In this document: positions 1 to 64,000 of the stretch, one piece after another
How positions within the stretch are numbered: position 1 is the stretch's first letter
Layout of the letters: each line of letters starts with the position of its first letter
Assembly: GCF_003952385.1 (NCBI RefSeq)
Contig: NZ_CP034444.1
Span: 6,957,001 to 7,021,000 of the forward strand
Reading direction: 5' to 3'
Length of the DNA: 64,000 nucleotides
DNA from: Mesorhizobium sp. M1D.F.Ca.ET.043.01.1.1
Lineage (GTDB): Bacteria > Pseudomonadota > Alphaproteobacteria > Rhizobiales > Rhizobiaceae
The notes under the pieces: generated by a model
Database searches by the model: none
What the model saw: only the letters and a program-made list of their open reading frames with translations
Told to the model about the DNA's origin: nothing
Position numbers and translations under genes: made by a program

Positions 1-285
1 AAAGCTGCGGTCGCTGAGGCAGCGCCGCAGCCGATTGATCCTGGCGAAGATGTCTCTCAGCCCGTGTTCACCACCGCTGAAGTAGCATCCGACGCCAACA
101 ACATGATCATGCCCGACATATCGCTTCCTGAGCCCGCAACGCTTGAGGAAGCATCGGTTCCGGATGCATCGCACGCACCGCCTCGCCGCAGGAAGCGGTG
201 GCAGAAAGATGTTCCTCTGCCGCGCGGTGAACGATGGAAGCGGCGCCTCCCGCGGGTGCTGCGCCAGACCCGGGCTGTGCGGTAG
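1..285 (+). CDS. C-terminal end of an unrecognised protein (5' partial)
   Basis: An open frame runs from the first base of the window to a TAG at 283-285, so only the last 94 residues of a longer protein are present. The piece is acidic and proline-rich at first. It ends in a strongly basic tail (PRRRKRWQKD, then ERWKRRLPRVLR) of the kind seen in nucleic-acid-binding proteins. I do not recognise the family. The absence of stops and the sensible composition make it more likely coding than the antisense frame over the same bases. From 286 to 494 I see no gene. Confidence 0.45.
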   Translation, partial: KAAVAEAAPQPIDPGEDVSQPVFTTAEVASDANNMIMPDISLPEPATLEEASVPDASHAPPRRRKRWQKDVPLPRGERWKRRLPRVLRQTRAVR

Positions 286-494
286 GTCGACTGCGCCACG
301 ATTGAAGCTGCAGTGCCGAACTGTCCCATGACAAACGAAGGAAAAACGCTGAGCCTGGAATAGACCAGCACGGAACTATCGCCGCGTGCTAATTTTTGAA
401 TTTGAAGTTCCTTAGCCCGCCTCGCTGATCGGCCTATTCTCAATCGAAGCGACGCAGCTGCGGGTCCACAATCAACGCCATCGAGAGACCTTTG

Positions 495-1463
495 ATGACA
501 AAGCGGGCTTTGGTGATTGGAGGCTCTGGTTTTGTCGGGGGCCATTTGGTTCCCGCACTGCTCCACGACCAATTTCACGTCAGCGTGCTCAACCGTGGGC
601 ATAAAGTCACGGGAGGCGCGGAGCAATTGACGGCGGACCGTACCGATGGTGATCAGCTCTTTCAGATCGCTCAACAGGTGCCCGGGTTTGACGTCGTCTT
701 CGATACGTCTTCTTATAATTTCCAAAGCACAAAAACCGCCTGGGATGCCTTTTCTGGCGTGACACAGCGCTGGATTCACCTTAGCAGCGCGGCTGTCTAC
801 AAAGAGACACCAGGTAGATGCCCTGCCGAGGGCGATCCTATCGGTGGAGCAGCAATATGGGCGGACTATGGTTTCGAAAAGGCCGCCGCTGACGCATTTC
901 TCACAGACCAGGCAGAACGGCTCCCGGTTACAATTTTTCGTCCCCCTTATCTGTATGGGCCAGGCAATGACAACGACCGGGAATCGTTCATATGGGCGCG
1001 CTGCCTACAGGGGCGGCCAGTCATAATCCCCAAAAACGGTGAAACGCGGATCCAGTTTCTACATGCCGAGGATCTCGCTGACATTATGGTCCACGCTTCG
1101 ACGTCAGAAGCGCGCGGCGCGCAAGTATTCAATGTCGCAAGTGAGGAGCGCATGAGTTTGAGGGAGTGGGTCAACTTAGTCGCAACTGCCGCCGGCTTCG
1201 CTGATCCCGGTATTCTCGCCGGAGATCAAGCTGATGACTATATGCCGCGTCAGTATTTTCCATTCCGGGATTATCCCTGCTGCGTCGATGTCCAATTCCT
1301 GATGAAGAGCTTCGAATGGCGGCCGCGTCTTGGCCTATTCGACGGATTTCGTCAGACATTCGAAACACAAGACATCCAACATTTGGCGAGTAAGCCTCTC
1401 GACAGCGAGACAGAGCAGACGATTCTCGCGCGGATACAGAGCTGCGATCTAACCCACCTTTGA
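495..1463 (+). CDS. NAD-dependent epimerase/dehydratase (extended SDR)
   Basis: A 322-residue soluble oxidoreductase of the extended short-chain dehydrogenase type. The nucleotide-binding glycine motif GGSGFVGGHL lies at about residues 8-17, a strand ending in FDVVFDTSS follows near residue 75, and there is a conserved FRPPYLYGPG segment near 150. The usual YxxxK pair appears as YGFEK, with Y and K in the correct spacing. Proteins of this kind act on nucleotide-sugar or isoprenoid-like substrates, but the substrate here cannot be told. ATG at 495 is preferred over the TTG three bases earlier. It stands alone: the next gene on this strand is 0.7 kb away, and no operon is visible. Confidence 0.85.
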   Translation: MTKRALVIGGSGFVGGHLVPALLHDQFHVSVLNRGHKVTGGAEQLTADRTDGDQLFQIAQQVPGFDVVFDTSSYNFQSTKTAWDAFSGVTQRWIHLSSAAVYKETPGRCPAEGDPIGGAAIWADYGFEKAAADAFLTDQAERLPVTIFRPPYLYGPGNDNDRESFIWARCLQGRPVIIPKNGETRIQFLHAEDLADIMVHASTSEARGAQVFNVASEERMSLREWVNLVATAAGFADPGILAGDQADDYMPRQYFPFRDYPCCVDVQFLMKSFEWRPRLGLFDGFRQTFETQDIQHLASKPLDSETEQTILARIQSCDLTHL

Positions 1464-1560
1464 CGCTGGAGTTATGGCTTGACAGCGCAACCTTCCAAAT
1501 AGGGGTTGGCGGAGGTACCTGGGCATCGGATCACCAGTGATTTGCTTGCCAAGGTGGGTT

Positions 1561-2034
1561 TCAATCTGAGCCGCGGGGGAATTTGGCGGCCAGGTAGGAG
1601 CAAGCGCTGAACCGGCTAGAGCCGGCCGAAATGACCTGAGCTACGGAGCTTCGCCAGCAGGATGCTGGCCGTTCCGCGGCAGTCAACCCTCGCTGCTCAC
1701 TCAGCGGAGACGCATTCCAGGCAGCCAATTCTGCCACCAAAGGAGTGGTGTCTCCGTTTATCGACGCGCATCTGAGTTGTCCGTTCCTCCCCATCACGAT
1801 TATTGCTGTGCCGGTCACGCCATATCCGATCGCAGCCATCCGCTCAACGCAGGTATCGCCGTCGATGCGAACATCGAACAGAACCGACCCTGCGGTTTTT
1901 TCCGCGGCGTCAGCTACACGATCACCGAACGGTCGATTGAGGCCGCCCTCGATGTTGCCGAGTGACTGCTCAAACAACGCCAATTCAACATGCTCCGCCA
2001 CCATGGCTGCGAGAGTGCGCGCCGGCCGGCGCAA
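1561..2034 (-). CDS. possible hypothetical protein, perhaps a decayed gene
   Basis: This minus-strand frame has protein-like composition only in its first two-thirds (HVELALFEQSLGN, then FDVRIDGDTCVERM and TGTAIIVMGRNGQL). The C-terminal part is arginine- and serine-rich, like out-of-frame sequence. I know no family for it. The opposite strand gives the serine/proline-rich translation typical of a shadow. It may be a remnant whose ends are lost. The rest of 1464-2190 holds nothing I can support. Confidence 0.27.
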   Translation of the reverse strand: MRRPARTLAAMVAEHVELALFEQSLGNIEGGLNRPFGDRVADAAEKTAGSVLFDVRIDGDTCVERMAAIGYGVTGTAIIVMGRNGQLRCASINGDTTPLVAELAAWNASPLSEQRGLTAAERPASCWRSSVAQVISAGSSRFSACSYLAAKFPRGSD

Positions 2035-2190
2035 TCGGCAAGACGCCAGCGCTGATTATCCACACGCCAGGCATTCATGCGGCAAGGGAGGCCGCCGTTC
2101 TGGCTAGGCACATTTTTCGCGCGTCGGAGAGACCTTGTAAGATTAGCTCCGACTAATATGCTATAGGCAAAATGGTGAGGGGCCAGTTCC

Positions 2191-2592
2191 ATGAAGCAGT
2201 TGCTAAGACACATCGCATTGGCGTGGCTTGTGCTGCCTGGCGATGCAGACGCCCATGATTGGTATACGGGCAAGACTGATCCCGTTCTTCACTATGACTG
2301 CTGCGGAAACAAGGATTGCCACCCGATCGATTCCAACGACGTCAGGATGACTAAGGACGGCTATTTCGTCAGGCTGCCGCGCCCCGCCTACTTGAACGAA
2401 CCCCAGGAAGCGGAGTGGTTTATCCCCAGAGAACGTGTCCAGACCTCGCCTGATGATCGATACCATATCTGGGAGCGTCTGATGACGTTTTATCGAACGA
2501 TCACTCCCCATATGCAGTTCGAGGCCTATCACAGATTCAGGTGGACGTGCTTCTTCGCGCCGATGGGCACTGGCTCGATCCGATCGGAATGA
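2191..2592 (+). CDS. small secreted protein of a rhizobial conserved family
   Basis: 133 residues. A short N-terminal hydrophobic signal (MKQLLRHIALAWLVLPG) ends at about residue 20, just before HDWYTG, so the mature protein probably starts there and lies in the periplasm. The core has paired cysteines in YDCCGNKDCHP and a second cysteine in the C-terminal TCFFAP, suggesting a disulfide-stabilised fold. Similar HDWY...CCG..DC proteins are common in rhizobia (recalled from general knowledge, not searched) and their function is unknown to me. The segment between residues 95 and 122 (ERLMTFYRTITPH) does not look like the rest, so the C-terminus may contain an insertion. A purine-rich stretch precedes the ATG. 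Confidence 0.6.
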   Translation: MKQLLRHIALAWLVLPGDADAHDWYTGKTDPVLHYDCCGNKDCHPIDSNDVRMTKDGYFVRLPRPAYLNEPQEAEWFIPRERVQTSPDDRYHIWERLMTFYRTITPHMQFEAYHRFRWTCFFAPMGTGSIRSE

Positions 2593-2861
2593 GATCTGCT
2601 TCCAGCTTATGATCCACTACCAATCGCTCGGATGCGGATCTACCGTCCGCTGCCCTCGGGCGCGTGCAGGCGCGGCTGCAGCGCAAAAAGCACCCGTCGT
2701 ACGCCTCTTTCTGAGTCGCGTCAGCCTCCGTTCCTGCGTGTCAGCCCAAACTGATTTCGAACGCGAGCAAGCATCGGTCGGAATGCCGCCTGCGTTGCGG
2801 CGGCCGAACCCATGGACATACTGAATTGCGAATTCGAACCATTCCAGAATTGGAGAAGACG

Positions 2862-3128
2862 ATGAGATTTTCGAGAAGGAGGTTTGGCGCCCTCGTGGCC
2901 GCTTTTGCGGTGTCCTTGGTTGCTTCTTCCGCCCCTTTCGGGGCCAAGGCGCGCAGTCCGGACGCGGGTAAGCTGCCGTCCAAAATTCCGGAAGGCACTG
3001 TGCTTCGCATCGGCGATCCCACCAACGATCGACAAGGCCGCATTGGCTTTGAGCTAGACGCAAAGCGACAAGCTGCGGGATTGGCGATCCTCATCCCGTC
3101 ATCCTCGCCGTCGCCCCGTTCGCTTTGA
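2862..3128 (+). pseudogene. truncated ABC-type substrate-binding protein (sulfonate/nitrate type), leader only
   Basis: The frame opens with a twin-arginine export signal (MRFSRRRFGALV and a hydrophobic stretch ending SSAPFGAKA) and continues into IPEGTVLRIGDPT. That is the usual first strand of NMT1/SsuA-like periplasmic binding proteins. Recognisable sequence stops near residue 56, where a full protein would have over 300. The remaining residues are unrelated filler that runs into the 3' end of repC on the other strand (shared bases 3091-3128). Only the first sixth of the gene survives, so an insertion or deletion joined it to the replication region. Confidence 0.6.
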
Positions 3129-4296
3129 GCGCCGCCATCAGCATCGGCCCGACAGAGAACTGCCCTGCCGTCGCCTTTTCGGTCAGTACCCGCAAATAGC
3201 CGCCGGCCGAGTTGATGTGCTGCGCCCTTTGCAGGATGCAGGCAATCACGATCGCCGCGATCTCCTGGCCCATCACATGGCAAGCCTCCTCATACGCTGA
3301 CGGCGAAACGCCCAGATATCCCCTCACCTGGGAGGCGGTTATCATGAGATCGCGCCAATTGCTGATCCCATCGACGGCGTAGTCTGCAATTTCGGGGCAG
3401 GCCTTCAACACAAGCCCCAGCGGATACGTTTTTTGGGGCTCTGCGGTTCTCGTCCTGGGCTCGGCCGTTGCCCCGCTTTTCTCTAAAGCAGGTTCAAATT
3501 CAAAAATAGAGTCGGTATTTGAATCAGATTGCTGCCGCTCGTTTTGAGAGTCATTGCCGCTCGGATTCGTGGATTTCATATGGGTTTCCAGCAGCTTATC
3601 AACATCATCGCGCAAGGCGGCCAGATCGGCAACGATAGGCTCTAGCTCGGCAATGCCAGCTCGGCGCGGAATTGCCTCCACGACGACGCGGAACCGCTTC
3701 CATAGGCCTCGCCAGTCGCCCGGGACACCTTCGTCAAGGGCCGCGTCTATGAGCTTGTGGATGTCACGGCGGTGCAAGGTGATCCGCTCGCGCATAAGCC
3801 TGAGCGCCCGGTTGTCGGCACGAACACGCTCAGCGGCCGCCTCGAACTCGTAAGCACGGGCCAGCAGCGGCGCCAGGGAGAAGCCGAAGGCTTCCTCGAT
3901 CTCCCCTCCCCGGCCCTTGCGGGCGTAACGCTTGCCGTTCGGGCTATCCCGACGGATGATCAGCCCGCAGTCACCAAGAGCCGCTAGGTGTCGTCTGACG
4001 GTGGGCTCCGGCATTCCGTGCGCCCTGAGCGACAACTGTGCGTTCGAGGGAAAGACGATGAGGTCGTTCTCCTCACTCAATTCACTGTCAGGGTAGAAAG
4101 ACAGCAACGCATTCAGGACGGCCAGAGCACGATCGCCGATGCCGACGATGCTCTTGCCTTCGCAGAGGTTGCGGTAGATCTGCCACTTGTCGACGACCCT
4201 GCCTTTGGGGATCTCACGTGACTCGTTTTGCGCCGCCAGCATGGCAAGCGACATCGGCCGCCGCCCAAAGGGCGTCGTTGCAATACCCGTCTCCAT
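3091..4296 (-). CDS. repC: replication initiator RepC
   Basis: Initiator of the repABC replication system: it binds the origin, which lies inside its own gene, and is rate-limiting for replication (family knowledge). The 401-residue protein starts with the typical METGIATTPFGRRPMS and has a winged-helix-like N-terminal domain (residues about 20-150). A charged coiled segment follows, then a variable serine/asparagine-rich linker, and a C-terminal domain with CPEIADYAVDG and VSPSAYEEA motifs. ATG at 4296 is preferred to the TTG at 4314 because GGAAG sits just upstream and RepC proteins start at this point. It is the last gene of repABC, separated from repB by the ctRNA gene, which should control its translation. 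Confidence 0.95.
   Translation of the reverse strand: METGIATTPFGRRPMSLAMLAAQNESREIPKGRVVDKWQIYRNLCEGKSIVGIGDRALAVLNALLSFYPDSELSEENDLIVFPSNAQLSLRAHGMPEPTVRRHLAALGDCGLIIRRDSPNGKRYARKGRGGEIEEAFGFSLAPLLARAYEFEAAAERVRADNRALRLMRERITLHRRDIHKLIDAALDEGVPGDWRGLWKRFRVVVEAIPRRAGIAELEPIVADLAALRDDVDKLLETHMKSTNPSGNDSQNERQQSDSNTDSIFEFEPALEKSGATAEPRTRTAEPQKTYPLGLVLKACPEIADYAVDGISNWRDLMITASQVRGYLGVSPSAYEEACHVMGQEIAAIVIACILQRAQHINSAGGYLRVLTEKATAGQFSVGPMLMAALKANGATARMTG
3480..3590. other. candidate replication origin inside repC
   Basis: A markedly AT-rich stretch in an otherwise GC-rich gene, coding for the low-complexity linker of RepC (serine/asparagine/glutamine-rich). In studied repABC plasmids the origin lies in such an AT-rich part of repC; placing it here is inference. 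Confidence 0.4.
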
Positions 4297-4357
4297 TTCT
4301 TCCTTCACCTTCAATTAGGCAAAAGAAATTCGTCCGCCGAACCGGCGCTTAAAACGC

Positions 4358-4386
4358 TTGACACTGATTCGCGGAAATGAGATTCT
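4358..4386 (+). promoter_or_regulatory. promoter of the antisense ctRNA
   Basis: A perfect -35 box TTGACA (4358-4363) is followed after 17 bases by GATTCT (4381-4386) as a weak -10. It points opposite to repABC and directly into the short RNA that ends at the hairpin at 4409-4437. Confidence 0.65.
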
Positions 4387-4392
4387 CGAATT

Positions 4393-4446
4393 GTCTAGAG
4401 ACGAGAAGGGCTTCCGCTACGGTGACGTTCGGGGGCCTTTTTCTTT
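4393..4446 (+). ncRNA. antisense counter-transcribed RNA of repABC (ctRNA/incA type)
   Basis: In repABC replicons a small RNA of about 50-60 nt, encoded opposite to the operon between repB and repC, pairs with the repC leader and limits RepC synthesis, and it sets incompatibility. Here the 156-bp repB-repC gap contains a strong outward promoter and, about 15 nt after the expected start, a stem-loop followed by T runs. That would give an RNA of about 50 nt. The start is inferred from the promoter position. Confidence 0.75.
4409..4446 (+). terminator. rho-independent terminator of the ctRNA
   Basis: GGCTTCCG (4409-4416) pairs with CGGGGGCC (4430-4437), allowing two G-U pairs, around a 13-base loop. 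TTTTTCTTTT follows. The same bases form the repC leader structure on the other strand. Confidence 0.75.
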
Positions 4447-4452
4447 TGCGGT

Positions 4453-5451
4453 TTACTCCTGCTTCGGTTTCCTGTTTGCCTGCCAGTCGGCATAGAGGTC
4501 GTCCAGCCGTTCTGTCAGATATGCGCCGAAGCCCTCATCGGCTTCGGCAGTCCTGAGAGAGAGCGTATATGCCCTCCCGGTGTCCTTGATCTTTGCCGCG
4601 ACCTTGCCGCCGTTCGGTCTCCACTCCCTGATTATCTGTTCTCGCTGCGGCTTCTTCGAAACCTCAGCCAAAACTATCATGAAGCGTTCGTCCGAGCCCA
4701 AGGCCTCGAATTCGGGTCTGTGGGTGGCATTTCTTGCGGCTTCCAGCGCTTTGGAATCAGTGATCTTTTCGGCAATATCCATCCACCTACGGCGGCCCAT
4801 AGAGGGTGCGGCACCGATGGCTTTGACCAGGCTGCCCGGAATGCCCCTGGCGACGGACAACAGTTTCGACAGTTCCGTCTTGTCAGTGCTTAACGCCTGC
4901 ATGATCAGATCGCGGCCGAACCCGTGTGTTTCGAGGCTTAAGGCGAAGACCGCTCTCTCGATGTAAGAGAGATCCTTTCTCGCAGTGTTTTCGATGCCTT
5001 GTGCGACGACGAGTTCATTGTCCGATAATGGCCTGACAACCGCCCTTACCTTCCGCCTCAGGAGCCGGACAGCGCGAAGCCTCCTATGGCCATAGGCAAC
5101 CTGATATCGTCCTTCGAGATCGGGGTGCTGCCTGACGAGGATGGGCACTTCCTGGCCGTTTTCCTCGATCGACCTCACAATATCGTCCGTAGCGCTTACC
5201 TCGCCGTCGAGGCGATCACGCACGAATGAGCCGTCAATGAGTTCGGGATCGAGTTCGACAACCCTCTCGCCGGACTTCAAAGCTTCTCGAAGTTCTCTGG
5301 CTTCCTGGTCCATGCGGTCGAGGGCAAGTCCCATCGTCCTTACGGGCCCCGCCAGAACACGACCGCCATTCGTCTCTTTGGAAAAGTTGGCCGCGGCCAA
5401 CTCTCGCGTCGTATCGGCAAATATTCCGTTTAGAACGTCTCGCCTGCTCAT
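4453..5451 (-). CDS. repB: partitioning protein RepB (ParB family)
   Basis: DNA-binding partition protein that loads on parS sites and works with RepA to segregate the replicon. It has 332 residues with the ParB N-terminal domain at about 60-150, including IEENGQEVPILVRQHP and the arginine-rich YGHRRLRAVRLL box. A helix-turn-helix region follows (LSYIERAVFALSL, DKTELSKLLSVA), then a C-terminal dimerisation part. The start at 5451 overlaps the repA stop as ATGA, which implies translational coupling; an earlier in-frame start at 5463 is possible. One parS palindrome lies within its first codons. Confidence 0.95.
   Translation of the reverse strand: MSRRDVLNGIFADTTRELAAANFSKETNGGRVLAGPVRTMGLALDRMDQEARELREALKSGERVVELDPELIDGSFVRDRLDGEVSATDDIVRSIEENGQEVPILVRQHPDLEGRYQVAYGHRRLRAVRLLRRKVRAVVRPLSDNELVVAQGIENTARKDLSYIERAVFALSLETHGFGRDLIMQALSTDKTELSKLLSVARGIPGSLVKAIGAAPSMGRRRWMDIAEKITDSKALEAARNATHRPEFEALGSDERFMIVLAEVSKKPQREQIIREWRPNGGKVAAKIKDTGRAYTLSLRTAEADEGFGAYLTERLDDLYADWQANRKPKQE
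5386..5401. promoter_or_regulatory. parS: parS-like palindrome, copy 1 (inside repB)
   Basis: Perfect 16-bp palindrome GTTGGCCGCGGCCAAC in the 5' coding part of repB. It is identical to two copies upstream of repA and close to the centromere sequence known from repABC plasmids. Confidence 0.85.
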
Positions 5452-6662
5452 GGCCGCCCCCATGCCTTTTCGATGCCGGCGAGGATTTCCCCGTTGACTG
5501 CATCAAGGGATTCGATTGCCCTGTCGAATGTTGAGCGGCGGACTTGTCCTCGTTCGATTTCATAGAGTGTCTGTTTCGTAAGCCCGGCATCGGCGATCGC
5601 CGTCGATTTCAGGACTGTCGCCGCCAAAACCTCGTCCCCGAAGAGACTTCTCAGCAGGGCAACGATCTGGGCTTGCGGACCATCGTGCGGCTCATGGCGC
5701 GTTATAACATACCGAATGAAATCGTGGTTCAGATCGCCGCCTGCATTCCGGACGACCGACAGAAGGTCGGAAGTCATGAGCAGAAACTGCGACATTGACG
5801 CCACGTCGACCATCTGAGGATGGACGGTGATCAGAAGCGATGTCGCTGCGCAAACCGCACCAAGTGTCAGGTACCCGAGTTGCGGCGGGCAATCGATCAC
5901 CACAACGTCATAATTGGCTTCGGCTTCGGCCAGGGCCATGCCGACGCGCCGAAAGAAAATTTCGCTATTGCTTGTTTTCCGCTGCTCCATCAGCGCAGTC
6001 GGAGTTTCGTGCTCGAACTCCATCAGTTCCAAATTTCCGGGAACGAGGTCGAGGCCAGCGAAGTACGTTTTTCTGATTATTTCCTTCAGCGGCCGCCGTT
6101 TCTCGTCGTAACGGATCGCACCATAGAGGGTATCGCCTTCCGCAAGATCAAACTCCGGCTGAACACCGAGCATCGACGACAACGAAGCCTGCGGGTCGAG
6201 ATCAACCGCGAGAACGCGATATCCCTGCAGGGCAAGATACTGTGCGAGGTAGATGGATGTCGTTGTCTTTGCACTGCCGCCCTTGAAGTTGGCGACGGCA
6301 ATCGTCTGGAGCTTGTCGCCTCTCTGCCGCCACGGAAGGTAAGTGAGGGCATCCTTCGGCTTGATAGAAGCCATGTACTGACGCAACTCATGAATTTGGG
6401 CGAGTGAGTACGAACGTCGCCCCGTCTGGGACACCTCCGGCGAAGGGCCTTTGCCATCTATTGAAAGCTGCCGTAGATAGCCGTCTGATACTCCGACGAG
6501 CTGAGCGGCCTCGCCGGAGGTGAAAGTCTTCAACAGCTTCTGGGAGGACGGTGGGAATAGGCGCTCTCGCAATAACTGCAGCTGCATAGACAGCTGGCGC
6601 GCATGATGAGCAATTCGCGCGTCGGAAGAAATGGCCGTCGATACGTTTTGAGTCTGCAACAT
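5448..6662 (-). CDS. repA: partitioning ATPase RepA (ParA family)
   Basis: ParA-type ATPase that segregates the replicon with RepB and represses its own operon. It has 404 residues. The N-terminal region carries a MerR-like helix-turn-helix (FTSGEAAQLVGVSDGYLRQL, about residues 48-67). The deviant Walker A motif KGGSAKTT is at about 127, Walker A' VLAVDLDPQAS at about 150, and Walker B VVVIDCPPQLGYLT at about 255. AGGGGA lies seven bases before the ATG. It is the first gene of the operon. A large inverted repeat sits 12-56 bases upstream and two parS palindromes lie 130-220 bases upstream, so RepA/RepB feedback on this promoter is likely. Confidence 0.96.
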   Translation of the reverse strand: MLQTQNVSTAISSDARIAHHARQLSMQLQLLRERLFPPSSQKLLKTFTSGEAAQLVGVSDGYLRQLSIDGKGPSPEVSQTGRRSYSLAQIHELRQYMASIKPKDALTYLPWRQRGDKLQTIAVANFKGGSAKTTTSIYLAQYLALQGYRVLAVDLDPQASLSSMLGVQPEFDLAEGDTLYGAIRYDEKRRPLKEIIRKTYFAGLDLVPGNLELMEFEHETPTALMEQRKTSNSEIFFRRVGMALAEAEANYDVVVIDCPPQLGYLTLGAVCAATSLLITVHPQMVDVASMSQFLLMTSDLLSVVRNAGGDLNHDFIRYVITRHEPHDGPQAQIVALLRSLFGDEVLAATVLKSTAIADAGLTKQTLYEIERGQVRRSTFDRAIESLDAVNGEILAGIEKAWGRP

Positions 6663-6674
6663 CGATTTCCCCTT

Positions 6675-6718
6675 TCGATGCGTTTTTTAGCGGCGAATTG
6701 CTAAAAAACCGTATCGAA
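6675..6718. promoter_or_regulatory. long inverted repeat in the repA promoter region (probable operator)
   Basis: GTTTTTTAGC (6682-6691) and GCTAAAAAAC (6700-6709) form a perfect inverted repeat around 8 bases. Outer arms TTCGAT (6675-6680) and ATCGAA (6713-6718) extend it to about 44 bp. It lies immediately before repA, where RepA is known to bind in related plasmids; operator function is inferred. Confidence 0.55.
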
Positions 6719-6788
6719 GATTGCACGATTCGGTAACCATGCCAAGAACACTTATGATTCAACGGTTTCCGGCGAGCCACGGTCAAAA

Positions 6789-6804
6789 GTTGGCCGCGGC
6801 CAAC
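6789..6804. promoter_or_regulatory. parS: parS-like palindrome, copy 2
   Basis: GTTGGCCGCGGCCAAC, identical to copy 1, 127 bp upstream of repA. Confidence 0.88.
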
Positions 6805-6865
6805 TGCTTCTTTCGTGCGAATCGTTTGACGCCAATAGTGCCTACTGTCGCGGTCGAACTGCAAA

Positions 6866-6881
6866 GTTGGCCGCGGCCAAC
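6866..6881. promoter_or_regulatory. parS: parS-like palindrome, copy 3
   Basis: GTTGGCCGCGGCCAAC, identical to the other two, 77 bp (start to start) from copy 2. No gene is supported between 6663 and 7016. Confidence 0.88.
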
Positions 6882-7016
6882 TCTCCGTTCTAACTTCGCT
6901 TGAAACGAAACCCCGACTCAAACTGCTGGAGCCGACACCGCTGCACTCTCTGCACGAACGCAGCCTCCCACAAGTTTGCTCCAGTGTGCTGGTCGCCACC
7001 TGCGCTGGGCCACTAT

Positions 7017-7297
7017 CCGGGGCGATCGAGCCACCACTGCAGCGCAGTCACCAGCCAGCCGGCGAGCAGCACGAAAACGTCTGTGTCGTCTTGGTGCGGC
7101 CTTATCGACGGACGGGGCAGTATTTCGCTCTCAGGTGCCTTGGGATCGCGCCGGCTCGGGCTCTTGCTCGACCAGCTGTTCGACGCGGAGAGCGGCAATC
7201 ACGCTGCGACGACGGCCGCCAGACGCGAAATCCATCAGCAAAACGGCACAGTCGCGGACGTCGAGATGAGCCAGATCAAACGGCGGCGCGAGTGAAC
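7017..7297 (-). pseudogene. relic of a tyrosine recombinase
   Basis: One minus-strand frame contains DVRDCAVLLMDFASGGRRRS and AALRVEQLVEQEPEP, matching the region around the first catalytic arginine of phage-type integrases (compare LRDRAMLLIGFAGGLRRSE in the intact gene at 8.2-9.3 kb). The sequence then continues in another frame as LPRPSIRPHQDDTDVFVLL and TALQWWLDRPG, the usual next segment. A frameshift therefore separates the two, and the N- and C-terminal parts, including the H..R and tyrosine, are missing. It is a different lineage from the intact neighbour (GGRRRS versus GGLRRSE). Confidence 0.6.
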
Positions 7298-7436
7298 CGG
7301 TCCGTTTTATAGAAGACCCCACATAGAAGCGCTTGATAGGCGCCAGCGGGTGCCAAGATGTAGACCGCCCATCCCCGTTCTGCAGAACGGTACAAGCTAA
7401 TGACAGAGCTGCTCGATTGGATTGTTAAGAGCCCGT

Positions 7437-7660
7437 CTAGCGGCCAAATATAGTTCCGGTTCCCTGAGCCGTCGCGGTCGGCGTCGGAATCGAGTCGAGA
7501 TAGATTGAAGGTCGCCGTTCGGCTATTTCGAGCGCGAGCGAGGTCTTGCCAACCTGGCGTGGTCCAAGCAGCGCGACGGCGGGCATACTGTCCAAATGCG
7601 CCGCTCGATCTGTGAGCCCGCGTGCCGCCGTCGTTTCCGTTGGCGCAGCTAGTCGTGCCG
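7437..7660 (-). pseudogene. N-terminal fragment of an AAA_14/DUF4143-type ATPase
   Basis: The minus strand translates to LTDRAAHLDSMPAVALLGPR followed by QVGKTSLALEIAERRPSIYLD. This is the start of the ATPase family with an AAA_14 domain, with the Walker A GPRQVGKT. After IYLD the frame shifts: DSDADRD, expected next, is in another frame. Nothing recognisable follows. About 60 of some 400 residues remain. Such ATPases are common on plasmids and their function is obscure. Confidence 0.6.
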
Positions 7661-7673
7661 GCCAAGCGGTGGC

Positions 7674-7883
7674 TCATTCATCGCCTGCGAGACCGTCGAA
7701 CGCCTCGATCAGCGCATCGACGATCGCCTGGCCGAGCGCCTGTGCTGTCTCGGCGATCTGGGCTTCGTTTCCATTGCGGGCCGCGGTGGCGAGTTCCGAA
7801 CCCTGATCCGTCAGGATCGCATTGGACCTGTCGATCGCCCATTGCGCAAAATCGTCCCGGCCGTCAATTATCCTGGTTTCCAT
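7674..7883 (-). CDS. small hypothetical protein
   Basis: 69 residues with natural composition: METRIIDGRDDFAQWAIDRS and a long amphipathic, alanine-rich helix (ETAQALGQAIVDALIEAFDG). No family is recognised. A good ribosome-binding site (GGGAG) lies eight bases before the ATG, which supports expression. The next sequence downstream is the ATPase relic, so it may once have been the first gene of a unit now decayed. The 287 bp upstream (7884-8170) hold nothing I can support. Confidence 0.5.
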   Translation of the reverse strand: METRIIDGRDDFAQWAIDRSNAILTDQGSELATAARNGNEAQIAETAQALGQAIVDALIEAFDGLAGDE

Positions 7884-8170
7884 GGATGCCCACTCCCGCG
7901 TTTAGGTTTGTTTAGCCCATTTGGGCTACGACGAAGGTGCGCGATGGGTATTGCGTTCGCGCCAAAACACTCCTCGCTGCTTGCCGCATCAGGCTCGCTG
8001 GGCAATCCTTTGCGCCTGACGTAGATTTCGCTGCTGACTCGCGACATCGGCCGATATGGGACCTATTTCCGTCGTTGAGACTGATCATGCCAGGCCCTTG
8101 ACGGAAAAGAACTCGTTTTCGATCCAAAAGGGCAAGGGGAGGGCCTTCTCTATCTCCTAAGCCACATCTC

Positions 8171-9301
8171 CTACAGCCCACTCGCCTTGGTGAGGTTGAC
8201 GCGGAACCTGTCTCTGCGGCGCTGATAGCGGCGGGTCATCTCGGCGCTGGTATGGCCGAGTTGCTTCTGTACATAGCGCTCATCGACTTCGGCCGAGGAG
8301 GCGAGGCCAGCCCGCAGCGAATGGCCGGCAAAGACCTTTGCTCGTTCGCCTTCCGACAGATCGCCGCGTACGCCGGCCGCCAGCGCAGTGCGCTTGACCA
8401 GGCGGGCAACCTCTTGGTCGTTGAGCCGATCGGCGCCGACTGCCTTGCCTTGGCCGGTCACGCGCCGGAACAGCGGTCCGTGTGCGATACGGGCGAGCTT
8501 GAGCCAGGTCTGCACCGCGACAACCGGGCAGGTCGTGTCGGACGAACCGCGACCTACTTCGACCTCCCTCCAGCCGGTCTTGCCGCGAAGGGAAACGAGC
8601 ATGCCCTTGTCGAGGATCTCGATCCAGCCGCGGCCATCCTCGGTCTGGTCGCGGCCGACATCCAGCGCCACGATCTCAGAGCGACGCAGGCCGCCGGCAA
8701 AGCCGATAAGCAGCATGGCGCGGTCGCGCAGGCCGCGTAGGCTTCCGCGGTCGAGGGTTTCAAGCATCGCGATCAGATCCTCCGGCAGGATCGCCTCCTT
8801 CTGCCGGGGCGGGGCGGCGTGTCTGTTGCGAATGCCGGCCATCACCGTGGCGATATGACGGTCTTTTCTATCGAGAGCCTGGCCGCGCTGGGCGTAATTC
8901 CAGGTCAGTGAGGAGAGCCGACGTTCGATCGACGACACTGAGCTCGGCTTCTTGTCGCCGGTCGCGGTGCCTGACGCTTGAGCCGTGATGTAGAGGCCGA
9001 CCGCCTGTGGATCTGGCGGAAACGTCTCGATGCCTTGCCGGTGGCACCAACTGGAAAAATGCTTCCAATCGGATGCATAGGCCCGCCGCGTGTTGGCCGA
9101 GCTCGCTGCCTCGACATAGTCGCGGACGCGATCAGCCAACCCTTCAAGGTGACTCGGAAGCCGACTCTTCTCCCTGGTCGGCGCTGGCAGGGGAGGGAAG
9201 GGGAGAGCCTTATCATCCTCTGTGCCGCGCCCCATTTCCATCACTATATCCACGATGTCCGGGAGATCGTTCTGGGCCTGCTTTTCGGAGCTGTTGGTCA
9301 T
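8171..9301 (-). CDS. tyrosine recombinase / integrase
   Basis: Site-specific recombinase of the phage integrase family, 376 residues and apparently complete. A SAM-like N-terminal core-binding domain lies at about residues 55-160 (SSANTRRAYASDWKHFSSWC). The catalytic domain shows the first arginine in GGLRRSEIVALD (about 213), the H-x-x-R box as AGHSLRAGLASSA (about 330), and the final H and tyrosine in LGHTSAEMTRRYQRR (about 350-360). Recombinases of this type resolve plasmid multimers or move elements. Lying near repABC, it could do the former, but no attachment site was found. It is transcribed away from the toxin-antitoxin pair. Confidence 0.9.
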   Translation of the reverse strand: MTNSSEKQAQNDLPDIVDIVMEMGRGTEDDKALPFPPLPAPTREKSRLPSHLEGLADRVRDYVEAASSANTRRAYASDWKHFSSWCHRQGIETFPPDPQAVGLYITAQASGTATGDKKPSSVSSIERRLSSLTWNYAQRGQALDRKDRHIATVMAGIRNRHAAPPRQKEAILPEDLIAMLETLDRGSLRGLRDRAMLLIGFAGGLRRSEIVALDVGRDQTEDGRGWIEILDKGMLVSLRGKTGWREVEVGRGSSDTTCPVVAVQTWLKLARIAHGPLFRRVTGQGKAVGADRLNDQEVARLVKRTALAAGVRGDLSEGERAKVFAGHSLRAGLASSAEVDERYVQKQLGHTSAEMTRRYQRRRDRFRVNLTKASGL

Positions 9302-9446
9302 GTCGGGATTCTAACGTGATTTGGCTGGCAGTGGCGAGAGGCGATGGCGACATCCGTGCGGCTGGATTGAATGCCTTCTGACGGTCCTTCCGTTTGGAGC
9401 GCCATTTGTTAAAGTGGGAACCTGTACGCCTTTAAGACGTATATAC

Positions 9447-9476
9447 TTGACACATAGGGCGCAATCCAGCTACGCT
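9447..9476 (+). promoter_or_regulatory. candidate promoter of the toxin-antitoxin operon
   Basis: TTGACA (9447-9452), 18 bases, then TACGCT (9471-9476), ending 50 bp before the antitoxin start. TacA-type antitoxins usually repress such promoters. Confidence 0.45.
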
Positions 9477-9525
9477 GCAACCCGTCAACTCAAATGAAGA
9501 TAACAGGAGTGAAGAAGGGTTTGTT

Positions 9526-9804
9526 ATGCCTCGGGCAGCGATTGAAGCGAATGAACGGATGAACCTGCGGGTGGCGGCGCAACAGAAGGCGACGCTGATG
9601 CGGGCAGCCGCGCTGGTGCATGCGGATTTGACGGAGTTCGTCACCCGTGCGGCCCTGCGCGAGGCCGAAGCGGTAATCAAGAGCGCCGAGAGGATAGAGG
9701 TCTCGGAACGGGATTTCCTGCGCATTCTGGAGCTTTTGGACAACCCGCCGCCGCCTAACGAAAAACTGCGCGCCGCGATCGCCGCCTTGCCGCGTGATCG
9801 ATGA
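9526..9804 (+). CDS. DUF1778 (TacA-type) antitoxin
   Basis: 92 residues, a ribbon-helix-helix DNA-binding antitoxin. The N-terminal strand RMNLRVAAQQKATLMRAA and the following helices (LTEFVTRAALREAEAVI) match DUF1778. The C-terminal tail (FLRILELLDNPPPPNEKLR) is the part that wraps the toxin in this family. It overlaps the toxin gene by four bases (ATGA), so the two are made together. It should neutralise the acetyltransferase and repress the shared promoter. Confidence 0.92.
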   Translation: MPRAAIEANERMNLRVAAQQKATLMRAAALVHADLTEFVTRAALREAEAVIKSAERIEVSERDFLRILELLDNPPPPNEKLRAAIAALPRDR

Positions 9805-10340
9805 ACCTTCCGGCCTGGCACGAGGAGCCGATCTCGAAGGCGCATGATCGGAGCGACTTCGATTGCGGTGACGCCGACATGAACGACTTCCTGGCCCGTT
9901 TTGCGCGCCAGGGCCATGAACAGAACGCCACCAAGACGTATTGCGCGATAGAAACCGCGCGGCCCGGTCGGATCCTTGGATTCTATTCGATCGCGCCGTC
10001 GGCAGTCGATCATGCAGCCGTGCCAGCGCGCATGACCAAGGGGCTCGCGCGTCACGATGTCCCGGGCTTTCTGTTGGCGCGGATCGCCACCGACAGATCG
10101 ATCGCAGGGCAGGGGCTGGGCGGTCAGCTGCTGGCTGCCGCCGCTAGGCGGTGTCTGCGGCTGGTGACGGAGGGCGGCGGCATCCTTTTGATCATCGACG
10201 CCAAGAACCAACGCGCGGCTGATTGGTACGCCTCCTTCGGCGCCGAGGCCCTGCAGGGCCACCGCCAAGCTCAGCCGCTTCGACTGGTGATCCATCTGGC
10301 AACATTCGCGGCGGATTTGCGGGCCGCTGGCCATCTCTGA
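9801..10340 (+). CDS. GNAT acetyltransferase toxin (TacT type)
   Basis: 179 residues of the GNAT fold. Toxins of this family use acetyl-CoA to acetylate the amino acid on charged tRNAs and so stop translation. Visible features are the N-terminal FDCGDADMNDFLARFARQGH, typical of TacT-like proteins, the strand RILGFYSIAP, and the acetyl-CoA loop ARIATDRSIAGQGLGGQLL with an (R/Q)xxGxG/A-like motif at about residues 96-103. The C-terminal helix is ADWYASFGAEAL. It is coupled to the antitoxin upstream and ends 62 bp before the transposon left end. Confidence 0.92.
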   Translation: MNLPAWHEEPISKAHDRSDFDCGDADMNDFLARFARQGHEQNATKTYCAIETARPGRILGFYSIAPSAVDHAAVPARMTKGLARHDVPGFLLARIATDRSIAGQGLGGQLLAAAARRCLRLVTEGGGILLIIDAKNQRAADWYASFGAEALQGHRQAQPLRLVIHLATFAADLRAAGHL

Positions 10341-10402
10341 GAGCCGTTGTCACTCTTCCTAGATGAGTGGACTGTATGGCATTGTTTTGTAACATTCTTC
10401 GC

Positions 10403-10460
10403 TCATCCTAGTTCGGTGGATTCGTCCAGAATAGGTGGATTCATACCCTGATTTGGTGGA
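10403..10460 (+). repeat. left end: terminal inverted repeat plus transposase-binding repeats
   Basis: The inverted repeat is 10403-10423. GGTGGA occurs at 10415, 10434 and 10455, spaced 19 and 21 bp. Confidence 0.8.
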
Positions 10461-10577
10461 CGAAGGCGAGGGCGACGGAATAGGTCGTAACCCCGACAGC
10501 TCGCGGCCGACGATGCCGACTGGGGCAGGGCGGTAGAGCGCGAGGCTATCATTCGCCCTCTGGCGTCTAAGGGTCGC

Positions 10578-12122
10578 TTGTCCCCTGCCGATATAGGCCT
10601 TGCGTGCCGTCAGCTTGGTGTAAGGCGGGCATGTCTTTATGAGCTTCTCGGACGATACCGGGCCGCTCCTGTGACGAGTTCGCTGCTTGGCCACAATCCC
10701 GGTCCGGCGAAAGGACGCCGGCGCCTGTCGGAAGACATGGAGGCGCTCATCGAGACCGCTATGCAGGACACCTACCGCAAGCGGGAGAAGCCTTCGGTCA
10801 CCGCCCTGCATGACCGTGTTCGAGAATTGTGTCGCAGCCGCGGGGAGGTCGCGCCCTCCTGGAAGTCGGTAAGAGCCCGCGTGAAGCTTGCCGATCCGCG
10901 GCTACTGATGCGTGATCGGGAAGGGGCAAAAGCCGCGCGCGAACGGTTTGATCCCGTAGTGCACGAATATCGCGCCGATCATGCACTTCACATCGTCCAG
11001 ATCGATCACACATTGGTGGATCTGTTTGTGGTTGATGCCGTGCATCGCCGGCCCCTTCAGCGGCCCTGGCTGACGCTGGCCATCGACGTTGCAAGCCGCA
11101 TGGTGGCGGGGTCCTATCTCACGCTAGAAAATCCGTCATCGGTTTCTGTCGCGCTTTGCATCCAGCATATGGTGATGCCGAAGGAGCCTTGGCTCGAGGC
11201 TCGGAATGTTCAGGCGGCGTGGCCGGTTTTCGGCCTGCCTGACGTGATCCACGTCGACAACGGCAAGGAATTTCATGGAAGGGCGCTGGCCAGAGGGACG
11301 GTGGAGCATGGCATTGCCCTTGAGTACCGGCCCGTCTTGCGGCCGCACTATGGGGGCCATATCGAGCGACTGATCGGCACGATGATGGGTGCGGTCCGCC
11401 TGCTTCCCGGCACGACGTCGAGTGACGTCGCCGCCCGCGGCTCCTACGATCCGCAAAAACATGCCGCAATGACGCTCGACGAACTGGAAGAGTGGCTCGC
11501 GCTTCAGATTGTCGGTCGCTACCATGCCGAGATTCACAGCAGCCTGCAGCTGCCGCCCATCAGTGCGTGGGACGACACCGTAGCGGCGCGTCGGCATCCC
11601 CTGCGACTGCCCCATGATCGCGAGCGGTTTCTTCAGGATTTCCTGCCCTTCGAGGAGCGCAGCATCCGACGCGACGGCGTGCATCTGTTCGGTCTCCACT
11701 ATTGGGACGATGTGTTAAGTCCCTGGGCAGGCCGGTCTGCTCGCAAGATGCGCGTCAGATATGATCCGCGCGACCTGTCGTGCGTGTTTGTGGAAGGCCC
11801 CGATGGCACGAACTGGCCGGTCCGGTTTGCCGATCTCAGGCGACCGCGCATTACGCTCGGCGAACACCGCATTGCGCGCGCGGCATTGAAAGAACGCGGC
11901 GTCACGGCGGTGGACGAACAGCTGATTTTCGAGACCATCGAAAAACAGCGGCAACTCGTGGACGCAGCCGGACATAAGACCAGGAGGGCGCGCCGGCATG
12001 CCGAGCGTCGTGACCGATCGTTGATGGCGACCGCAGACAGGGAGTTTGCCGTGCCGGAAATGGCCCACGACGAAGAATGCGAAACCGATCTACCGTCGTT
12101 GGTCGTGGAAGAATGGTCTTGA
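10578..12122 (+). CDS. tniA: transposase TniA (DDE, Mu/Tn5053 family)
   Basis: Catalytic subunit that cuts and joins the transposon ends. It has 514 residues. The N-terminal helix-turn-helix region is LSPADIGLACRQLGVRRA. The integrase core starts at about 140 with the first aspartate in IVQIDHTLVD, the second in VIHVDNGKEFHG, and the glutamate in GGHIERLIGTMMG. A C-terminal Mu-type beta domain follows (RKMRVRYDPRDLSCVFVEGP). The listed start is TTG. Protein-like sequence (DWGRAVEREAIIRPLASKG) continues in frame upstream to a stop at about 10488 with no ATG or GTG, so the true start is uncertain and may be further upstream. It overlaps tniB. Confidence 0.93.
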   Translation: MSPADIGLACRQLGVRRACLYELLGRYRAAPVTSSLLGHNPGPAKGRRRLSEDMEALIETAMQDTYRKREKPSVTALHDRVRELCRSRGEVAPSWKSVRARVKLADPRLLMRDREGAKAARERFDPVVHEYRADHALHIVQIDHTLVDLFVVDAVHRRPLQRPWLTLAIDVASRMVAGSYLTLENPSSVSVALCIQHMVMPKEPWLEARNVQAAWPVFGLPDVIHVDNGKEFHGRALARGTVEHGIALEYRPVLRPHYGGHIERLIGTMMGAVRLLPGTTSSDVAARGSYDPQKHAAMTLDELEEWLALQIVGRYHAEIHSSLQLPPISAWDDTVAARRHPLRLPHDRERFLQDFLPFEERSIRRDGVHLFGLHYWDDVLSPWAGRSARKMRVRYDPRDLSCVFVEGPDGTNWPVRFADLRRPRITLGEHRIARAALKERGVTAVDEQLIFETIEKQRQLVDAAGHKTRRARRHAERRDRSLMATADREFAVPEMAHDEECETDLPSLVVEEWS

Positions 12123-13036
12123 GCGACTATCCGCATCTGCTGCCCGCTTATCGGTCGCATGCCGCCGTTGACGACGCCGAACGGATTGCCTGGATCCGGG
12201 CGGACCGCTGGCTGGAAACCGCGCGGGCGCGCGCGGCGCTGGCGAGGCTGGAGGATCTGCTGTCCTATCCTGCGCGCGACCGCATGCCCTGCTTGCTGCT
12301 CTATGGCGACACCCGCTTGGGCAAGACCAAGATCATCCGCAAATTCCTGCGCGATCATCCGGCCTGTTTCGATCAGGGCACCGGCATCACCAGCATGCCC
12401 GTCGTGGCCATGCAGATGACGGCCGAACCGCTGGAGCGGGACGTCTATGGCGAATTGCTTAGCGCGCTCGGCGCGCCGGGGCCGATGACGGACTCCACCT
12501 ATCGTCTGAAGGAGGTTTGCCGGCGCCTTTTGCGCAGCATGTCTGTGCGCATGCCGATCATCGACGAAATCCACGCCATGCTTGCCGGCAGCTTCCGCCA
12601 GCAGCGCATATTTCTCAACGTCCTCCGCTTTCTCGCCAACGACCTGAGGGTTCCGCTGATCTGCGCCGGGACCAATCTGGCCCGGCAGGCGCTGCTGACT
12701 GATCCCCAGCTCGCCGAGCGTTTCGAGGCCTTCCACCTCGACCGTTGGGCCGATAATTCCCAGCTATCACAGCTTTTGACGAGCCTGGGCGGGATCCTGC
12801 CGCTGCGCCGTCCCTCGGATTTGGCAACGACGGCTGTCCGCCGAAAAGTACTCGACCTGACCGACGGCGTGACCGTGCGGATCTTTCGCCTGATGGAGAC
12901 GGTGGCGGTCGAGGCGATCCGCAGCGGTAGCGAGTGCATCACCGTCGGCAGTTTCGACGGCGACGATCTCGTCCTGCCGCTTGTGACGATGACGCGCCAC
13001 ATGGAAAAGGGGCTGCAGCGCCGGGCGAGCCGGTGA
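12113..13036 (+). CDS. tniB: transposition ATPase TniB
   Basis: AAA+ ATPase that activates TniA and selects the target, like TnsC/TniB. It has 307 residues. Walker A GDTRLGKT is at about residues 65-72, Walker B is MPIIDEIHAM at about 148, and the sensor-like segment is LICAGTNLARQAL. ATG at 12113 lies ten bases inside the end of tniA, which fits translational coupling; the longer frame from 12077 adds twelve residues without support. The stop overlaps the GTG start of tniQ. Confidence 0.92.
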   Translation: MVLSDYPHLLPAYRSHAAVDDAERIAWIRADRWLETARARAALARLEDLLSYPARDRMPCLLLYGDTRLGKTKIIRKFLRDHPACFDQGTGITSMPVVAMQMTAEPLERDVYGELLSALGAPGPMTDSTYRLKEVCRRLLRSMSVRMPIIDEIHAMLAGSFRQQRIFLNVLRFLANDLRVPLICAGTNLARQALLTDPQLAERFEAFHLDRWADNSQLSQLLTSLGGILPLRRPSDLATTAVRRKVLDLTDGVTVRIFRLMETVAVEAIRSGSECITVGSFDGDDLVLPLVTMTRHMEKGLQRRASR

Positions 13037-14166
13037 GGCCCGTCCGCGTGCTGCCCGTTGCGCCGCGGCCATTCGACGACGAATTGCTTTCCTCCTGGCA
13101 GGGGCGCGTGGCCTGCCGCTACGGATGTACGTGGCGCGACATTGAAAGTTGGCTCGATCCGGACATCCATCCGGGACGGCGAAGCGGTCTGATCGGGCAG
13201 GACTTCGACCCCGGCGACGCAATAATCATGCTTTGGGCTCGCGCCTGTCGGATGGATGCGGGCCGGCTTGCTCAAATGGCGCTGCGCCGGCAGGCGCGCG
13301 CGCTCAACTGGTACATCCAGGATCGCTGGCACCAAGGCGTTTGTCCCGCGTGCCTCGACGAGGATCACGCAGGCAACCGGGATCATTATCTTCGCCGCGC
13401 GTGGGCTCGGGTCGAGGCGATGGTCTGTCCCCGGCATTTGATCATCCTGCAGGACACGTGTGGCCGTTGCTTCGCCCGGGCGGGCTTTCGCTTCGACTGT
13501 CGAGAGGGGAGGGCGCGTCTCGCCTGTGGGATCTGCTCGGCTCCTGTGCATTTCGGCGGCGTTGGCGTGGCCGTTTCGGAACGGGAAAGCTTCCTGCTTG
13601 AACTCGCCGACACCGTCGCATCGGCCGTCGATGAGGGACCGCAGGGGACGGCGGCCAAAGACATCATGCGCGCCGCGCTGTTGTTGTGGGCGCCGTCGCG
13701 GCCAGGCGGAAAGCCTCTCATCGCATGGCTGGGACCCCCGCGCCCGAGAAGCAACGACATGCCGGCCGATTGCACTGACCCGCTCGCCACCGCAGCATTG
13801 CCAGGGAGGATGGCAACCCTGTTCGGGATCGCCCGGCTGCTGGACCTGGCCGATGCCAGAAGCCGCATCGGGCCGCCGCCTGCCTTCCTGATGGAAAAAT
13901 TCGCGCAAGATGACCTGTCGCCTTCTGCCGCGCAGCGGGTCGTGCGCCGGCCGCAGAAGGACGAGTGCCCCGCCGTCACGTACACGCCGCGCTCGGACGC
14001 CGAATATCGTGTTTTGGCCGACGAGATCCTTGCCAGCGGTGAATGGAGGGCCGTGCAGGGCGCTGGCCGCATCGTACGAGAGCAGGCGCTGGCGCGCCTC
14101 ATGACCGAGGCGCTGGATCGGGCACCACGAGCCCGAGCCGACGTGCCCGGTCCAGCAGCGCCTTGA
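13033..14166 (+). CDS. tniQ: transposition targeting protein TniQ
   Basis: 377 residues, TniQ/TnsD family: a zinc-binding protein that joins the transposition complex to its target. It starts PVRVLPVAPRPFDDELLSSW, the family signature. Two zinc-finger clusters follow: CPACLDEDHAGNRDHYLRRA with VCPRHLIILQDTCGRC, then ACGICSAPVHF. The start is a GTG overlapping the tniB stop (GTGA). The frame continues further upstream to 12934, but that part lies inside tniB and is not credible. The last 68 bases overlap the convergent resolvase gene. Confidence 0.92.
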   Translation: MRPVRVLPVAPRPFDDELLSSWQGRVACRYGCTWRDIESWLDPDIHPGRRSGLIGQDFDPGDAIIMLWARACRMDAGRLAQMALRRQARALNWYIQDRWHQGVCPACLDEDHAGNRDHYLRRAWARVEAMVCPRHLIILQDTCGRCFARAGFRFDCREGRARLACGICSAPVHFGGVGVAVSERESFLLELADTVASAVDEGPQGTAAKDIMRAALLLWAPSRPGGKPLIAWLGPPRPRSNDMPADCTDPLATAALPGRMATLFGIARLLDLADARSRIGPPPAFLMEKFAQDDLSPSAAQRVVRRPQKDECPAVTYTPRSDAEYRVLADEILASGEWRAVQGAGRIVREQALARLMTEALDRAPRARADVPGPAAP

Positions 14167-15037
14167 CCGAGGAAGCTTGCCACTGGCGCCCGCCACGCGG
14201 CGTGCGCTCGTGCATCCGTTCCAACTGAGCTCCGATTTCGAGCAGGGTAAGATCCGGGTCGGCGAGCGCAATACCGGCGACGAGGGTCATCAACCGGTCC
14301 TCCGGCGGACGGCGGCGGGCACGTTTGATCAGGGCGGGTTCGGCGATGCGCTCGCGAACCAGCCGATGCACCGCGCGCCGTAGTCGCTCGATCGTCCAGT
14401 CGTGGCCTTTTCGGTTGAGCACCCGCACGACGTCGTCCCAACTGTGCTGCGGGCGCAAGCGGCGTACGGTCGGCAACCAGGTTTGCGCCGAGCTGATGAG
14501 ATCGTCGATATAGGCGCGCTGGCGTGCGGCAGATATTGCCCGGACAGCTTCGGGGCGGCGTTCGCGAAGTCCGGGATTGCCGGCCAGCCGGCCGCGCGCC
14601 TTGGCTGCCTTCATGCCAGCCTTGGTGCGTTCGGCGATCAGCGCGCGCTCGAGCTGAGCGACCGCGCCGAGCACCTGCAGCGAGAACACGCCTTGCGGCG
14701 TCGAGGTGTCGATCGGATCGCGCAGTGAGCGGAAGTGTGCGCCGCGCGCCTCCAGTTGCTCGATGACCTCCAGCAAGTGGCTGACGGAGCGGGCGAGACG
14801 ATCCAGCCGCACGACGATGAGAACGTCGCCAGCGGCGATCTCGCGCATCAGCTTGGCCAGCACCGGCCTTGAGCGTGAGGCGCCGGATCCGTGCTCTTGG
14901 TGAACGACACGACAGCCGCTGGCCTTGAGCTCGTCGACCTGGGCGTCGTTGAGCTGGTCCTCGGTCGAAACCCGTGCATAGCCGATCAGGCGGCGCGGAA
15001 GGGGAGGGGAAATGGGCTGGGTGCGTGAACTGGCCAT
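14099..15037 (-). CDS. tniR: serine resolvase (TniR-like) with long C-terminal extension
   Basis: Serine recombinase that resolves cointegrates. The catalytic N-terminal domain has the nucleophile serine in LIGYARVSTEDQLN, the arginine-rich RSRPVLAKLMREI and DVLIVVRLDRLARSV, and the long helix GAVAQLERALIAERTKAGM. After about residue 170 there is an extra region of roughly 140 residues with two helix-turn-helix-like parts (TVRRLRPQHSWDDVVRVLNR and WQASSVKALLDRARRLGL), longer than classical resolvases of about 185-200. An in-frame ATG at 15076 is an alternative start. A near-palindrome at 15083-15094 (GGAAACGTTCC core) upstream is a candidate part of the res site. Confidence 0.9.
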   Translation of the reverse strand: MASSRTQPISPPLPRRLIGYARVSTEDQLNDAQVDELKASGCRVVHQEHGSGASRSRPVLAKLMREIAAGDVLIVVRLDRLARSVSHLLEVIEQLEARGAHFRSLRDPIDTSTPQGVFSLQVLGAVAQLERALIAERTKAGMKAAKARGRLAGNPGLRERRPEAVRAISAARQRAYIDDLISSAQTWLPTVRRLRPQHSWDDVVRVLNRKGHDWTIERLRRAVHRLVRERIAEPALIKRARRRPPEDRLMTLVAGIALADPDLTLLEIGAQLERMHERTPRGGRQWQASSVKALLDRARRLGLVVPDPAPRS

Positions 15038-15316
15038 TTGCGGGGCATTTTTGGGCCGGTTTTTACAGAATTGCAATGTGTCAGGAAACGTTCCTTTGCA
15101 GGCGTGTATTATCGACCGATTTGCAGGCCCGTAGAGCGTGATCGAGGTGTTAGGAGGCGCCCAAGGACTCGGAAAGGGTCAAATCGAATCTACGGGGCCG
15201 CCAGGGCCGAAGGCGCCGAATTCCTGGCTTTCGGGGGATGGTCGAAGGAAATGCAGCCGCTCATGGCCCGTGGTGGCATGAAAACCGGCATTCGTGACGT
15301 CGGCGGGGCTCCGAAT

Positions 15317-15377
15317 TCCACCTATCCTGGCCTACCCGTCCACCCAATTGGGGCGAGAATCCACCGAACAAGGATGA
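15317..15377 (-). repeat. right end: terminal inverted repeat plus transposase-binding repeats
   Basis: The inverted repeat is 15357-15377. TCCACC, the complement of GGTGGA, occurs at 15317, 15339 and 15360, spaced 22 and 21 bp. The 190 bp beyond it to the next gene hold its promoter region only. Confidence 0.8.
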
Positions 15378-15569
15378 GGCAGACACCTGAAACCGCGGAA
15401 ATGCGGGCTTTTCCACCGATCCAGGACCAGCGACAAAGGCCGTTTCAAGGCACTCATTTAGAAACGACTGATAAGGCAACATTATCATTCGTTATGGTGC
15501 GCCGACAGGCTGTGCGTTTTGCGCCGAAAATTATAGCACAAAGCGCACCGGCATTTTACCCTCGAAGGT

Positions 15570-16526
15570 ATGATTCGCCTCGATCCCGCGTCCGCCAGCC
15601 TGGCTGCGCCGCCCGCCGTTCCCGCCTGGGCGCTCGCGGCCGATGGTGTTCTGCATGACGCAGACGCTGCTTTCCGGGCCGGCGCCGCGCTGGCTTCGCT
15701 CGACACGCTTGGCCGCGCGCAGCCGGCCTGGGCCGGCGCCTGGCGCCAGCGGCTGGCGCTTCGCTGTGCCGCCGCTAGCATGCGGCTCGCCGGCCGCGCC
15801 GAGGACGAGGCCGCCTTGCGCGACGCCTGGCAGCTTTGTCCGGCCGGCGCCGATCCCGGTCCCGCCGGCGCCATTTTTGGCGCCTGGCGCCAGCTGGCGC
15901 TGCAGCCGCCGGCGGTCGGCGCCGATCGGCTGGCAAAAATGGTCGAGATGCTCGGGCTCGCGTGGGACGACGAGGGGCTCGCCGAACTCTGCAGGCACAT
16001 CGAAAATCTGGTGGAGGGGCAGACGCCGGCGCCGTTCGCCGCGGCGGCGACCGCCACCCGCGTCATCGCCATGCGCCCCGATGCCGAGCTTTTTGGCTGG
16101 TGGCTCGCCGACCTGGTGCTGGCGCAAAGCCTGCGCTGGCCGCGGCCGCTGCCGCTGTTGATGACGCAGGCCTTTGGCCCGGCCTTCCGCACCGAGGCTG
16201 TTGGTGGCAAGCGCATCCGACCCGGGGACAAGAATTTTGAACGCTCGGTCTGCGTCGCGCTGGTTCAGGGGGCGGCCGAGGCCTGCCGGCTGGCCGCCGA
16301 GCTGTCGCGCCGCGCCGAAAAACTCCTGGCAGTGGCGCCAAAACTGCGCGCCAAGGGCGCCGGCGACGTGATTTTTTTGCTGCTGAATGCAGATGCCGTC
16401 GCCGGATCGCTGGTCACAAAGAACCTGTCGCGCTTTGCGGCGCGACGGCTGTTCGAGCGGCTGCAGCAGCTCGAGGCCGTGCGCGAGCTCTCCGGCCGTC
16501 CCACCTTCCGGCTGTTTGGGCTGTAG
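15570..16526 (+). CDS. DUF1403 family protein
   Basis: 318 residues, alanine- and arginine-rich and mostly helical. It matches DUF1403, a family I associate with rhizobial plasmids. It begins MIRLDPASASLAAPPAVPAW and carries PAGAIFGAWRQLALQPP and a conserved C-terminal region with GDVIFLLLNADAVAGSL and LSRFAARRLFERLQ. The biochemical role is unknown. Its stop is two bases before the start of the ScpB-like gene, so the pair forms an operon. The association with a chromosome-condensation subunit suggests a role in maintenance of the replicon (inference). Confidence 0.8.
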   Translation: MIRLDPASASLAAPPAVPAWALAADGVLHDADAAFRAGAALASLDTLGRAQPAWAGAWRQRLALRCAAASMRLAGRAEDEAALRDAWQLCPAGADPGPAGAIFGAWRQLALQPPAVGADRLAKMVEMLGLAWDDEGLAELCRHIENLVEGQTPAPFAAAATATRVIAMRPDAELFGWWLADLVLAQSLRWPRPLPLLMTQAFGPAFRTEAVGGKRIRPGDKNFERSVCVALVQGAAEACRLAAELSRRAEKLLAVAPKLRAKGAGDVIFLLLNADAVAGSLVTKNLSRFAARRLFERLQQLEAVRELSGRPTFRLFGL

Positions 16527-16528
16527 CG

Positions 16529-17227
16529 ATGAGCCAGGCCTCCGTTCGCCGCAAGCCAGACGATCAGCCGGCGCTGCTCGACACCGAGCTCGAGCACCTG
16601 CCGCCGGAACTGCGCTGGCGCGAGTGGATGGGTCGAGTCGAAGCGGTGATCTTTGCGGCAAATGAACCCGTGCCGCGCGAGGTGCTGGCGCGGGTGGTGG
16701 GAAGAAACTGCCACATCGATCTGATCATCGACGACATTCGCGCCGAGCTCGCCGGCCGCCCCTACGAGCTGGTCGCGGCCGCCGGCGGCTGGCAGCACCG
16801 GACCAAGAAAGCCTTTGGCGACGTCATCCACGCCGCCTTCGGCACGCCGGCGGGGCAGGGTGCAAAAGAACTGTCGCAGGCGGAGGCGCTTGTGCTGATG
16901 TGCATCGCCTATTTCCAGCCGATCACCCGCGGCGAACTGTCTTCCTTCTTCGGCAAGGAGGTGTCGCGCGATCTGATCGGCGTGCTGCGCGCGCAGGAGC
17001 TCATCGCCTCGGGGCCGCGCAGCCCGCAGCCGGGCGCGCCCTACACCTATGTGACGACCAAGACCTTCCTGTCGCAGTTCGGGCTCGACACGCTGCGCCA
17101 GCTGCCGGATTTCGAGGCGCTGGAGGACGCAGGGCTGCTGTCGAAAGAAAAGCTGCTCGCGGGCGACATCATGCCGGGGTTTTCGGACCCCGGCGAGAGT
17201 GGTGCCTACGCCGCCATCGATGAATAG
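16529..17227 (+). CDS. ScpB-like SMC-complex subunit
   Basis: 232 residues with the two winged-helix domains of ScpB. ScpB partners with ScpA and SMC in chromosome condensation. Seen here are WMGRVEAVIFAANEPVPREV (first winged helix, about residues 33-52), IDDIRAELAGRPYELV, and the second winged helix LSQAEALVLMCIAYFQPITR. The tail is SAYAAIDE-like (SGAYAAIDE). No ScpA or SMC gene is nearby, so it is a plasmid-type orphan working with DUF1403 or with chromosomal partners (inference). It is convergent with the AAA ATPase gene, with eight bases between stops. Confidence 0.85.
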   Translation: MSQASVRRKPDDQPALLDTELEHLPPELRWREWMGRVEAVIFAANEPVPREVLARVVGRNCHIDLIIDDIRAELAGRPYELVAAAGGWQHRTKKAFGDVIHAAFGTPAGQGAKELSQAEALVLMCIAYFQPITRGELSSFFGKEVSRDLIGVLRAQELIASGPRSPQPGAPYTYVTTKTFLSQFGLDTLRQLPDFEALEDAGLLSKEKLLAGDIMPGFSDPGESGAYAAIDE

Positions 17228-17235
17228 AGGGCCTC

Positions 17236-19848
17236 TTAGGTGATGGCTTTTTGGCGTGTGCGCAAGGATTCCGCCCAATCGGTGAGGGCCTTAATATCGT
17301 CTGAAACTTCAGTCGGCGCCGGCGGCTCTTCATTTCGGACGCGAGAGGGATCATGGGCTTCGATGATGTCGCTGCACTTTTTGAACGCGGTACGGAAGGT
17401 CTCTGCGTCGGCTTCTAGGAGAACTGACACCTTCTTCAGGTTTTTCGTGTCGATGTAATCGCGATGACGTATCAATACACCTGCAAAGACGATCTCTTCC
17501 AGGGCGCGTTCCCAGGTAGCGCGGAGATGACCATAGAGCCTGATTGCTGCATTGCGATACCCATCTTCGTCATTGGCGTCGTAGAGCGCTTTTGCCGCCC
17601 GTTGGTCTTTCTCAAGCCGGTCGACCCGCGCCCTTACCCCCGCATGATCCCAAGGGAGACCATCTCCTACTATGCCCGTTCCATTCGGACCGCGCGATAG
17701 ATTGGACATTTTCGTCGGAAGGCCTTGGCGGAATGCACCGTCATTCAAGTCGTTTACGAACACCAAGTCGTGCGTAAACACGATGATCTGCCGTTCCTTT
17801 GCCTCTTCCACAAGCCGATGCGCAACTTTCCGCCGCCATCGGTGATCGAGGGACGTCACCGGATCGTCGAAGATCAGTGCAGATTTATGGGTGGCAGTTG
17901 CCAGCTCGGTGAGGAAAGCCGCCAGAGCTACGCAGGTTTGTTCTCCCTCGCTCAACACCAGGTGCACCTTAGTTCTGGCATTGGCAAAGAGGCGGATTTG
18001 ATAGTTCGGCGAGCCATACTGGCCGCCGGATCGGACTACCTCGACACGGACTTTCTCCGCGGCGAGCCGAACGATTTCGCGCTGAAAGCGGTCACGCATT
18101 CGGGGTGTGATAATCTCGTCTGCGAGTTCGTTACCGAGTTTGGTGATCGCCGTCGTCGACGTCTGGCCTAGGCACTTGGCCAGGCGATCCAGCTTCACAA
18201 GCCGATCTATCTCCTTCCCGGCGATGTCGTGTAAGTGGCCAGCAGCGGCTCTATCTTTCAGCTCGTCGTGCTCCGCCTGCAGGATCTTGCGGCCTTCAAG
18301 GTCTGCAGCGGCTTCCAACTGACGAGCATAGACGCGTGCTTCGCTTTCAATCTCCACTAGTTCTGCTTCGGGAAGGGCAGCTTGTGGCGACAGCGCCATC
18401 CCACCAGGGCTGACAAGATCCCTGAGGCACTGCAACCTACGCAAATCGGCTGACGCCATGAAGCGCAGTACTGCCGCCGCCGCAGTTGGATGGTGGATAG
18501 CAATACGTCGCCGGATCTCGCCTATGAACCTGATGTCGGGGTGCCTGGATCGGAAGTCCGTGAGCGCGGTGTCGTAGGCCTTCTCAGCAGCCGTAGCCTG
18601 CTTTTCCGTGTCCTCGCGGATGAACCTCTCAAAGGTCACCAGGCGTGCGCCCGCGTCGGCGTTCAACGGTTGATGGCAAAGTACGCAGTGCTCTCCCTCC
18701 ACTGGCGGGAACTGCTGTTCAACGTGCTTCGAATAATGTCTTGCAGCCTCCCAAAGGGCTCGCCATGTTTCGGCGCCGACCCCAGGAAACGTAGCATCCT
18801 TGAAGGCGGTCTCGGCCGACAGCAAAGCCGCCGCGCGCTTAACCCTTGCATCGTCCGCAAGGCCCTTCAGCGCGTTGAGGGCGTCGTCCGTGTAGACTTC
18901 CTGTACCTTCTTGATATAGCGCAGGACTTTCGCGATGCCATCGGCGAATTGGTGCTGTTCGGTCGCCGCCTCGACTGGATTCTTTGCCAGGTCTTCGGCG
19001 AGCTGCTGAAGACGCGCCCGTTCGGCATCAGTCATGGTGGCTAGGGCACAAAGGCCATCGAGCTTGGTGTTGTGTTTGAGCTGAGACATGATCCGCCCGA
19101 CAGCTGTGGTCCCCTGCCACGTTGGCGTGTCGAAAACCGGGTCTTTCAGTGCCTTCAGATGACCTTCCTCGACCTGGATCGAGGTCTTGAGTTGGGTGCA
19201 AATTCCAGCAAGATCATCCGGAATATCGAGCCCGAATGGCCGGAACGCGACCTCGTTTTTATCCTGGATATGGACTGCACCGCATTCTCGGTCGAACACG
19301 CTCACCGCAGAGAGTACCGGATCCGGGTTTGCATTGTCCTCCCAAGGGAGAACGGGTTGCAGCACCCCATCTCTAGAAATGGTGAAGTTCGCGGTCGCTT
19401 TGCCTCCGAAGGAAAGCGAAAATGCATCTGGCATTATTTCGCCGGCTTTGCGCGCCCGGCAAGCGCGCTTGAGTACTCGGCCGTATCCGGATTTGCCAGC
19501 GCCGTTTGGCCCATAGATGATCGTTAAACCCTTTTGTTCGAACGCAAGCGTCTGCTTCGGAGCAAGTTGATTGACCCCTACGACGTCACTGAGCGACGAT
19601 AGCGTGATAGCGGATCCATTTCCTGGGTTAGCCGGCAAATGCGCCGACTCAAGTGGCGCGGCTTCGAGCTCGATATCAGGCGCGCCATGCTCCTTCTTGC
19701 ATAAATCGAAGATCTCACTGACGCCCGCCGCATCAATAGTGCCTGACGTCACAATGCGCCGGAGGGCATCCCTCTGCCATGCCGGCCTGCTTTGCGACCA
19801 ATCGAGAATCGTTTGAAGAACAGTCTTACGCGGTGCGGGCTGATGCAT
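17236..19848 (-). CDS. AAA_13-type ATPase with zinc hook, RloC-like architecture
   Basis: 870 residues. Walker A IIYGPNGAGKSGYGRVLKRA is at 111-130 and begins an SMC/Rad50-like ABC head. Coiled-coil halves flank a CVLC hook motif (388-391, EGEHCVLCHQPL), as in Rad50 and in the tRNA-cleaving defence protein RloC. The ABC signature LSEGEQ is at 632-637, Walker B ALIFDDPVTSLD at 657-668, and the switch histidine in IVFTHDLVF at about 690. The last 150 residues are helical (NAAIRLYGHLRATWERALEE). I could not identify the RloC nuclease triad with certainty. It is a lone gene, consistent with a one-gene phage-defence module (inference). Alternatives are a DNA-repair ATPase or the effector of another system. 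Confidence 0.75.
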   Translation of the reverse strand: MHQPAPRKTVLQTILDWSQSRPAWQRDALRRIVTSGTIDAAGVSEIFDLCKKEHGAPDIELEAAPLESAHLPANPGNGSAITLSSLSDVVGVNQLAPKQTLAFEQKGLTIIYGPNGAGKSGYGRVLKRACRARKAGEIMPDAFSLSFGGKATANFTISRDGVLQPVLPWEDNANPDPVLSAVSVFDRECGAVHIQDKNEVAFRPFGLDIPDDLAGICTQLKTSIQVEEGHLKALKDPVFDTPTWQGTTAVGRIMSQLKHNTKLDGLCALATMTDAERARLQQLAEDLAKNPVEAATEQHQFADGIAKVLRYIKKVQEVYTDDALNALKGLADDARVKRAAALLSAETAFKDATFPGVGAETWRALWEAARHYSKHVEQQFPPVEGEHCVLCHQPLNADAGARLVTFERFIREDTEKQATAAEKAYDTALTDFRSRHPDIRFIGEIRRRIAIHHPTAAAAVLRFMASADLRRLQCLRDLVSPGGMALSPQAALPEAELVEIESEARVYARQLEAAADLEGRKILQAEHDELKDRAAAGHLHDIAGKEIDRLVKLDRLAKCLGQTSTTAITKLGNELADEIITPRMRDRFQREIVRLAAEKVRVEVVRSGGQYGSPNYQIRLFANARTKVHLVLSEGEQTCVALAAFLTELATATHKSALIFDDPVTSLDHRWRRKVAHRLVEEAKERQIIVFTHDLVFVNDLNDGAFRQGLPTKMSNLSRGPNGTGIVGDGLPWDHAGVRARVDRLEKDQRAAKALYDANDEDGYRNAAIRLYGHLRATWERALEEIVFAGVLIRHRDYIDTKNLKKVSVLLEADAETFRTAFKKCSDIIEAHDPSRVRNEEPPAPTEVSDDIKALTDWAESLRTRQKAIT

Positions 19849-20009
19849 GGCACGATTTACCTGAGGAGGTCGTGTGGAATGGCAGGAGACCGCAACCTAT
19901 ACTAGCGACGCCGAGAAGCAATCATGGGGTCAGCACAAGAGGCTGGAAGGCTCCCGCTCCGCCGGTGCTAGGTGGCATCGGTTAGAATAGACGAACCAGG
20001 AGCGTACGA

Positions 20010-20152
20010 ATGGAAGAGATTTCTACCGTTGGGATCGACCTGCGAAGTCGGTGTTCAGATTCATGCGATTGATGGCACCGCAAAGTGGTCGTCTGGCGCC
20101 AGCGCTGCCAGCAGATGTTGAAGTTTTTTGCCACCCTGCCTCGTTCGGTATG
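20010..20152 (+). pseudogene. 5' remnant of an IS110-family transposase
   Basis: An intact ribosome site and ATG lead into MEEISTVGIDL. The next stretches AKSVF, QIHAIDGTAK and VVVWRQRCQQMLKFFATLPR lie in three different frames, so several frameshifts are present. This is the N-terminal RuvC-like part of an IS110 transposase, differing from the intact copy at 36.9 kb. Homology stops where a fragment of another gene begins on the opposite strand. Confidence 0.65.
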
Positions 20153-20215
20153 GAAACGTGCGAGCGCCAGCCCGATCCCGCGACCGGCCCCAGTAATTAA
20201 CATCGTCCTGGTCAT
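20148..20215 (-). pseudogene. N-terminal fragment of a short-chain dehydrogenase
   Basis: MTRTMLITGAGRGIGLALAR followed by FHTERG is the classical TGxxxGIG start of an SDR protein. It ends after about 23 residues at the IS110 relic, which presumably truncated it. The rest of 19849-20503 (between the ATPase and the YhaO-like gene) shows no further gene; the last 100 bp probably carry the next gene's promoter. Confidence 0.55.
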
Positions 20216-20503
20216 GCCGCGGCCCTATCTCGAGTCCATGAATGAGGGGTGACAGACATGCGATGCCCCGGACACGGCTCAGCAATCAATCGCGAGCCAG
20301 CCGAGGGCAACGCGGTCCGCACACGGAGCCGTTTAGCGGTCGAGTGTTGATGTTTATCATAGGATCTAGCTCGCCTCCCGTTGCCCAACGCTGTCGGACT
20401 TTGCTACCGAGGCCTAGGAGACCGCTAGCCGTGACGTTCGGGCGACTAGGCCTTGGTGTCCGCATTTGCCTGAGCTTCTGTTCGGGCCTGGAGAGCGCCG
20501 CGG

Positions 20504-21763
20504 ATGGCATTTCGATTTGTTCATACAGCCGACATCCATCTCGATTCGCCTTTGCGCTCGCTTGCGCTGCGCAATCCCGAGCTTGCCGAACTCGTCGGAG
20601 ATGCCAGCCGCCAGGCATTCACCGCGATAGTGGATTTGTGCCTTGCGGAGGATGTCGATGCGCTTGTGATCGCCGGCGACCTTTATGATGGCGACCAGAC
20701 CTCGATGAAGACGGCGCGCTTTCTGGCTTCCGAGTTGACGCGCCTCCATCAGGCCGGTGTCAGGGTCTACATGATCCGCGGCAACCACGACGCCATGTCG
20801 CGGATTTCGAAGCAACTCGTCTTGCCCGACACGGTGACCGTCTTTGCCGGCCGCTGCCAATCCGTGGTCCAGCCTGGCTCTGGAGTGGACGTTGCGTTCC
20901 ATGGGCTGAGCTTCGCCAGTCCCAAGGCGCCCGAAAGCCTGCTGCCCAAATATGCCGGCCCACAGGAGGGAACTGCGAACATCGGCATCATGCATACGAG
21001 CCTGGCCGGCTCCCCAGGTCATGACGTATATGCCCCTTGCAGCGTCGCCGACCTGCACGGGCACGGCTTTGACTATTGGGCGCTGGGCCATATCCACGTT
21101 CGTCAGGTCTATTCCGGTGCGAGCACGCTCGTGATGCCAGGAATCCCTCAGGGGAGGGACATCAATGAGGCGGGTGAGAAATCGGTCACGCTGGTCACCA
21201 TTCGCGACGATCGCTCCGTCGAGATCGAGGAGAGGCTCATTAGTTTCGTGCAGTTCGAGCGGGTGAGCGTCGATCTAACCGATGCGTCGGAATGGAGTGA
21301 GGCCGTCATTCGTATCCGAGCAGGATTGGAGCAATCCCGGGAGGTTACCAGATCGCGCTACCTTGTTGCTCGCGTTAGCTTGGTCGGCACAACCGCCCTT
21401 TCATGGTCGCTGATGCGCGACCGGGACCTGGCCGTCGCAGAAGCCGAACAGGCAGCAGAACAGGTGGGCGACACCTGGGTGGAGAAGCTGGAGCTTGATC
21501 TTTCGGCTCTTGCTGCCGGAGATTCGGGAACTGCCGCCGATCCTACTTTGGAACTCGCGCAGTCCATGCGCGCCAATGCGAACTCGGAAGCATTTCGATC
21601 CGAAGCGCGGGAATTCGTATTGAAGACGATCGCGGACCTGCCGCCCGATGCGCGCGGCTTCGCCGGCAAGGACGAAGCAGGCCTCGAACAGTTTCTCGAC
21701 GATGCGCTTGCCGGAAGCGTTGACCTGGTCACGGCCCGGCTCAAGGCAGGTGCGACGCGATGA
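20504..21763 (+). CDS. SbcD/YhaO-like metallophosphatase (DNA exonuclease family)
   Basis: 419 residues of the calcineurin-like phosphoesterase fold, as in SbcD/Mre11 and Bacillus YhaO. The metal-binding motifs are in order: FVHTADIHLDSPLR (D, H near residues 10-12), VIAGDLYDGD (about 53), MIRGNHDAM (about 89), GIMHTSL (about 165) and ALGHIHVRQV (about 190). A C-terminal capping domain follows. GGAG sits ten bases before the ATG. It overlaps the next gene by four bases (ATGA), so nuclease and ATPase form a complex encoded as an operon, probably acting on DNA ends. Confidence 0.9.
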   Translation: MAFRFVHTADIHLDSPLRSLALRNPELAELVGDASRQAFTAIVDLCLAEDVDALVIAGDLYDGDQTSMKTARFLASELTRLHQAGVRVYMIRGNHDAMSRISKQLVLPDTVTVFAGRCQSVVQPGSGVDVAFHGLSFASPKAPESLLPKYAGPQEGTANIGIMHTSLAGSPGHDVYAPCSVADLHGHGFDYWALGHIHVRQVYSGASTLVMPGIPQGRDINEAGEKSVTLVTIRDDRSVEIEERLISFVQFERVSVDLTDASEWSEAVIRIRAGLEQSREVTRSRYLVARVSLVGTTALSWSLMRDRDLAVAEAEQAAEQVGDTWVEKLELDLSALAAGDSGTAADPTLELAQSMRANANSEAFRSEAREFVLKTIADLPPDARGFAGKDEAGLEQFLDDALAGSVDLVTARLKAGATR

Positions 21764-24700
21764 GATTGCGGCGCCTTGACCTGACCCGCTACGGCAAGTT
21801 CACCGATCAGGCGATCGACTTTGGAGAGAAGCCGGTTGCAGGTCCGGATCTGCATATCGTTTTCGGCTTGAATGAGGCCGGGAAATCGACCGCGCTCTCT
21901 GCCTACCTGGATCTTCTCTTTGGCATCGAAGAGCGCAGCCGCTACAATTTCCTGCACGAATATAGCTCCATGCGCATCGGCGGACTGCTCGAATTCGAGG
22001 CGCAGACGCTTGCCGTTTCACGCACCAAGAGTCGCAGCAACTCACTCTACGACGCCGAAGGCCGGCCACTGAGCGAAATTGCCATTTCGCCGCACCTCGC
22101 TGGCTTGTCCCGCGACGCCTACAGCAGCATGTTCTCGCTGGATGACGAGACGCTGGAGGCAGGGGGCAAGGCGATCCTTGAATCGCGTGGCGATCTCGGC
22201 AAGCTCCTTTTCACCGCCAGTGCTGGGCTCGGCCATGCCAGCGATGTGTTGGTCGCCTTGGGAACGGAGGCAGATGGGCTTCACCGGAAACAGGCTCAGA
22301 CGACCGATATCGCGCTGCTGAAGAAACGGTTCGCGGAACTCAAGTCGCGCAAGGAGACGATCGACACGCTGGCCTCGACATTCGAGGCGCTCGAGGCGGA
22401 ACGGGCGGAAGCCCAGGAGAAGTATGACCGCAGCCTGACTGAACGCGCGGTGTTGTCGGCCCGGCTCGCCACGATCGACCGATATGTTCGCGCCGCTCCG
22501 CTCCTGGCCGAAATAAAACGCAAGGCAACCAGGCTGGCTGACCTGCCTGACCCCCCGTCTCCAAAGAGAACCTGGAGTGGCAGCGTCGCGGAATTGATCG
22601 ATCAGGACGCGCGCTTAAGAACGCGTCTCCAGGCGAATGCCGACGAGATCGATCGGGCAAAGGCAAAGATCGAAGTAATCGACGTCGACGGCACTGTGCT
22701 GGCGATCTCGGAGCAGGTGCGAGGACTTGCCGACCGGAAGGCGCGCTATTTGTCCGCGGGCATGGATCTGCCGACCCGCAAGATGGAAGTCCAACTGCTC
22801 GACCAGACGATAGCTAACTGTCTCGCCGCGCTTGGAAGGTCGGCCGAACAGGATCCGTCCCGGCTCATCCTGCCGGCCTTTGTGGTTGGCACGCTTCGCA
22901 ACATGGTCGAACAGCGCTCCGGCATCACGACGAGCCTGCGGATGGCCCGCGATGAGGCCGCTGCCGCGCTCGACGGGCTCAATGCGGCCCGAGGTCGCGT
23001 TGGCGAGGAGAGGGCGGTCCCCGAGCCCGCAAGAGCCCGGCTGATGGCAGCCGTGTCGGAAGCCAAGGCCAGCGGTCACAAACGCGAAATCGCAGAGGCG
23101 CGCGGGTTCGAGGAAGAGCGTCAAACAAGGCTGGCCGATGCGATGCGGCACCTTCGGCCGTGGTCGGGAGATGCAGAGGCACTTTCCAAAATGCCGGTCC
23201 CAGTGCCGACGCAGATGGCTGCCTGGAAGAAACTGGCCGCCGACCTTCAAAGGGACAGGGCAGTCTTTTCCGAGCGTCTGGCTGAGCATGAACAAAGCCG
23301 GATCTCAACGTCGGCTCGTCTGACTGCTGTCCGCGCCTCGGCCGACATCGCTGACGATGACACAGCCGCAGCCATTCGGCGTGAGAGGGAAGAGGCCTGG
23401 CGAAGTCACCGGGCGGACCTAAAGCCCGAAACCGCAGACGCCTTCGCCGTGGCACTGGCCAGGGACGATCAGGTCGGTGCTGCGCGATTGGCTCACGCCG
23501 GCGAGCTTGCGGACCTGCGCGTAATCAAGCAAAAGGCGGCCGAAACCGAATTGGCGAGTGAGCGCGTCGCTGCCCAGCTCTGCGAGCTGGAAAAACGCAC
23601 TGAAACGGCGTCGATTGAAATCAAGCAAATGGCCAGCACCCTGCTTAAGGATTGCCAAGCGCAGTCGCTCGACCTCTTGATCGGACTTTTGGAGGAGCGG
23701 CTGTCCGCGCGCGCTGACGCGCTTGGCGCCTGGGACGACATCCTGCTCGCACGCGCGAGAATTGAACGAACAACAGCTGAAGGAGAGCGGATCCATCTAG
23801 GATTGGCCTCGGCTCTTCGAAGCGTTGGAATTCAGCCGGAAGCCGGTGAGGCCCTGGAGGCGATGGTGGTCGCTGCTGACCGTTTTCTGGACAGGCAGGC
23901 GAAGGTCGACGCGGAACGCGCGGAAGCGCTAAGAAGCGTCGCCGCGAAGGAAGAGGAGCTGGCCGCCAGGCGGCTAGCCGTTGAAATTGCAGAGCGGCGG
24001 GATGTTGCATGGCAGGCCGACGTCAATGAAACGCTGAAGGGGACTTGGCTCGAAGACGGCATCGCCGGAACCGGGCTCGGCAGCGTGCTCGATCAGCTGT
24101 CGGACCTGTCAAAGGCGCTGCAGGATCGTGAGGCCATGCGTACCCGCATAGGCAAAATGGAGGCTGACAGGACTGGCTTTGCTGACGAGGTGGCCCGGCT
24201 TAGTGCGCAGGCCGGGGATCCCACAGGTGACGAGGCGCCGGAACAGGCGAGCGCCAGGCTGACCGAGCGTCTGGAGCAAGCGCGGCGCGCGCGTGAGGCG
24301 AGGGCGAATCTCCTCCTCGATGTTCAAAAGTTGCGAGACGTTCAGGAGGCATTGAGCGCCGAGATCGCGGCACACCAGACGACCAAGCAGGAGGTGCTCG
24401 ACGCTTTCGGGGTGAAAACTCTGCCCGAGGTCGCAGAGCGTGATGAACAACTTCGCGAGCGAGACAGCCTGCAGCGCGCAGTGGCCGAGCTTGAAGAACG
24501 AGTGACGAGCGAGGTCGCCCTCGAGGACTTCGCCCAGGCGCGCTCATTGCTGGAGAGCGTCGATCTCGATGGGCTGGCAATTGAAAAGGCCGAAATCGAG
24601 CGGCACCTCGCCGACCTCGATGAAGCCATACAACAGCAACTCGTCCGGCGTACCCGAGCGACCGACAAGCTCGACGCGATTGGCGGCGACAGCCAAGTTG

Positions 24701-25230
24701 CCCGGATCGATGCGGAGCGCCGCACCGTTCTTCTCGAAATCGAGGAGAAGGCTGCCCGCTATATCGAGTTGAAGCTTGGCGTCATGTCGGCAGCAAGCGC
24801 GCTCCGGGTCTATCGCGAACGTCACCGCTCTGGAATGATGAGCCAGGCCTCGGACGCCTTCGCACTGATAACGCGCGGCCAGTACACAGGCTTGACGACC
24901 CAGCCGGCAAAAGGCGGTGACGTCCTCATCGCCACGCAGCGGGATGGCCAATCGAAGGTCGCAGACGCTTTGTCGAAAGGCGCGCGTTTTCAGCTCTACT
25001 TGGCTCTACGCCTCGCGGGATATTACGAGTTTGCCAAGCTCAGGCCCTCTGTTCCGTTCATCGCCGACGACATCATGGAGACCTTCGACCATCTCCGGTC
25101 GGAGGAAGTTTTCCGCCTGTTTGGCGAGATGGCCAGCGTAGGCCAGGTGATCTATCTCACCCATCACCAGCACCTATGCGAGATTGCGAAGTCGGTCATT
25201 CCCGACGTTATGATCCACGAGCTCGGGTGA
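21760..25230 (+). CDS. SbcC/YhaN-like AAA ATPase
   Basis: 1156 residues. Walker A FGLNEAGKST is at about residues 35-44, followed by FGIEERSRYNFLHEYSSMRI, typical of YhaN proteins. Long coiled-coil arms fill about residues 170-1010. The C-terminal ATPase lobe has the signature LSKGARFQLYLALRLAGYYE and Walker B VPFIADDIMETFDHLR, then VIYLTHHQHLCEIAKS. No Cys-x-x-Cys zinc hook was noticed in the centre. It is the partner of the phosphoesterase upstream, forming an Mre11/Rad50-like unit for processing DNA ends. Such pairs occur both as housekeeping repair genes and in defence islands; the setting here favours an accessory role (inference). Confidence 0.9.
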   Translation: MRLRRLDLTRYGKFTDQAIDFGEKPVAGPDLHIVFGLNEAGKSTALSAYLDLLFGIEERSRYNFLHEYSSMRIGGLLEFEAQTLAVSRTKSRSNSLYDAEGRPLSEIAISPHLAGLSRDAYSSMFSLDDETLEAGGKAILESRGDLGKLLFTASAGLGHASDVLVALGTEADGLHRKQAQTTDIALLKKRFAELKSRKETIDTLASTFEALEAERAEAQEKYDRSLTERAVLSARLATIDRYVRAAPLLAEIKRKATRLADLPDPPSPKRTWSGSVAELIDQDARLRTRLQANADEIDRAKAKIEVIDVDGTVLAISEQVRGLADRKARYLSAGMDLPTRKMEVQLLDQTIANCLAALGRSAEQDPSRLILPAFVVGTLRNMVEQRSGITTSLRMARDEAAAALDGLNAARGRVGEERAVPEPARARLMAAVSEAKASGHKREIAEARGFEEERQTRLADAMRHLRPWSGDAEALSKMPVPVPTQMAAWKKLAADLQRDRAVFSERLAEHEQSRISTSARLTAVRASADIADDDTAAAIRREREEAWRSHRADLKPETADAFAVALARDDQVGAARLAHAGELADLRVIKQKAAETELASERVAAQLCELEKRTETASIEIKQMASTLLKDCQAQSLDLLIGLLEERLSARADALGAWDDILLARARIERTTAEGERIHLGLASALRSVGIQPEAGEALEAMVVAADRFLDRQAKVDAERAEALRSVAAKEEELAARRLAVEIAERRDVAWQADVNETLKGTWLEDGIAGTGLGSVLDQLSDLSKALQDREAMRTRIGKMEADRTGFADEVARLSAQAGDPTGDEAPEQASARLTERLEQARRAREARANLLLDVQKLRDVQEALSAEIAAHQTTKQEVLDAFGVKTLPEVAERDEQLRERDSLQRAVAELEERVTSEVALEDFAQARSLLESVDLDGLAIEKAEIERHLADLDEAIQQQLVRRTRATDKLDAIGGDSQVARIDAERRTVLLEIEEKAARYIELKLGVMSAASALRVYRERHRSGMMSQASDAFALITRGQYTGLTTQPAKGGDVLIATQRDGQSKVADALSKGARFQLYLALRLAGYYEFAKLRPSVPFIADDIMETFDHLRSEEVFRLFGEMASVGQVIYLTHHQHLCEIAKSVIPDVMIHELG

Positions 25231-25399
25231 TCTACGCGGCATTGCCGTTGGCCCGCACTCGCCGACAAGCGACACTTTACCGACCGCACTCGGACCTTCA
25301 TCATGTCCCCGTGGACGTAGGCTCTGCTGCTTCTTGATTGCAGTCATTGTCGACGACGGGAAAAAATAGCGGAGGGCGTCCGTCCTCGATAGAACCTGA

Positions 25400-25549
25400 A
25401 TGGTAGGAGATTCGGGCACCGTTTTTTCTGGTGGAGGCTTCCTGCAAAGCATCTCGTCTTCGGATGCGATCCAGGCAGCGTTGGGCGGGCGCGTCCGGGC
25501 CTTGGTGGAGGTCGGTGTGAAGGCACTCCTGCGAGCGCTGCTGAAATGA
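25400..25549 (+). CDS. possible 49-residue peptide
   Basis: ATG follows a stop directly. The translation MVGDSGTVFSGGGFLQSISS continues into SSDAIQAALGGRVRALVEVG and ends VKALLRALLK, with a plausible amphipathic C-terminal helix. No family is recognised and no clear ribosome site is present. Apart from this, 25231-25640 shows no gene. Confidence 0.22.
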   Translation: MVGDSGTVFSGGGFLQSISSSDAIQAALGGRVRALVEVGVKALLRALLK

Positions 25550-25640
25550 GTCCAAGAGACGACCGCCTTTATCGTCGGTTCGTGGGGGCGGCAATATTGT
25601 TCGGAATTGACTGAAAAAATGCCTGCAAATCTAGAGCTCT

Positions 25641-28600
25641 TTGAATAGGTTCAACAGAAAGTGGCAGTTTGGCCTGATTCACCCTAGGGGTGAGACGGCG
25701 CGGAGGGGAATATTGGCCGCAGGGACAGTTGCAGGTGCGGTGTCGGCCTATGGCGCATCGCTGAAACCGAAGCTTTCGAATCCGGCAATCGGCGGGCAGC
25801 CCGAGGAGCAGCTTCGCGGGCCTCTTGAGGTGCTGGTCAAGTCGCTTGCGGAGGTCGAAGGTTTCGCAGCCGGCGCTGTCCACCTGGTCGGCGAGACCCG
25901 CCTTGCCGACATCAAGACCCGGCCAGATTTCGCGGTCACGGCCAACAAGGTGCTGGTCGGATTCATCGAACTAAAGGCACCGGGCAAGGGTGCCGATCCG
26001 CGCCGCTTCACCGATCCGCACGACAAAGAACAATGGGGCAAACTGAAATCGCTGCCCAATCTCCTCTATACCGATGGCCAGTCCTTCAGCCTGTGGCAGG
26101 ACGGTGAGATCGTCGGCAAGGTCGTCGCGCTCGAAGGCAATATCGAAAGCGATGGGGCGAAGCTCGCCGCCCCCGACGGGCTGCTGCCTCTGATCGTCAA
26201 CTTCCTGACCTGGAAACCCATACCGCCCGCCAACGCCAAGCAGCTCGCGCAGATTTCGGCGCGACTGTGCCGCCTTTTGCGCGATGAGGTGATTGAACAA
26301 CTGGAGCGCAAGAGCCAGGGACTGACGGATCTCGCCAGAGATTGGCGCAGGCTGCTGTTTCCGGAAGCCAACGACTACCGTTTCGCTGATGGCTATGCGC
26401 AGGCCGTGACGTTCGGCCTGCTCGTCGCTCGCGCCATCGACATTTCGCTCTCCGGCGGCATCCACCAGGCAGCCTATCAGTTGCGCGGCTCCAATTCGCT
26501 GATCGGCACCGCCCTCGGCCTTCTTACTGACGACCCCGAAAACCAGAAGGCGTTGGAGACGTCGCTCGCCACGCTGACCCGCGTGCTGAACGAGGTGAAC
26601 TGGCACACCATCAGCAAGGACAAGCCGGAAGCCTGGCTCTATTTCTACGAGGATTTTCTCGAAGTCTACGACAACGATCTCAGGAAGCTGACCGGCTCCT
26701 ACTACACGCCGCCGGAGGTGGTGGCAGCGATGACGCGGTTGGTGGACGAAACCTTGCGCGGGCCGCTGTTCTCGCGCCCGGCGGGCCTGGCATCGACCGA
26801 CGTGACGCTTGCCGATCCGGCGATGGGCACAGGCACCTTCCTGCTTGGGGTCATACGCAAGATTGCCGCCACGGTCGAGGCCGACCAGGGCAAGGGCGCG
26901 GTGCGCGGCGCGGTCGAGGCGGCGATGAGTCGACTGATCGGGTTCGAGCTCCAGTTCGGCCCCTTCGCCGTCGCTCAGCTTCGCCTGATCGCCGAGTTGC
27001 AGGCTCTGACGAAGCCGGATGCCAAGACCCCGCCGAAACTACCCGACTTGCAGCTTTTCATCACCGACACGCTCGGCAACCCATATATCGAGCAGGACAC
27101 ACTGGTGCAGAGTGGCCCTATCGCGCAATCGCGGCGGGAAGCAAACCGGATCAAGCAGCAGCGCGACATCACCGTCGTGCTCGGCAATCCGCCCTACAAG
27201 AATCAGGCAAGTGGCATGGGCGCCTGGGTGGAGCAAGGCGCGACCGGTCGCCCCGCGCCGATGGATTGGTGGGCGCCGCCGCCGGAATGGAAGCTTGGCG
27301 CCTACACCCATCACTTGAAGAACCTCTATGTCTATTTCTGGCGCTGGGCAACGTGGAAGGTGTTCGGCACCGGCAACCGTGCAGCGACCGGAACCCCCGA
27401 CCGGGACGAGGAGGGCATCATCTGCTTCATCACCGTCGCCGGCTTCCTTGGTGGGGATGGATTTCAGAAGATGCGCGACGATCTCCGGCGCACCTGTTCC
27501 GACATATGGGTGATCGACTGCTCGCCGGACGGACACCAGCCGGAAGTCCGGACTCGCATCTTCCAAGGCGTGCAGCAGCCCGTCTGCATCGTGTTGGCGG
27601 CGAAGCCGCTCAGCAAGGATCGGAACACGCCGGCCAGGGTGAGATTCCGCGCGCTACCCAAGGGGCCGCGCGGGGACAAGTTCACCGCGCTGGAGACCCT
27701 GACGCTCGACGCGTCAGACTGGCAGGATTGTCCTGCCGACTGGCGCGCGCCGTTCTTTCCGGCAGCGAGTGACGAGTGGGTAACGTTCCCGCCGTTAGAT
27801 AGGTTTTTCGACTGGTCGAGTCCCGGCATAAAGACACATCGGACGTGGGTTATCGCTCCCGACCCCGAGTCTTTGTCTCGGCGTTGGGACGCATTACGCC
27901 GCGAGACAAACATCGAGAAGAAGGAACGGCTGTTTCACCCCGACCGGGATCGATACCTGGACAAGGTTGTGTCTGTCGGATTGGGCGATCACGGAGTGAG
28001 AGCCAGTGCAGTTATCAAAGACGAAGAATCGATCGTTTCCCCCTGTCGATACGGATTTCGATCCTTCGATCGCCAGTGGATCGTGCCAGATCATCGCCTT
28101 TTGAGCATGGCTCGGCCGACATTGTGGAACTGCTACTCCGCGCGCGAAGTCTACCTGACTGCCTTGGAAGCATCGTCTCCAAAATCCGGACCAGCGATCA
28201 CCTTCACGGGGCTGATTCCAGATCACGATCACTACAAGGGCTCATTCGGCGGCCGGGTATATCCGCTGTGGCGAGATGCGGCGGCGAAGGTTCCGAACGT
28301 CCCGACGCAACTGGCTGGCGTGCTAGCCGACGTTTACGGCCATGCGGTCTCGGCCGAGGATGTCTTGGCCTATCTGGCGGCGGTTATGGCGCATCCGGCC
28401 TTTACCGCGCGGTTCCAGAACGACCTCGTACAGCCTGGCTTGCGCGTGCCGTTGACTGCAGACCCGGCACTGTTTTCGGAAGCCGTCGCGCTCGGCCGTG
28501 AAGTCATCTGGCTTCACACCTACGGCGAGCGTTTCGCCGATCCGGCAGCCGGACGGCCGAAGGCGCCGCCGCGCATGGCCGAGGGTGCCCGGCCGTTCAT

Positions 28601-29012
28601 TCCGGAGGGTGGCAGCATTCCCGGTCCGCCGGAGCCGCTGCCCGACACCATGGAATACGATCCGGCCAAGCGTCGGCTGCATGTCGGCAACGGGTTCGTT
28701 GACAACGTCTCGCCGGAAATGTGGGCCTATGAAGTCTCAGGCAAACAGGTGGTATGGCACTGGTTCAGCTACCGCCGGCTTGACCGCACGCGGCCACAGA
28801 TCGGCGACAAGCGGCCGCCATCGCCACTCGACAGGATACAGCCCGACCATTGGCTGGCCGAATACACCAGCGACCTGATCGACCTCCTCAATGTGCTGGG
28901 GCGGGTAATCGCGCTAGAGCCGACGCAGGCCGACCTGCTGGCAAGCATCCTGAAGGCCGAGCTCATCAAGGCCGATCACCTGAAGGTGGTGTTGGGTGCC
29001 AGAAATAACTGA
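25641..29012 (+). CDS. single-chain restriction-modification enzyme (type IIG / ISP-like)
   Basis: 1123 residues combining DNA cleavage, adenine methylation and target recognition. The N-terminal PD-(D/E)XK-like site has PD at 95-96 and ELK at 110-112 (TRPDFAV...GFIELKAPGKG). A helical linker ends in GSYYTPPEVVAAM (about 352-364). The N6-adenine methylase has motif I DPAMGTGTFLL at 392-402 and motif IV NPPYKN at 516-521. The C-terminal half resembles the type ISP specificity domain (VYGHAVSAEDVLAYLAAVMA, AYEVSGKQVVWHWFSYRRLD). No DEAD-box helicase motifs were seen, unlike true ISP enzymes. The start is a TTG; a TTG at about 25711 is another option. Two small genes follow on the same strand. 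Confidence 0.85.
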   Translation: MNRFNRKWQFGLIHPRGETARRGILAAGTVAGAVSAYGASLKPKLSNPAIGGQPEEQLRGPLEVLVKSLAEVEGFAAGAVHLVGETRLADIKTRPDFAVTANKVLVGFIELKAPGKGADPRRFTDPHDKEQWGKLKSLPNLLYTDGQSFSLWQDGEIVGKVVALEGNIESDGAKLAAPDGLLPLIVNFLTWKPIPPANAKQLAQISARLCRLLRDEVIEQLERKSQGLTDLARDWRRLLFPEANDYRFADGYAQAVTFGLLVARAIDISLSGGIHQAAYQLRGSNSLIGTALGLLTDDPENQKALETSLATLTRVLNEVNWHTISKDKPEAWLYFYEDFLEVYDNDLRKLTGSYYTPPEVVAAMTRLVDETLRGPLFSRPAGLASTDVTLADPAMGTGTFLLGVIRKIAATVEADQGKGAVRGAVEAAMSRLIGFELQFGPFAVAQLRLIAELQALTKPDAKTPPKLPDLQLFITDTLGNPYIEQDTLVQSGPIAQSRREANRIKQQRDITVVLGNPPYKNQASGMGAWVEQGATGRPAPMDWWAPPPEWKLGAYTHHLKNLYVYFWRWATWKVFGTGNRAATGTPDRDEEGIICFITVAGFLGGDGFQKMRDDLRRTCSDIWVIDCSPDGHQPEVRTRIFQGVQQPVCIVLAAKPLSKDRNTPARVRFRALPKGPRGDKFTALETLTLDASDWQDCPADWRAPFFPAASDEWVTFPPLDRFFDWSSPGIKTHRTWVIAPDPESLSRRWDALRRETNIEKKERLFHPDRDRYLDKVVSVGLGDHGVRASAVIKDEESIVSPCRYGFRSFDRQWIVPDHRLLSMARPTLWNCYSAREVYLTALEASSPKSGPAITFTGLIPDHDHYKGSFGGRVYPLWRDAAAKVPNVPTQLAGVLADVYGHAVSAEDVLAYLAAVMAHPAFTARFQNDLVQPGLRVPLTADPALFSEAVALGREVIWLHTYGERFADPAAGRPKAPPRMAEGARPFIPEGGSIPGPPEPLPDTMEYDPAKRRLHVGNGFVDNVSPEMWAYEVSGKQVVWHWFSYRRLDRTRPQIGDKRPPSPLDRIQPDHWLAEYTSDLIDLLNVLGRVIALEPTQADLLASILKAELIKADHLKVVLGARNN

Positions 29013-29112
29013 CAGTGTAGCGTCAGGAAACCGGGGATAAGCAGGTTTCCGGCCATCGCTTGGCCCGTTTAGCTGGGGCATAGTGCAACCAGAGAATCGT
29101 ATCGGCAGGACA

Positions 29113-29394
29113 ATGGCCAGGAATCAGCTCGACCTTTTCGGCGCAGCCCAGCCCGAGCTTTTCGACGAGGACGCGCCGACCGTCTATTACCACGGCGACC
29201 CCGACCGTGTGCGCGCGCGGCTGCACAGGCTGATCGCCGAGGCGCGGGCGGCTGACACGTTGCCGTGGGACCCCGACAGCGTGCGGCTGTACCGCAAGAT
29301 CGTGCCGCAGATGGTGCTGTGGCTGCCCGAAGACGAAGCAAAGCAGCTTTGCTTCGATTTCGAGGAGGAGATGCGGCGTCTGCTGGCGGCGTAA
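29113..29394 (+). CDS. small conserved hypothetical protein next to the restriction gene
   Basis: 93 residues: MARNQLDLFGAAQPELFDED, then APTVYYHGDPDRVRARLHRL, a tryptophan-containing segment, and a C-terminal acidic helix (EDEAKQLCFDFEEEMRRLL). I do not recognise a named family. It contains no obvious catalytic motif. The start at 29113 is preferred to the ATG-like codon at 29083 because AGGA is just upstream. It lies 100 bp after the restriction gene and 17 bp before the HrgA-like gene, so it is probably part of the same unit. Confidence 0.6.
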   Translation: MARNQLDLFGAAQPELFDEDAPTVYYHGDPDRVRARLHRLIAEARAADTLPWDPDSVRLYRKIVPQMVLWLPEDEAKQLCFDFEEEMRRLLAA

Positions 29395-29411
29395 ACTCGG
29401 GGCTGTCATTC

Positions 29412-30368
29412 ATGGCATTAGAATTGAAGAACAGGGTTGTTGAACTTTTGTCAGCGAACCCAGGGAAGAGATTCAAAGCCAGGGACATAGCGATATGGAT
29501 CGCAGAAACATATCCCGAGGCGGTGGCAGCGAAGATAAAGCGCAGCGTAGCAATCCAGACCCATGATCAGCTTCTTTATCAGCTTGTCGCCGAGATCGGC
29601 GCTAACCGTCCCATCTGGCAAAAGCAGCTTCCGCAATTGCGCAGCACGGAAGGCGTGCGACCGCGCCTCTTCTATTGGTCCGACAAGACCGAGGAACAGG
29701 AAGTGGCTGATGTCGAGAGCGGCAAGGAGCCTGTCCTTGAGTTCGCGACCGCGCCGGAAGGTGCTGTTCCCGCTGCCGCCGGCGAAACCCAAAAGAAGGT
29801 TCTGCGGCGAAGTGAACATGATCTGTATCCGCTGCTGATAGAATTTTTGGAAGCGGAGCACGGTGTTCAAGGCCATCGCATCGATGAGAAGAAATCTTCC
29901 AACACGTACGGGAGTGGCGGCAACAAGTGGTTGTTTCCTGACGTGGTGGGGATGGAAAACCTGTCGGACGGCCTTCACCCCGAGGTTGTGACCGCAATCC
30001 GGGAGAGCCGCGACAGGCAAATCCGACTCTGGTCGTTTGAGGTAAAGCTTCTCATCAACCGTTCGAATGCCCGCGAGACCTATTTTCAGGCCGTTTCGAA
30101 TTCCTCATGGGCCAACTATGGCTACCTTGTTGCCGCTAATTTCGAAGGTTCCGAAACTCTCAAGGAATTGCGAATTCTGTATGCGATGCACGGCATCGGC
30201 CTGATCAGCCTCGATGAGGAAAATCCTATCGAGAGCGAAATCCTTGTTCCGGCGCGCGAGAAGCCAGATATCGAATGGCCTATGTGCAGCCGCCTCGCAA
30301 CCGAGAACAAGGACTTCAAGCAGTTCATGACGAAGGTCCGCCACTTCTTCCAGACGGGCGATATGTAG
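29412..30368 (+). CDS. HrgA-like protein (winged helix + nuclease-like domain)
   Basis: 318 residues. The N-terminal winged-helix domain MALELKNRVVELLSANPGKR... covers about residues 1-80 (including FKARDIAIWIAETYPEAVA). A variable linker follows. The C-terminal domain contains LYPLLIEFLEAEHGVQGHRI, KWLFPDVVGM, LWSFEVKLLINRSNARETYF and NYGYLVAANF, which fit a PD-(D/E)XK layout: D in FPDVVG, then E and K in FEVKLL. This matches the COG2958/HrgA type, known from Helicobacter as a gene that replaces a restriction endonuclease gene next to its methylase. Here it follows a restriction-methylase, so it may be a second nuclease or a modulator. Confidence 0.75.
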   Translation: MALELKNRVVELLSANPGKRFKARDIAIWIAETYPEAVAAKIKRSVAIQTHDQLLYQLVAEIGANRPIWQKQLPQLRSTEGVRPRLFYWSDKTEEQEVADVESGKEPVLEFATAPEGAVPAAAGETQKKVLRRSEHDLYPLLIEFLEAEHGVQGHRIDEKKSSNTYGSGGNKWLFPDVVGMENLSDGLHPEVVTAIRESRDRQIRLWSFEVKLLINRSNARETYFQAVSNSSWANYGYLVAANFEGSETLKELRILYAMHGIGLISLDEENPIESEILVPAREKPDIEWPMCSRLATENKDFKQFMTKVRHFFQTGDM

Positions 30369-30425
30369 TCGACAATCCTCCCACCACGTAGAGATAAATC
30401 GAAGGGTCGATTGTAGGGGGCGACG

Positions 30426-30650
30426 ATGGATCCGAGGAGAAGGTTAGGCGAGAAGAGGGAAAGGCTTCGCTCGTCAAGGGTTCCCTTCATTGAAACCTAT
30501 CGAGAGGCGGTCCTTGAAGAGCAGCCGCTTGGAAAGCCTCTGGAACGCGAGGTCATCGTTATCCGGATCGAGAAAAGCCATTTTGTGCTCTACTCGTTGC
30601 TTTTTGGGTTTTTCCTGGCCCTCATCATCGTTGGCATAATTTCCGGGTAG
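30426..30650 (+). CDS. small single-span membrane protein
   Basis: 74 residues: a charged N-terminus (MDPRRRLGEKRERLRSSRVP) of about 50 residues and one C-terminal transmembrane helix (YSLLFGFFLALIIVGIISG). No family is recognised. A strong GGGGG ribosome site lies five bases before the ATG. It probably sits in the inner membrane with the N-terminus in the cytoplasm (positive-inside rule). It follows the HrgA-like gene by 57 bp on the same strand. Small membrane proteins are frequent in defence operons, but a link here is only inferred. Confidence 0.5.
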   Translation: MDPRRRLGEKRERLRSSRVPFIETYREAVLEEQPLGKPLEREVIVIRIEKSHFVLYSLLFGFFLALIIVGIISG

Positions 30651-30688
30651 ATGCCCTATGTTGAGGGGTGGTTGGCGTGGGCGGACGG

Positions 30689-31420
30689 TCAGCCGGCCAC
30701 CGAACAAGAATACCTGCATCGCGGATATTCGGAGCAGCCCAGGAATTCGCCGAACCTGCCGCTCTTTCTAACAAGGTGACCGCGACAACTCTCTGTCGGG
30801 CATGGGGGCTTTGGCGCTTTGTTGTGATGTTTCTGTTTCTTGAATTCCCAAGGATGGATGTTGTCCTTGAAAGCCCATATGCCCCGCTTTGCGCGTTTGG
30901 CGTCCTCCAGGGCATCGAGGTAACGCTGATCGGGTCCGTATCGCTCCAGAACCCAAGCCCAGCCATTGACGACCATCTCTAGCTCGACGTTTCTCGTCAC
31001 GCGGAAGGGCGCTCCAAACGTCGTTATGACATGAGGGCATGACGACGGTGTTCTGAACTCGCCGTCGGCGTAATCCAGCGTCAGATAGGGGACGCAAACG
31101 ACACGGCCGTACGTGTCTACTGACCGCCCAGTATTCATCTTCATCAAGATGGCAAGTTCGACCCACTTGCCGCCGATCAAGGCGGTGAGGAAATCCCTGG
31201 CCTCTTGGCCCCCGGGCTGTTCAATTTCCGGAGCATCGATGAACCCGAATCTAGCGGTTATCTCAATCTCGGCTTGATCCCTTGGGTTTCCTGTGACCTC
31301 GGAAACCTTGACCCGAGTTAGAAACCCGTCACCATCGAATATCTTTAGCACCGGAACACTAATCGTGTCCGTTTGTGGATCCTCAGGCACAATGATCACG
31401 GAATTTACTTCTTGAGTCAT
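30689..31420 (-). CDS. thermonuclease-family protein with topoisomerase zinc ribbon
   Basis: 243 residues. The N-terminal staphylococcal-nuclease (SNase) domain has the acidic VLKIFDGDGFLTRV, the arginine in ITARFGFIDAPEIEQPGGQE (R, D and E in the family positions) and DTYGRVVC, with a second arginine. The C-terminal zf-C4_Topoisom ribbon is CPTESCRGHLVRKSGRFGEF followed by LGCSEYPRCRYSC, four cysteines in pairs. The domain pair suggests a nuclease with a nucleic-acid-binding tail. I see no signal peptide, so it is probably cytoplasmic, unlike many SNases. ATG at 31420 is chosen over 31435. It faces the restriction gene set tail to tail. Confidence 0.85.
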   Translation of the reverse strand: MTQEVNSVIIVPEDPQTDTISVPVLKIFDGDGFLTRVKVSEVTGNPRDQAEIEITARFGFIDAPEIEQPGGQEARDFLTALIGGKWVELAILMKMNTGRSVDTYGRVVCVPYLTLDYADGEFRTPSSCPHVITTFGAPFRVTRNVELEMVVNGWAWVLERYGPDQRYLDALEDAKRAKRGIWAFKDNIHPWEFKKQKHHNKAPKPPCPTESCRGHLVRKSGRFGEFLGCSEYPRCRYSCSVAG

Positions 31421-31539
31421 TGTAGCGGCGGCCAAGGGATAGTGATAGGGATAGGGATACTATATCTTCCACGTTTCGTTTAGGAAGCCGATATTGCCTT
31501 CACGATTTTCGAGACCACGGTGTTCGGCCAGCATGGTGG

Positions 31540-31804
31540 ATGACCGATGAAGGGTTCCTACTTTGGTTGTTCGGCACCCGTGGTGCTGGATGCGCTGAAG
31601 GACATCGGGTTCAACGCCCTAGCGCTCTCCAACAGCCATGCCTTCGATCTCGGCCCGCTTGGCGTTCTGTCGACGCTCGAAGAGGCGGCGGAGCGAGGCT
31701 TCCATCACGCCGACATCGGTGTCGATGCCGAGGATGCGCGTCGCCCGGGAATGAAAACCTTTGGCGCGAGAAAGGTGGCGCTTGTAAGCCGGGAGCCGAG
31801 ATGA
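31540..31804 (+). pseudogene. fragment of a CapA-like (PGA_cap) metallophosphatase
   Basis: One frame carries YFGCSAPVVLDALKDIGFNA and LALSNSHAFDLGPLGVLSTL, then EEAAERGFHHADIGVDAED, which resembles the middle of CapA-type enzymes (the N-H motif NNHA appears here as NSHA). The natural N-terminus and the whole C-terminal half are missing. A second protein-like stretch (EMIEDLAARSRSHGLSIAVK) in another frame follows at about 31795-31908 and may be another fragment. Nothing is supported between 31909 and 32125. Confidence 0.5.
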
Positions 31805-32125
31805 TCGAGGACTTGGCGGCCCGTTCACGCTCGCACGGCCTGTCGATCGCCGTCAAAAAGGGTGCCGAAATGCTATGTGGCCGCTTGCGAGCTGAACCGA
31901 CTGCTTAGCGCCTTCAATACAGTCGTTTAGGCCGGTGTCATCAGTTCCTAAAGCTGCCTTTCATCCGGAACCGGTTTCATCGTCAGGCTGGGGATTGCTA
32001 GGAATGGCGGGTTTGGATGAGTGCTTCCACGTCGGGACGCTGACAATAGAGTCGAGATATGGCACCCAAGAGAGCATGATTTGCAGACACCCGAAGTAAG
32101 CGCGGGATTGACGGAGGGGCGGTCG

Positions 32126-32593
32126 ATGCATCCACGGTTTCTGGAGAAGGTTGGTGGCCTTCACACCTTGTACGAGAAGCTGATGGCGATGAAGCCGCAC
32201 GCCGGTACACCGCCACCAACAAAGATTCCCGTCAGCGGCGTCTACCTGTTCAGCGAAGGTGACGAGCCCCTGTACGTTGGCCGTTCAAACCGGCTGCGTG
32301 AGCGCTATTTTCTCCACACCCGAAACGGGTCGCGCCACAACCAGGCGAGTTTCGCCTTCCGGATTGCAGTCCAATTGCTAGACCTCCCCGCCGCCCGCTA
32401 TACGAAGGAGGGTGGTCGCAAGGAAATCGCGCTCATGGAAGATTTCATCCGGGAGTTTGCGGCAGCCAAGACGCGCATTCGCAACATGAACTACCGCTAT
32501 GTTGAGGAAACGGATCAGACGCGGCAGGCGCTGCTTGAAATCTACGTCGCAACGGTTCTGGACACTCCATACAACGACTTTAGGACTCACTAA
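32126..32593 (+). CDS. GIY-YIG domain protein
   Basis: 155 residues. The GIY-YIG core is SGVYLFSEGDEPLYVGRSNR at about residues 37-56, with the two strand signatures GVYLF and LYVGR and the arginine at the expected place. A helix RYFLHTRNGSRHNQASFAFR follows. The glutamate that binds metal in this fold could be in KEIALMEDFIRE. It is a small standalone nuclease. ATG at 32126 is preferred; the frame upstream is not protein-like. It ends two bases before the start of the DUF2971 gene, so the two are clearly co-translated. Confidence 0.75.
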   Translation: MHPRFLEKVGGLHTLYEKLMAMKPHAGTPPPTKIPVSGVYLFSEGDEPLYVGRSNRLRERYFLHTRNGSRHNQASFAFRIAVQLLDLPAARYTKEGGRKEIALMEDFIREFAAAKTRIRNMNYRYVEETDQTRQALLEIYVATVLDTPYNDFRTH

Positions 32594-32595
32594 CC

Positions 32596-33279
32596 ATGCG
32601 GCGGCTCTACCACTTCCTGAAGGGCCAATATGCGGTCGCCGCCATCGAGAAGCGGCGCCTACGCATCTCCCGCATCGAAGACCTCAATGACGCTTTCGAA
32701 TTCATAGGCATCGCGCTCGACGACAAGCGCGACCGCATCCACCTGTCCTCGTATCGTCGCCGGCTGGACATGGAGCAGGGCATTATCTGCATGAGCGAAA
32801 CTTGGTCCAAGCCGCAGATGTGGGGGCACTATGGCGAAAGTTTTCGCGGGATGGTGCTTGGGTTTGACATTTCGGAAGACGACTTCTTCAAGGTCCGTTA
32901 CCGCAAAACCAGGCCGCGCCTTGCCGACCTCGGACTGTCGTCGTATGCCGAAATCGGACCTGAGCACCTTAAAGACTTGGCGCGGATAAAGTCTGACGGC
33001 TGGGCATATGAAGACGAGTGGCGCTGGCAACTGCCACTGGTCAATCCCGAGGTCATCCAGGGCCAGACGCACTACTTCCAGCCATTCGGGCCCGGCCTGC
33101 GGCTGAAGGAAGCCATTGCCGGTCCAAAGTTCCGCGAGCGCTCCTATGAGCAGATGCGGGAGATGGTGAAAGGGATGGGCGTCGAGGTAATGCTGGCACG
33201 GGGCGACTTCGCAAAGTTCGAGGTCACCCGTCAACGCCAGTTTAGTTTATGGCCGCCTGTTGATCCGCAGACACCTTAG
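32596..33279 (+). CDS. DUF2971 family protein
   Basis: 227 residues. DUF2971 proteins begin with a short YHF.. segment and contain W(G/A)HY and an acidic D-E-W motif. Seen here are MRRLYHFLKGQYAVAAIEKR, LRISRIEDLNDAFEF, GIICMSETWSKPQMWGHYGE and YEDEWRWQLPL. The function is unknown to me. DUF2971 genes often turn up beside defence genes. It is paired with the GIY-YIG gene (two-base gap), a good candidate for a two-gene module. Confidence 0.8.
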   Translation: MRRLYHFLKGQYAVAAIEKRRLRISRIEDLNDAFEFIGIALDDKRDRIHLSSYRRRLDMEQGIICMSETWSKPQMWGHYGESFRGMVLGFDISEDDFFKVRYRKTRPRLADLGLSSYAEIGPEHLKDLARIKSDGWAYEDEWRWQLPLVNPEVIQGQTHYFQPFGPGLRLKEAIAGPKFRERSYEQMREMVKGMGVEVMLARGDFAKFEVTRQRQFSLWPPVDPQTP

Positions 33280-33641
33280 CGGCAACAAAGCGTTGGCAGT
33301 TCGGGAGTTCGGCTGGGTAGGAGCGAAAAGAAGGCAGGCTGCTCGCCCAAGACGTAGCTCAACGTCTGATATCACGGCGGCGACCGGAAGGAGTCATCCT
33401 GCCTTCGACCCCGTTGTGGCTGTCTGGAACGCGCCTTCATTTCGGCCATTCGAGGTGCCATCGGAAGCCGCCCAATGCGGACGTAGGATTTGGCCTCCGC
33501 TTAGGCTGGCATGAGGGATAGTATCGACGGTACGCTCGTCTATGAGTTGCGGTGGAGGCTGCGAACTGGCATCGCTTGACTTGCACATGGGCAGGCGGCC
33601 AGAAGCAGGCTGACTTGTGTTAGGGTTTGGATCGAAACGAA
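33280..33641. other. gene-free stretch before the GHKL ATPase gene
   Basis: No supportable gene or RNA is seen on either strand. Only short serine/arginine-rich frames occur. It presumably carries the promoter of the following gene; no clear -35/-10 pair stood out. Confidence 0.4.
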
Positions 33642-35780
33642 ATGACGCTCGACATCAGGGGAAGCATCAAGAACACCAAGCTCAGCTTGAACCAATACGT
33701 GGTCTTTGAAGAACTTATCGCCAATGCGATCGATGCCTATCTCATTCGGCGAGCGAGCGACCAATCCGCGCCGGACATGAATATTGCAATCGAAGTCGAT
33801 TTCTTGCGTGCAGACTTGCTCGACGATCGCGAACTAATGAACGTTTCGTGCGGCGACAACGGATGCGGTCTCGGCGACGACCAACTCAAGGCCTTCCTGA
33901 CAAAGGATACGTCCTACAAGGACGATCTCTCCATCTCTGGCATCGGAAAGTGCAAGGGCGCGGGACGCATCCAGTTCTTCCATCATTTCGCAGCGATGAG
34001 GATCACCAGTACCTACCGGGACGGTGACTCTCTCCTGAAGCGCGAGTTTCGGTATTCCGAACCGCAGAAGCAAATCGAGGCTGATGATTTTACCACGGCG
34101 CCGGTCGCTGAAGCCGACATCGGGACCGTCATCCGGCTTGAGCAATTCAAAGAGGCGGTTCGCCCGCGCGTATCCCACGGTGAGGCCCTCAGCACCCTCT
34201 TCTCGGCGCCGGGGCTGAAAAAGCAGATGCTCGTCGCTTTCCTGCAGCGGCTCGTCGGACTCGGTGAACAGCTCGGCAACTTCGAGATCCGGTTCACCAC
34301 ACGGCACTGGAAGGACGACCAAGCGAAGATCGAAGCGCTACGGCTCGCCGACCTGCCGGCAGTCACTGCCGAGCGTGCTGTTGATGTCGAAGAGCGTGAT
34401 CCTGCATCAGGGGAGCGTCTCGGCACGCGGCAAACATTCAACCTCTCCCACTATCAGCTCGATGCCGAACAGTATGATCTTCCGCGCAACGCCATCGCCT
34501 TCTGTGCCAAGTCCACGCCTGTGAAGGACATCACGGGTCACTACCTCAGGACGCGTACCGAGCAAAACAACCCGGTCGGCGGTTTCCATCATATCGTGCT
34601 GATCGAGGCTGACTATCTGGACGCACGCGTCAACGAGCAGCGCGACGACTTCGACAATATTCCCGACGAGATTCCGAGCGGCGATATGTTTTCGGCGGAA
34701 AAATTGTCCTACGCTGACATTCATGAGGCGCTCGACCCGGTCATCGACGAGATGGTCACTCCTGCCGACTGGAAGAAAGAGGCGGTGCTCAAGGAGGCCA
34801 CCCACCAGTTCGGTATCAGCGAAGCGATGCTACAGGATACCAAGACCAGGATCGTGTACGGCGAATCCGCCCAGTCGGTCGCTGAACGCGTGTTGAGCAA
34901 ATACCAGAAGGCCATCATCGACGAGACCGCCGCGATCTTCAGCCTCAAGGAGGAGATCATGGCAGCCGAGCCGGACTCCGACGAGTTCCGCAAGAAAATC
35001 CATGAGCTTTCCTGGAAATATACGTCATCGCTCAAGAACTTCGACATGGCGAACCTGTCGCAGCTAATCGTGCGTCGCGCCGCGATCGTCGATATCCTCG
35101 ATCTCGCCTGCGGCCAGCGGCTTGCCATGCAGGTGGCCGCCGACGGCGCCAGACGCAAGGATGAGCAGATCATCCACAGCATCTTTTTCCCGATGCGCAA
35201 GGACAGCACCGAAACGACTGATCACGATATCTGGTTGCTGAGCGAAGAGTACCAATATTATGACTATATCGCGTCGGATTTGCCGCTCGCGAACATCAGA
35301 TGGAACGATGACACCAATGTATTTGAGAGTGACATCGACGAGGCACTTCGAAAAATTCTTGCGAAACGCACGAGCGACAACGGGGGCAAGCGTCCCGACA
35401 TCGCGGTGTTCAGTAAGGAGGGCTCGGCGATCATCGTCGAATTCAAGGCGCCTGGTGTTTCCACTGACGAGCATATCGGCGATCTCTCCGAATATGCTCA
35501 GCTGCTTGCGGCGAAATCCGGCGGCAAACTCAGAAAATTCTATGGCTATCTGATCGGCGATAGCGTCAATACGCTGCGTCTGAGCGGGAACTGGACGCCG
35601 TTCCCGACCGGCAAGGGCTGGTTCCAATCAAGCGAACTGAAGGATCCCGAGACGCGGCAATCGCTGGGTGAGACCTATTTCGAGATACTCCATTTCAGTG
35701 ATGTGATCGACCGCGCCAAAAAACGCATTGGCGTCTACCAGGACAAACTCAAACTGGACTTCCGTCGCGACAACATTTGA
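33642..35780 (+). CDS. GHKL ATPase fused to a PD-(D/E)XK-like domain
   Basis: About 712 residues (numbered below from the alternative TTG start at 33627, 717 residues). The N-terminal Hsp90/MutL/MORC-type ATP site has the N-box VVFEELIANAIDAY (E29, N33), the G1 box CGDNGCGL (D77-G81) and the G2 box SGIGKCKGAG (104-113). A middle transducer-like region and a charged helical part follow (about 370-500). The C-terminal domain has KRPDIAVFSKEGSAIIVEFK with D591, E605 and K607 in PD-(D/E)XK spacing, and SEYAQLLAAKSGGKLRKFYG after it. It would couple ATP-driven dimer closing to DNA cutting (inference). I know of no named family with exactly this layout, although GHKL-plus-nuclease proteins occur in defence islands. 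The start is uncertain. Confidence 0.75.
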   Translation: MTLDIRGSIKNTKLSLNQYVVFEELIANAIDAYLIRRASDQSAPDMNIAIEVDFLRADLLDDRELMNVSCGDNGCGLGDDQLKAFLTKDTSYKDDLSISGIGKCKGAGRIQFFHHFAAMRITSTYRDGDSLLKREFRYSEPQKQIEADDFTTAPVAEADIGTVIRLEQFKEAVRPRVSHGEALSTLFSAPGLKKQMLVAFLQRLVGLGEQLGNFEIRFTTRHWKDDQAKIEALRLADLPAVTAERAVDVEERDPASGERLGTRQTFNLSHYQLDAEQYDLPRNAIAFCAKSTPVKDITGHYLRTRTEQNNPVGGFHHIVLIEADYLDARVNEQRDDFDNIPDEIPSGDMFSAEKLSYADIHEALDPVIDEMVTPADWKKEAVLKEATHQFGISEAMLQDTKTRIVYGESAQSVAERVLSKYQKAIIDETAAIFSLKEEIMAAEPDSDEFRKKIHELSWKYTSSLKNFDMANLSQLIVRRAAIVDILDLACGQRLAMQVAADGARRKDEQIIHSIFFPMRKDSTETTDHDIWLLSEEYQYYDYIASDLPLANIRWNDDTNVFESDIDEALRKILAKRTSDNGGKRPDIAVFSKEGSAIIVEFKAPGVSTDEHIGDLSEYAQLLAAKSGGKLRKFYGYLIGDSVNTLRLSGNWTPFPTGKGWFQSSELKDPETRQSLGETYFEILHFSDVIDRAKKRIGVYQDKLKLDFRRDNI

Positions 35781-35861
35781 ACTGCGACCGCGCCCTTGGG
35801 TCCGCCTAGCGCGTTTGAGTTCCGGGAGCGGACTGGCAGGACTCGGCCCCTCGGGCACCAG

Positions 35862-36629
35862 CTAAACGTCGACGATAACGGGAGGTCCTAAGCCGCCAAC
35901 CTGTAGTCGTTTCAGTGATGGGCTGCTGAGATCGACTTCAATTTCTGATGTGAAGGGAACTGCGTAAGTTTCGGCGTCGAATCCCCTGAAAGCGACCCCG
36001 GCAGCCTTCATTGCCTTAAATACCTTGCAAACGGCGGAAACGAAGATGGGCATCAAGTCCAAATAGATTTGATCCTTCGGGTATCGGTCACGTAACCCGC
36101 GGTCGCGGATTGCCGGAAGTTTGAGCTGCATATCGATGCCTTCCATCCTCCGCACAGCCTTGTCGCTGCCGACGATGGTGTCGAGGTAGGGCGAGGCGCA
36201 TGAAGGGTCAAGCCGAGCGTCCAGATCGTCCAGCCTGACGTAATGGGACATCTGGATTGGAATGCCATGAAGCGTGGGGTGGCTCGCAAGAAGGAAGGAA
36301 GCCCCGCACCAGCGATCCAGATCGGTATCGAGGTACAGACGCCGATTCAAACTGTGGAACAGGGGATGATTACGATGATGGATTGCATTGCGTACCGCTA
36401 AGAGCACGGTGGTATCGCCGTTACCGAAATATGGGAACAGGCCCTTCGAGACATCATAGAGCGTGTGAAAGGCCTCAAGCTTCATTTCGAAAGTGCGATC
36501 CAGGTTGTCAATCGCCTCCTCGGGATCAACTTTGAATAGCTCACCAAAGCGCATGTGCGTCTCGACATACATTCGCATGATGTTCGCTAAGCTGCCGATC
36601 GCTCTTTCTATGATCTGATTGCTGCTCAA
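35862..36629 (-). CDS. hypothetical protein, 255 residues
   Basis: Not recognised. A helical N-terminal half (SLANIMRMYVETHMRFGELF, EAFHTLYDVSKGLFPYFGNG) contains AVRNAIHHRNHPLFHS, an R-N-x-x-x-H-like motif (RNAIHH) that recalls HEPN/RNase-type proteins. The C-terminal half has VSAVCKVFKAMKAAGVAF and ends in short strands. The start is TTG; the next methionine is at residue 18. It is convergent with the GHKL gene (81-bp gap) and lies 0.17 kb from the IS element. The HEPN resemblance is weak and is inference only. Confidence 0.6.
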   Translation of the reverse strand: MSSNQIIERAIGSLANIMRMYVETHMRFGELFKVDPEEAIDNLDRTFEMKLEAFHTLYDVSKGLFPYFGNGDTTVLLAVRNAIHHRNHPLFHSLNRRLYLDTDLDRWCGASFLLASHPTLHGIPIQMSHYVRLDDLDARLDPSCASPYLDTIVGSDKAVRRMEGIDMQLKLPAIRDRGLRDRYPKDQIYLDLMPIFVSAVCKVFKAMKAAGVAFRGFDAETYAVPFTSEIEVDLSSPSLKRLQVGGLGPPVIVDV

Positions 36630-36800
36630 TCGTGTCGTTCCGATATGGTGGCCATCGTGCAGTCGCCACGACCAAGCCGTTGTCCCAACGACGCGTGCCG
36701 GGGAGCGCTTCTTGTAGACCGACGGTCTTGATTGACAAGATCAATGGCAGCCTTCCGACCTTTGAAGTCCAGCAGCCGCCAGTCCCGCTTCTGATGCGGT

Positions 36801-36812
36801 GGACGGCTCTCC
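36801..36812 (+). repeat. left subterminal inverted repeat of the IS1111-type element
   Basis: GGACGGCTCTCC, perfect complement of the right copy. Confidence 0.8.
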
Positions 36813-36857
36813 TCCCGCCCTGCGGTATGATCGTGGGGCCAGAGCTGGAGGAGATCT

Positions 36858-37883
36858 ATGATGGGCAACGTTACGACGATTGGTCTGGATATTGCGAAGT
36901 CAGTGTTTCAAGTTCACGGCGTGGATGCGGCGAGTGAGGTTGTCTTTCGCAAGAAGCTGACGCGTGGGCGCGTGCTGGCATTCTTCGAGAGCCTGCCACG
37001 TTGCCTGGTCGGAATCGAAGCCTGCAGCTCGTCGCACTATTGGGCAAGAGAGCTAACTTCACGTGGCCATGATGTGCGGCTGCTGCCGGCACAGTATGTG
37101 AAGCCTTATCTGAAGCGGCAGAAGAATGATGCTGCAGACGCAGAGGCGATCTGCGAGGCGGTGACACGGCCAACCATGCGCTTCGTGCCGGTGAAGACTC
37201 CCCAGCAGCAAAGTGTGATGATGCTTCACCGGGTCCTGTTGATGCTCAACCGCCAGCGGACACAGATATCGAACGCGTTGCGAGCGCACCTATCCGAGTT
37301 CGGGATCGTGGCGCCGATCGGGCGGAATGGGGTCGAACAATTGCTCGTGGTCGTCAACGACGAGAACGACGCCAGGATACCTGCCGACGCGCGGCTATGC
37401 CTGCGCATGCTCGAGGCGCAGCTCAGGGTCGTGAAGGCGCAGATCCTGGAGAATGATCGAAGGGTGCGGGCGAGTGCGCGAGAGACCGAGCTTGGTCGCA
37501 GGTTGATGGAGATTCCCGGCGTAGGCCCGCTACTGGCGAGTGCGTTCGTCGCGACCGTCGCCGATGTTCACGCATTCAAGTCGGGGCGCTGCCTATCGGC
37601 CTGGATCGGACTCGTGCCGAAGCAGAACTCTAGCGGGGGAAAAGAGAAGCTTGGCAGCATCTCAAAGGCCGGCAATCGCTACCTGCGTCAATTACTCGTT
37701 GTCGGCGCAATGGCGGTCATCCGCTATGCCGAACGGAACGGGACGAGGAGGCCATGGCTTGTGCAGTTGATGGCGCGGCGAACAGCCAAGGTTGCGGCGG
37801 TTGCGTTGGCCAATAAGACCGCCCGGATGGTTTGGGCATTGATGACGAACGGCGAGCGCTACAGAGAGCCGGTCATCGCATAA
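36858..37883 (+). CDS. IS110-family (IS1111 group) transposase
   Basis: 341 residues. The N-terminal RuvC-like DEDD domain has TIGLDIAKSVFQVHGVD (first D), CLVGIEACSSSHYWAREL (E) and KNDAADAEAICEAV (DxxD). A coiled middle region and the C-terminal transposase_20 domain follow, with LMEIPGVGPLLASAFVATV and SAWIGLVPKQNSSGGKEKLG, including the catalytic serine expected in SSGG. It has full length and no frameshift, so it is likely active. ATG at 36858 or 36861, with GGAGGAG just upstream. IS110 transposases use a bridge RNA from the element's non-coding end to choose donor and target. Confidence 0.93.
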   Translation: MMGNVTTIGLDIAKSVFQVHGVDAASEVVFRKKLTRGRVLAFFESLPRCLVGIEACSSSHYWARELTSRGHDVRLLPAQYVKPYLKRQKNDAADAEAICEAVTRPTMRFVPVKTPQQQSVMMLHRVLLMLNRQRTQISNALRAHLSEFGIVAPIGRNGVEQLLVVVNDENDARIPADARLCLRMLEAQLRVVKAQILENDRRVRASARETELGRRLMEIPGVGPLLASAFVATVADVHAFKSGRCLSAWIGLVPKQNSSGGKEKLGSISKAGNRYLRQLLVVGAMAVIRYAERNGTRRPWLVQLMARRTAKVAAVALANKTARMVWALMTNGERYREPVIA

Positions 37884-38132
37884 ACTGAGACAAGGCGAGC
37901 AGTCGCCGACGAAGTTGGAAAGGGCGGACAGGAGCTAATGCACAAAGCCGGTTGAAACCGCCGGATCAGGAAAACCCACTGGGGCCGTGCACTTCTAGTG
38001 CGAGCTTTCGATCGGGACCTGAGCCGCGCGAATGGCATTATGGCCAGCGGCACATGAAAGGCCGCACCTACAGGTCGGATACATGGCCGCACCAACCAAC
38101 AAAGGCAGAAGCTCAAATATCCCCTTGCCAAC
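37884..38132 (+). ncRNA. candidate bridge-RNA region of the IS1111-type element
   Basis: Non-coding 249 bp between the transposase stop and the right subterminal repeat. In the IS1111 group the bridge RNA is encoded at this end (family knowledge). Small hairpins are visible: CGGTT/AACCG around 37945 and GCAC/GTGC at 37989-38001. The exact RNA ends and guide loops were not determined. Confidence 0.35.
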
Positions 38133-38144
38133 GGAGAGCCGTCC
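38133..38144 (-). repeat. right subterminal inverted repeat of the IS1111-type element
   Basis: GGAGAGCCGTCC, complement of the left copy. Between here and 38380 no gene is supported. Confidence 0.8.
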
Positions 38145-38380
38145 ATACACGGCCCCGACGCTGCCTTGGCGCGCGCCGAGGCCAGCGCCGTAAGCCCTTC
38201 GACCCGAATTGAATCACATCCCGGAATCCGGTGGCAAGCCGATCGCCGCAGTCCACAGCGGAAAGGCTATTTTCATGACGTCGATGTTGAGAAGGGTGAT
38301 GCCGGTGGCCTACCTTTGCGTAAGCACACTGAGTCCGCGGACGTTGACGCCATGGTCACGCCGAAACTATGGGGTCGCCG

Positions 38381-39505
38381 ATGGAAGGGCAGGAACTGAT
38401 CGAGATCGCGGATCGGCTGAAGGTCCTGGCAGATGGGCTTGAGGTCGACGAACTCACCCAAGGATTGCGACGCATCGGCGCGGTGTGCGAGCAGGTCGGG
38501 CAGGCCTGGAGTGGGTCCAACCTCGGCTACCATTCCGTCGTGTACTATGCGGGTTTGGCACGGCCTCCCGCCGACGCACATTTCAGCATCGAGTCTGGGA
38601 TAGCAGACGCGTGGCCGTTGGATGGCTCGGTCGGGACCTGGGAAGAGTATCGCTATGACGACGTGGTGGCGGAGATTAAACGCCGTGGTGGCAATCCCGA
38701 TCTGAAAAAGATGGAGGTCGAATCTCGTGCGGTGGCGCAAGCGGTCGATGAAGCGAAGCAAACGATCGCCTCTTTGCTCTCCGAGGCGTTGCGCGACCGT
38801 CCAGACAGTTTCCTCGAGGATGTGAAATCAAAGATCGCAGACGAGCGCGTCCTTTCAGAGCAGGATGGCGCGCGGGCGATGCTGCCCCGGGGCCAAATCA
38901 TCTCGCGTGACATGCGCGCGATGACGCAGGGCATGCGCTTAGCGCCACACCAAGCCGTCACGCTTAAGATGGCGTTACTCGGGGCACCGGGCATCGTCGC
39001 GCGTAAGATCTCCGGTCTTGCACGGCAGGCCGGTTCCCATCTTCTCCGGGTGGAGGGGCGGAAGCGAAAATCCGCGCTGGTGGGCACCAATGTGTTCATT
39101 GGCCACGGCCGCAGTCTCCTTTGGCGCGCGCTCAAAGACTTCGTCCAGGACCGGCTGCATTTGCCGGCCGACGAGTTCAATCGCGTCCCCGTGGCAGGCG
39201 TTACAAATATCGCCCGGTTGTCCGAGATGCTCGATTCCGCGGCGATCGCTTTCATCATCCTCACCGCCGAGGATGAAATGAAGGATGGCAAGCTACAGGC
39301 ACGCATGAATGTCATTCACGAGGTCGGCCTGTTTCAAGGTCGACTCGGTTTCACCCGGGCGCTTGTGATGCTTGAGGAAGGATGCGAAGAGTTTTCTAAC
39401 ATCCAGGGCCTTGGCCAGTTGCGGTTTCCCGTAGGCAATATCACAGCTTCGTTTGAGGACGTTCGACGTCTCCTTGAGCGCGAAGGTCTGATCGATACCC
39501 ACTAG
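38381..39505 (+). CDS. TIR-like (CAP12/PCTIR-type) nucleotide-binding protein
   Basis: 374 residues. The last 150 residues form a TIR-like domain: NVFIGHGRSLLWRALKDFVQ, VAGVTNIARLSEMLDSAAIA, FIILTAEDEMKDG, NVIHEVGLFQGRLGFTRALV (with the glutamate typical of NAD-cleaving TIR domains in IHEVGLFQG) and a final LRFPVGNI. This is the PF10137-type domain of CBASS/Pycsar-like effectors, which degrade NAD+ when triggered. The N-terminal 220 residues are helical and not recognised; they contain MEGQELIEIADRLKVLADGL and a YHSVVYYAGL segment. No cyclase gene is adjacent, so the sensor is unknown. GGGG six bases before 38381 supports this start; 38369 is possible. Confidence 0.8.
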   Translation: MEGQELIEIADRLKVLADGLEVDELTQGLRRIGAVCEQVGQAWSGSNLGYHSVVYYAGLARPPADAHFSIESGIADAWPLDGSVGTWEEYRYDDVVAEIKRRGGNPDLKKMEVESRAVAQAVDEAKQTIASLLSEALRDRPDSFLEDVKSKIADERVLSEQDGARAMLPRGQIISRDMRAMTQGMRLAPHQAVTLKMALLGAPGIVARKISGLARQAGSHLLRVEGRKRKSALVGTNVFIGHGRSLLWRALKDFVQDRLHLPADEFNRVPVAGVTNIARLSEMLDSAAIAFIILTAEDEMKDGKLQARMNVIHEVGLFQGRLGFTRALVMLEEGCEEFSNIQGLGQLRFPVGNITASFEDVRRLLEREGLIDTH

Positions 39506-39759
39506 GCTGTCATCGACGCACGCCTGGCGCCCCTGCTAAGAGCGGTCGGGCCGGCTTCCATCCCTAACGCTTTAGGCTTTGGCCGTAGACGCGATCGATT
39601 TCGCTTGTCCCTGCCCGAGTTTAGGTCGCTGCTTTCCCGCAATCCGTTGGGACAGAAGGTCGTCAGAAAACTCAGCATTGGCAACGTGCGCACGACAGCG
39701 ACGTCCTGACTTCATTTCGGACTGCCACACAGATAATTCCGGACATAGCAAGCCTCAAA

Positions 39760-41151
39760 TTAATTTGATTCAAATATCGCCGTTACTTGGATTGGATTCA
39801 GGATGCCTTCCGACTCGATCACCTGCCTCAATCCGATGCCTTCGACAAGCGCCCGGTGGGCTAGCTTGGCGGCTTTGCTGTATCCTAAGACTGGGTTCAG
39901 AGCGGCGGCTAAGATCAATGAATTGTCGTGCAGCGATCTGCAGCGCTCGGCGTCGGCTTCAATGCCGTCAATGCAACGTATTCGTAAGAGGTCCATGCCT
40001 TTTGCAAGCAGGCGTATGGATTGCAGAATGTTGAGAACGATTACAGGTTCCATTGCGTTCAATTGCAGCTGCCCCGCACTGGCAGCAAGCGTGACGGTCA
40101 GGTCATTTCCAATCACCTGGAACCCGATCTGATTCATCATCTCCGGGATAACCGGATTGACTTTTCCCGGCATGATGGATGAGCCGGCCTGCAGTGCAGG
40201 GAGACGTATTTCGCCGATTCCCGCGCGCGGCCCACTAGAGAGCAGGCGAAGGTCGTTGCACACCTTTGACAGTTTTACGGAGATGCGCTTCAATGCGCCG
40301 GAGACAGTTACGAAGGCACCGGTGTCCGACGTAGCCTCGACCAGATTGCGCGCGGGACGAACGGCTACACCTGAGATGTTTGATAAATGCGCACAGGCGA
40401 TACCTGAAAACCCTTTCGGGGCATTTACGCCTGTGCCTATCGCGGTGCCGCCCAGATTGACTTCTGTCATCAGCTGAATAGAGCTCTCAAACAGAAGAAT
40501 GTCATTCTCGATAGTTGCGGCGAAGGCATCAAATTCCTGACCAAGATACATCGGCACCGCGTCCTGGAGTTGGGTGCGTCCTACCTTGACAATGCCGGCG
40601 AACTCCAATCCTTTTTGCCGGAATGCCGCAGCAAGCTCGCGCTGGGAATTAAGCAACGTCTCGCAACAGCGTAGCAGGGTTAGCCGAATCGCGGTCGGAT
40701 ATACATCGTTGGTTGACTGGGAAAGGTTGACGTGGTCGTTTGGATTGATCGTGTCGTAGTCGCCCGCTCGGTTGCCGATATCCAACAGTGACAAGTTGGC
40801 GATCACTTCATTAAAATTCATGTTAGTCGACGTGCCTGCGCCGCCTTGCATCATGTCGACTGGAAAATGTGGCTTTAGAACATCCCCGGCAATAATTCGG
40901 TCGCAAGCCCGGGCGATAGCCGCTCCGATGCCGGGCTGGATCAGACCAAGCTCCAAATTCGCCTCAACAGCAGCCTTCTTGACCATTGCCATGGCCGCTA
41001 TGAACTCCGGGAAGTCATGCAGGCGGATGCCCGAAACGTCGAAATTCTCGGCCGCTCGGAGTGTGTGAATTCCGAAGAGAGCATCAGAAGGCAGGTGCCT
41101 TTCGCCAACCAGGTCGCTCTCAACGCGCGTGTCCGCTTCCACAGTCACCAT
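39760..41151 (-). CDS. aspA: aspartate ammonia-lyase (fumarase/aspartase superfamily)
   Basis: 463 residues. It removes ammonia from aspartate to give fumarate, or is a close relative. The N-terminus is ESDLVGERHLPSDALFGIHT, the middle has MMQGGAGTSTNMNFNEVIAN and NDHVNLSQSTNDVYPTAIRL, and the superfamily signature GSSIMPGKVNP is at about residue 325, with the mobile serine loop. Q-T-x-L-QDAVP-type residues (GRTQLQDAVPMYLGQE) are present. GIHTLRAAENF favours aspartase over fumarase. It is the last gene of a four-gene minus-strand set and starts eight bases after the aldehyde dehydrogenase stop, so it should dispose of the aspartate formed by that enzyme. Confidence 0.88.
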   Translation of the reverse strand: MVTVEADTRVESDLVGERHLPSDALFGIHTLRAAENFDVSGIRLHDFPEFIAAMAMVKKAAVEANLELGLIQPGIGAAIARACDRIIAGDVLKPHFPVDMMQGGAGTSTNMNFNEVIANLSLLDIGNRAGDYDTINPNDHVNLSQSTNDVYPTAIRLTLLRCCETLLNSQRELAAAFRQKGLEFAGIVKVGRTQLQDAVPMYLGQEFDAFAATIENDILLFESSIQLMTEVNLGGTAIGTGVNAPKGFSGIACAHLSNISGVAVRPARNLVEATSDTGAFVTVSGALKRISVKLSKVCNDLRLLSSGPRAGIGEIRLPALQAGSSIMPGKVNPVIPEMMNQIGFQVIGNDLTVTLAASAGQLQLNAMEPVIVLNILQSIRLLAKGMDLLRIRCIDGIEADAERCRSLHDNSLILAAALNPVLGYSKAAKLAHRALVEGIGLRQVIESEGILNPIQVTAIFESN

Positions 41152-41159
41152 TTGCTGTT

Positions 41160-42569
41160 TTATCCGCGGTTGATACAAACAACTTTGGGCTGGGTCATTT
41201 CCTCATAGGCGAAGCGCACGCCTTCCCTGCCTATGCTGCCGTATTTAGAGCCTCCGAACGGCATGGCATCGAAGCGGTAATCGGAGGAGTCGTTGATCAT
41301 CACCCCGCCAGCCTCGATCCTGTTTGCCGCCTCAAGCGCGACAGACAGGTTGCTGGTGAAAATGCCGGCATGCAGACTGTATTCCGGCTGATTGGCCATC
41401 TCGATGGCTTCGTCGAGGGTCCTGAAAGGAGCAAGCATGACCACCGGCGCGAACACTTCCTCATGCCATAGCCGGCAGCTCGTCGGAGTGCCTTCGAGAA
41501 CGGTGGGGTGGTAGAGGGAGCCTTCACGCTGGTGGCCGCAAAGCAGTTTGGCGCCGGCGTTGATAGCGTCATTGACCGCTGCTTCGGTGCGTTCGGCGAC
41601 CTCCTGCGATATCATCGGACCGACATCGGTGTCCTCGTGGAAAGGATCGCCTGCCTTGAGCCTTTTGGTTGCGCCGACAAAGGCATCGCGGAAGCGTTCA
41701 TAAAGTTCGGACTGCACCAGGACACGTTGAGCGCCGATGCAATTTTGCCCGGCAGCCCAGAAGGCGCCGGATACGCAGCCTTCGACCGCCTTGTCGAAGG
41801 CGCAATCGTTCATCACGACGACCGGCGCATTGCCGCCCAGTTCCATCGCGAGTTTCTTCAGTCCAGCTTTCCGGGTAATGGCTTCCCCGGTGGCGAAGCC
41901 GCCGGTGAAGGAGACCATGCGGACGTCTCGTGCAGCAACCAGGGCTGTAACGAGTTCTCTGTCGCCGTGAACAACGGTAATGACCTCCCGCGGCAAGCCC
42001 GCCTCCAAAAGCGCGGCGACAAGATTAATCGCGGAAAACGGTGTCAGATTTGACGGTTTGAGCAGCACGGCATTACCGCCGGCGATGGCAGGACCGAGTT
42101 TATGAGCGACAAGGTTCAGGGGGTCGTTGTACGGGGTAATGGCAGCGATGATGCCAAGCGGCTCACGCGTGAACCAGCCCTGACGCTGTTCTGATCCTGC
42201 ATAGGCGTCGAAGGGCACGATCTCGCCGGCGTTGCGTTTCGCCTCTTCGGCGGAAAGCTTCAGCGTGTTGACGCAACGAAGCACTTCCTTGCGGGCCTGA
42301 TTGATCGTCTTGCCGGATTCGCGGACGATGGTCTTAACGAATGTATCACGACGACTCTCGACAATTTGCGCGGCGGACTCGAGGATACTGGCACGCCCAT
42401 GCCTTGGCAGGTTGCGGGAAATCTCGGCCCCGCGACGAGCCCCCGCCACAAGTTCACCGATCTCGCACGCATCTGTTGCATCGACCGTTCCAACAAGCGA
42501 TCCGTCATAGGGGCTATTGACGGTGATCGTCGCCAAGCTGGTCGTGACGTGAAGTTTGGCAGCGGTCAT
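41160..42569 (-). CDS. NAD(P)-dependent aldehyde dehydrogenase
   Basis: 469 residues, full length for the ALDH family. The cofactor segment is [20 protein letters not shown] and [11 protein letters not shown], the glycine motif is [13 protein letters not shown], the catalytic glutamate lies in [14 protein letters not shown] (about 252) and the catalytic cysteine in [14 protein letters not shown] (about 286). The first 37 residues of the longer frame are not protein-like, so ATG at 42569 is the start. Between an aminotransferase and an aspartase, its likely substrate is a semialdehyde such as aspartate semialdehyde (inference); succinate or malonate semialdehyde cannot be ruled out. Confidence 0.88.
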
Positions 42570-42722
42570 AAGCCGGCTTCCTCTTTCGTTGTGGCGCGCC
42601 CTGCGGCGGGTCCCCAGGCTTGCCGGACAGGCGAGGTTCAAGACCCTGCCCCACCAGTTCCACTGCAGCGAATTGACCATGCCTGGGCAGTTGGTATGGT
42701 CGCTACGAGCGCCCGTGATCAG

Positions 42723-44126
42723 TCAGATCTTCTGGCCCTCGAGAACAAGATCGTCGATCACGCCACGCACCGCCTTCTCGGCAATCCCGACAATCTCGTC
42801 GACTTCAGCCTTGGTGGTCACGAGCGGCGGCGCGAAGCCGAGGATGTCGCCATGCGGCATGGCGCGGGCAATGAGGCCGCGCTCACGCGCCGCCTTTGAA
42901 ATGCGGGCGCCCACCTTGAGCGCCGGATCAAAACGCTTGCGGTTGTCGCGGTCGGCGACGAACTCGATGGCGCCCATGAGGCCGACGCCGCGGACTTCGC
43001 CGACGATCGGCAGCTGCGCGAACTTCTCCTTGAGCTGCGCCTGAAAATAGGCGCCCACGTCGCGGGCATTGCCAGGCAGGTCTTCCTTCTCGACGATATC
43101 GAGCACCGCGTTGGCCGCGGCAGCCCCAATCGGGTGACCCGAATAGGTGTAGCCATGCGAGAATGCGCCAACCTTGTCGGCCCCGTCCTCCAGGACCTGG
43201 TAGACCTTCTCGCCGACGATCGCCGCAGAAAGCGGGAAATAGGCCGAGGTCAGACCCTTGGCGATCGTGATGAGGTCCGGCTCGATCCCGTAATGCTGTG
43301 AGCCGAACATCGAGCCGGTACGACCGAACCCGGTGATCACTTCGTCAGCGATCAGAAGCACGTCGTGCTTCTTAAGCACCGGCTGGATCGCTTCCCAATA
43401 GCCTTGTGGCGGCGGCGTGATGCCTCCCGTGCCGAGCACCGGCTCCCCGATGAAGCCGCCAACATTGTCCGGCCCGAGCCGTTGGATAAGCTGATCGAGT
43501 TCCTCGGCGCGCCGTGCTGAGAATTCGCGCTCGGTCTCGCCCGGGTTCGCCCCCCAGTAGTGATGCGGGACGCCGGTGTGCTCGATCTGCGGCAATGGCA
43601 GATCCATGTGGTCGTGATAAAAGCTCATGCCAGTCATCGAGCCGGAGATGACGCTGCAGCCGTGATAGCCGCGCTCGCGCGAGATGATCTTCTTCTTGGT
43701 CGGCTTGCCACGCAAATTATTGTAGTACCAGACAAGCTTGGCCTGGGTCTCGTTGGCGTCCGAGCCGGACATGCCATAAAACACCTTGCTCATCCTGCCC
43801 GGCGCCATCTTCACCAGCCGATCGGACAGGATCGCAAGCTCATCGGTCGTGTGCGCGGCATAGGAATGGTAGTAGGCAAGCCGATACGCCTGGCGGGAAA
43901 TCGCCTCGGCGACTTCGGTGCGGCCATAGCCGACGTTGACGCAATAGAGCCCGGCAAAGCCATCGATGAATTCGTTGCCGTGCGCGTCCTGAATGCGGAT
44001 GCCCTTCCCCGTCTCCACGATCGTCGGGTCGCCGAGTTTGCCGCTGGCAAAGTCCTTGAGTTGTGTGAAAGGGTGAAGGACAGAGTTATGGTCCTTTTCG
44101 CTGATGTCCTTGATGTTGATCCTCAT
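42723..44126 (-). CDS. class III (omega-amino acid) aminotransferase
   Basis: 467 residues, PLP-dependent. It begins MRINIKDISEKDHNSVLHPF with FIDGFAGLYCVNVGYGR. The PLP site shows GMSGSDANETQAKL, the aspartate in VLLIADEVITGFGRTG (about 258) and the Schiff-base lysine in LITIAKGLTSAYFPLSA (about 288). GYTYSGHPIGAAAANAVLDI is typical of the omega-transaminase branch. It moves the amino group of an omega- or diamino acid, or a related amine, to a keto acid, giving a semialdehyde for the dehydrogenase that follows (153-bp gap). The ATG at 44150 is less likely. Confidence 0.9.
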   Translation of the reverse strand: MRINIKDISEKDHNSVLHPFTQLKDFASGKLGDPTIVETGKGIRIQDAHGNEFIDGFAGLYCVNVGYGRTEVAEAISRQAYRLAYYHSYAAHTTDELAILSDRLVKMAPGRMSKVFYGMSGSDANETQAKLVWYYNNLRGKPTKKKIISRERGYHGCSVISGSMTGMSFYHDHMDLPLPQIEHTGVPHHYWGANPGETEREFSARRAEELDQLIQRLGPDNVGGFIGEPVLGTGGITPPPQGYWEAIQPVLKKHDVLLIADEVITGFGRTGSMFGSQHYGIEPDLITIAKGLTSAYFPLSAAIVGEKVYQVLEDGADKVGAFSHGYTYSGHPIGAAAANAVLDIVEKEDLPGNARDVGAYFQAQLKEKFAQLPIVGEVRGVGLMGAIEFVADRDNRKRFDPALKVGARISKAARERGLIARAMPHGDILGFAPPLVTTKAEVDEIVGIAEKAVRGVIDDLVLEGQKI

Positions 44127-44249
44127 AAGACCTGCCTTTTGCTGCCGCATCTGCGGCGAGAAATATTAATGGTGACCGAACCCTGCTTGGATGGGAAAAG
44201 CGCAGAACATCAGGGACCTTTCGCTTCGACGTATGCTGTCGGTAGAAGG

Positions 44250-45611
44250 CTATGCCTGCTCGACCGCGACCTCTATTCCACACCAAGAAGCGGCAAACAA
44301 AGCTATAGCCTTGGTCACACGCAACAGCGACGATAGGCTCACGCGCTCATCAACGGCATGAATGTGCTCGGCGACCGGTCCGTAGACAAGGCTGGTCATG
44401 TTGCCGTGTAAGGTGAAGACTGCAGCGTCGAGGTAGCAAGGCATCACAAAGCGCTGAAGTTCCCGATGGGAACTTTCAGCCAGGGAATGCGCTCGAGCCA
44501 GAAGCGCTTCCGCTTCGCCTCCTGGCGTAAGAACATATCCGCCCTGCTTCACGCCGACCCACTCGATCTCTGGCTCGGGACATCCTTTCAAGTGCGGGTC
44601 GTTCGAAAATGCCTGTCTGAGGAACCTCTCAAACCTGGAGGCTCGCGCCTCTGCCACCTCGCCGGGGTAGAAGCCGATCCGGCCTTCAAAACGACACTCG
44701 CTTGGCACGGAGGCAAGCCACTCGCCTCCGGATATGGTGCCGATCGTCAAAGCTATTGGGTTGTCAACCCCAGCGAAATCGGGCTGAGATATGGGTCTCT
44801 CCGCAATCCACTCTTGCTCGAGCTGGCGGAGACGCTCGATAGTGCGAATAGCGATATCGATCGCGCTCCTACCCGCCGCAACCTCGAAAGGGTGAGCGGG
44901 AACCCCCCGGACTGTGACAGCAAATTTCAAGACCCCGGTATTCGCGCTGACAAGCTTCTCGTTTGTAGGCTCCGAAATCAGAACTGCATCGGCGTGGAAA
45001 CCCTCGGCTAGGACCATTGCCGCTCCATTGCCCGTGGTCTCTTCTTCAATCACTGACTGAAACTGAACTGGACCTTTCAGTTTATAGCCCGCGGCCGATA
45101 GCGCATCGAGCGCGAACAGGTTTGCAGTCAGGCCAGCCTTCATATCGCCCGCGCCGCGGCCATAAAGCCAGTCCCCGTCGCGGGTGGCCGAGAACGGCTC
45201 ATATTTCCAACGGCCGCTTGTGCCGACCGGCACAACATCAACATGTGCGTTGAGCGCTAGAGACCTACCGCCTTCGCGCGGCGTCCGCTTCAAGCCTACA
45301 ACAACGGTCGAATCTTTGAGGGCAAAGCTCGTCGGTGAGAAAGCCGGATCTTTGCCGATACGATCCGAATCGATCGCGAACCTTTGCACGTCATAGCCAC
45401 GTTTTTGGAGCGCGTCGGATACTATCCTTTGAACGCCTGCTTCCATGCCTCGCAGGGAGGGGGTACGGACCAACTGCGCCAAAAACTCGACCTGCTCATT
45501 GAAGTGGCCTTCAACTGCCTTGATGATCCGGTCTATATCCGAGGGCGCCAAGGAAGAGTTGTCGCGTGCAATACCACCAGCGGGATGCGGCACAGAACTT
45601 CGTTCGTTCAC
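44250..45611 (-). CDS. M20-family amidohydrolase (ArgE/DapE-like deacylase)
   Basis: 453 residues. A zinc-dependent amide hydrolase that removes an acyl group from an amino-acid nitrogen. The metal and catalytic motifs are in order: SLALNAHVDVVPVG (H, D near residue 120), LYGRGAGDMKAGLTANLFAL (D), SVIEEETTGNGAA (the EE pair), ADAVLISEPTN (E/D) and a C-terminal histidine in YGPVAEHIHAVDE. The dimerisation domain inserts at about 225-350. It leads the minus-strand catabolic set (123-bp gap to the aminotransferase) and would start the pathway by releasing a free diamino acid or amine (inference). Confidence 0.88.
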   Translation of the reverse strand: MNERSSVPHPAGGIARDNSSLAPSDIDRIIKAVEGHFNEQVEFLAQLVRTPSLRGMEAGVQRIVSDALQKRGYDVQRFAIDSDRIGKDPAFSPTSFALKDSTVVVGLKRTPREGGRSLALNAHVDVVPVGTSGRWKYEPFSATRDGDWLYGRGAGDMKAGLTANLFALDALSAAGYKLKGPVQFQSVIEEETTGNGAAMVLAEGFHADAVLISEPTNEKLVSANTGVLKFAVTVRGVPAHPFEVAAGRSAIDIAIRTIERLRQLEQEWIAERPISQPDFAGVDNPIALTIGTISGGEWLASVPSECRFEGRIGFYPGEVAEARASRFERFLRQAFSNDPHLKGCPEPEIEWVGVKQGGYVLTPGGEAEALLARAHSLAESSHRELQRFVMPCYLDAAVFTLHGNMTSLVYGPVAEHIHAVDERVSLSSLLRVTKAIALFAASWCGIEVAVEQA

Positions 45612-45977
45612 GTTTGCTCTCCTGACGTACTTAATACGATGTATCTCTCCCCTGTGCGCAGCGTAAAGCTAACGTCTGCTATCGACATGGCATATTTTCT
45701 GCTCTTATTGCTAGGGCGACTTTGGCACTTTGATACCTTCGCGGCGAAACGGGCGTTTCAGAAACGTGATGTTGTTCGTGGCGGCGGATGTGGGCGCAGG
45801 CCCGCGCCTATAGAGACCTTTGTATCCCGGGCAAGCACCAACAAAGTGTACGGATAGACGTACACCTATGGAATTGGAACCGCGCCGCGCCGGCGATTCG
45901 ACCGGTGTCACTGCCCGGCGACAAGCCTAGACGTCAGGCAGACCGTCACGGATAACTACCGAAGGATGCGAATAGCG
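45612..45977. other. gene-free stretch between the M20 gene and the Lrp gene
   Basis: 366 bp upstream of the M20 gene, AT-richer than its surroundings. No gene is supported. It should hold the promoter of the minus-strand catabolic set. Confidence 0.4.
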
Positions 45978-46394
45978 TTATACTGCCCCAAGCAAGATAC
46001 TGGTCTCTGTCGAGGCAACTCCGTCAATGCTTCGTACTTCTCGAAGTGCACGGTCGAGATCGGAAAGGCTTTCGGCGCGGAGCTCTGCGATGTAATCCCA
46101 GACCCCATTCGTCGTATAAAGAGACACAACTTCAGGAATTCCGTTGAGCGCCTTGATGAGCGCCGCGGGTTTCTTGCTAGTGGTCCTTACCCCCATCACT
46201 GCGCGCAAAACCGTCTCGTCCAGTTCTTGTCGAGTGCGCACCGTGAACCCGCGCACTGCACCGGAAGATATCAACCGGTCTAGACGCTTCTGGATCGTGC
46301 CTCTCGAAACCTGCAGTTTCGCAGCAAGGACTGCAACTGGCATTCGCCCATCCAGGCGCAGAAGCGCAATTAGTCGCCTATCGAAATCGTCCAT
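45978..46394 (-). CDS. Lrp/AsnC-family transcriptional regulator
   Basis: 138 residues. The N-terminal winged helix-turn-helix is MDDFDRRLIALLRLDGRMPV and LAAKLQVSRGTIQKRLDRLI (about residues 1-50). The C-terminal RAM effector-binding domain is VMGVRTTSKKPAALIKALNG to GVWDYIAELRAESLSDLDRA. These proteins sense amino acids. ATG at 46394 is preferred over 46421 because an AGAGGTGGAG ribosome site precedes it. Two 11-bp direct repeats sit in its leader, suggesting autoregulation. It lies between the divergent sarcosine oxidase operon and the amino-acid catabolic set and probably controls one or both. Confidence 0.9.
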   Translation of the reverse strand: MDDFDRRLIALLRLDGRMPVAVLAAKLQVSRGTIQKRLDRLISSGAVRGFTVRTRQELDETVLRAVMGVRTTSKKPAALIKALNGIPEVVSLYTTNGVWDYIAELRAESLSDLDRALREVRSIDGVASTETSILLGAV

Positions 46395-46406
46395 TGTCTC
46401 CACCTC

Positions 46407-46439
46407 TCGCAATCTGCCCATTTTGATATCGCAATCTGC
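46407..46439. promoter_or_regulatory. two direct repeats in the lrp-sox intergenic region (probable Lrp operator)
   Basis: TCGCAATCTGC at 46407-46417 and again at 46429-46439, exactly 22 bp apart (two helical turns), directly upstream of the lrp start. Such phasing fits binding by an Lrp-type oligomer; inference. Confidence 0.5.
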
Positions 46440-46645
46440 AACCGAATACTAGCAATTCGTGAGCAAATCGATGCTTTACGCCAGCCATGGCGCCGAAGTA
46501 GAGTCTCGAAGGTCAACCCTGCTGAAAACCGATCCCTTCACTACAGACGTAATTCATTCACTGAAGATGTCGGTGGGCTCCCAGGGTGGGGGTAGGCGGG
46601 ATTTGCTCCCGGCAGGGTACCGAGTCCGACTGTGCGGGGAATTGC

Positions 46646-47902
46646 ATGCGTCACTATTCCGCCTTCTCCATTCTCCGCAATGGCCTATCTGGCAACAAAC
46701 ACTGGTCGCGTGCTTGGCGCGATCCGGCGCCGAAGCCAGCTTACGAGGTTGTCATCGTGGGTGGTGGCGGTCATGGCCTTGCCACCGCCTACTACCTCGC
46801 CAAAGAGCATGGAATACGAAACGTCGCCGTCCTCGAGAAGGGTTGGCTCGGGGGCGGCAACACGGGTCGCAACACGACTATTGTTCGTTCAAATTACATG
46901 ATGCCCGGCAACACCATGTTCTATGAGCGATCGATGCAGCTTTGGGAAAATTTAAGCCAAGAGCTAAACTACAACGTAATGATGTCGCGGCGCGGTTATT
47001 ACTATTTGTTCCATTCGCCGGGGCAGGGGGATACGGCACGTCGACGCACCAACATCATGCGTGCAAACGGCATCGACGCCGAACTTTTCGATCGCCCAGA
47101 GGTCATGAAGCGACTTCCGTACCTCGATTACTCTGAGAACGCGCGCTTTCCCATATACGGCGCAGCATACCAGGGGCGCGCCGGCACCGCACGCCATGAC
47201 GCAGTTGCCTGGGGCTACGCACGCGCGGCTGACAGACAGGGGATCGATCTCATCCAGCAGTGTGAAGTGACCGGCTACCTATGGGACGATGGACAGATAG
47301 TTGGAGTCGAGACGAGCCGTGGCCCGATCCGCGCAAGCAAGGTAGCGCTCGCGGTTGCTGGCCACACAAGCCATCTGGCAGCCAAAGCAGGGCTTCGCCT
47401 GCCGATAGAGACACACGTCCTTCAGGCATTTGTCACCGAACCCCTGAAGCCTCTCGTTGATCACGTGATAATATTCGGGGCGGAGCACTTTTACATCAGC
47501 CAGTCTGATAAGGGCGGGCTTGTGCTAGGCGGCGATCTTGATGGGTTCAACTCCTATGCTCAGCGCGGTGGACTGCCAATCGTCGAGCATACGCTTCAAA
47601 GCGCCAAAGCATTGATGCCATCTCTCTCGCGGCTAAGGCTTCTGCGGCATTGGGCGGGCGCCATGGATATGACAATGGATGGCTCTCCCATCATCGGCAA
47701 AATGCCCGTCGACGGACTTTGGCTGAACGGCGGCTGGTGCTACGGCGGTTTCAAGGCGACACCTGCATCCGGATTTTGCTTCGCTTGGACTATTGCAAGA
47801 GGAGAATCGCATCCGGACAGCGCAGAATTCACGCTGAAGCGCTTCGAGCGCGGCTACCAGATCGATGAAACGGGCGCCGGACCCCACCCAAAGGCGCATT
47901 GA
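46646..47902 (+). CDS. soxB: sarcosine oxidase, beta subunit
   Basis: 418 residues. Subunit of heterotetrameric sarcosine oxidase, carrying FAD and the covalent FMN shared with alpha. It oxidises sarcosine to glycine, formaldehyde equivalents (passed to tetrahydrofolate) and H2O2. It starts MRHYSAFSILRNGLSGNKHW. The Rossmann motif is EVVIVGGGGHGLATAYYLAK at about 34-53, followed by VAVLEKGWLGGGNTGRNTTI. The C-terminus has SPIIGKMPVDGLWLNGGWCY and GGFKATPASGFCFAWTIA. ATG at 46646 has GGGGA upstream and matches known SoxB starts. It is the first gene of soxBDAG. Confidence 0.95.
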   Translation: MRHYSAFSILRNGLSGNKHWSRAWRDPAPKPAYEVVIVGGGGHGLATAYYLAKEHGIRNVAVLEKGWLGGGNTGRNTTIVRSNYMMPGNTMFYERSMQLWENLSQELNYNVMMSRRGYYYLFHSPGQGDTARRRTNIMRANGIDAELFDRPEVMKRLPYLDYSENARFPIYGAAYQGRAGTARHDAVAWGYARAADRQGIDLIQQCEVTGYLWDDGQIVGVETSRGPIRASKVALAVAGHTSHLAAKAGLRLPIETHVLQAFVTEPLKPLVDHVIIFGAEHFYISQSDKGGLVLGGDLDGFNSYAQRGGLPIVEHTLQSAKALMPSLSRLRLLRHWAGAMDMTMDGSPIIGKMPVDGLWLNGGWCYGGFKATPASGFCFAWTIARGESHPDSAEFTLKRFERGYQIDETGAGPHPKAH

Positions 47903-47911
47903 GGTTCGCCC

Positions 47912-48178
47912 ATGCTGAGAATTGAGTGCCCGGTCTGCGGGCTTCGGGACGAAACTGAGTTTGCCTACGGCGAAGATGCTACTGTTCGCCGACCAGATAT
48001 GGACGAAGCGGATGTCAAGATTTGGCACGACTACGTGTTCATACGCGATAACCCTCGCGGTCCGCATAAGGAATACTGGCATCACGTCGCAGGGTGCAGA
48101 CAATGGATTCGGGTTGAACGCGATACACTGACCCACGAAATCCTTGGTTCTATCTTGGCTCGAGAGGTGGCTGCATGA
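47912..48178 (+). CDS. soxD: sarcosine oxidase, delta subunit
   Basis: 88 residues. The small zinc-binding subunit has paired cysteines in LRIECPVCGLRDETEFAYG, then WHDYVFIRDNPRGPHKEYWH and a third cysteine with histidine in HHVAGCRQWIRVERDT. It stabilises the complex. GAGG precedes the ATG; it starts nine bases after soxB and overlaps soxA by four (ATGA). Confidence 0.95.
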   Translation: MLRIECPVCGLRDETEFAYGEDATVRRPDMDEADVKIWHDYVFIRDNPRGPHKEYWHHVAGCRQWIRVERDTLTHEILGSILAREVAA

Positions 48179-51138
48179 CAGCGCGACGGCTCCCAAGTGG
48201 TGGACGTATCGATCGGTCTCGTAAGGTCAGCGTCCAATTCGACGGTCGGCCGTTGCCGGCATATGCGGGCGACACCCTAGCCTCAGCTTTGCTCGCAAGC
48301 GGCCAGAAGATTTTAGGTCGCAGTTTCAAATATCACCGGCCCCGCGGCCTGGTTGCAGCGGGTGTCGAAGAGACAAATGTGCTTGTTCACCTTCGGGACC
48401 GCGATCGTCATGAACCCAATGCGCAGGCAACGATGGTGGAAGTCTCCGAAGGTCTGACTTCGACGTCCCAAAACGCTTGGCCGAGCCTTCGGTTTGATCT
48501 CGGCGCAGTGAATGGGCTCATGTCGCGATTCTTAGGCGCAGGCTTTTACTACAAGACCTTCATTGGCCCCTTCAACGGGACCAAGTTTTGGATGTTCTGC
48601 GAAGGTTTTATCCGCAAGGCCGCTGGGATGGGCCGGGCCAAGGTGCTCGCCGATCCCGATCACTATGAAAAAATAAATGCTTTCTGCGATGTCCTAGTCG
48701 TGGGTGCCGGTCCCGCAGGTATCGCTGCTGCGCTCGCGGCGGGTCGCAAGGGCGACAGTGTCATTCTGGTCGAGCAGGACTGCGCCATTGGCGGATCACT
48801 TCTCAGCGAGCCGGCTGGTTCGCCTTCCGATGCGTGGCTCGCGAAGGCTCAGTTCGAATTCAAAGATATTCCTAACGTTCGTGTGCTGACGCGTACCACG
48901 GCATTCGGTGCATATGACTGTGAGGTGTTCGGCCTTGTAGAGCGAGTACAGGATCACTTGCTCGTGCCTGAGCAGGGAAGACCACGGCAGCGTTATTGGG
49001 TTGTGCGAACCAAGCGGGCCGTCTTTGCGACAGGCGCGATCGAACGACCCATGGTTTTCGCCGGCAACGATGTACCCGGCGTCATGCTGACCTCCGCTGT
49101 TCGGAGTTACCTGAACCGGTATGCTGTCCTGGCCGGGGAAAGGATCGTCGTAGCGACAAACAATGACAGCGCCTACACCGCTGCCATCGAACTCGCAAAT
49201 TCCGGTGCCATAGTTACAATTTGCGATATGCGCAACGAAATCCCCGCACAACTTGGCCAGGATGCGAAGCGCGCGGGCATAGTCGTTTGGCCCGGTCATG
49301 CAGTCCTGAAAGCGGAGGGTGGGAAACGCGTAAAAGCAGCACAGGTTGTTCCCGTCGGCCGCGATGGTAAAGCAATCGGCAGAGGCGTGCGGGTCGATTG
49401 CGATATTGTCACCGTTTCCGGTGGCTGGACTCCAACTCTGCATCTGTGGACCCAGCGCTTCGGAAATCCACGATACGACAAGGATCTGGACGCATTTGTA
49501 CCGCCGCCGGAAAAAAGAGCCTTCACATGCGTTGGCTCGCTCATCGGTTGCCCATCGCTTCGCGAAGCCCTCGCCCAAGGCGATAGGGCCGGCGGAGGCA
49601 CCGGAGAGGAACCCCGACTATTTGGCCGGTCTGATTTCTGGGGTCGCAACCTTCTGCCGGTGGCTATCATCACCAAGGCAGATGGTAGCACTCCCGGTAA
49701 GGCGTTCGTGGACTTCCAGCATGACGTGAAGCTGGCTGATATCGATCAGGCCCACTTGGAGGGGTATGTCTCGGTTGAACATCTGAAGCGCTATACAACC
49801 TCAGGCATGGCGGCCGACCAGGGCAAGACTTCGAACCTCAACGCACTTGCCCGCATGGCCGAATTGCGAGGCCTCACCATGTCCTCCGTTGGCACCACGA
49901 CCTTCCGCCCACCGTATACGCCGGTCACCATTGGCGCCATCGTTGGTCATGATCACGGTTTGAATTTCCGCCCGACAAGACTTTCAACCATCCATGGCTG
50001 GCATGAGGAAAATGGGGCCGAGATGATCGACGCGGGTGCGTGGCTGCGGCCATGGTACTATCCGACCAAGGGCGAAGATATCAATGACGCTTATGTTCGT
50101 GAAGCCGCTCACGTACGCAGGCATGTCGGCATTGTGGATGTCTCCACGCTCGGTAAAATCATAGTGCAGGGACCTGATGCAGCGGAATTCCTCAATCGCG
50201 TTTATGTTAACGGCTTCAAGACGCTTCCCATTGGAAGGCTACGCTACGGCGTAATGCTGCGCGAGGATGGCTTCGTGTTTGATGATGGCGCAACCGCGCG
50301 CCTTGGCGAATGCGAATACTTCATGACGACCACCACCGCGAATGCGGCTAAGGTGCTGGCCAACGCGGAATATCTCCTTCAGACCACCTGGCGCGATCTT
50401 AGGGTGCATGTCACGTCGGTCACAGACCAGTGGGCGGCTATCGCGATTGCTGGCCCGAAATCCCGCAGCGTTCTGAGCGATTTGACAGGCACGGATCTGG
50501 GCAATGACACACTACCCAACAATCACTTCACTCATGTCAAGATCGCCGGAGTGGCTTGCCGCCTTCATCGCATGAGCTACTCAGGTGAGCTGGCCTATGA
50601 GCTTTACGCTCCAGCCAAGCGTGGCCGTACGATCTGGGAGACTCTTATTGCGGTCGATGCTTCATATCAACTCAAGCCGTATGGTCTCGAGGCGATGGGC
50701 GCCCTGCGCATCGAGAAAGGCCACATCGCCGGTTCGGAAATCGAAGGGCGCACGACCCTGAAGGATTTAGGTCTGGAGGGCTTCGCTTCGGGCAAGAAGC
50801 CCTTTGTTGGCTCCGTCCTGCGGAAGCGTCCTGTCCTTGAAGACGCAATGCGCCCTTCGTTAGTAGGACTAGAAATCGCCGGCGATATTGGCGCGCGGGC
50901 AGGCTCCCTTCTTTATGGGCTAAATGCTCCCACCAAGGGCCATGGTGAAGGCTGGGTGTCTGCTGTGACATACTCTCCGAGTCTCAAAAAAAATATCGCG
51001 TTGGCGCTTCTGTCGCGGGGACCGCAGCGTTTCGGCGAGACGATCCAGGTCGTCGATTTCGTGGGCAATCAAAGACTGGAAGCGAAAGTGGTCTCCCATC
51101 ATTTCTTCGACCCTGAAGGACATCGCCAGAATGGGTGA
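48175..51138 (+). CDS. soxA: sarcosine oxidase, alpha subunit
   Basis: 987 residues. An N-terminal ferredoxin-like fold (VSVQFDGRPLPAYAGDTLAS) leads to the dinucleotide-binding domain DVLVVGAGPAGIAAALAAGR at about 178, which binds NAD in this family. A second part has the FAD/NAD-type VFATGAIERPMVFAGNDVPG, and the C-terminal GcvT-like aminomethyltransferase domain begins at about 600 (HVGIVDVSTLGKIIVQGPDA; C-terminal LRIEKGHIAGSEIEG), where tetrahydrofolate accepts the one-carbon unit. Length is normal for SoxA (about 965-1000). It overlaps soxG by eight bases. Confidence 0.95.
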   Translation: MTARRLPSGGRIDRSRKVSVQFDGRPLPAYAGDTLASALLASGQKILGRSFKYHRPRGLVAAGVEETNVLVHLRDRDRHEPNAQATMVEVSEGLTSTSQNAWPSLRFDLGAVNGLMSRFLGAGFYYKTFIGPFNGTKFWMFCEGFIRKAAGMGRAKVLADPDHYEKINAFCDVLVVGAGPAGIAAALAAGRKGDSVILVEQDCAIGGSLLSEPAGSPSDAWLAKAQFEFKDIPNVRVLTRTTAFGAYDCEVFGLVERVQDHLLVPEQGRPRQRYWVVRTKRAVFATGAIERPMVFAGNDVPGVMLTSAVRSYLNRYAVLAGERIVVATNNDSAYTAAIELANSGAIVTICDMRNEIPAQLGQDAKRAGIVVWPGHAVLKAEGGKRVKAAQVVPVGRDGKAIGRGVRVDCDIVTVSGGWTPTLHLWTQRFGNPRYDKDLDAFVPPPEKRAFTCVGSLIGCPSLREALAQGDRAGGGTGEEPRLFGRSDFWGRNLLPVAIITKADGSTPGKAFVDFQHDVKLADIDQAHLEGYVSVEHLKRYTTSGMAADQGKTSNLNALARMAELRGLTMSSVGTTTFRPPYTPVTIGAIVGHDHGLNFRPTRLSTIHGWHEENGAEMIDAGAWLRPWYYPTKGEDINDAYVREAAHVRRHVGIVDVSTLGKIIVQGPDAAEFLNRVYVNGFKTLPIGRLRYGVMLREDGFVFDDGATARLGECEYFMTTTTANAAKVLANAEYLLQTTWRDLRVHVTSVTDQWAAIAIAGPKSRSVLSDLTGTDLGNDTLPNNHFTHVKIAGVACRLHRMSYSGELAYELYAPAKRGRTIWETLIAVDASYQLKPYGLEAMGALRIEKGHIAGSEIEGRTTLKDLGLEGFASGKKPFVGSVLRKRPVLEDAMRPSLVGLEIAGDIGARAGSLLYGLNAPTKGHGEGWVSAVTYSPSLKKNIALALLSRGPQRFGETIQVVDFVGNQRLEAKVVSHHFFDPEGHRQNG

Positions 51139-51685
51139 CAGGCTTGATTTGCCCGTCGGTGGCGCAACCAGTCACGACCGGGATGTCACGATCAATGAAA
51201 TAGAACTGGGGTATCTGACCCAGCTCGCAGGCTGGGGAAAGTTCAACGAAAGGGCGAACGAAGCTCTTCGAGCAAAAGGCCTCGCGCTGCCAGATGGCTA
51301 CCGTTTATCGGTGCACCGTGGGTCGACGACAGTTTGGCGTATTGCGCCTGATCGGGTGCTGGTTCGGTCGGACACCGCTCTTAGCTTTGAAAGCGCGACA
51401 GATCTTGCAGTGCTGGATTTGTCTGACTCCCGTGTATGTTTGATGCTGGAAGGGCCAGGCGCTAGCGGGCTTCTCAGTCGCGTCGCTTCTCTGGATTTCT
51501 CCGATATGGCTTTTGACATTGGCTCGTTCGCCCAGACGGCTATCCACCATGTCAGTGTCCTCATCGACCATTCCGGTCCCGATCAGTTCGCAATCCTCAT
51601 CCCAACGACATATGCGACGTCACTCACCAGTTACTTCGCAGATCATCTCATGGGCAGGGAGGCGACCAAGTCAGGAAATGGTTAA
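51131..51685 (+). CDS. soxG: sarcosine oxidase, gamma subunit
   Basis: 184 residues, the small subunit related to the GcvT N-terminal fold. Seen here are ELGYLTQLAGWGKFNERANE, LSVHRGSTTVWRIAPDRVLV, LDLSDSRVCLMLEGPGASGL and FDIGSFAQTAIHHVSVLIDH, all typical of SoxG. It has no catalytic residues of its own. It ends the soxBDAG operon; 518 bp follow before the next start, with no supportable gene (51686-52203). Confidence 0.93.
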   Translation: MGDRLDLPVGGATSHDRDVTINEIELGYLTQLAGWGKFNERANEALRAKGLALPDGYRLSVHRGSTTVWRIAPDRVLVRSDTALSFESATDLAVLDLSDSRVCLMLEGPGASGLLSRVASLDFSDMAFDIGSFAQTAIHHVSVLIDHSGPDQFAILIPTTYATSLTSYFADHLMGREATKSGNG

Positions 51686-52203
51686 ATTAGCGAAGGAGTG
51701 ACACTCCGATGGTCTTGTATCTGTCCTTTCTGCGATTAACCTCTCATTGCCTCCAAACGAGCACTGCCTGCGAGGAGCGTCCCATGGAACGCAATCCGCT
51801 GAGCTCCGACCCAGCTCGATGCGTAGATGTGGTCGAAGGTTCAGCACCGAGCGATCCCCGCCATTGTGCGCCTATAGCTAATACAGCTGGCATCAGATCG
51901 GCCTCGCTCCGCCCACCTTCAAAGTATAAGCGGATCGCCTGTCCAGCTCGATCTCCATCTGACGTCGCTCTCTTCGAACTTCTTGATACGGGCGAGTAAC
52001 AGTGGCTTGGGGACATTCAATGGTTGACCCTAGAGTCTCGCTCTACCACCTCCGAGAGCTACCTCAACGACTAGGCGAGGGCCTAAGGTTTCAGCTCACG
52101 AGAGATATATTTGACCATCATCTCGATCGCAACGTCTGCCAGTATTCGTATACGCATCAAGGACGGCAGTCTGGCCACCATTAACAAACTGGAGGATAAA
52201 ATA

Positions 52204-52629
52204 TTGGCAACTCCTAATCTCATCGAAAGTGACAAACTTGACCCAGCCTATGTAGACGCGATTCGCGACGGGCTGAGGGACTACAATCAAAGCAAGATCG
52301 GCCTGCCTGGCGGCGTGCCGCTGGTGATCGCGGCTGAAGACCCTGAATCGGGTACAATTGTGGGTGGTCTGATCGGATCGACAGTTCACGCAGTTCTTTA
52401 TGTGGAACAGCTCTTCATCGACGATGCGCACCGTGGCACGGGCCTAGGCGCACGGGTCCTTGCCGCCGGCGAGGAAGCCGCACGCCGGCGTGGATGTCGT
52501 ACTGCTGTACTTTGGACAGCCACGTTTCAGGCGCCCGCATTCTACGAGCGTCGAGGCTGGGAAGCATTTGGCGAAGTGGAATGTGCACCTCCCGGCGAGA
52601 AGGTAATTTTCCTGCGTCGATGCCTTTGA
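52204..52629 (+). CDS. GNAT N-acetyltransferase
   Basis: 141 residues. The acetyl-CoA motif is VEQLFIDDAHRGTGLGARVL (about residues 70-89, R/Q-x-x-G-x-G/A), then GCRTAVLWTATFQAPAFYER and RGWEAFGEVE close the fold. The substrate is unknown. The start is a TTG at 52204, preceded by GGAGG at 52191-52195 with eight bases spacing. The frame continues upstream to 52111, but that part is not protein-like. It is a single gene after the sox operon. Confidence 0.8.
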   Translation: MATPNLIESDKLDPAYVDAIRDGLRDYNQSKIGLPGGVPLVIAAEDPESGTIVGGLIGSTVHAVLYVEQLFIDDAHRGTGLGARVLAAGEEAARRRGCRTAVLWTATFQAPAFYERRGWEAFGEVECAPPGEKVIFLRRCL

Positions 52630-53340
52630 TCATGAAGGCAATACGGCCTCTCAGTTGGCGTACGTCGCATCATACCGATAGGCGCCGCAGGCAATCAACC
52701 GCCGGGGATGGCTTGGTGTTATCGCCGGTCGAGGTGATATCGATCACGCGCGCATCGATCTGACCACAAAGCTCACACCGCCTGTGCCAGTCGGATCCTT
52801 ACGCGACAACCGAGGGCCTCAGGCACAACATAGCGCCGATATGGCCAGTGCACAGATCGTCGACGAGCCGCTCCAAAGTGGGGCGCTCCAGTTTGCGGCG
52901 CTTTCGACACTCTGGCCGACTGACGCTCAAGATTCGACAATGATCATTTTCGTAGCGCCACGACTTGCGGCGCCAGCCAACCAATTATGAGCAGTGCGGT
53001 TGGAGAAGCCTGCAGGCAAGCGGACGACCTCTCCGTCGGAAAGAACCTCGAAGAGCAGCCTTTCACAGCAAATGTTTTCGCAAGCTGGGCGCAAGTCAGC
53101 AACACTTCCATAGCGCCTTGCCTTATTGTCAAAGGGCTAATCCTTCGGCGGGCAGGAGCTGTGAAAAACTACTGGTACGCGTGTCGAAAGCTTACAACGT
53201 GTACAATGCAGAACGGATCTGGCTCGTGGCGATCCGAGCGGGATGCGGCCTCACAAGAGCCGAAGCCTGGAGTTCACTATTGGGCCGCCCGCCCTAGGGT
53301 GGCGGCTCGAAACCATCGTGTGTTAGGGGAGGACTAAAAG
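52630..53340. other. decayed stretch between GNAT and the SBP relic
   Basis: 711 bp without an intact gene. It holds the serine recombinase relic noted at 52800-52990, and a GGGGAGG ribosome site (53326-53332) for the truncated leader gene that follows. Nothing else was recognised. Confidence 0.4.
52800..52990 (-). pseudogene. relic of a serine recombinase
   Basis: The minus strand contains RKRRKLERPTLERLVDDLCT followed by GHIGAMLCL, closely resembling the part of large serine recombinases just before ASRLARN. The catalytic serine region and everything after are missing, and the frame is interrupted. Assignment rests on this short segment only. Confidence 0.35.
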
Positions 53341-53556
53341 GTGACAACAAACCACCGCATTCTCGATCTCCTGAGGCGCTGCCGATCTCCTGAGGCGTTG
53401 CCGCATGCCGCTCGAAACCATCTCATCGACGGGCTTGTCGATGGCGGCGTCAGCCGCCGCGACTTCGTGCGCCACGGCAGCCTGCTCGGACTGTCGCTGC
53501 CACTTCTCGGCCGCATCGGCTTTGCCGAAACGCACCGAGTTTTGAAAGGCTGTTGA
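53341..53556 (+). pseudogene. truncated Tat-exported substrate-binding protein (peptide ABC type), copy 1
   Basis: GTG start with GGGGAGG eight bases upstream. The N-terminal helix is followed by NHLIDGLVDGGVSRRDFVRH and GSLLGLSLPLLGRI, a twin-arginine signal of the kind found on peptide-type binding proteins. Only about 60 residues resemble a protein; the frame ends at residue 71 and the mature part (about 500 residues) is absent. A 19-bp tandem duplication lies in the leader. A second relic with the same leader is on the other strand at 59.3 kb. Confidence 0.6.
53365..53402 (+). repeat. 19-bp tandem duplication in a truncated leader
   Basis: GATCTCCTGAGGCGCTGCC (53365-53383) followed at once by GATCTCCTGAGGCGTTGCC, one mismatch. 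Since 19 is not a multiple of three, the duplication shifts the reading frame. Confidence 0.75.
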
Positions 53557-53608
53557 TAGGCTCACCTGCATTCACGAAACCATGTCTAGCGAACATAGGG
53601 CCAGCTTG

Positions 53609-56032
53609 ATGAAGTCGCATTACCGTGTGGTGGTTATTGGAGGGGGAATAGTCGGCGCGAGCGTGCTGTACCACCTTACAAAACTTGGCTGGAATGACAT
53701 CGCGCTCATCGAGCGTCGTGAGCTGACGGCCGGGTCGACCTGGCATGCTGCAGCAAGCTTCCACGCGGTCAATGCAGATACTAATCTGGCGGCGCTTCAG
53801 AGCTATACGATCGGACTCTATCGAGACCTGCAGCGGGAGAGTGACCACCAATTGGGGGTTCGCACGCCCGGAGCAATAACCATAGCAGGTACGCGGGAGC
53901 GGTGGGAATGGCTCCAGGCTGCTTTGTCAGGATTTCGCACTATCGGGCTTGATGACGTAGCGCTGATTTCGCCCGAAGAAATCAAGAAACGCTGCCCGAT
54001 CCTCGACACAACGAACATATATGGGGGCCTTTGGGATCCGAATGACGGCTACGTTGATCCTTACGGCACTACGCACGCTTTTGCATCCGCAGCGAAAAAG
54101 GCGGGAGCGGAAGTTATTCTGCGTAATGGGGTGATGGAACTGCATGCGCGGCAGGACGGCTCGTGGACCGTCGTGACAGAAAAAGGAACGGTCACAGCTG
54201 AGCACATTGTGAATGCTGCCGGACTCTGGGCCAAACAGGTTGGGATGATGGCTGGTGTCGACCTGCCGGTCGTACCAATGGAGCATCACTATCTCATCAC
54301 CGAGGCGATCCCCGAACTTTCGGCAATGAGCGAGGAGATGCCGGCCGTTGTCGATTTGGAAGGGTTCACCTACGCGCGGCAGGAAGGCAAGGGGCTGCTT
54401 CTAGGAGTTTACGAACGCAATCCAAAACACTGGAATGTAGAAGGCGCGCCGTGGGATTTTGGTATCGAATTGATCCCAGCGGACATTGATCGAATTTCTC
54501 CTGAACTGTCGATTGGGTTCGAGCGCTATCCTGTTCTTCAGAGTACCGGCATTAAGCGATGGGTTAACGGGCCAATCACTTTCACCCCTGACGGAAACCC
54601 CCTAGTTGGGCCTGTTCCTGGCCTGCGAAATTACTGGTGTGCATGCGGTGTCATGGCCGGGTTTAGCCAAGGCGGCGGCATAGGCCTGGCATTGGCGCAG
54701 TGGATCACGTCAAGTGAACCTGAGGCCGAGGTTTTTGGCATGGATGTTGCCCGGTACGGCAAGTTCGCATCGAATCGTACTTATCTCAAAGCCACCACCG
54801 GACAATTCTATGCTCGGCGCTTCTTGATCAGCTATCCTAATGAACAGCTCCCGGCAGGCAGACCGTTAAAGACGCCGCCGGCCTATGACGTCATGTCCGC
54901 GCAAGGGGCACGGTGGGGGGCTTCATGGGGAATGGAGGTGCCGCTCTATTTCACGCCGAACGACCCTGGATTCGCTGAGACTCCGACACTCAATCGCTCA
55001 AATGCCTTTCCTTTGGTAGCGGCGGAATGTCGGGCAGTGCGCGAGGGTGTCACCCTCCTCGATACTACGGCCTTTTCCCGCTACGAGATAAAAGGGCCGG
55101 GAGCGAAGGATTTTCTCGATCGTCTATTGGCCTGTCAGCTTCCTAAGCCCCATCGCGTGCGGCTGGCTCCGATGCTGTCTGCATCTGGTCATCTAATGGG
55201 CGATCTTACCGTTCTCAACTGGGATGATGAAACTTTCTGGCTAATGGGGTCGTACTATCTGCGGTCTTGGCATATGCGCTGGTTCGACCAGCACAAGCCA
55301 AGCACAGGTGTTGCGATCACCGACATTTCGGATGCAGTTTCTGGCCTATCGATCACCGGCCCAAAGTCACGCGAATTTCTAGCGAGCTTAACTCCTTCAG
55401 ATCTGTCGAACGCGGCCTTTCCATTCATGGCGTGTCAGCAAATTGACATTTGCCGCAGCCGGGCCAATGTGGCACGCCTCTCGGTGATGGGGGAACTAGG
55501 CTATGAGATCAATGTGAACGCTGCCGAGCAAAGACAGCTCTACCTTGATTTGTTGTTAGCCGGCCGCGAGTGGAACCTTCGTGAAATCGGTTTCAATGCG
55601 TTGAGTTCTCTGCGTATCGAGAAAAGCTATGGGATCTGGTCGCGTGAGTTCACTCGCGCTTACACACCGGCCATGTGCGGCCTCGACCGCTTTGTTGCCT
55701 TTGATAAAGGCGATTTCATTGGAAGAGACGCGGTACTGGGCGAGCGTGATAAAGGGCGGCCAAAACAGCGGCTGGTTACTCTCAAAATCGATGCCAATGG
55801 CGCCGACGCTTCAGGCTTTGAGCCTGTCTTCGCGGGCGGGCATCTCGTTGGTCAAGTGACATCGGGCGCGTACGGGCACGTTTCCGGCCTAAGCTTAGCA
55901 CTCGGATACGTTGACAGTGTCGCCGTCGATGAGGGGGCCACCCTGTCAGTCGACGTGGTCGGGAAGCCACGCCAAGCCGAGATAATTCCTTCCTCTCCGA
56001 TCGATCCAAACGGGGCGAGGTTGCGTCAATGA
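53609..56032 (+). CDS. dimethylglycine dehydrogenase-like FAD oxidoreductase (DAO + GcvT)
   Basis: 807 residues. The N-terminal DAO domain begins VVVIGGGIVGASVLYHLTKL (FAD dinucleotide fold, residues 6-25), then IALIERRELTAGSTWHAAAS, whose histidine is where FAD is covalently attached in this family. The FAO_M-type linker and a C-terminal GcvT folate domain follow (about 420-800; FPLVAAECRAVREGVTLLDT, LRIEKSYGIWSREF). It resembles dimethylglycine and sarcosine dehydrogenases, which remove a methyl group from the amine and pass it to folate. With soxBDAG upstream and an MttB-family gene 28 bp downstream, demethylation of dimethylglycine is the best guess. ATG at 53609 is chosen over 53582. Confidence 0.88.
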   Translation: MKSHYRVVVIGGGIVGASVLYHLTKLGWNDIALIERRELTAGSTWHAAASFHAVNADTNLAALQSYTIGLYRDLQRESDHQLGVRTPGAITIAGTRERWEWLQAALSGFRTIGLDDVALISPEEIKKRCPILDTTNIYGGLWDPNDGYVDPYGTTHAFASAAKKAGAEVILRNGVMELHARQDGSWTVVTEKGTVTAEHIVNAAGLWAKQVGMMAGVDLPVVPMEHHYLITEAIPELSAMSEEMPAVVDLEGFTYARQEGKGLLLGVYERNPKHWNVEGAPWDFGIELIPADIDRISPELSIGFERYPVLQSTGIKRWVNGPITFTPDGNPLVGPVPGLRNYWCACGVMAGFSQGGGIGLALAQWITSSEPEAEVFGMDVARYGKFASNRTYLKATTGQFYARRFLISYPNEQLPAGRPLKTPPAYDVMSAQGARWGASWGMEVPLYFTPNDPGFAETPTLNRSNAFPLVAAECRAVREGVTLLDTTAFSRYEIKGPGAKDFLDRLLACQLPKPHRVRLAPMLSASGHLMGDLTVLNWDDETFWLMGSYYLRSWHMRWFDQHKPSTGVAITDISDAVSGLSITGPKSREFLASLTPSDLSNAAFPFMACQQIDICRSRANVARLSVMGELGYEINVNAAEQRQLYLDLLLAGREWNLREIGFNALSSLRIEKSYGIWSREFTRAYTPAMCGLDRFVAFDKGDFIGRDAVLGERDKGRPKQRLVTLKIDANGADASGFEPVFAGGHLVGQVTSGAYGHVSGLSLALGYVDSVAVDEGATLSVDVVGKPRQAEIIPSSPIDPNGARLRQ

Positions 56033-56060
56033 AACGGTTGCGAGCAAGGGGCCGGCACTC

Positions 56061-57599
56061 ATGACAAAGCGAGTTCAGAGATTGGGGCATCGCCCCCGGC
56101 GCGAGGTCGGTTCGGCAGGAGTTCCGTCGGGAAAGGTTGCCTACCGCAGATTGACCAATCCTCTCCAGCCGCAGCGGAGCTTTTCCGACGATCAAATCGC
56201 CGCATTGCACGATACCGCGCTGCGCGTTCTAGAGAACTTGGGCATGCGTGTGCTAAACGAAGAGGCTCTCGAGTATTTTCGAAAGGCCGGCGCAAAAGTC
56301 GATACATCCAGTTCAACTGTTTTCATCGATCGAGGTCTCGTTCGACAGGCGCTGGCAAGTGCTCCTGCGTCTTTCGCGCTAGCAGGCGGTTCCTCGGACC
56401 GCAACATCCAAATTGGCGGCTCAAGCACGGCATTTGTCTGCATCGGCGGCCCCCCGAATGTGATGGATATAGAACGCGGTCGACGCGCCGGCACGCAAGA
56501 AGACATGCGAACTTTCCTCAAGCTCACGCAGCATTTTGAGATAGTGCACCTCCTGAGTGTTAATGTCGAACCTCAGGACGTGCCGCTTGAATTACGCCAC
56601 CTAGTTCAGACTGAGGGCCAATTGACTCTCAGCAACAAGCCGCTGTTCGTTTATGCTCGCGGGTCGAACCAAGTAAAAGACATGTTCGAGATGATCCGCC
56701 TCGCACGCGGGGTCGATGAGGAAGATTTTCGAGCTCGCCCGTACTGTTTTACGGTCATTAACACCAACTCTCCGCGCCAGCTCGACGTTCCGATGTGCCA
56801 AGGCATTATCGATTTCGCGCGTGCCAAGCAGGTTGCGATCATCACTCCTTTTACCCTCGCCGGTGCAATGGCTCCGATCACAATTGCAGGCGCCCTCGCA
56901 CTACAACATGCTGAGGCGTTGGCTGGAATCACACTGTCTCAAATCGTGAACCCAGGGGCACCGGTCGTTTACGGCTCGTTTACGTCTAACGTCGACATGA
57001 AATCCGGATCTCCCGCGTTCGGCACACCAGAGTTTGTGCGAGCGGCATTCGGCGCAGGGCAATTGGCGCGTCATATCGGGCTGCCTTGGCGAGGCTCCGC
57101 TGCAACTGCATCGAATACACCAGATGCCCAAGCCACTTACGAATATCTAAATTCGGTTTGGGGGTCGGTCCTGGGCGGCGTCAACATGATGCTTCATGCT
57201 GCCGGATGGCTAGAAAGCGGCCTGTCGGCATCACTGGAGAAATTCATCCTTGATGTCGAAATGCTGCAGACGATTGCAGAAATCTTTCAGACGGCAGATT
57301 TGGATACAGACAATCTTTATGAGGCGATCGCTGAAGTCGAGCCGGGCGGCCATTTCTTCGGCGCGCCCTACACCATGTCTCGCTACCAAACCGCATTTTA
57401 TTCGCCGCTTGTGTCGGATTGGCGCAATTTCGGGCAGTGGTCTGAAGACGGCAGCAAAACCGCTACTATGCGTGCAAATACCATATGGAAGAAAGTAGTC
57501 GAAGATTTCAAAGCCCCCTCCCTGCAAGAGGGTGCTGAGGAAGCTCTTAGAGAATTCGTTGCGCGGCGTACCCGCGAAGGAGGAGCGTTTCCCGCATAG
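56061..57599 (+). CDS. MttB-family (non-pyrrolysine) methyltransferase
   Basis: 512 residues, trimethylamine methyltransferase superfamily. It starts with a basic segment, then LHDTALRVLENLGMRVLNEE and the barrel strands CFTVINTNSPRQLDVPMCQG, FTLAGAMAPITIAGALALQH and NPGAPVVYGSFTSNVDMKSG. The open frame is continuous with no in-frame amber codon, so it lacks pyrrolysine; such homologues act on glycine betaine or similar quaternary amines with a corrinoid protein (family knowledge). No corrinoid protein gene is in view. The flanking demethylases fit a first-step role. It lies 28 bp after the dehydrogenase gene, probably in the same operon. No gene is supported in the next 188 bp. Confidence 0.9.
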   Translation: MTKRVQRLGHRPRREVGSAGVPSGKVAYRRLTNPLQPQRSFSDDQIAALHDTALRVLENLGMRVLNEEALEYFRKAGAKVDTSSSTVFIDRGLVRQALASAPASFALAGGSSDRNIQIGGSSTAFVCIGGPPNVMDIERGRRAGTQEDMRTFLKLTQHFEIVHLLSVNVEPQDVPLELRHLVQTEGQLTLSNKPLFVYARGSNQVKDMFEMIRLARGVDEEDFRARPYCFTVINTNSPRQLDVPMCQGIIDFARAKQVAIITPFTLAGAMAPITIAGALALQHAEALAGITLSQIVNPGAPVVYGSFTSNVDMKSGSPAFGTPEFVRAAFGAGQLARHIGLPWRGSAATASNTPDAQATYEYLNSVWGSVLGGVNMMLHAAGWLESGLSASLEKFILDVEMLQTIAEIFQTADLDTDNLYEAIAEVEPGGHFFGAPYTMSRYQTAFYSPLVSDWRNFGQWSEDGSKTATMRANTIWKKVVEDFKAPSLQEGAEEALREFVARRTREGGAFPA

Positions 57600-57787
57600 G
57601 CTGCCCTGTAGAAAGGCGAGAGGTACAGAACCTAATTGGCGCAACACGTTGCTTACGCATAAGAGGGCAGTCGCCTCCACAGTGCTTGGATCATACAAAA
57701 AAGTCAGCCATTAACTCGCTGATAATCTACCATCCGAGCGCTGAGCTCCTCTGTAGACTAGGCATGCACTCGGGGTTGGATTTCGAA

Positions 57788-58114
57788 ATGACAGATTCAA
57801 GTAAGAATCCCCCGTTTAGCGCCAGCAAGCGCCGCAAGATTATGCCATTTGACGCGGTTCGCGCTGGAAATGATCACATCGATAGTTCGGGGCAACGGGA
57901 AAAAGCCGCACGATTGAACCAGCATCGGCTCGGTTGTGGGGCTATGGTGGAAGCGGAGTGGCGGGCCTCGGCTATTCGCGAACCTAATCTTCCCAAGATG
58001 CGACGGTATCGATTGGATCGCATCCGTGCAGCTGACGAGTACCCTGCGGTTCTTTATAAAGAAGATCGCACAGATGACCTGATACTCGATTGTGCGGTTA
58101 GTTTTGTATTCTGA
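57788..58114 (+). pseudogene. N-terminal fragment of an M24-family hydrolase (DddP/DoeA-like)
   Basis: 108 residues: MTDSSKNPPFSASKRRKIMP, then VEAEWRASAIREPNLPKMRR and YRLDRIRAADEYPAVLYKED. This resembles the start of M24 metallopeptidase-like enzymes such as the DMSP lyase DddP and ectoine hydrolase, in which PNLPAMRxYRLxRLxA leads to LLxDPxNIRYATD. Here the homology breaks just before that point, and the whole metal-binding domain is missing. It is too short to function. Assignment is from memory of the families. Confidence 0.42.
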
Positions 58115-58145
58115 CTAATGCCAACTTGGTTACTACCACGCTCAA

Positions 58146-59201
58146 ATGAACGCTCCGCCCAACATCTTCGCCTTGCAGGCGCTGGCCCCAACCGAAACGG
58201 CCGCCCTCCGACCGCTCGACGTGGCGGTGCTCGTGCTTTCTGGCTTTTCGCACCTCGCGCTTCACGCCTATATCGAGCCGTTGCGCATGGCCAACGCTAT
58301 CGCGGGGGTGTCGTTGTTTCGCTGGTCGATCATCGGCACGAGTAAGCAGCCCGTCGAAGGGACCAACGGACTTGCAATGGCAGTCGACACCTCGATGGAC
58401 GAACTTTCAGCAGGCATGGGCGATCGAAGAGCCGATCAGGTCGTCCTTATTGCAGGTGAGCCCGTGGAAAGGCAGCTTTCGCCGCAACTCAATACTTTTC
58501 TGCGCGCCATTGCCCGGCGTGGGATACCGATTTCGGCCATAGGCACCGGAACTTGGCTGCTCGCCCAGACTGGTCTCTTGGCAGACACGCGATGCACGAT
58601 CCACTGGTCGCGGCTCGCCGCGTTTTCCGAAGTGTTTCACACGTCCCGGATCCGGGATTCCTTATTCGTCAAGGACGGGCAGTATTCAACATGTGCCGGC
58701 GAACTGGCGGCGTTCGATCTCGCGGTGGACCTCATCGGCAGCCACGCTGGGGGCTTCATTGCGCAGGAGGTTTGCCGCCATGCGACAGTGGAAGGTCAAC
58801 GTTCGGGTTCAAAGCGTCAGACAGGGCCATCGCGACTGGCGTTTGCCGGAGTGAGCCCCAAGCTGGAGTTAGCGATGCGGACCATGGAGGAGAATGTCGA
58901 GTTTCCGTTGTCACTCGGCGAGGTGGCTCAGCGGGTAGGGATCTCTCGCCGCCAACTTGAGCGGCTGTTTGCTGCCCATATAGGAATAACCCCCGTTCGT
59001 CATTATCTCCGAATCAGGGTCGAGCACGCAAAACGGCTGATCGAGGGTACGCGGATGCCGATCATTGATATCGCAATGGCCTGCGGATTCATATCGGCCT
59101 CGCATTTCGCAAAGAGCTTTCGAGACTTCAACGGCATCTCCCCGCAGAAATGCCGGGCAAAGGTTCCGTCATGGGTTGGACCGGGGTTGGGGTACACCTG
59201 A
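58146..59201 (+). CDS. GlxA/GbdR-like AraC-family regulator, copy 1
   Basis: 351 residues. The N-terminal DJ-1/PfpI-like domain (DVAVLVLSGFSHLALHAYIE, GTGTWLLAQTGLLADTRCTI with HW in IHWSRL) covers about residues 20-210. The C-terminal AraC DNA-binding domain has two helix-turn-helix motifs: SLGEVAQRVGISRRQLERLF at about 257 and MPIIDIAMACGFISASHFAK at about 307. GbdR, of this type, activates glycine betaine and dimethylglycine catabolism in Pseudomonas. With an MttB-like gene and demethylases just upstream, this is a likely local activator (inference). Confidence 0.9.
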   Translation: MNAPPNIFALQALAPTETAALRPLDVAVLVLSGFSHLALHAYIEPLRMANAIAGVSLFRWSIIGTSKQPVEGTNGLAMAVDTSMDELSAGMGDRRADQVVLIAGEPVERQLSPQLNTFLRAIARRGIPISAIGTGTWLLAQTGLLADTRCTIHWSRLAAFSEVFHTSRIRDSLFVKDGQYSTCAGELAAFDLAVDLIGSHAGGFIAQEVCRHATVEGQRSGSKRQTGPSRLAFAGVSPKLELAMRTMEENVEFPLSLGEVAQRVGISRRQLERLFAAHIGITPVRHYLRIRVEHAKRLIEGTRMPIIDIAMACGFISASHFAKSFRDFNGISPQKCRAKVPSWVGPGLGYT

Positions 59202-59284
59202 CATGATATGCCACGTAATAAATACCAAGTTAAGCCGCCAGGAGCCAGGCGCACCTTGCGCTCGCGCATGAGAGGTCATGACGC

Positions 59285-59409
59285 CTAGGCCCGCGCGGCC
59301 GTGGTTATGCCGGCTAACAATGGCAGCGAAAGGCCAAGTAGGCTACCATGACGGATGAAATCGCAGCGGCTAACACGGCCGTCTACAAGGCCCTCAATTA
59401 GATGGTTTT
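59285..59409 (-). pseudogene. truncated Tat-exported substrate-binding protein, copy 2
   Basis: The minus strand reads ENHLIEGLVDGRVSRCDFIR HGSLLGLSLPLLAGITTAARA, then a stop. It is the same leader as copy 1 at 53.3 kb, but one twin-arginine residue has become cysteine (SRC instead of SRR), which should impair export. It stops right after the signal peptide. Confidence 0.6.
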
Positions 59410-59611
59410 CGAGCGGCATGCGGTTCTTTCCTTCATGGGCTTCGGCATCCAGCCGCCGTCCCCCGACGGGGCGCTCTCCATCTCCAGCAATTACGGCAAC
59501 GATGGGCGGCGGCTTCTGGTGGACGGGCTGTTCGATGCTCTGGCGATCGCCTCGCTGGTGATCGGCGTCAACCTGGTTGCCGATGGCGTCCACGGAGCGT
59601 TCAATGACTGA
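59402..59611 (+). pseudogene. C-terminal fragment of a peptide ABC permease (DppC type)
   Basis: AVLSFMGFGIQPPSPDGALS and then ALAIASLVIGVNLVADGVHG AFND match the last part of DppC/OppC permeases (FLGFGIQPPxPxWG and the terminal LNLLGDGLRDALDP-like segment). The first four-fifths of the gene are absent. The stop overlaps the start of the ATPase gene as ATGACTGA, the normal operon arrangement. Confidence 0.65.
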
Positions 59612-60245
59612 CAGGAACGCGCTCGAGCTCAAGGATCTATCGGTCGCCTATCGCGTCGGCGGCCGCAACCGCGCGGTGCTGCGCAACGTCAACCTCACCA
59701 TCAAGCCGGGCGAGGCGTACGGGCTGGTCGGCGAATCCGGCTGCGGCAAGTCCACGGTGGCGCTGTCGGTGGTGCGCTATTTGCCGCGCAACGGTTCGAT
59801 CACCGGCGGCTCGATCGCGCTCGACGGCGAGGATGTGATGAAGCTCGATGCCGAGGCGCTGGGGCGCGCCCGCGCGGAAAGCGTCTCCATGGTCTATCAG
59901 GACCCGGGCAAGGCCCTGAACCCGTCGCTGCGCATCGGCCGCCAGCTCACCGCGATCTTCGAGCTGGCCTGCGTTTCGGGACAAGCGGCGAGCGATAAGG
60001 CGATCGCGATGCTGAACCTGGTGCGCAGCTCCGATCCGGCCAGCGTCATGCAGCGCTATCCTCACCAGTTGTCAGGCGGCATGCAGCAGCGCGTGGCGAT
60101 CGCCATGCCTTGGCAAACGATCTGTCGATGCTGATCCTCGACGAGGTCGTGCGAGATGAAGATGTAGCTGACGTCCTGCTTCGACTGCAGGTCGGCCAGG
60201 AGGTTGAGGATCGCCGCCTGGACCGAGACGGCGCTCATCATCTAT
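59604..60245 (+). pseudogene. peptide ABC transporter ATPase (DppD type), frameshifted and partly inverted
   Basis: The gene starts normally: MTDRNALELKDLSVAYRVGG, Walker A GLVGESGCGKSTVALSV at about 45, the Q-loop VSMVYQDPGKALNPSLR at about 105 and the signature LSGGMQQRVAIAM at about 158. A missing base then shifts the frame (LANDLSMLILDEV continues one frame over, ending in Walker B). From about 60148 the next part is on the opposite strand: read in reverse, 60243-60148 gives VSVQAAILNLLADLQSKQDV and SYIFISHDLVE, the normal downstream segment up to the H-loop. The gene cannot make a working ATPase. Confidence 0.75.
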
Positions 60246-61522
60246 CGGCAACGTCGCGATCACACATGTCTCATCGTGAAGAACAAGGTCGGTCAAAACC
60301 CCCGCCGGAGTATCGTAGGCGATACCCTTGATCTCATCTCGGTAATGGTCCACCGGATCTGTCCATCCGCGCCATCCTCAATCGCGCGGGCAAGAGGACA
60401 GGGCAGGACAAGCTGGACGCATAGTAAAGTTGTGCAGTCTTAGCACCACCCACAATATCGCGCCGTACCGCGAGAACGCGCGAAGTGCGGTTGAGCAACT
60501 TTTCAACGGAACCGCGGGAATTCTCCGAGGTCAGCTTTGTCGACAGCTCGTTGCCTAGTCTACCGCGGCACGTTCGCAGCGGGTTAACTTGTGCGAAGGG
60601 GCACCCTGGATCACTCACATTTCGCACGAGAAATGATGTCATTCGGCCTGGCGCTGATGCGTGGCGGTCACAGCGTTCGATGCACATCATGCGTACCGGT
60701 TGAGTAGTATATCGCACCCGTGTCATTGCCGTACGCGTTCTTTCTCATCACTGTCTGAGGCCGATCGCACACCCAGCAGAAGCTTTTTCAATGTCGCAAC
60801 TCCGAAGATGGAGATTTTTCAGATGCCAGCGGAAACAGAAACACTTATCTCACCTGATTTGCTAGAATTCCAATTACGATCTCACCCGAACCGGGCTACA
60901 CGCAAGGCAGCCTGGGCTATGAATACCGGCACACATATTCCAGTGACCCATGGTTGATTAGAGACAACAGTTTCATGACTTCACAAGTTGCAGTGGTAGT
61001 CGCTAGCCTGAAAGGAAGCAGCCATGAGTCTCAAAAGCAATGGTATCGGTACGCAGGACCGCAGCGGCCTACATACTTTCAACACAGCTCAGGGAAGACG
61101 TACCCGCATAGAAGTCACGCATGATGTGAGATCGACTTTACATTAGATGACAAGCAGCCGATTTATTCGTTAGCAGCACTCTACCAGATTCTGCCCGAAC
61201 GCTCAACAACTGCTGCTTGGCCCGGGATGCGAGTTATTCACTGTTGCGAGGTAAGCGAGCGCGACATGGAGGATCGAACGACACGTTGAGGGGAGAAAGT
61301 TCGGCTCTCCACCGAGGTGGGACGGCGCCAAAACGCCCTATCCAGGACCTGAGTTCAGTCTATACCCGGTTTATCGACCGCGACGAAGTGCAAAACCTTC
61401 GCTCGGGTGCTGCCGAATACGGGTCCGACGGGCACAGAACCAATAAGCAAGTCGGTCGCGCAGTTCTGGCTTCGCCGCTGGAAGCTTGAGCGATCAAGGC
61501 AGCAGAAAAGGACACCCAAGGG
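60246..61522. other. gene-poor stretch before the second GlxA regulator
   Basis: 1.28 kb with no supportable gene. The minus strand at about 60250-60353 reads VDHYRDEIKGIAYDTPAGVL and TDLVLHDETCVIATLPIDDE, protein-like but too short to assign, and possibly another fragment. A 41-codon frame at 61024 with a fair ribosome site is the only other candidate, and I cannot support it. Confidence 0.4.
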
Positions 61523-62590
61523 ATGCTAGACGCACAGTCCACATGGCAAAATTTTGTCTTCTACCTCTTGCCCACCTTTTCGCTCCAGGCCCTCTCGTCA
61601 GCACTGGAAGCATTGAGGCTCGCCAACGAAGTGGTGGGGCGGGACGTTTATAGGTGGCAAGTGATTTCGGACGACGGGCAACCTGCGGCCTCGAGTTGCG
61701 GTTTATCGGTTTGCGTCGATTCTTCGTTGGCCTTCGAACGTGAACGGGCTCGGCGTTCGATGTCACCGCCGACTGTCGTCGTCGTGGGCGGTCGCAACGC
61801 TCCTAGTATGCACAGACAGCTTGATGCATGGCTACGAGAGTGTCGCAACCGCCGCGGCAGCCTCGTAGGCATAAGTGGCGGTACTATCGCGCTCGCTCGA
61901 GTAGGAGTTGCAGAAGGGCGACGTTGCGCAGTGCACTGGGAGCAATTCCCTCTGTTCTCCGAGCGGTTCCCACTTGTGCTAGCCACTCAAACCGCCTTTG
62001 AACGGGACGGAGACCTATACACTTGCGCGGGCGGTGACGCCCCCTTCGACATGTTTTTGGATTTGGTCGGCGGCCATCATGGGACGATCGTTGCCAACCG
62101 TGTTTGCGAAAAAGCCATCGCGTTCAGGACCCGTTCCGCAGGTGATCGCCAACGTCTACCGCTTCATTCTCGAGTGCAACTAAACCATCAGACGGTCATC
62201 AAGGTCATTGAGTTGATGGAAGCAAACCTCACGGAACCATTGCTGCTAGATGATATTGTGCGGTCGGCGGGCCTGTCCCGCCGTCAAATCGAGCGGCTGT
62301 TTAGGCGCGAACTGGGATGTTCACCAAGTCGGTATTATTTGGATCTTCGTCTAGAACGTGCTCACTTGCTACTCATCAGTTCGCGACTGCCGGTCCTTGA
62401 AATTGCGATTGCATGTGGCTTTGTCTCTGCATCGCACTTCTCGAAAGCATACCGGGAGGCGTACGGGTCCGCCCCGCATCATTCACGATTTCCAGTTTGC
62501 CAACAAAGAAAAATAAGATCCCGCGGCCCAGATGATATGAGAAGCCTCCAAATCGATCGGCGGCTAAGTAACGAAATAATGCCCAATTAA
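61523..62590 (+). CDS. GlxA/GbdR-like AraC-family regulator, copy 2
   Basis: 355 residues, similar in layout to the copy at 58.1 kb. The DJ-1/PfpI-like part is NFVFYLLPTFSLQALSSALE ALRLAN and GISGGTIALARVGVAEGRRC, with HWEQFPLFSERFP. The C-terminal AraC part has helix-turn-helix motifs LLDDIVRSAGLSRRQIERLF and LPVLEIAIACGFVSASHFSK. The N-terminal start MLDAQSTWQNF fits the family. It is separate from the first regulator and faces the same way, 0.9 kb before the hydantoinase gene. It could control that gene or the betaine genes. Confidence 0.9.
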   Translation: MLDAQSTWQNFVFYLLPTFSLQALSSALEALRLANEVVGRDVYRWQVISDDGQPAASSCGLSVCVDSSLAFERERARRSMSPPTVVVVGGRNAPSMHRQLDAWLRECRNRRGSLVGISGGTIALARVGVAEGRRCAVHWEQFPLFSERFPLVLATQTAFERDGDLYTCAGGDAPFDMFLDLVGGHHGTIVANRVCEKAIAFRTRSAGDRQRLPLHSRVQLNHQTVIKVIELMEANLTEPLLLDDIVRSAGLSRRQIERLFRRELGCSPSRYYLDLRLERAHLLLISSRLPVLEIAIACGFVSASHFSKAYREAYGSAPHHSRFPVCQQRKIRSRGPDDMRSLQIDRRLSNEIMPN

Positions 62591-63506
62591 CTTCGGTGGT
62601 TGCCGCCCATGTGATCGAGTGCGGTCTTCTGTCAGGCCTCATTGGTGCGGCACTTTCAAAAGCCGCGGGCCCGTATGGTGATCTGCGTAACGGGTCCAAA
62701 TCCGCCAAACGAGCTCTACGCTCCCAGTTAATTTCTGGTCTTCCCGGTCCAGATCGCTTCGATCATTTTGCCCATTCAGGTCATCGACCCTCACACCTCC
62801 TTACCAGTCGGTCCCGGGGCAGTGACCATTTCCGCCGTCATCCACACGCCGAATGAGCTCGCCTCCGTCGGTCGTTTCCCACTCCCGGCCGCGCGAACCG
62901 CCTGGGCGAACGGCCCGGCCGCTTCATGGCGCAAAACGGCTGCGCTGGGCGAGGTTCACCTAACCAACGCTGTCTCGACTTCGCGCAGCGCCGAGAGACG
63001 TGGCCGGCCAAACCGAGACCGTTTGCGCAGAGCGGATTTGCCTGCGCATGGGTTGCCGTTCTCGAACGCCTCGTCTCAGAGATCGCTAGGCTGTCCTTGC
63101 ACAATCGAGAATGCCGTCCCCAAATTGCTTGCCCGCATCGTGGCGCCCTTCGGCGGACAGGTGTTTTTGCGCTGTTCAGTCGTCACTGAGCTCGGCGGCG
63201 AGCGCAAGCGCCTCAGCCACGCCCGCGCTTCTTATTTTCAACTTTGGACAAGGCATTCCGAAGAAAAACTTTCCGTTTGCGAGGCGATCTTCGGCAGCAC
63301 TTCCTCCCGCAACGTCGATAAACTCCGGGGAATCGTACTTACGGCGTCAGGATCTGGAACCACAGGGGCAGCGTCGGCGATCATCGAGGTCGACGTTAGG
63401 CGCTTGTTTAAATGGAGAGACGCGGTACCCGGACGATGGTCAGCAGCAGGCCTATAGCAAATTAATGGCTTGAGGCAGTGCGGTTAATAATTGAAGAGGA
63501 GGGTTA
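62591..63506. other. gene-free stretch before the hydantoinase A gene
   Basis: 916 bp. All frames are serine/arginine-rich and I recognise no family. The last 20 bp hold the AGGAGGG ribosome site of the next gene. It may be decayed coding sequence. Confidence 0.4.
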
Positions 63507-64000
63507 ATGGCTACGCGAGTTGGTGTTGATGTGGGTGGAACATTCACGGATTTGATCTTCTACGACGACACCACGGGTGAAGTCTGGCCCGCCAAAGTTT
63601 CGACAACGTCCGCCGATCCCGTTGAAGGGGTGGCCTCAGCAATCGCGGAGGCGATTCCGCCTCGCGCTATGAGCGAAGCTGCATTCTTTATTCACGCGAC
63701 GACCGTTCCGCTCAACGCTTTGCTTGAACGGAAGGGCCCCAAGATGGCTCTCCTCTGCACACGGGGCTTTCGAGATGTTCTCGAGTCACGTCGGGGAGAT
63801 CGTGGGGACGCGTACAACCTATTCTGGAATCCCCCTTCGCCTTTAGTGTCCAGGCGGCTGCGAATCCCGATCACGGAACGCATCACTGCCGACGGGGCAA
63901 TCCTAACTCACCTTGACGAGAAGGACGTCTTCGAAGCTGCAAAAGCGCTCGAGGCAGAAGGTATTGAATCGGTCGCGATCTCATTCCTTCACTCCTATGT
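63507..64000 (+). CDS. hydantoinase/oxoprolinase A-type subunit (3' partial)
   Basis: 164 residues visible of a protein normally near 690, running off the window. It starts MATRVGVDVGGTFTDLIFYD, the Hydant_A_N ATP-binding signature, then IHATTVPLNALLERKGPKMA LLCTRGFRDVLE, with RGDRGDAYNLFW. The family hydrolyses hydantoins, N-methylhydantoin or 5-oxoproline using ATP, or carboxylates ketones. AGGAGGG is four bases upstream of the ATG. Next to sarcosine-forming genes, N-methylhydantoin (which leads to sarcosine) is an attractive substrate, but this is inference; the B subunit would lie downstream. Confidence 0.9.
   Translation, partial: MATRVGVDVGGTFTDLIFYDDTTGEVWPAKVSTTSADPVEGVASAIAEAIPPRAMSEAAFFIHATTVPLNALLERKGPKMALLCTRGFRDVLESRRGDRGDAYNLFWNPPSPLVSRRLRIPITERITADGAILTHLDEKDVFEAAKALEAEGIESVAISFLHSY

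Follow-up and report, generated by a model that had tools for sequence, protein, structure and literature searches.

Which function does a gene joining a GHKL ATPase to a restriction-type nuclease serve in a Mesorhizobium genome, and does it act alone or together with the convergent gene beside it? Both genes lie in the window analysed here, a stretch of 64,000 nucleotides of contig NZ_CP034444.1, and a sequence-only reading had proposed them as a pair forming an undescribed defence system. We consider it reasonably probable that the GHKL-nuclease is a stand-alone, one-gene effector against phages (or mobile DNA) of the paraMORC3/GHKL-Shedu kind. The computed basis for this reading is the domain order, the intact motifs, the homology to GHKL-SduA_C proteins, the genomic contexts, the sporadic spread and the purifying selection.

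Domain layout and residue conservation

The open reading frame occupies positions 33627-35780 of the forward strand when counted from an in-frame TTG, and the ATG at 33642, which is the start in homologues, gives a product of 712 amino acids (33642..35780). Residues are numbered here from this ATG, and E29, N33, D591, E605 and K607 of the TTG-based numbering correspond to E24, N28, D586, E600 and K602. The GHKL ATPase domain covers approximately residues 1-175 (33642..34166, the end being estimated) and carries E24 and N28, the motifs D72-N-G-C-G76 and G100-I-G-K-C-K-G-A-G-R109, and T162. It is followed by a middle region of about residues 176-489 (34167..35108), which aligns co-linearly with GHKL-SduA_C proteins in profile comparison, includes R334 and may comprise an S5-like transducer domain and a linker; for MORC proteins proper, the S5 domain motif is given as GhXhhpXXRhl in PMC2292703. 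The last segment, approximately residues 490-712 (35109..35780), is a putative PD-(D/E)XK (restriction-type) nuclease domain with E508, D586 and E600-x-K602.

An alignment of 30 rows, made of the window protein and 29 relatives (six of them at 20-24% identity), showed that the core of the ATP site (E24/N28, D72xG74xG76, G106xG108R109) and the nuclease residues E508, D586 and E600xK602 are invariant, while T162 is present in at least 90% of the rows. The family alignment contained 61 rows with an open reading frame of at least 640 amino acids, namely our own copy and 60 of the 73 loci fetched; the remaining 13 loci, pooled, were fragments, broken copies or contig edges. E508, D586, E600 and K602 were found in all 61 rows, D72 in 60, and E24 and N28 in 59, the other two rows having a gap and an X. 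Six distant relatives keep these seven residues too, although their alignment has a gap where G100 and G102 of the third ATP motif would stand; R334 is present in 61/61 rows of the close family and in five of the six distant ones. Such conservation of seven residues is far beyond chance. The MORC/MutL-like ATP site and the C-terminal D...E-x-K layout, both pointed out earlier, are present and conserved, the latter as an E-D-ExK nuclease motif kept across relatives, and the motifs and profiles argue for the proposed fusion of a GHKL ATPase to a restriction-type nuclease.

Profile matches and described systems

Profile comparisons were made with a set of GHKL-SduA_C proteins consisting of L090 and six proteins picked from 25 matching plasmid records; the SduA_C signal of this set is known from L090 alone (E 9.5e-5, 23 bits for a cut-off of 27), which also matches HATPase_c_3 (6.2e-15). 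The window family with its distant relatives aligned co-linearly over the full length with this set (hhalign probability 98.6, E 9e-16), as did the family alone (95.9, E 5.5e-9). Taken by domain, the N-terminal parts matched each other with a probability of 96.6 and the C-terminal parts with 95.6 (E 1.3e-8), the crossed comparisons giving 0.1-0.2, and when columns were shuffled 20 times for each of four comparisons the probability never exceeded 2.0. The alignment, at 16% identity, remained co-linear through the middle region. Membership of the plain SduA family was rejected: SduA_C/DUF4263 (PF14082) did not match the window protein or nine relatives up to E 0.1, and hhalign to eight plain SduA-type proteins was weak (probability 7.5, E 0.0047).

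A profile search of the PDB at E<=10 retrieved 14 chains, all GHKL proteins (best E 0.028), with weak matches to TRAP1, Topo VI-B and HtpG over approximately residues 14-89; a single-sequence search with the window protein gave nothing at E<=1. No Pfam model passed its cut-off in the window protein. Among relatives, HATPase_c stayed below the cut-off in L042 (E 9.4e-4), HSDR_N was just over it in L031 (E 1.6e-5, 25.3 bits for a cut-off of 25.1), and weaker VRR_NUC matches were seen in L031 and L048. The restriction-like character earlier attributed to the C-terminus agrees with these sequence signatures, foremost that of HSDR_N, from which the fold is predicted. PADLOC had no model matching the window protein or seven relatives up to E 0.1.

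The layout as such is described. In Iyer, Abhiman and Aravind (2008, PMC2292703), paraMORC3 is a predicted combination of a GHKL ATPase and a restriction-fold nuclease, partly stand-alone in proteobacteria. By that description the window protein resembles it in its N-terminal GHKL domain, its middle region and its C-terminal restriction-type domain with E-D-ExK, in being patchy and laterally mobile in proteobacteria, and in having some relatives beside restriction-modification (R-M) genes and others without a conserved neighbour, as stated there for a subset. VcSduA, a GHKL-Shedu (type I-D) protein of Vibrio cholerae, stops phages, and a single mutation in the ATP site (E27A) or in the nuclease site (K557A) abolishes protection (Adams et al. 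2025, PMC12137116). It shares the GHKL N-terminus, the PD-(D/E)XK C-terminus and the single-gene organization, and by layout its E27 and K557 would match E24 and K602 in role; in contrast to it, the window protein has no SduA_C model match and shows the above 16% identity to a set in which one protein carries an SduA_C signal. With these two precedents, the term "undescribed" no longer applies to the system.

The GHKL ATPases beside C5 methyltransferases (L090, L093-L098) have full-length co-linear homology to the window family (probability 98.6), and a cytosine methylase adjoins six of these seven (five annotated, that of L090 detected by BLAST to those), L097 having a helicase and nucleases in its place; in the window family, by contrast, C5-methylase or Vsr seeds matched 2/73 loci, neither match adjoining the GHKL gene. 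As for type I restriction enzymes, it is the N-terminal nuclease of HsdR (HSDR_N) that the nuclease domain most resembles among Pfam models, but the window protein carries a GHKL ATPase where HsdR has a helicase. A literature search combining GHKL ATPase, HsdR-type restriction and phage found nothing, and the accessible parts of the DefensePredictor, gene-semantics and HEF_HK papers contained no match to the GHKL-nuclease layout.

The convergent orphan

The 255-amino-acid orphan (35862..36629, reverse strand) and its RNAIHH motif (R80-N-A-I-H-H85) exist as first reported: across 25 aligned rows, R80, N81, A82 and H85 never vary and H84 hardly does, and 332 homologues were found. The window copy belongs to no Pfam, PADLOC or NCBIfam family and its best PDB match has an E of 0.48; the 25 relatives gave scattered weak Pfam matches (best E 0.0014, in two). 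The spacing R80-N-x-x-x-H85 recalls the HEPN motif Rx4-6H, although hhalign to DUF4145 (11 rows) and HEPN_Apea (two rows) gave probabilities below 1 and neither the orphan nor its relatives had a Pfam HEPN or PDB match.

That the two genes form one system, for instance with the orphan as RNase partner, is in our view very improbable. Mesorhizobium CA14 and CA8 do have the same convergent pair at another site, on a shared 3.4-kb segment (33431..36791) matching at 96%, but this is one site in two related genomes and accounts for all the loci at which the orphan adjoins a GHKL relative (L001 and L017, 2/73). In four other close loci, the shared DNA extended beyond the GHKL gene by no more than 166 bases on its upstream side and 69 on its downstream side. 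In what seems to be one and the same sample of 297 genomes from the order, searched with cut-offs of 1e-3 and 1e-10, the GHKL gene is present in five and the orphan in five, both together in their own genome only. The open reading frames around three orphan homologues had no common neighbour by eye, and since the genes are convergent no shared transcript is expected. We accordingly rejected the pair proposed by the sequence-only reading and judge the orphan to be probably a chance neighbour, outside the system.

Genomic context and alternative functions

The GHKL gene does lie amid defence-type genes, as had been noticed: a type IIG R-M enzyme, DUF2971/PDC-S31, a PDC-S06 ATPase and a CAP12-type TIR protein; a GIY-YIG match was weak (E 0.0076, below cut-off). 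In a tblastn search of the 73 loci at 1e-8, with a query set that left aside the SNase-like gene at 30692, GIY-YIG and DUF2971, whose recurrence had been put forward as a check, were found in 0/73, and so were the genes of the TIR, type IIG, SbcD-like and SMC-like proteins and both open reading frames at 29083 and 29409; all of these were rejected as partners. No neighbour family exceeded seven of 72 loci (71 of the 73 and the window), and no recurrent housekeeping neighbour appeared among them.

Neighbours were analysed as 199 open reading frames from 57 loci (rough gene picker), 16 of the 73 loci being dropped as near copies or fragments; PADLOC was run on 176 (93 and 83) and Pfam on the 83, after exclusion by hand of 23, mostly short ones and including the orphan copy of L001 and four from L014 that duplicate those of L012. 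Families were considered by family and not by locus, for the first 25 of 395, 494 and 97. Among the matches listed were PADLOC models for PtuA, AriA, AbiLi and type I R-M, several of them overlapping general AAA-ATPase models; because these scans had no background set, we claim no enrichment. Some neighbours, again among the matches listed, have housekeeping roles, a K+ transporter and an aminotransferase being examples. Regarding the limits of the locus, a lyase-like gene (39760-41178) searched in 61 genomes of the genus for an empty site had paralogues in all 61, and the IS110 region, of which the genome has a single full-length copy besides five partial matches, did not serve as a boundary marker.

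Homologues at E<=1e-3 number 648 out of 7993 scored. Two of the five carriers among the 297 genomes are full-length at >=49%, and plasmid matches occur in 25 of 72,556 records (four at >=48%), of which eight were examined for context; one plasmid copy has a SIR2/ATP-binding pair and DarT/macro-domain genes as neighbours, and distant relatives have R-M genes beside or near the GHKL gene. Phage-borne copies were rejected: at E 1e-5, none was present among 50,697 records of phages. The dN/dS ratio (NG86) was 0.063-0.065 with L002, L009 and L018 and 0.18 with L001; L003 and L006, the GHKL pairs of greatest distance, are not among these values. The gene is sporadic, horizontally spread in island and plasmid contexts and not core, and it is under purifying selection.

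One alternative is that the protein is an accessory subunit, a clamp-nuclease recruited by an R-M enzyme to cut or loop the DNA flagged by it, the partner being type I in some lineages and, in the present locus, perhaps the type IIG enzyme encoded 4.6 kb upstream. Such a role is predicted for paraMORCs in PMC2292703. In L031, L038 and L058, from zeta- and gammaproteobacteria, the GHKL gene is embedded in a type I operon and its start overlaps the preceding stop (of hsdS in L031 and L038, of an unassigned frame in L058), and Salinivibrio L075 has the hsdS-GHKL arrangement. Against it, type I genes were found by seven seeds, which could miss more divergent R-M genes, in the flanks of just 5/73 loci: these three, L047, where the HsdR-like piece has 157 amino acids, and L054, whose GHKL copy is broken. 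Moreover, the C5-methylase or Vsr matches are few and never adjacent, and the window's type IIG gene recurs nowhere. We regard this role as unlikely for the family. A portable clamp-nuclease, acting alone in most hosts and as a fourth type I subunit (HsdM-HsdS-GHKL-HsdR) in some zeta- and gammaproteobacteria, is a distinctly doubtful proposal.

A function in DNA repair or plasmid maintenance in place of phage defence, whether by processing strands as MutL does or by eliminating rival plasmids, appears quite unlikely to us. It would fit the MutL logic of a GHKL domain with a nuclease, the plasmid copies and the ParB-type neighbour of L034 (among the matches listed), one of four loci with common plasmid-like flanks, and PMC2292703 allows stand-alone paraMORC3 roles outside R-M. 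The strong purifying selection is in its favour too; conservation looks, in our judgement, high for a defence gene and could reflect another role. The sporadic, laterally spread and non-core distribution and the defence-type neighbours speak against it.

Proposed mechanism and significance

For the stand-alone effector, the earlier proposal that ATP-dependent clamp closing is linked to DNA cutting is a likely mechanism. ATP binding would bring two subunits together through their N-terminal GHKL domains, and this dimer may act as a clamp that closes on DNA, or on some DNA structure produced by the phage. The closure signal would pass via the S5-like middle region and place the two C-terminal E-D-ExK domains to cut DNA, after which ATP hydrolysis would reopen the clamp. 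The presumed need for both sites is taken from the relative VcSduA and its two mutants (PMC12137116). A defence role, as first suggested, is probable for this protein.

The family is large and widespread, and since the window protein has no PADLOC match and no Pfam match above cut-off, surveys using those libraries would probably miss it. Its layout makes a clear prediction, namely that activity should be lost on mutation of either E24 or K602. The copies in type I operons would allow asking whether one module answers to different sensors. If the portable form were real, a single effector could take its signal from its own DNA sensing or from that of a restriction enzyme, and type I R-M would exist in a form that includes an additional ATP-gated nuclease.

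Gene, domains and family

The open reading frame at 33627-35780 (+) is real, and the homologues start at the ATG at 33642, giving a protein of 712 amino acids. The sequence-only reading had proposed for it a GHKL ATP site and a C-terminal D...E-x-K nuclease layout, and the residues it named are present (E24, N28, D586, E600 and K602 when renumbered from this ATG). Together with D72, G74, G76, G106, G108, R109, E508 and H512, they are invariant in a 30-row alignment of the protein and 29 relatives, six of them only 20-24% identical. A profile search of the PDB returned 14 chains at E ≤ 10, GHKL proteins throughout and aligned inside residues 14-94 (best E values of 0.028 for TRAP1, 0.094 for topoisomerase VI-B, 0.33 for a histidine kinase and 0.38 for HtpG); these matches, though weak, agree on a probable GHKL domain, and a PDB search with the single sequence found nothing. 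In Pfam, the only hits of the window protein were weak ones to nucleases of the HSDR_N type, at E 0.012 and 0.06 and under the cut-off in both cases; the domain signals are clearer in its relatives: VRR_NUC was found in L031 and L048 (E near 3e-4 to 5e-4), HATPase_c in L042 (E 9.4e-4, still below its cut-off) and HSDR_N in L031 (E 1.6e-5; its 25.3 bits just pass the cut-off of 25.1).

The family is large, with 648 homologues at E ≤ 1e-3 among 7993 candidates scored; the 120 matches listed show 67-100% identity and 81-100% query coverage. Scanning genomes yielded 73 distinct loci, part of them fragments, with best-segment identities of 41-97%. Those given a family label in the tree are all from Pseudomonadota, bar one Armatimonadota assembly. 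A Caulobacterales assembly (L012) and Caulobacter vibrioides OR37 (L014) encode identical GHKL proteins, with the same coordinates for the neighbouring frames. Six Bradyrhizobium loci (L064, L067, L068, L070, L071 and L073) hold only partial or broken copies, which suggests that the gene was lost there. Selection on the gene was estimated by dN/dS (NG86), which is 0.065, 0.064 and 0.063 for the comparisons with L002, L018 and L009; the near copy L001 gives 0.18.

Relationship to GHKL-Shedu proteins

SduA_C occurs in 9 of 289 genomes of the class. One genome (G000) has two such proteins (L085, C1:2297480-2298004, and L092, 1999866-2000351), in open frames of 427 and 355 amino acids, apparently plain Shedu genes. 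Another locus, L090, encodes a 674-residue protein with HATPase_c_3 (6.2e-15) and SduA_C (9.5e-5, 23 bits, below the cut-off of 27), and adjoins a cytosine-methylase-like gene. For comparison we used L090 and six of its plasmid relatives, picked from 25 matching records; five of the six adjoin an annotated cytosine methylase, and L097 lies instead with a helicase and nucleases. With hhalign, the GHKL family and its distant relatives matched this set at probability 98.6 (E 9e-16, 16% identity, co-linear across 529 columns) and the family alone at 95.9 (5.5e-9). The N-terminal domains matched each other at 96.6 (6.8e-10) and the C-terminal ones at 95.6 (1.3e-8), against 0.1-0.2 for crossed domains and at most 2.0 for column shuffles. 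Toward eight plain SduA-type proteins, the nuclease domain reached only 7.5 (E 0.0047), whereas the L090 set reached 96.1. From these profile comparisons, our protein is therefore a remote relative of GHKL-Shedu proteins, lying outside the SduA_C definition.

Genomic neighbourhoods and mobility

The window carries, on a 7.1-Mb contig, genes of RepC type (3094-4314, -) and ParA/RepA type (5451-6662, -) and a phage-type integrase (8171-9301, -), all within 3091-9301 and perhaps marking an integrated plasmid or island. Further along are an 870-residue ATPase (17236-19848, -; PADLOC candidate PDC-S06, E 5e-197), an overlapping pair of an SbcD-like nuclease and a 1156-residue AAA_27/SMC-like ATPase (20504-25230, +), a type IIG (ISP-type) restriction-modification enzyme of 1123 residues (25641-29012, +) and, downstream of an IS110-family transposase gene (36858-37883), a 378-residue protein with a CAP12/Pycsar-type TIR domain (38369-39505, +; PADLOC PDC-S35). 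With window genes as queries, none of the type IIG, SbcD-like, SMC-like and TIR genes or the frames at 29083 and 29409 was found at any of the 73 GHKL loci, nor were GIY-YIG and DUF2971, whose recurrence the sequence-only reading had asked to have checked. The commonest neighbour family reached seven loci (71 of the 73 compared, plus the window).

The convergent orphan (35862-36629, -), suggested as a partner, has 332 homologues and recurs at two of the 73 loci, the Mesorhizobium L001 and L017; these represent a single site in a pair of related genomes. Of the order's 297 genomes, 5 match the orphan, and only the organism's own genome has both genes; no neighbour common to three orphan homologues was seen by eye in the surrounding frames. 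Its R-N-x-x-x-H motif resembles the HEPN pattern Rx4-6H (PMC3710099), and profile comparison with two HEPN sets gave nothing.

The window and L001/L017 have 33431-36791 in common, orphan included; with L002, L018, L009 and L079 (a Sinorhizobium plasmid), the overlap is limited to the GHKL gene with short stretches at its edges. We read this as a gene moving mostly alone between changing islands, the orphan having hitch-hiked here. Against a pure one-gene cassette count the ~4.6 kb common to L002 and L018, extending beyond the gene, and longer stretches common to some plasmid-like and closely related loci. The protein is matched by 25 of 72,556 plasmid records (4 at ≥ 48%), by no phage record and by 5 of the order's 297 genomes: its own, one 49% full-length copy, one broken fragment and two distant relatives. 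Neighbours matching PADLOC models include PtuA, AriA, AbiLi and type I restriction-modification, several through general ATPase models; they are listed for their presence, with no claim of enrichment. Integrases, Fic proteins and housekeeping genes also occur among the neighbours. Plasmid copies lie beside a SIR2/ATP-binding pair and DarT/macro-domain genes, or beside a UvrD-type helicase and a restriction endonuclease, and CBASS-type genes some 1.6 kb from a distant relative.

Seven seeds picked up related type I genes at five of the 73 loci (L031, L038, L058, L047 and L054, the last with a broken GHKL copy). L031 and L038 show the order hsdM, hsdS, GHKL, hsdR on one strand, the GHKL start overlapping the hsdS stop; an extra frame separates hsdM from hsdS in L031, and in L038 one precedes hsdR and unread bases interrupt hsdM. 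L058 has hsdM, hsdS, an unassigned frame, GHKL and two more genes before hsdR, and in L047 a 157-residue frame resembling the HsdR start begins 10 bases past the end of the GHKL gene. The hsdS genes of L031, L038 and L058 match each other and the annotated hsdS of Salinivibrio (L075), which a distant relative of the GHKL gene likewise follows. On a 67-row tree, the six R-M-adjacent rows call for 4 changes, of which well-supported branches force at least 3; the distant rows are long-branched, and the changes may be one gain plus losses. C5-methylase or Vsr seeds match two of the 73 loci, adjacent to the GHKL gene in neither. An alphaproteobacterial assembly has a C5-methylase-like and a Vsr-like stretch (L029:3716-5186) ~5 kb from its GHKL gene.

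A probable stand-alone effector of a known kind

In the paraMORC3 proteins described by Iyer et al. (2008, PMC2292703), a GHKL domain is combined with S5 and, at the C-terminus, a restriction-fold domain bearing E-D-ExK; a stand-alone subset is found mainly in proteobacteria and Bacteroidetes. VcSduA, a GHKL-DUF4263 protein of a layout previously annotated as paraMORC3, protects against phage by itself, which E27A and K557A each abolish (Adams et al. 2025, PMC12137116). In the available open-licence texts we found no published test of this exact family. These sources already describe the kind of system that had been thought undescribed; of that proposal the defence role stands as most likely, and the pairing with the orphan and the novelty do not. 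No PADLOC model matched the window protein. The GHKL-nuclease is intact, under selection and laterally mobile. Its most likely role is that of an anti-phage effector acting by itself, of the paraMORC3/GHKL-Shedu kind; this kind is known, and the present family falls outside the PADLOC models used.
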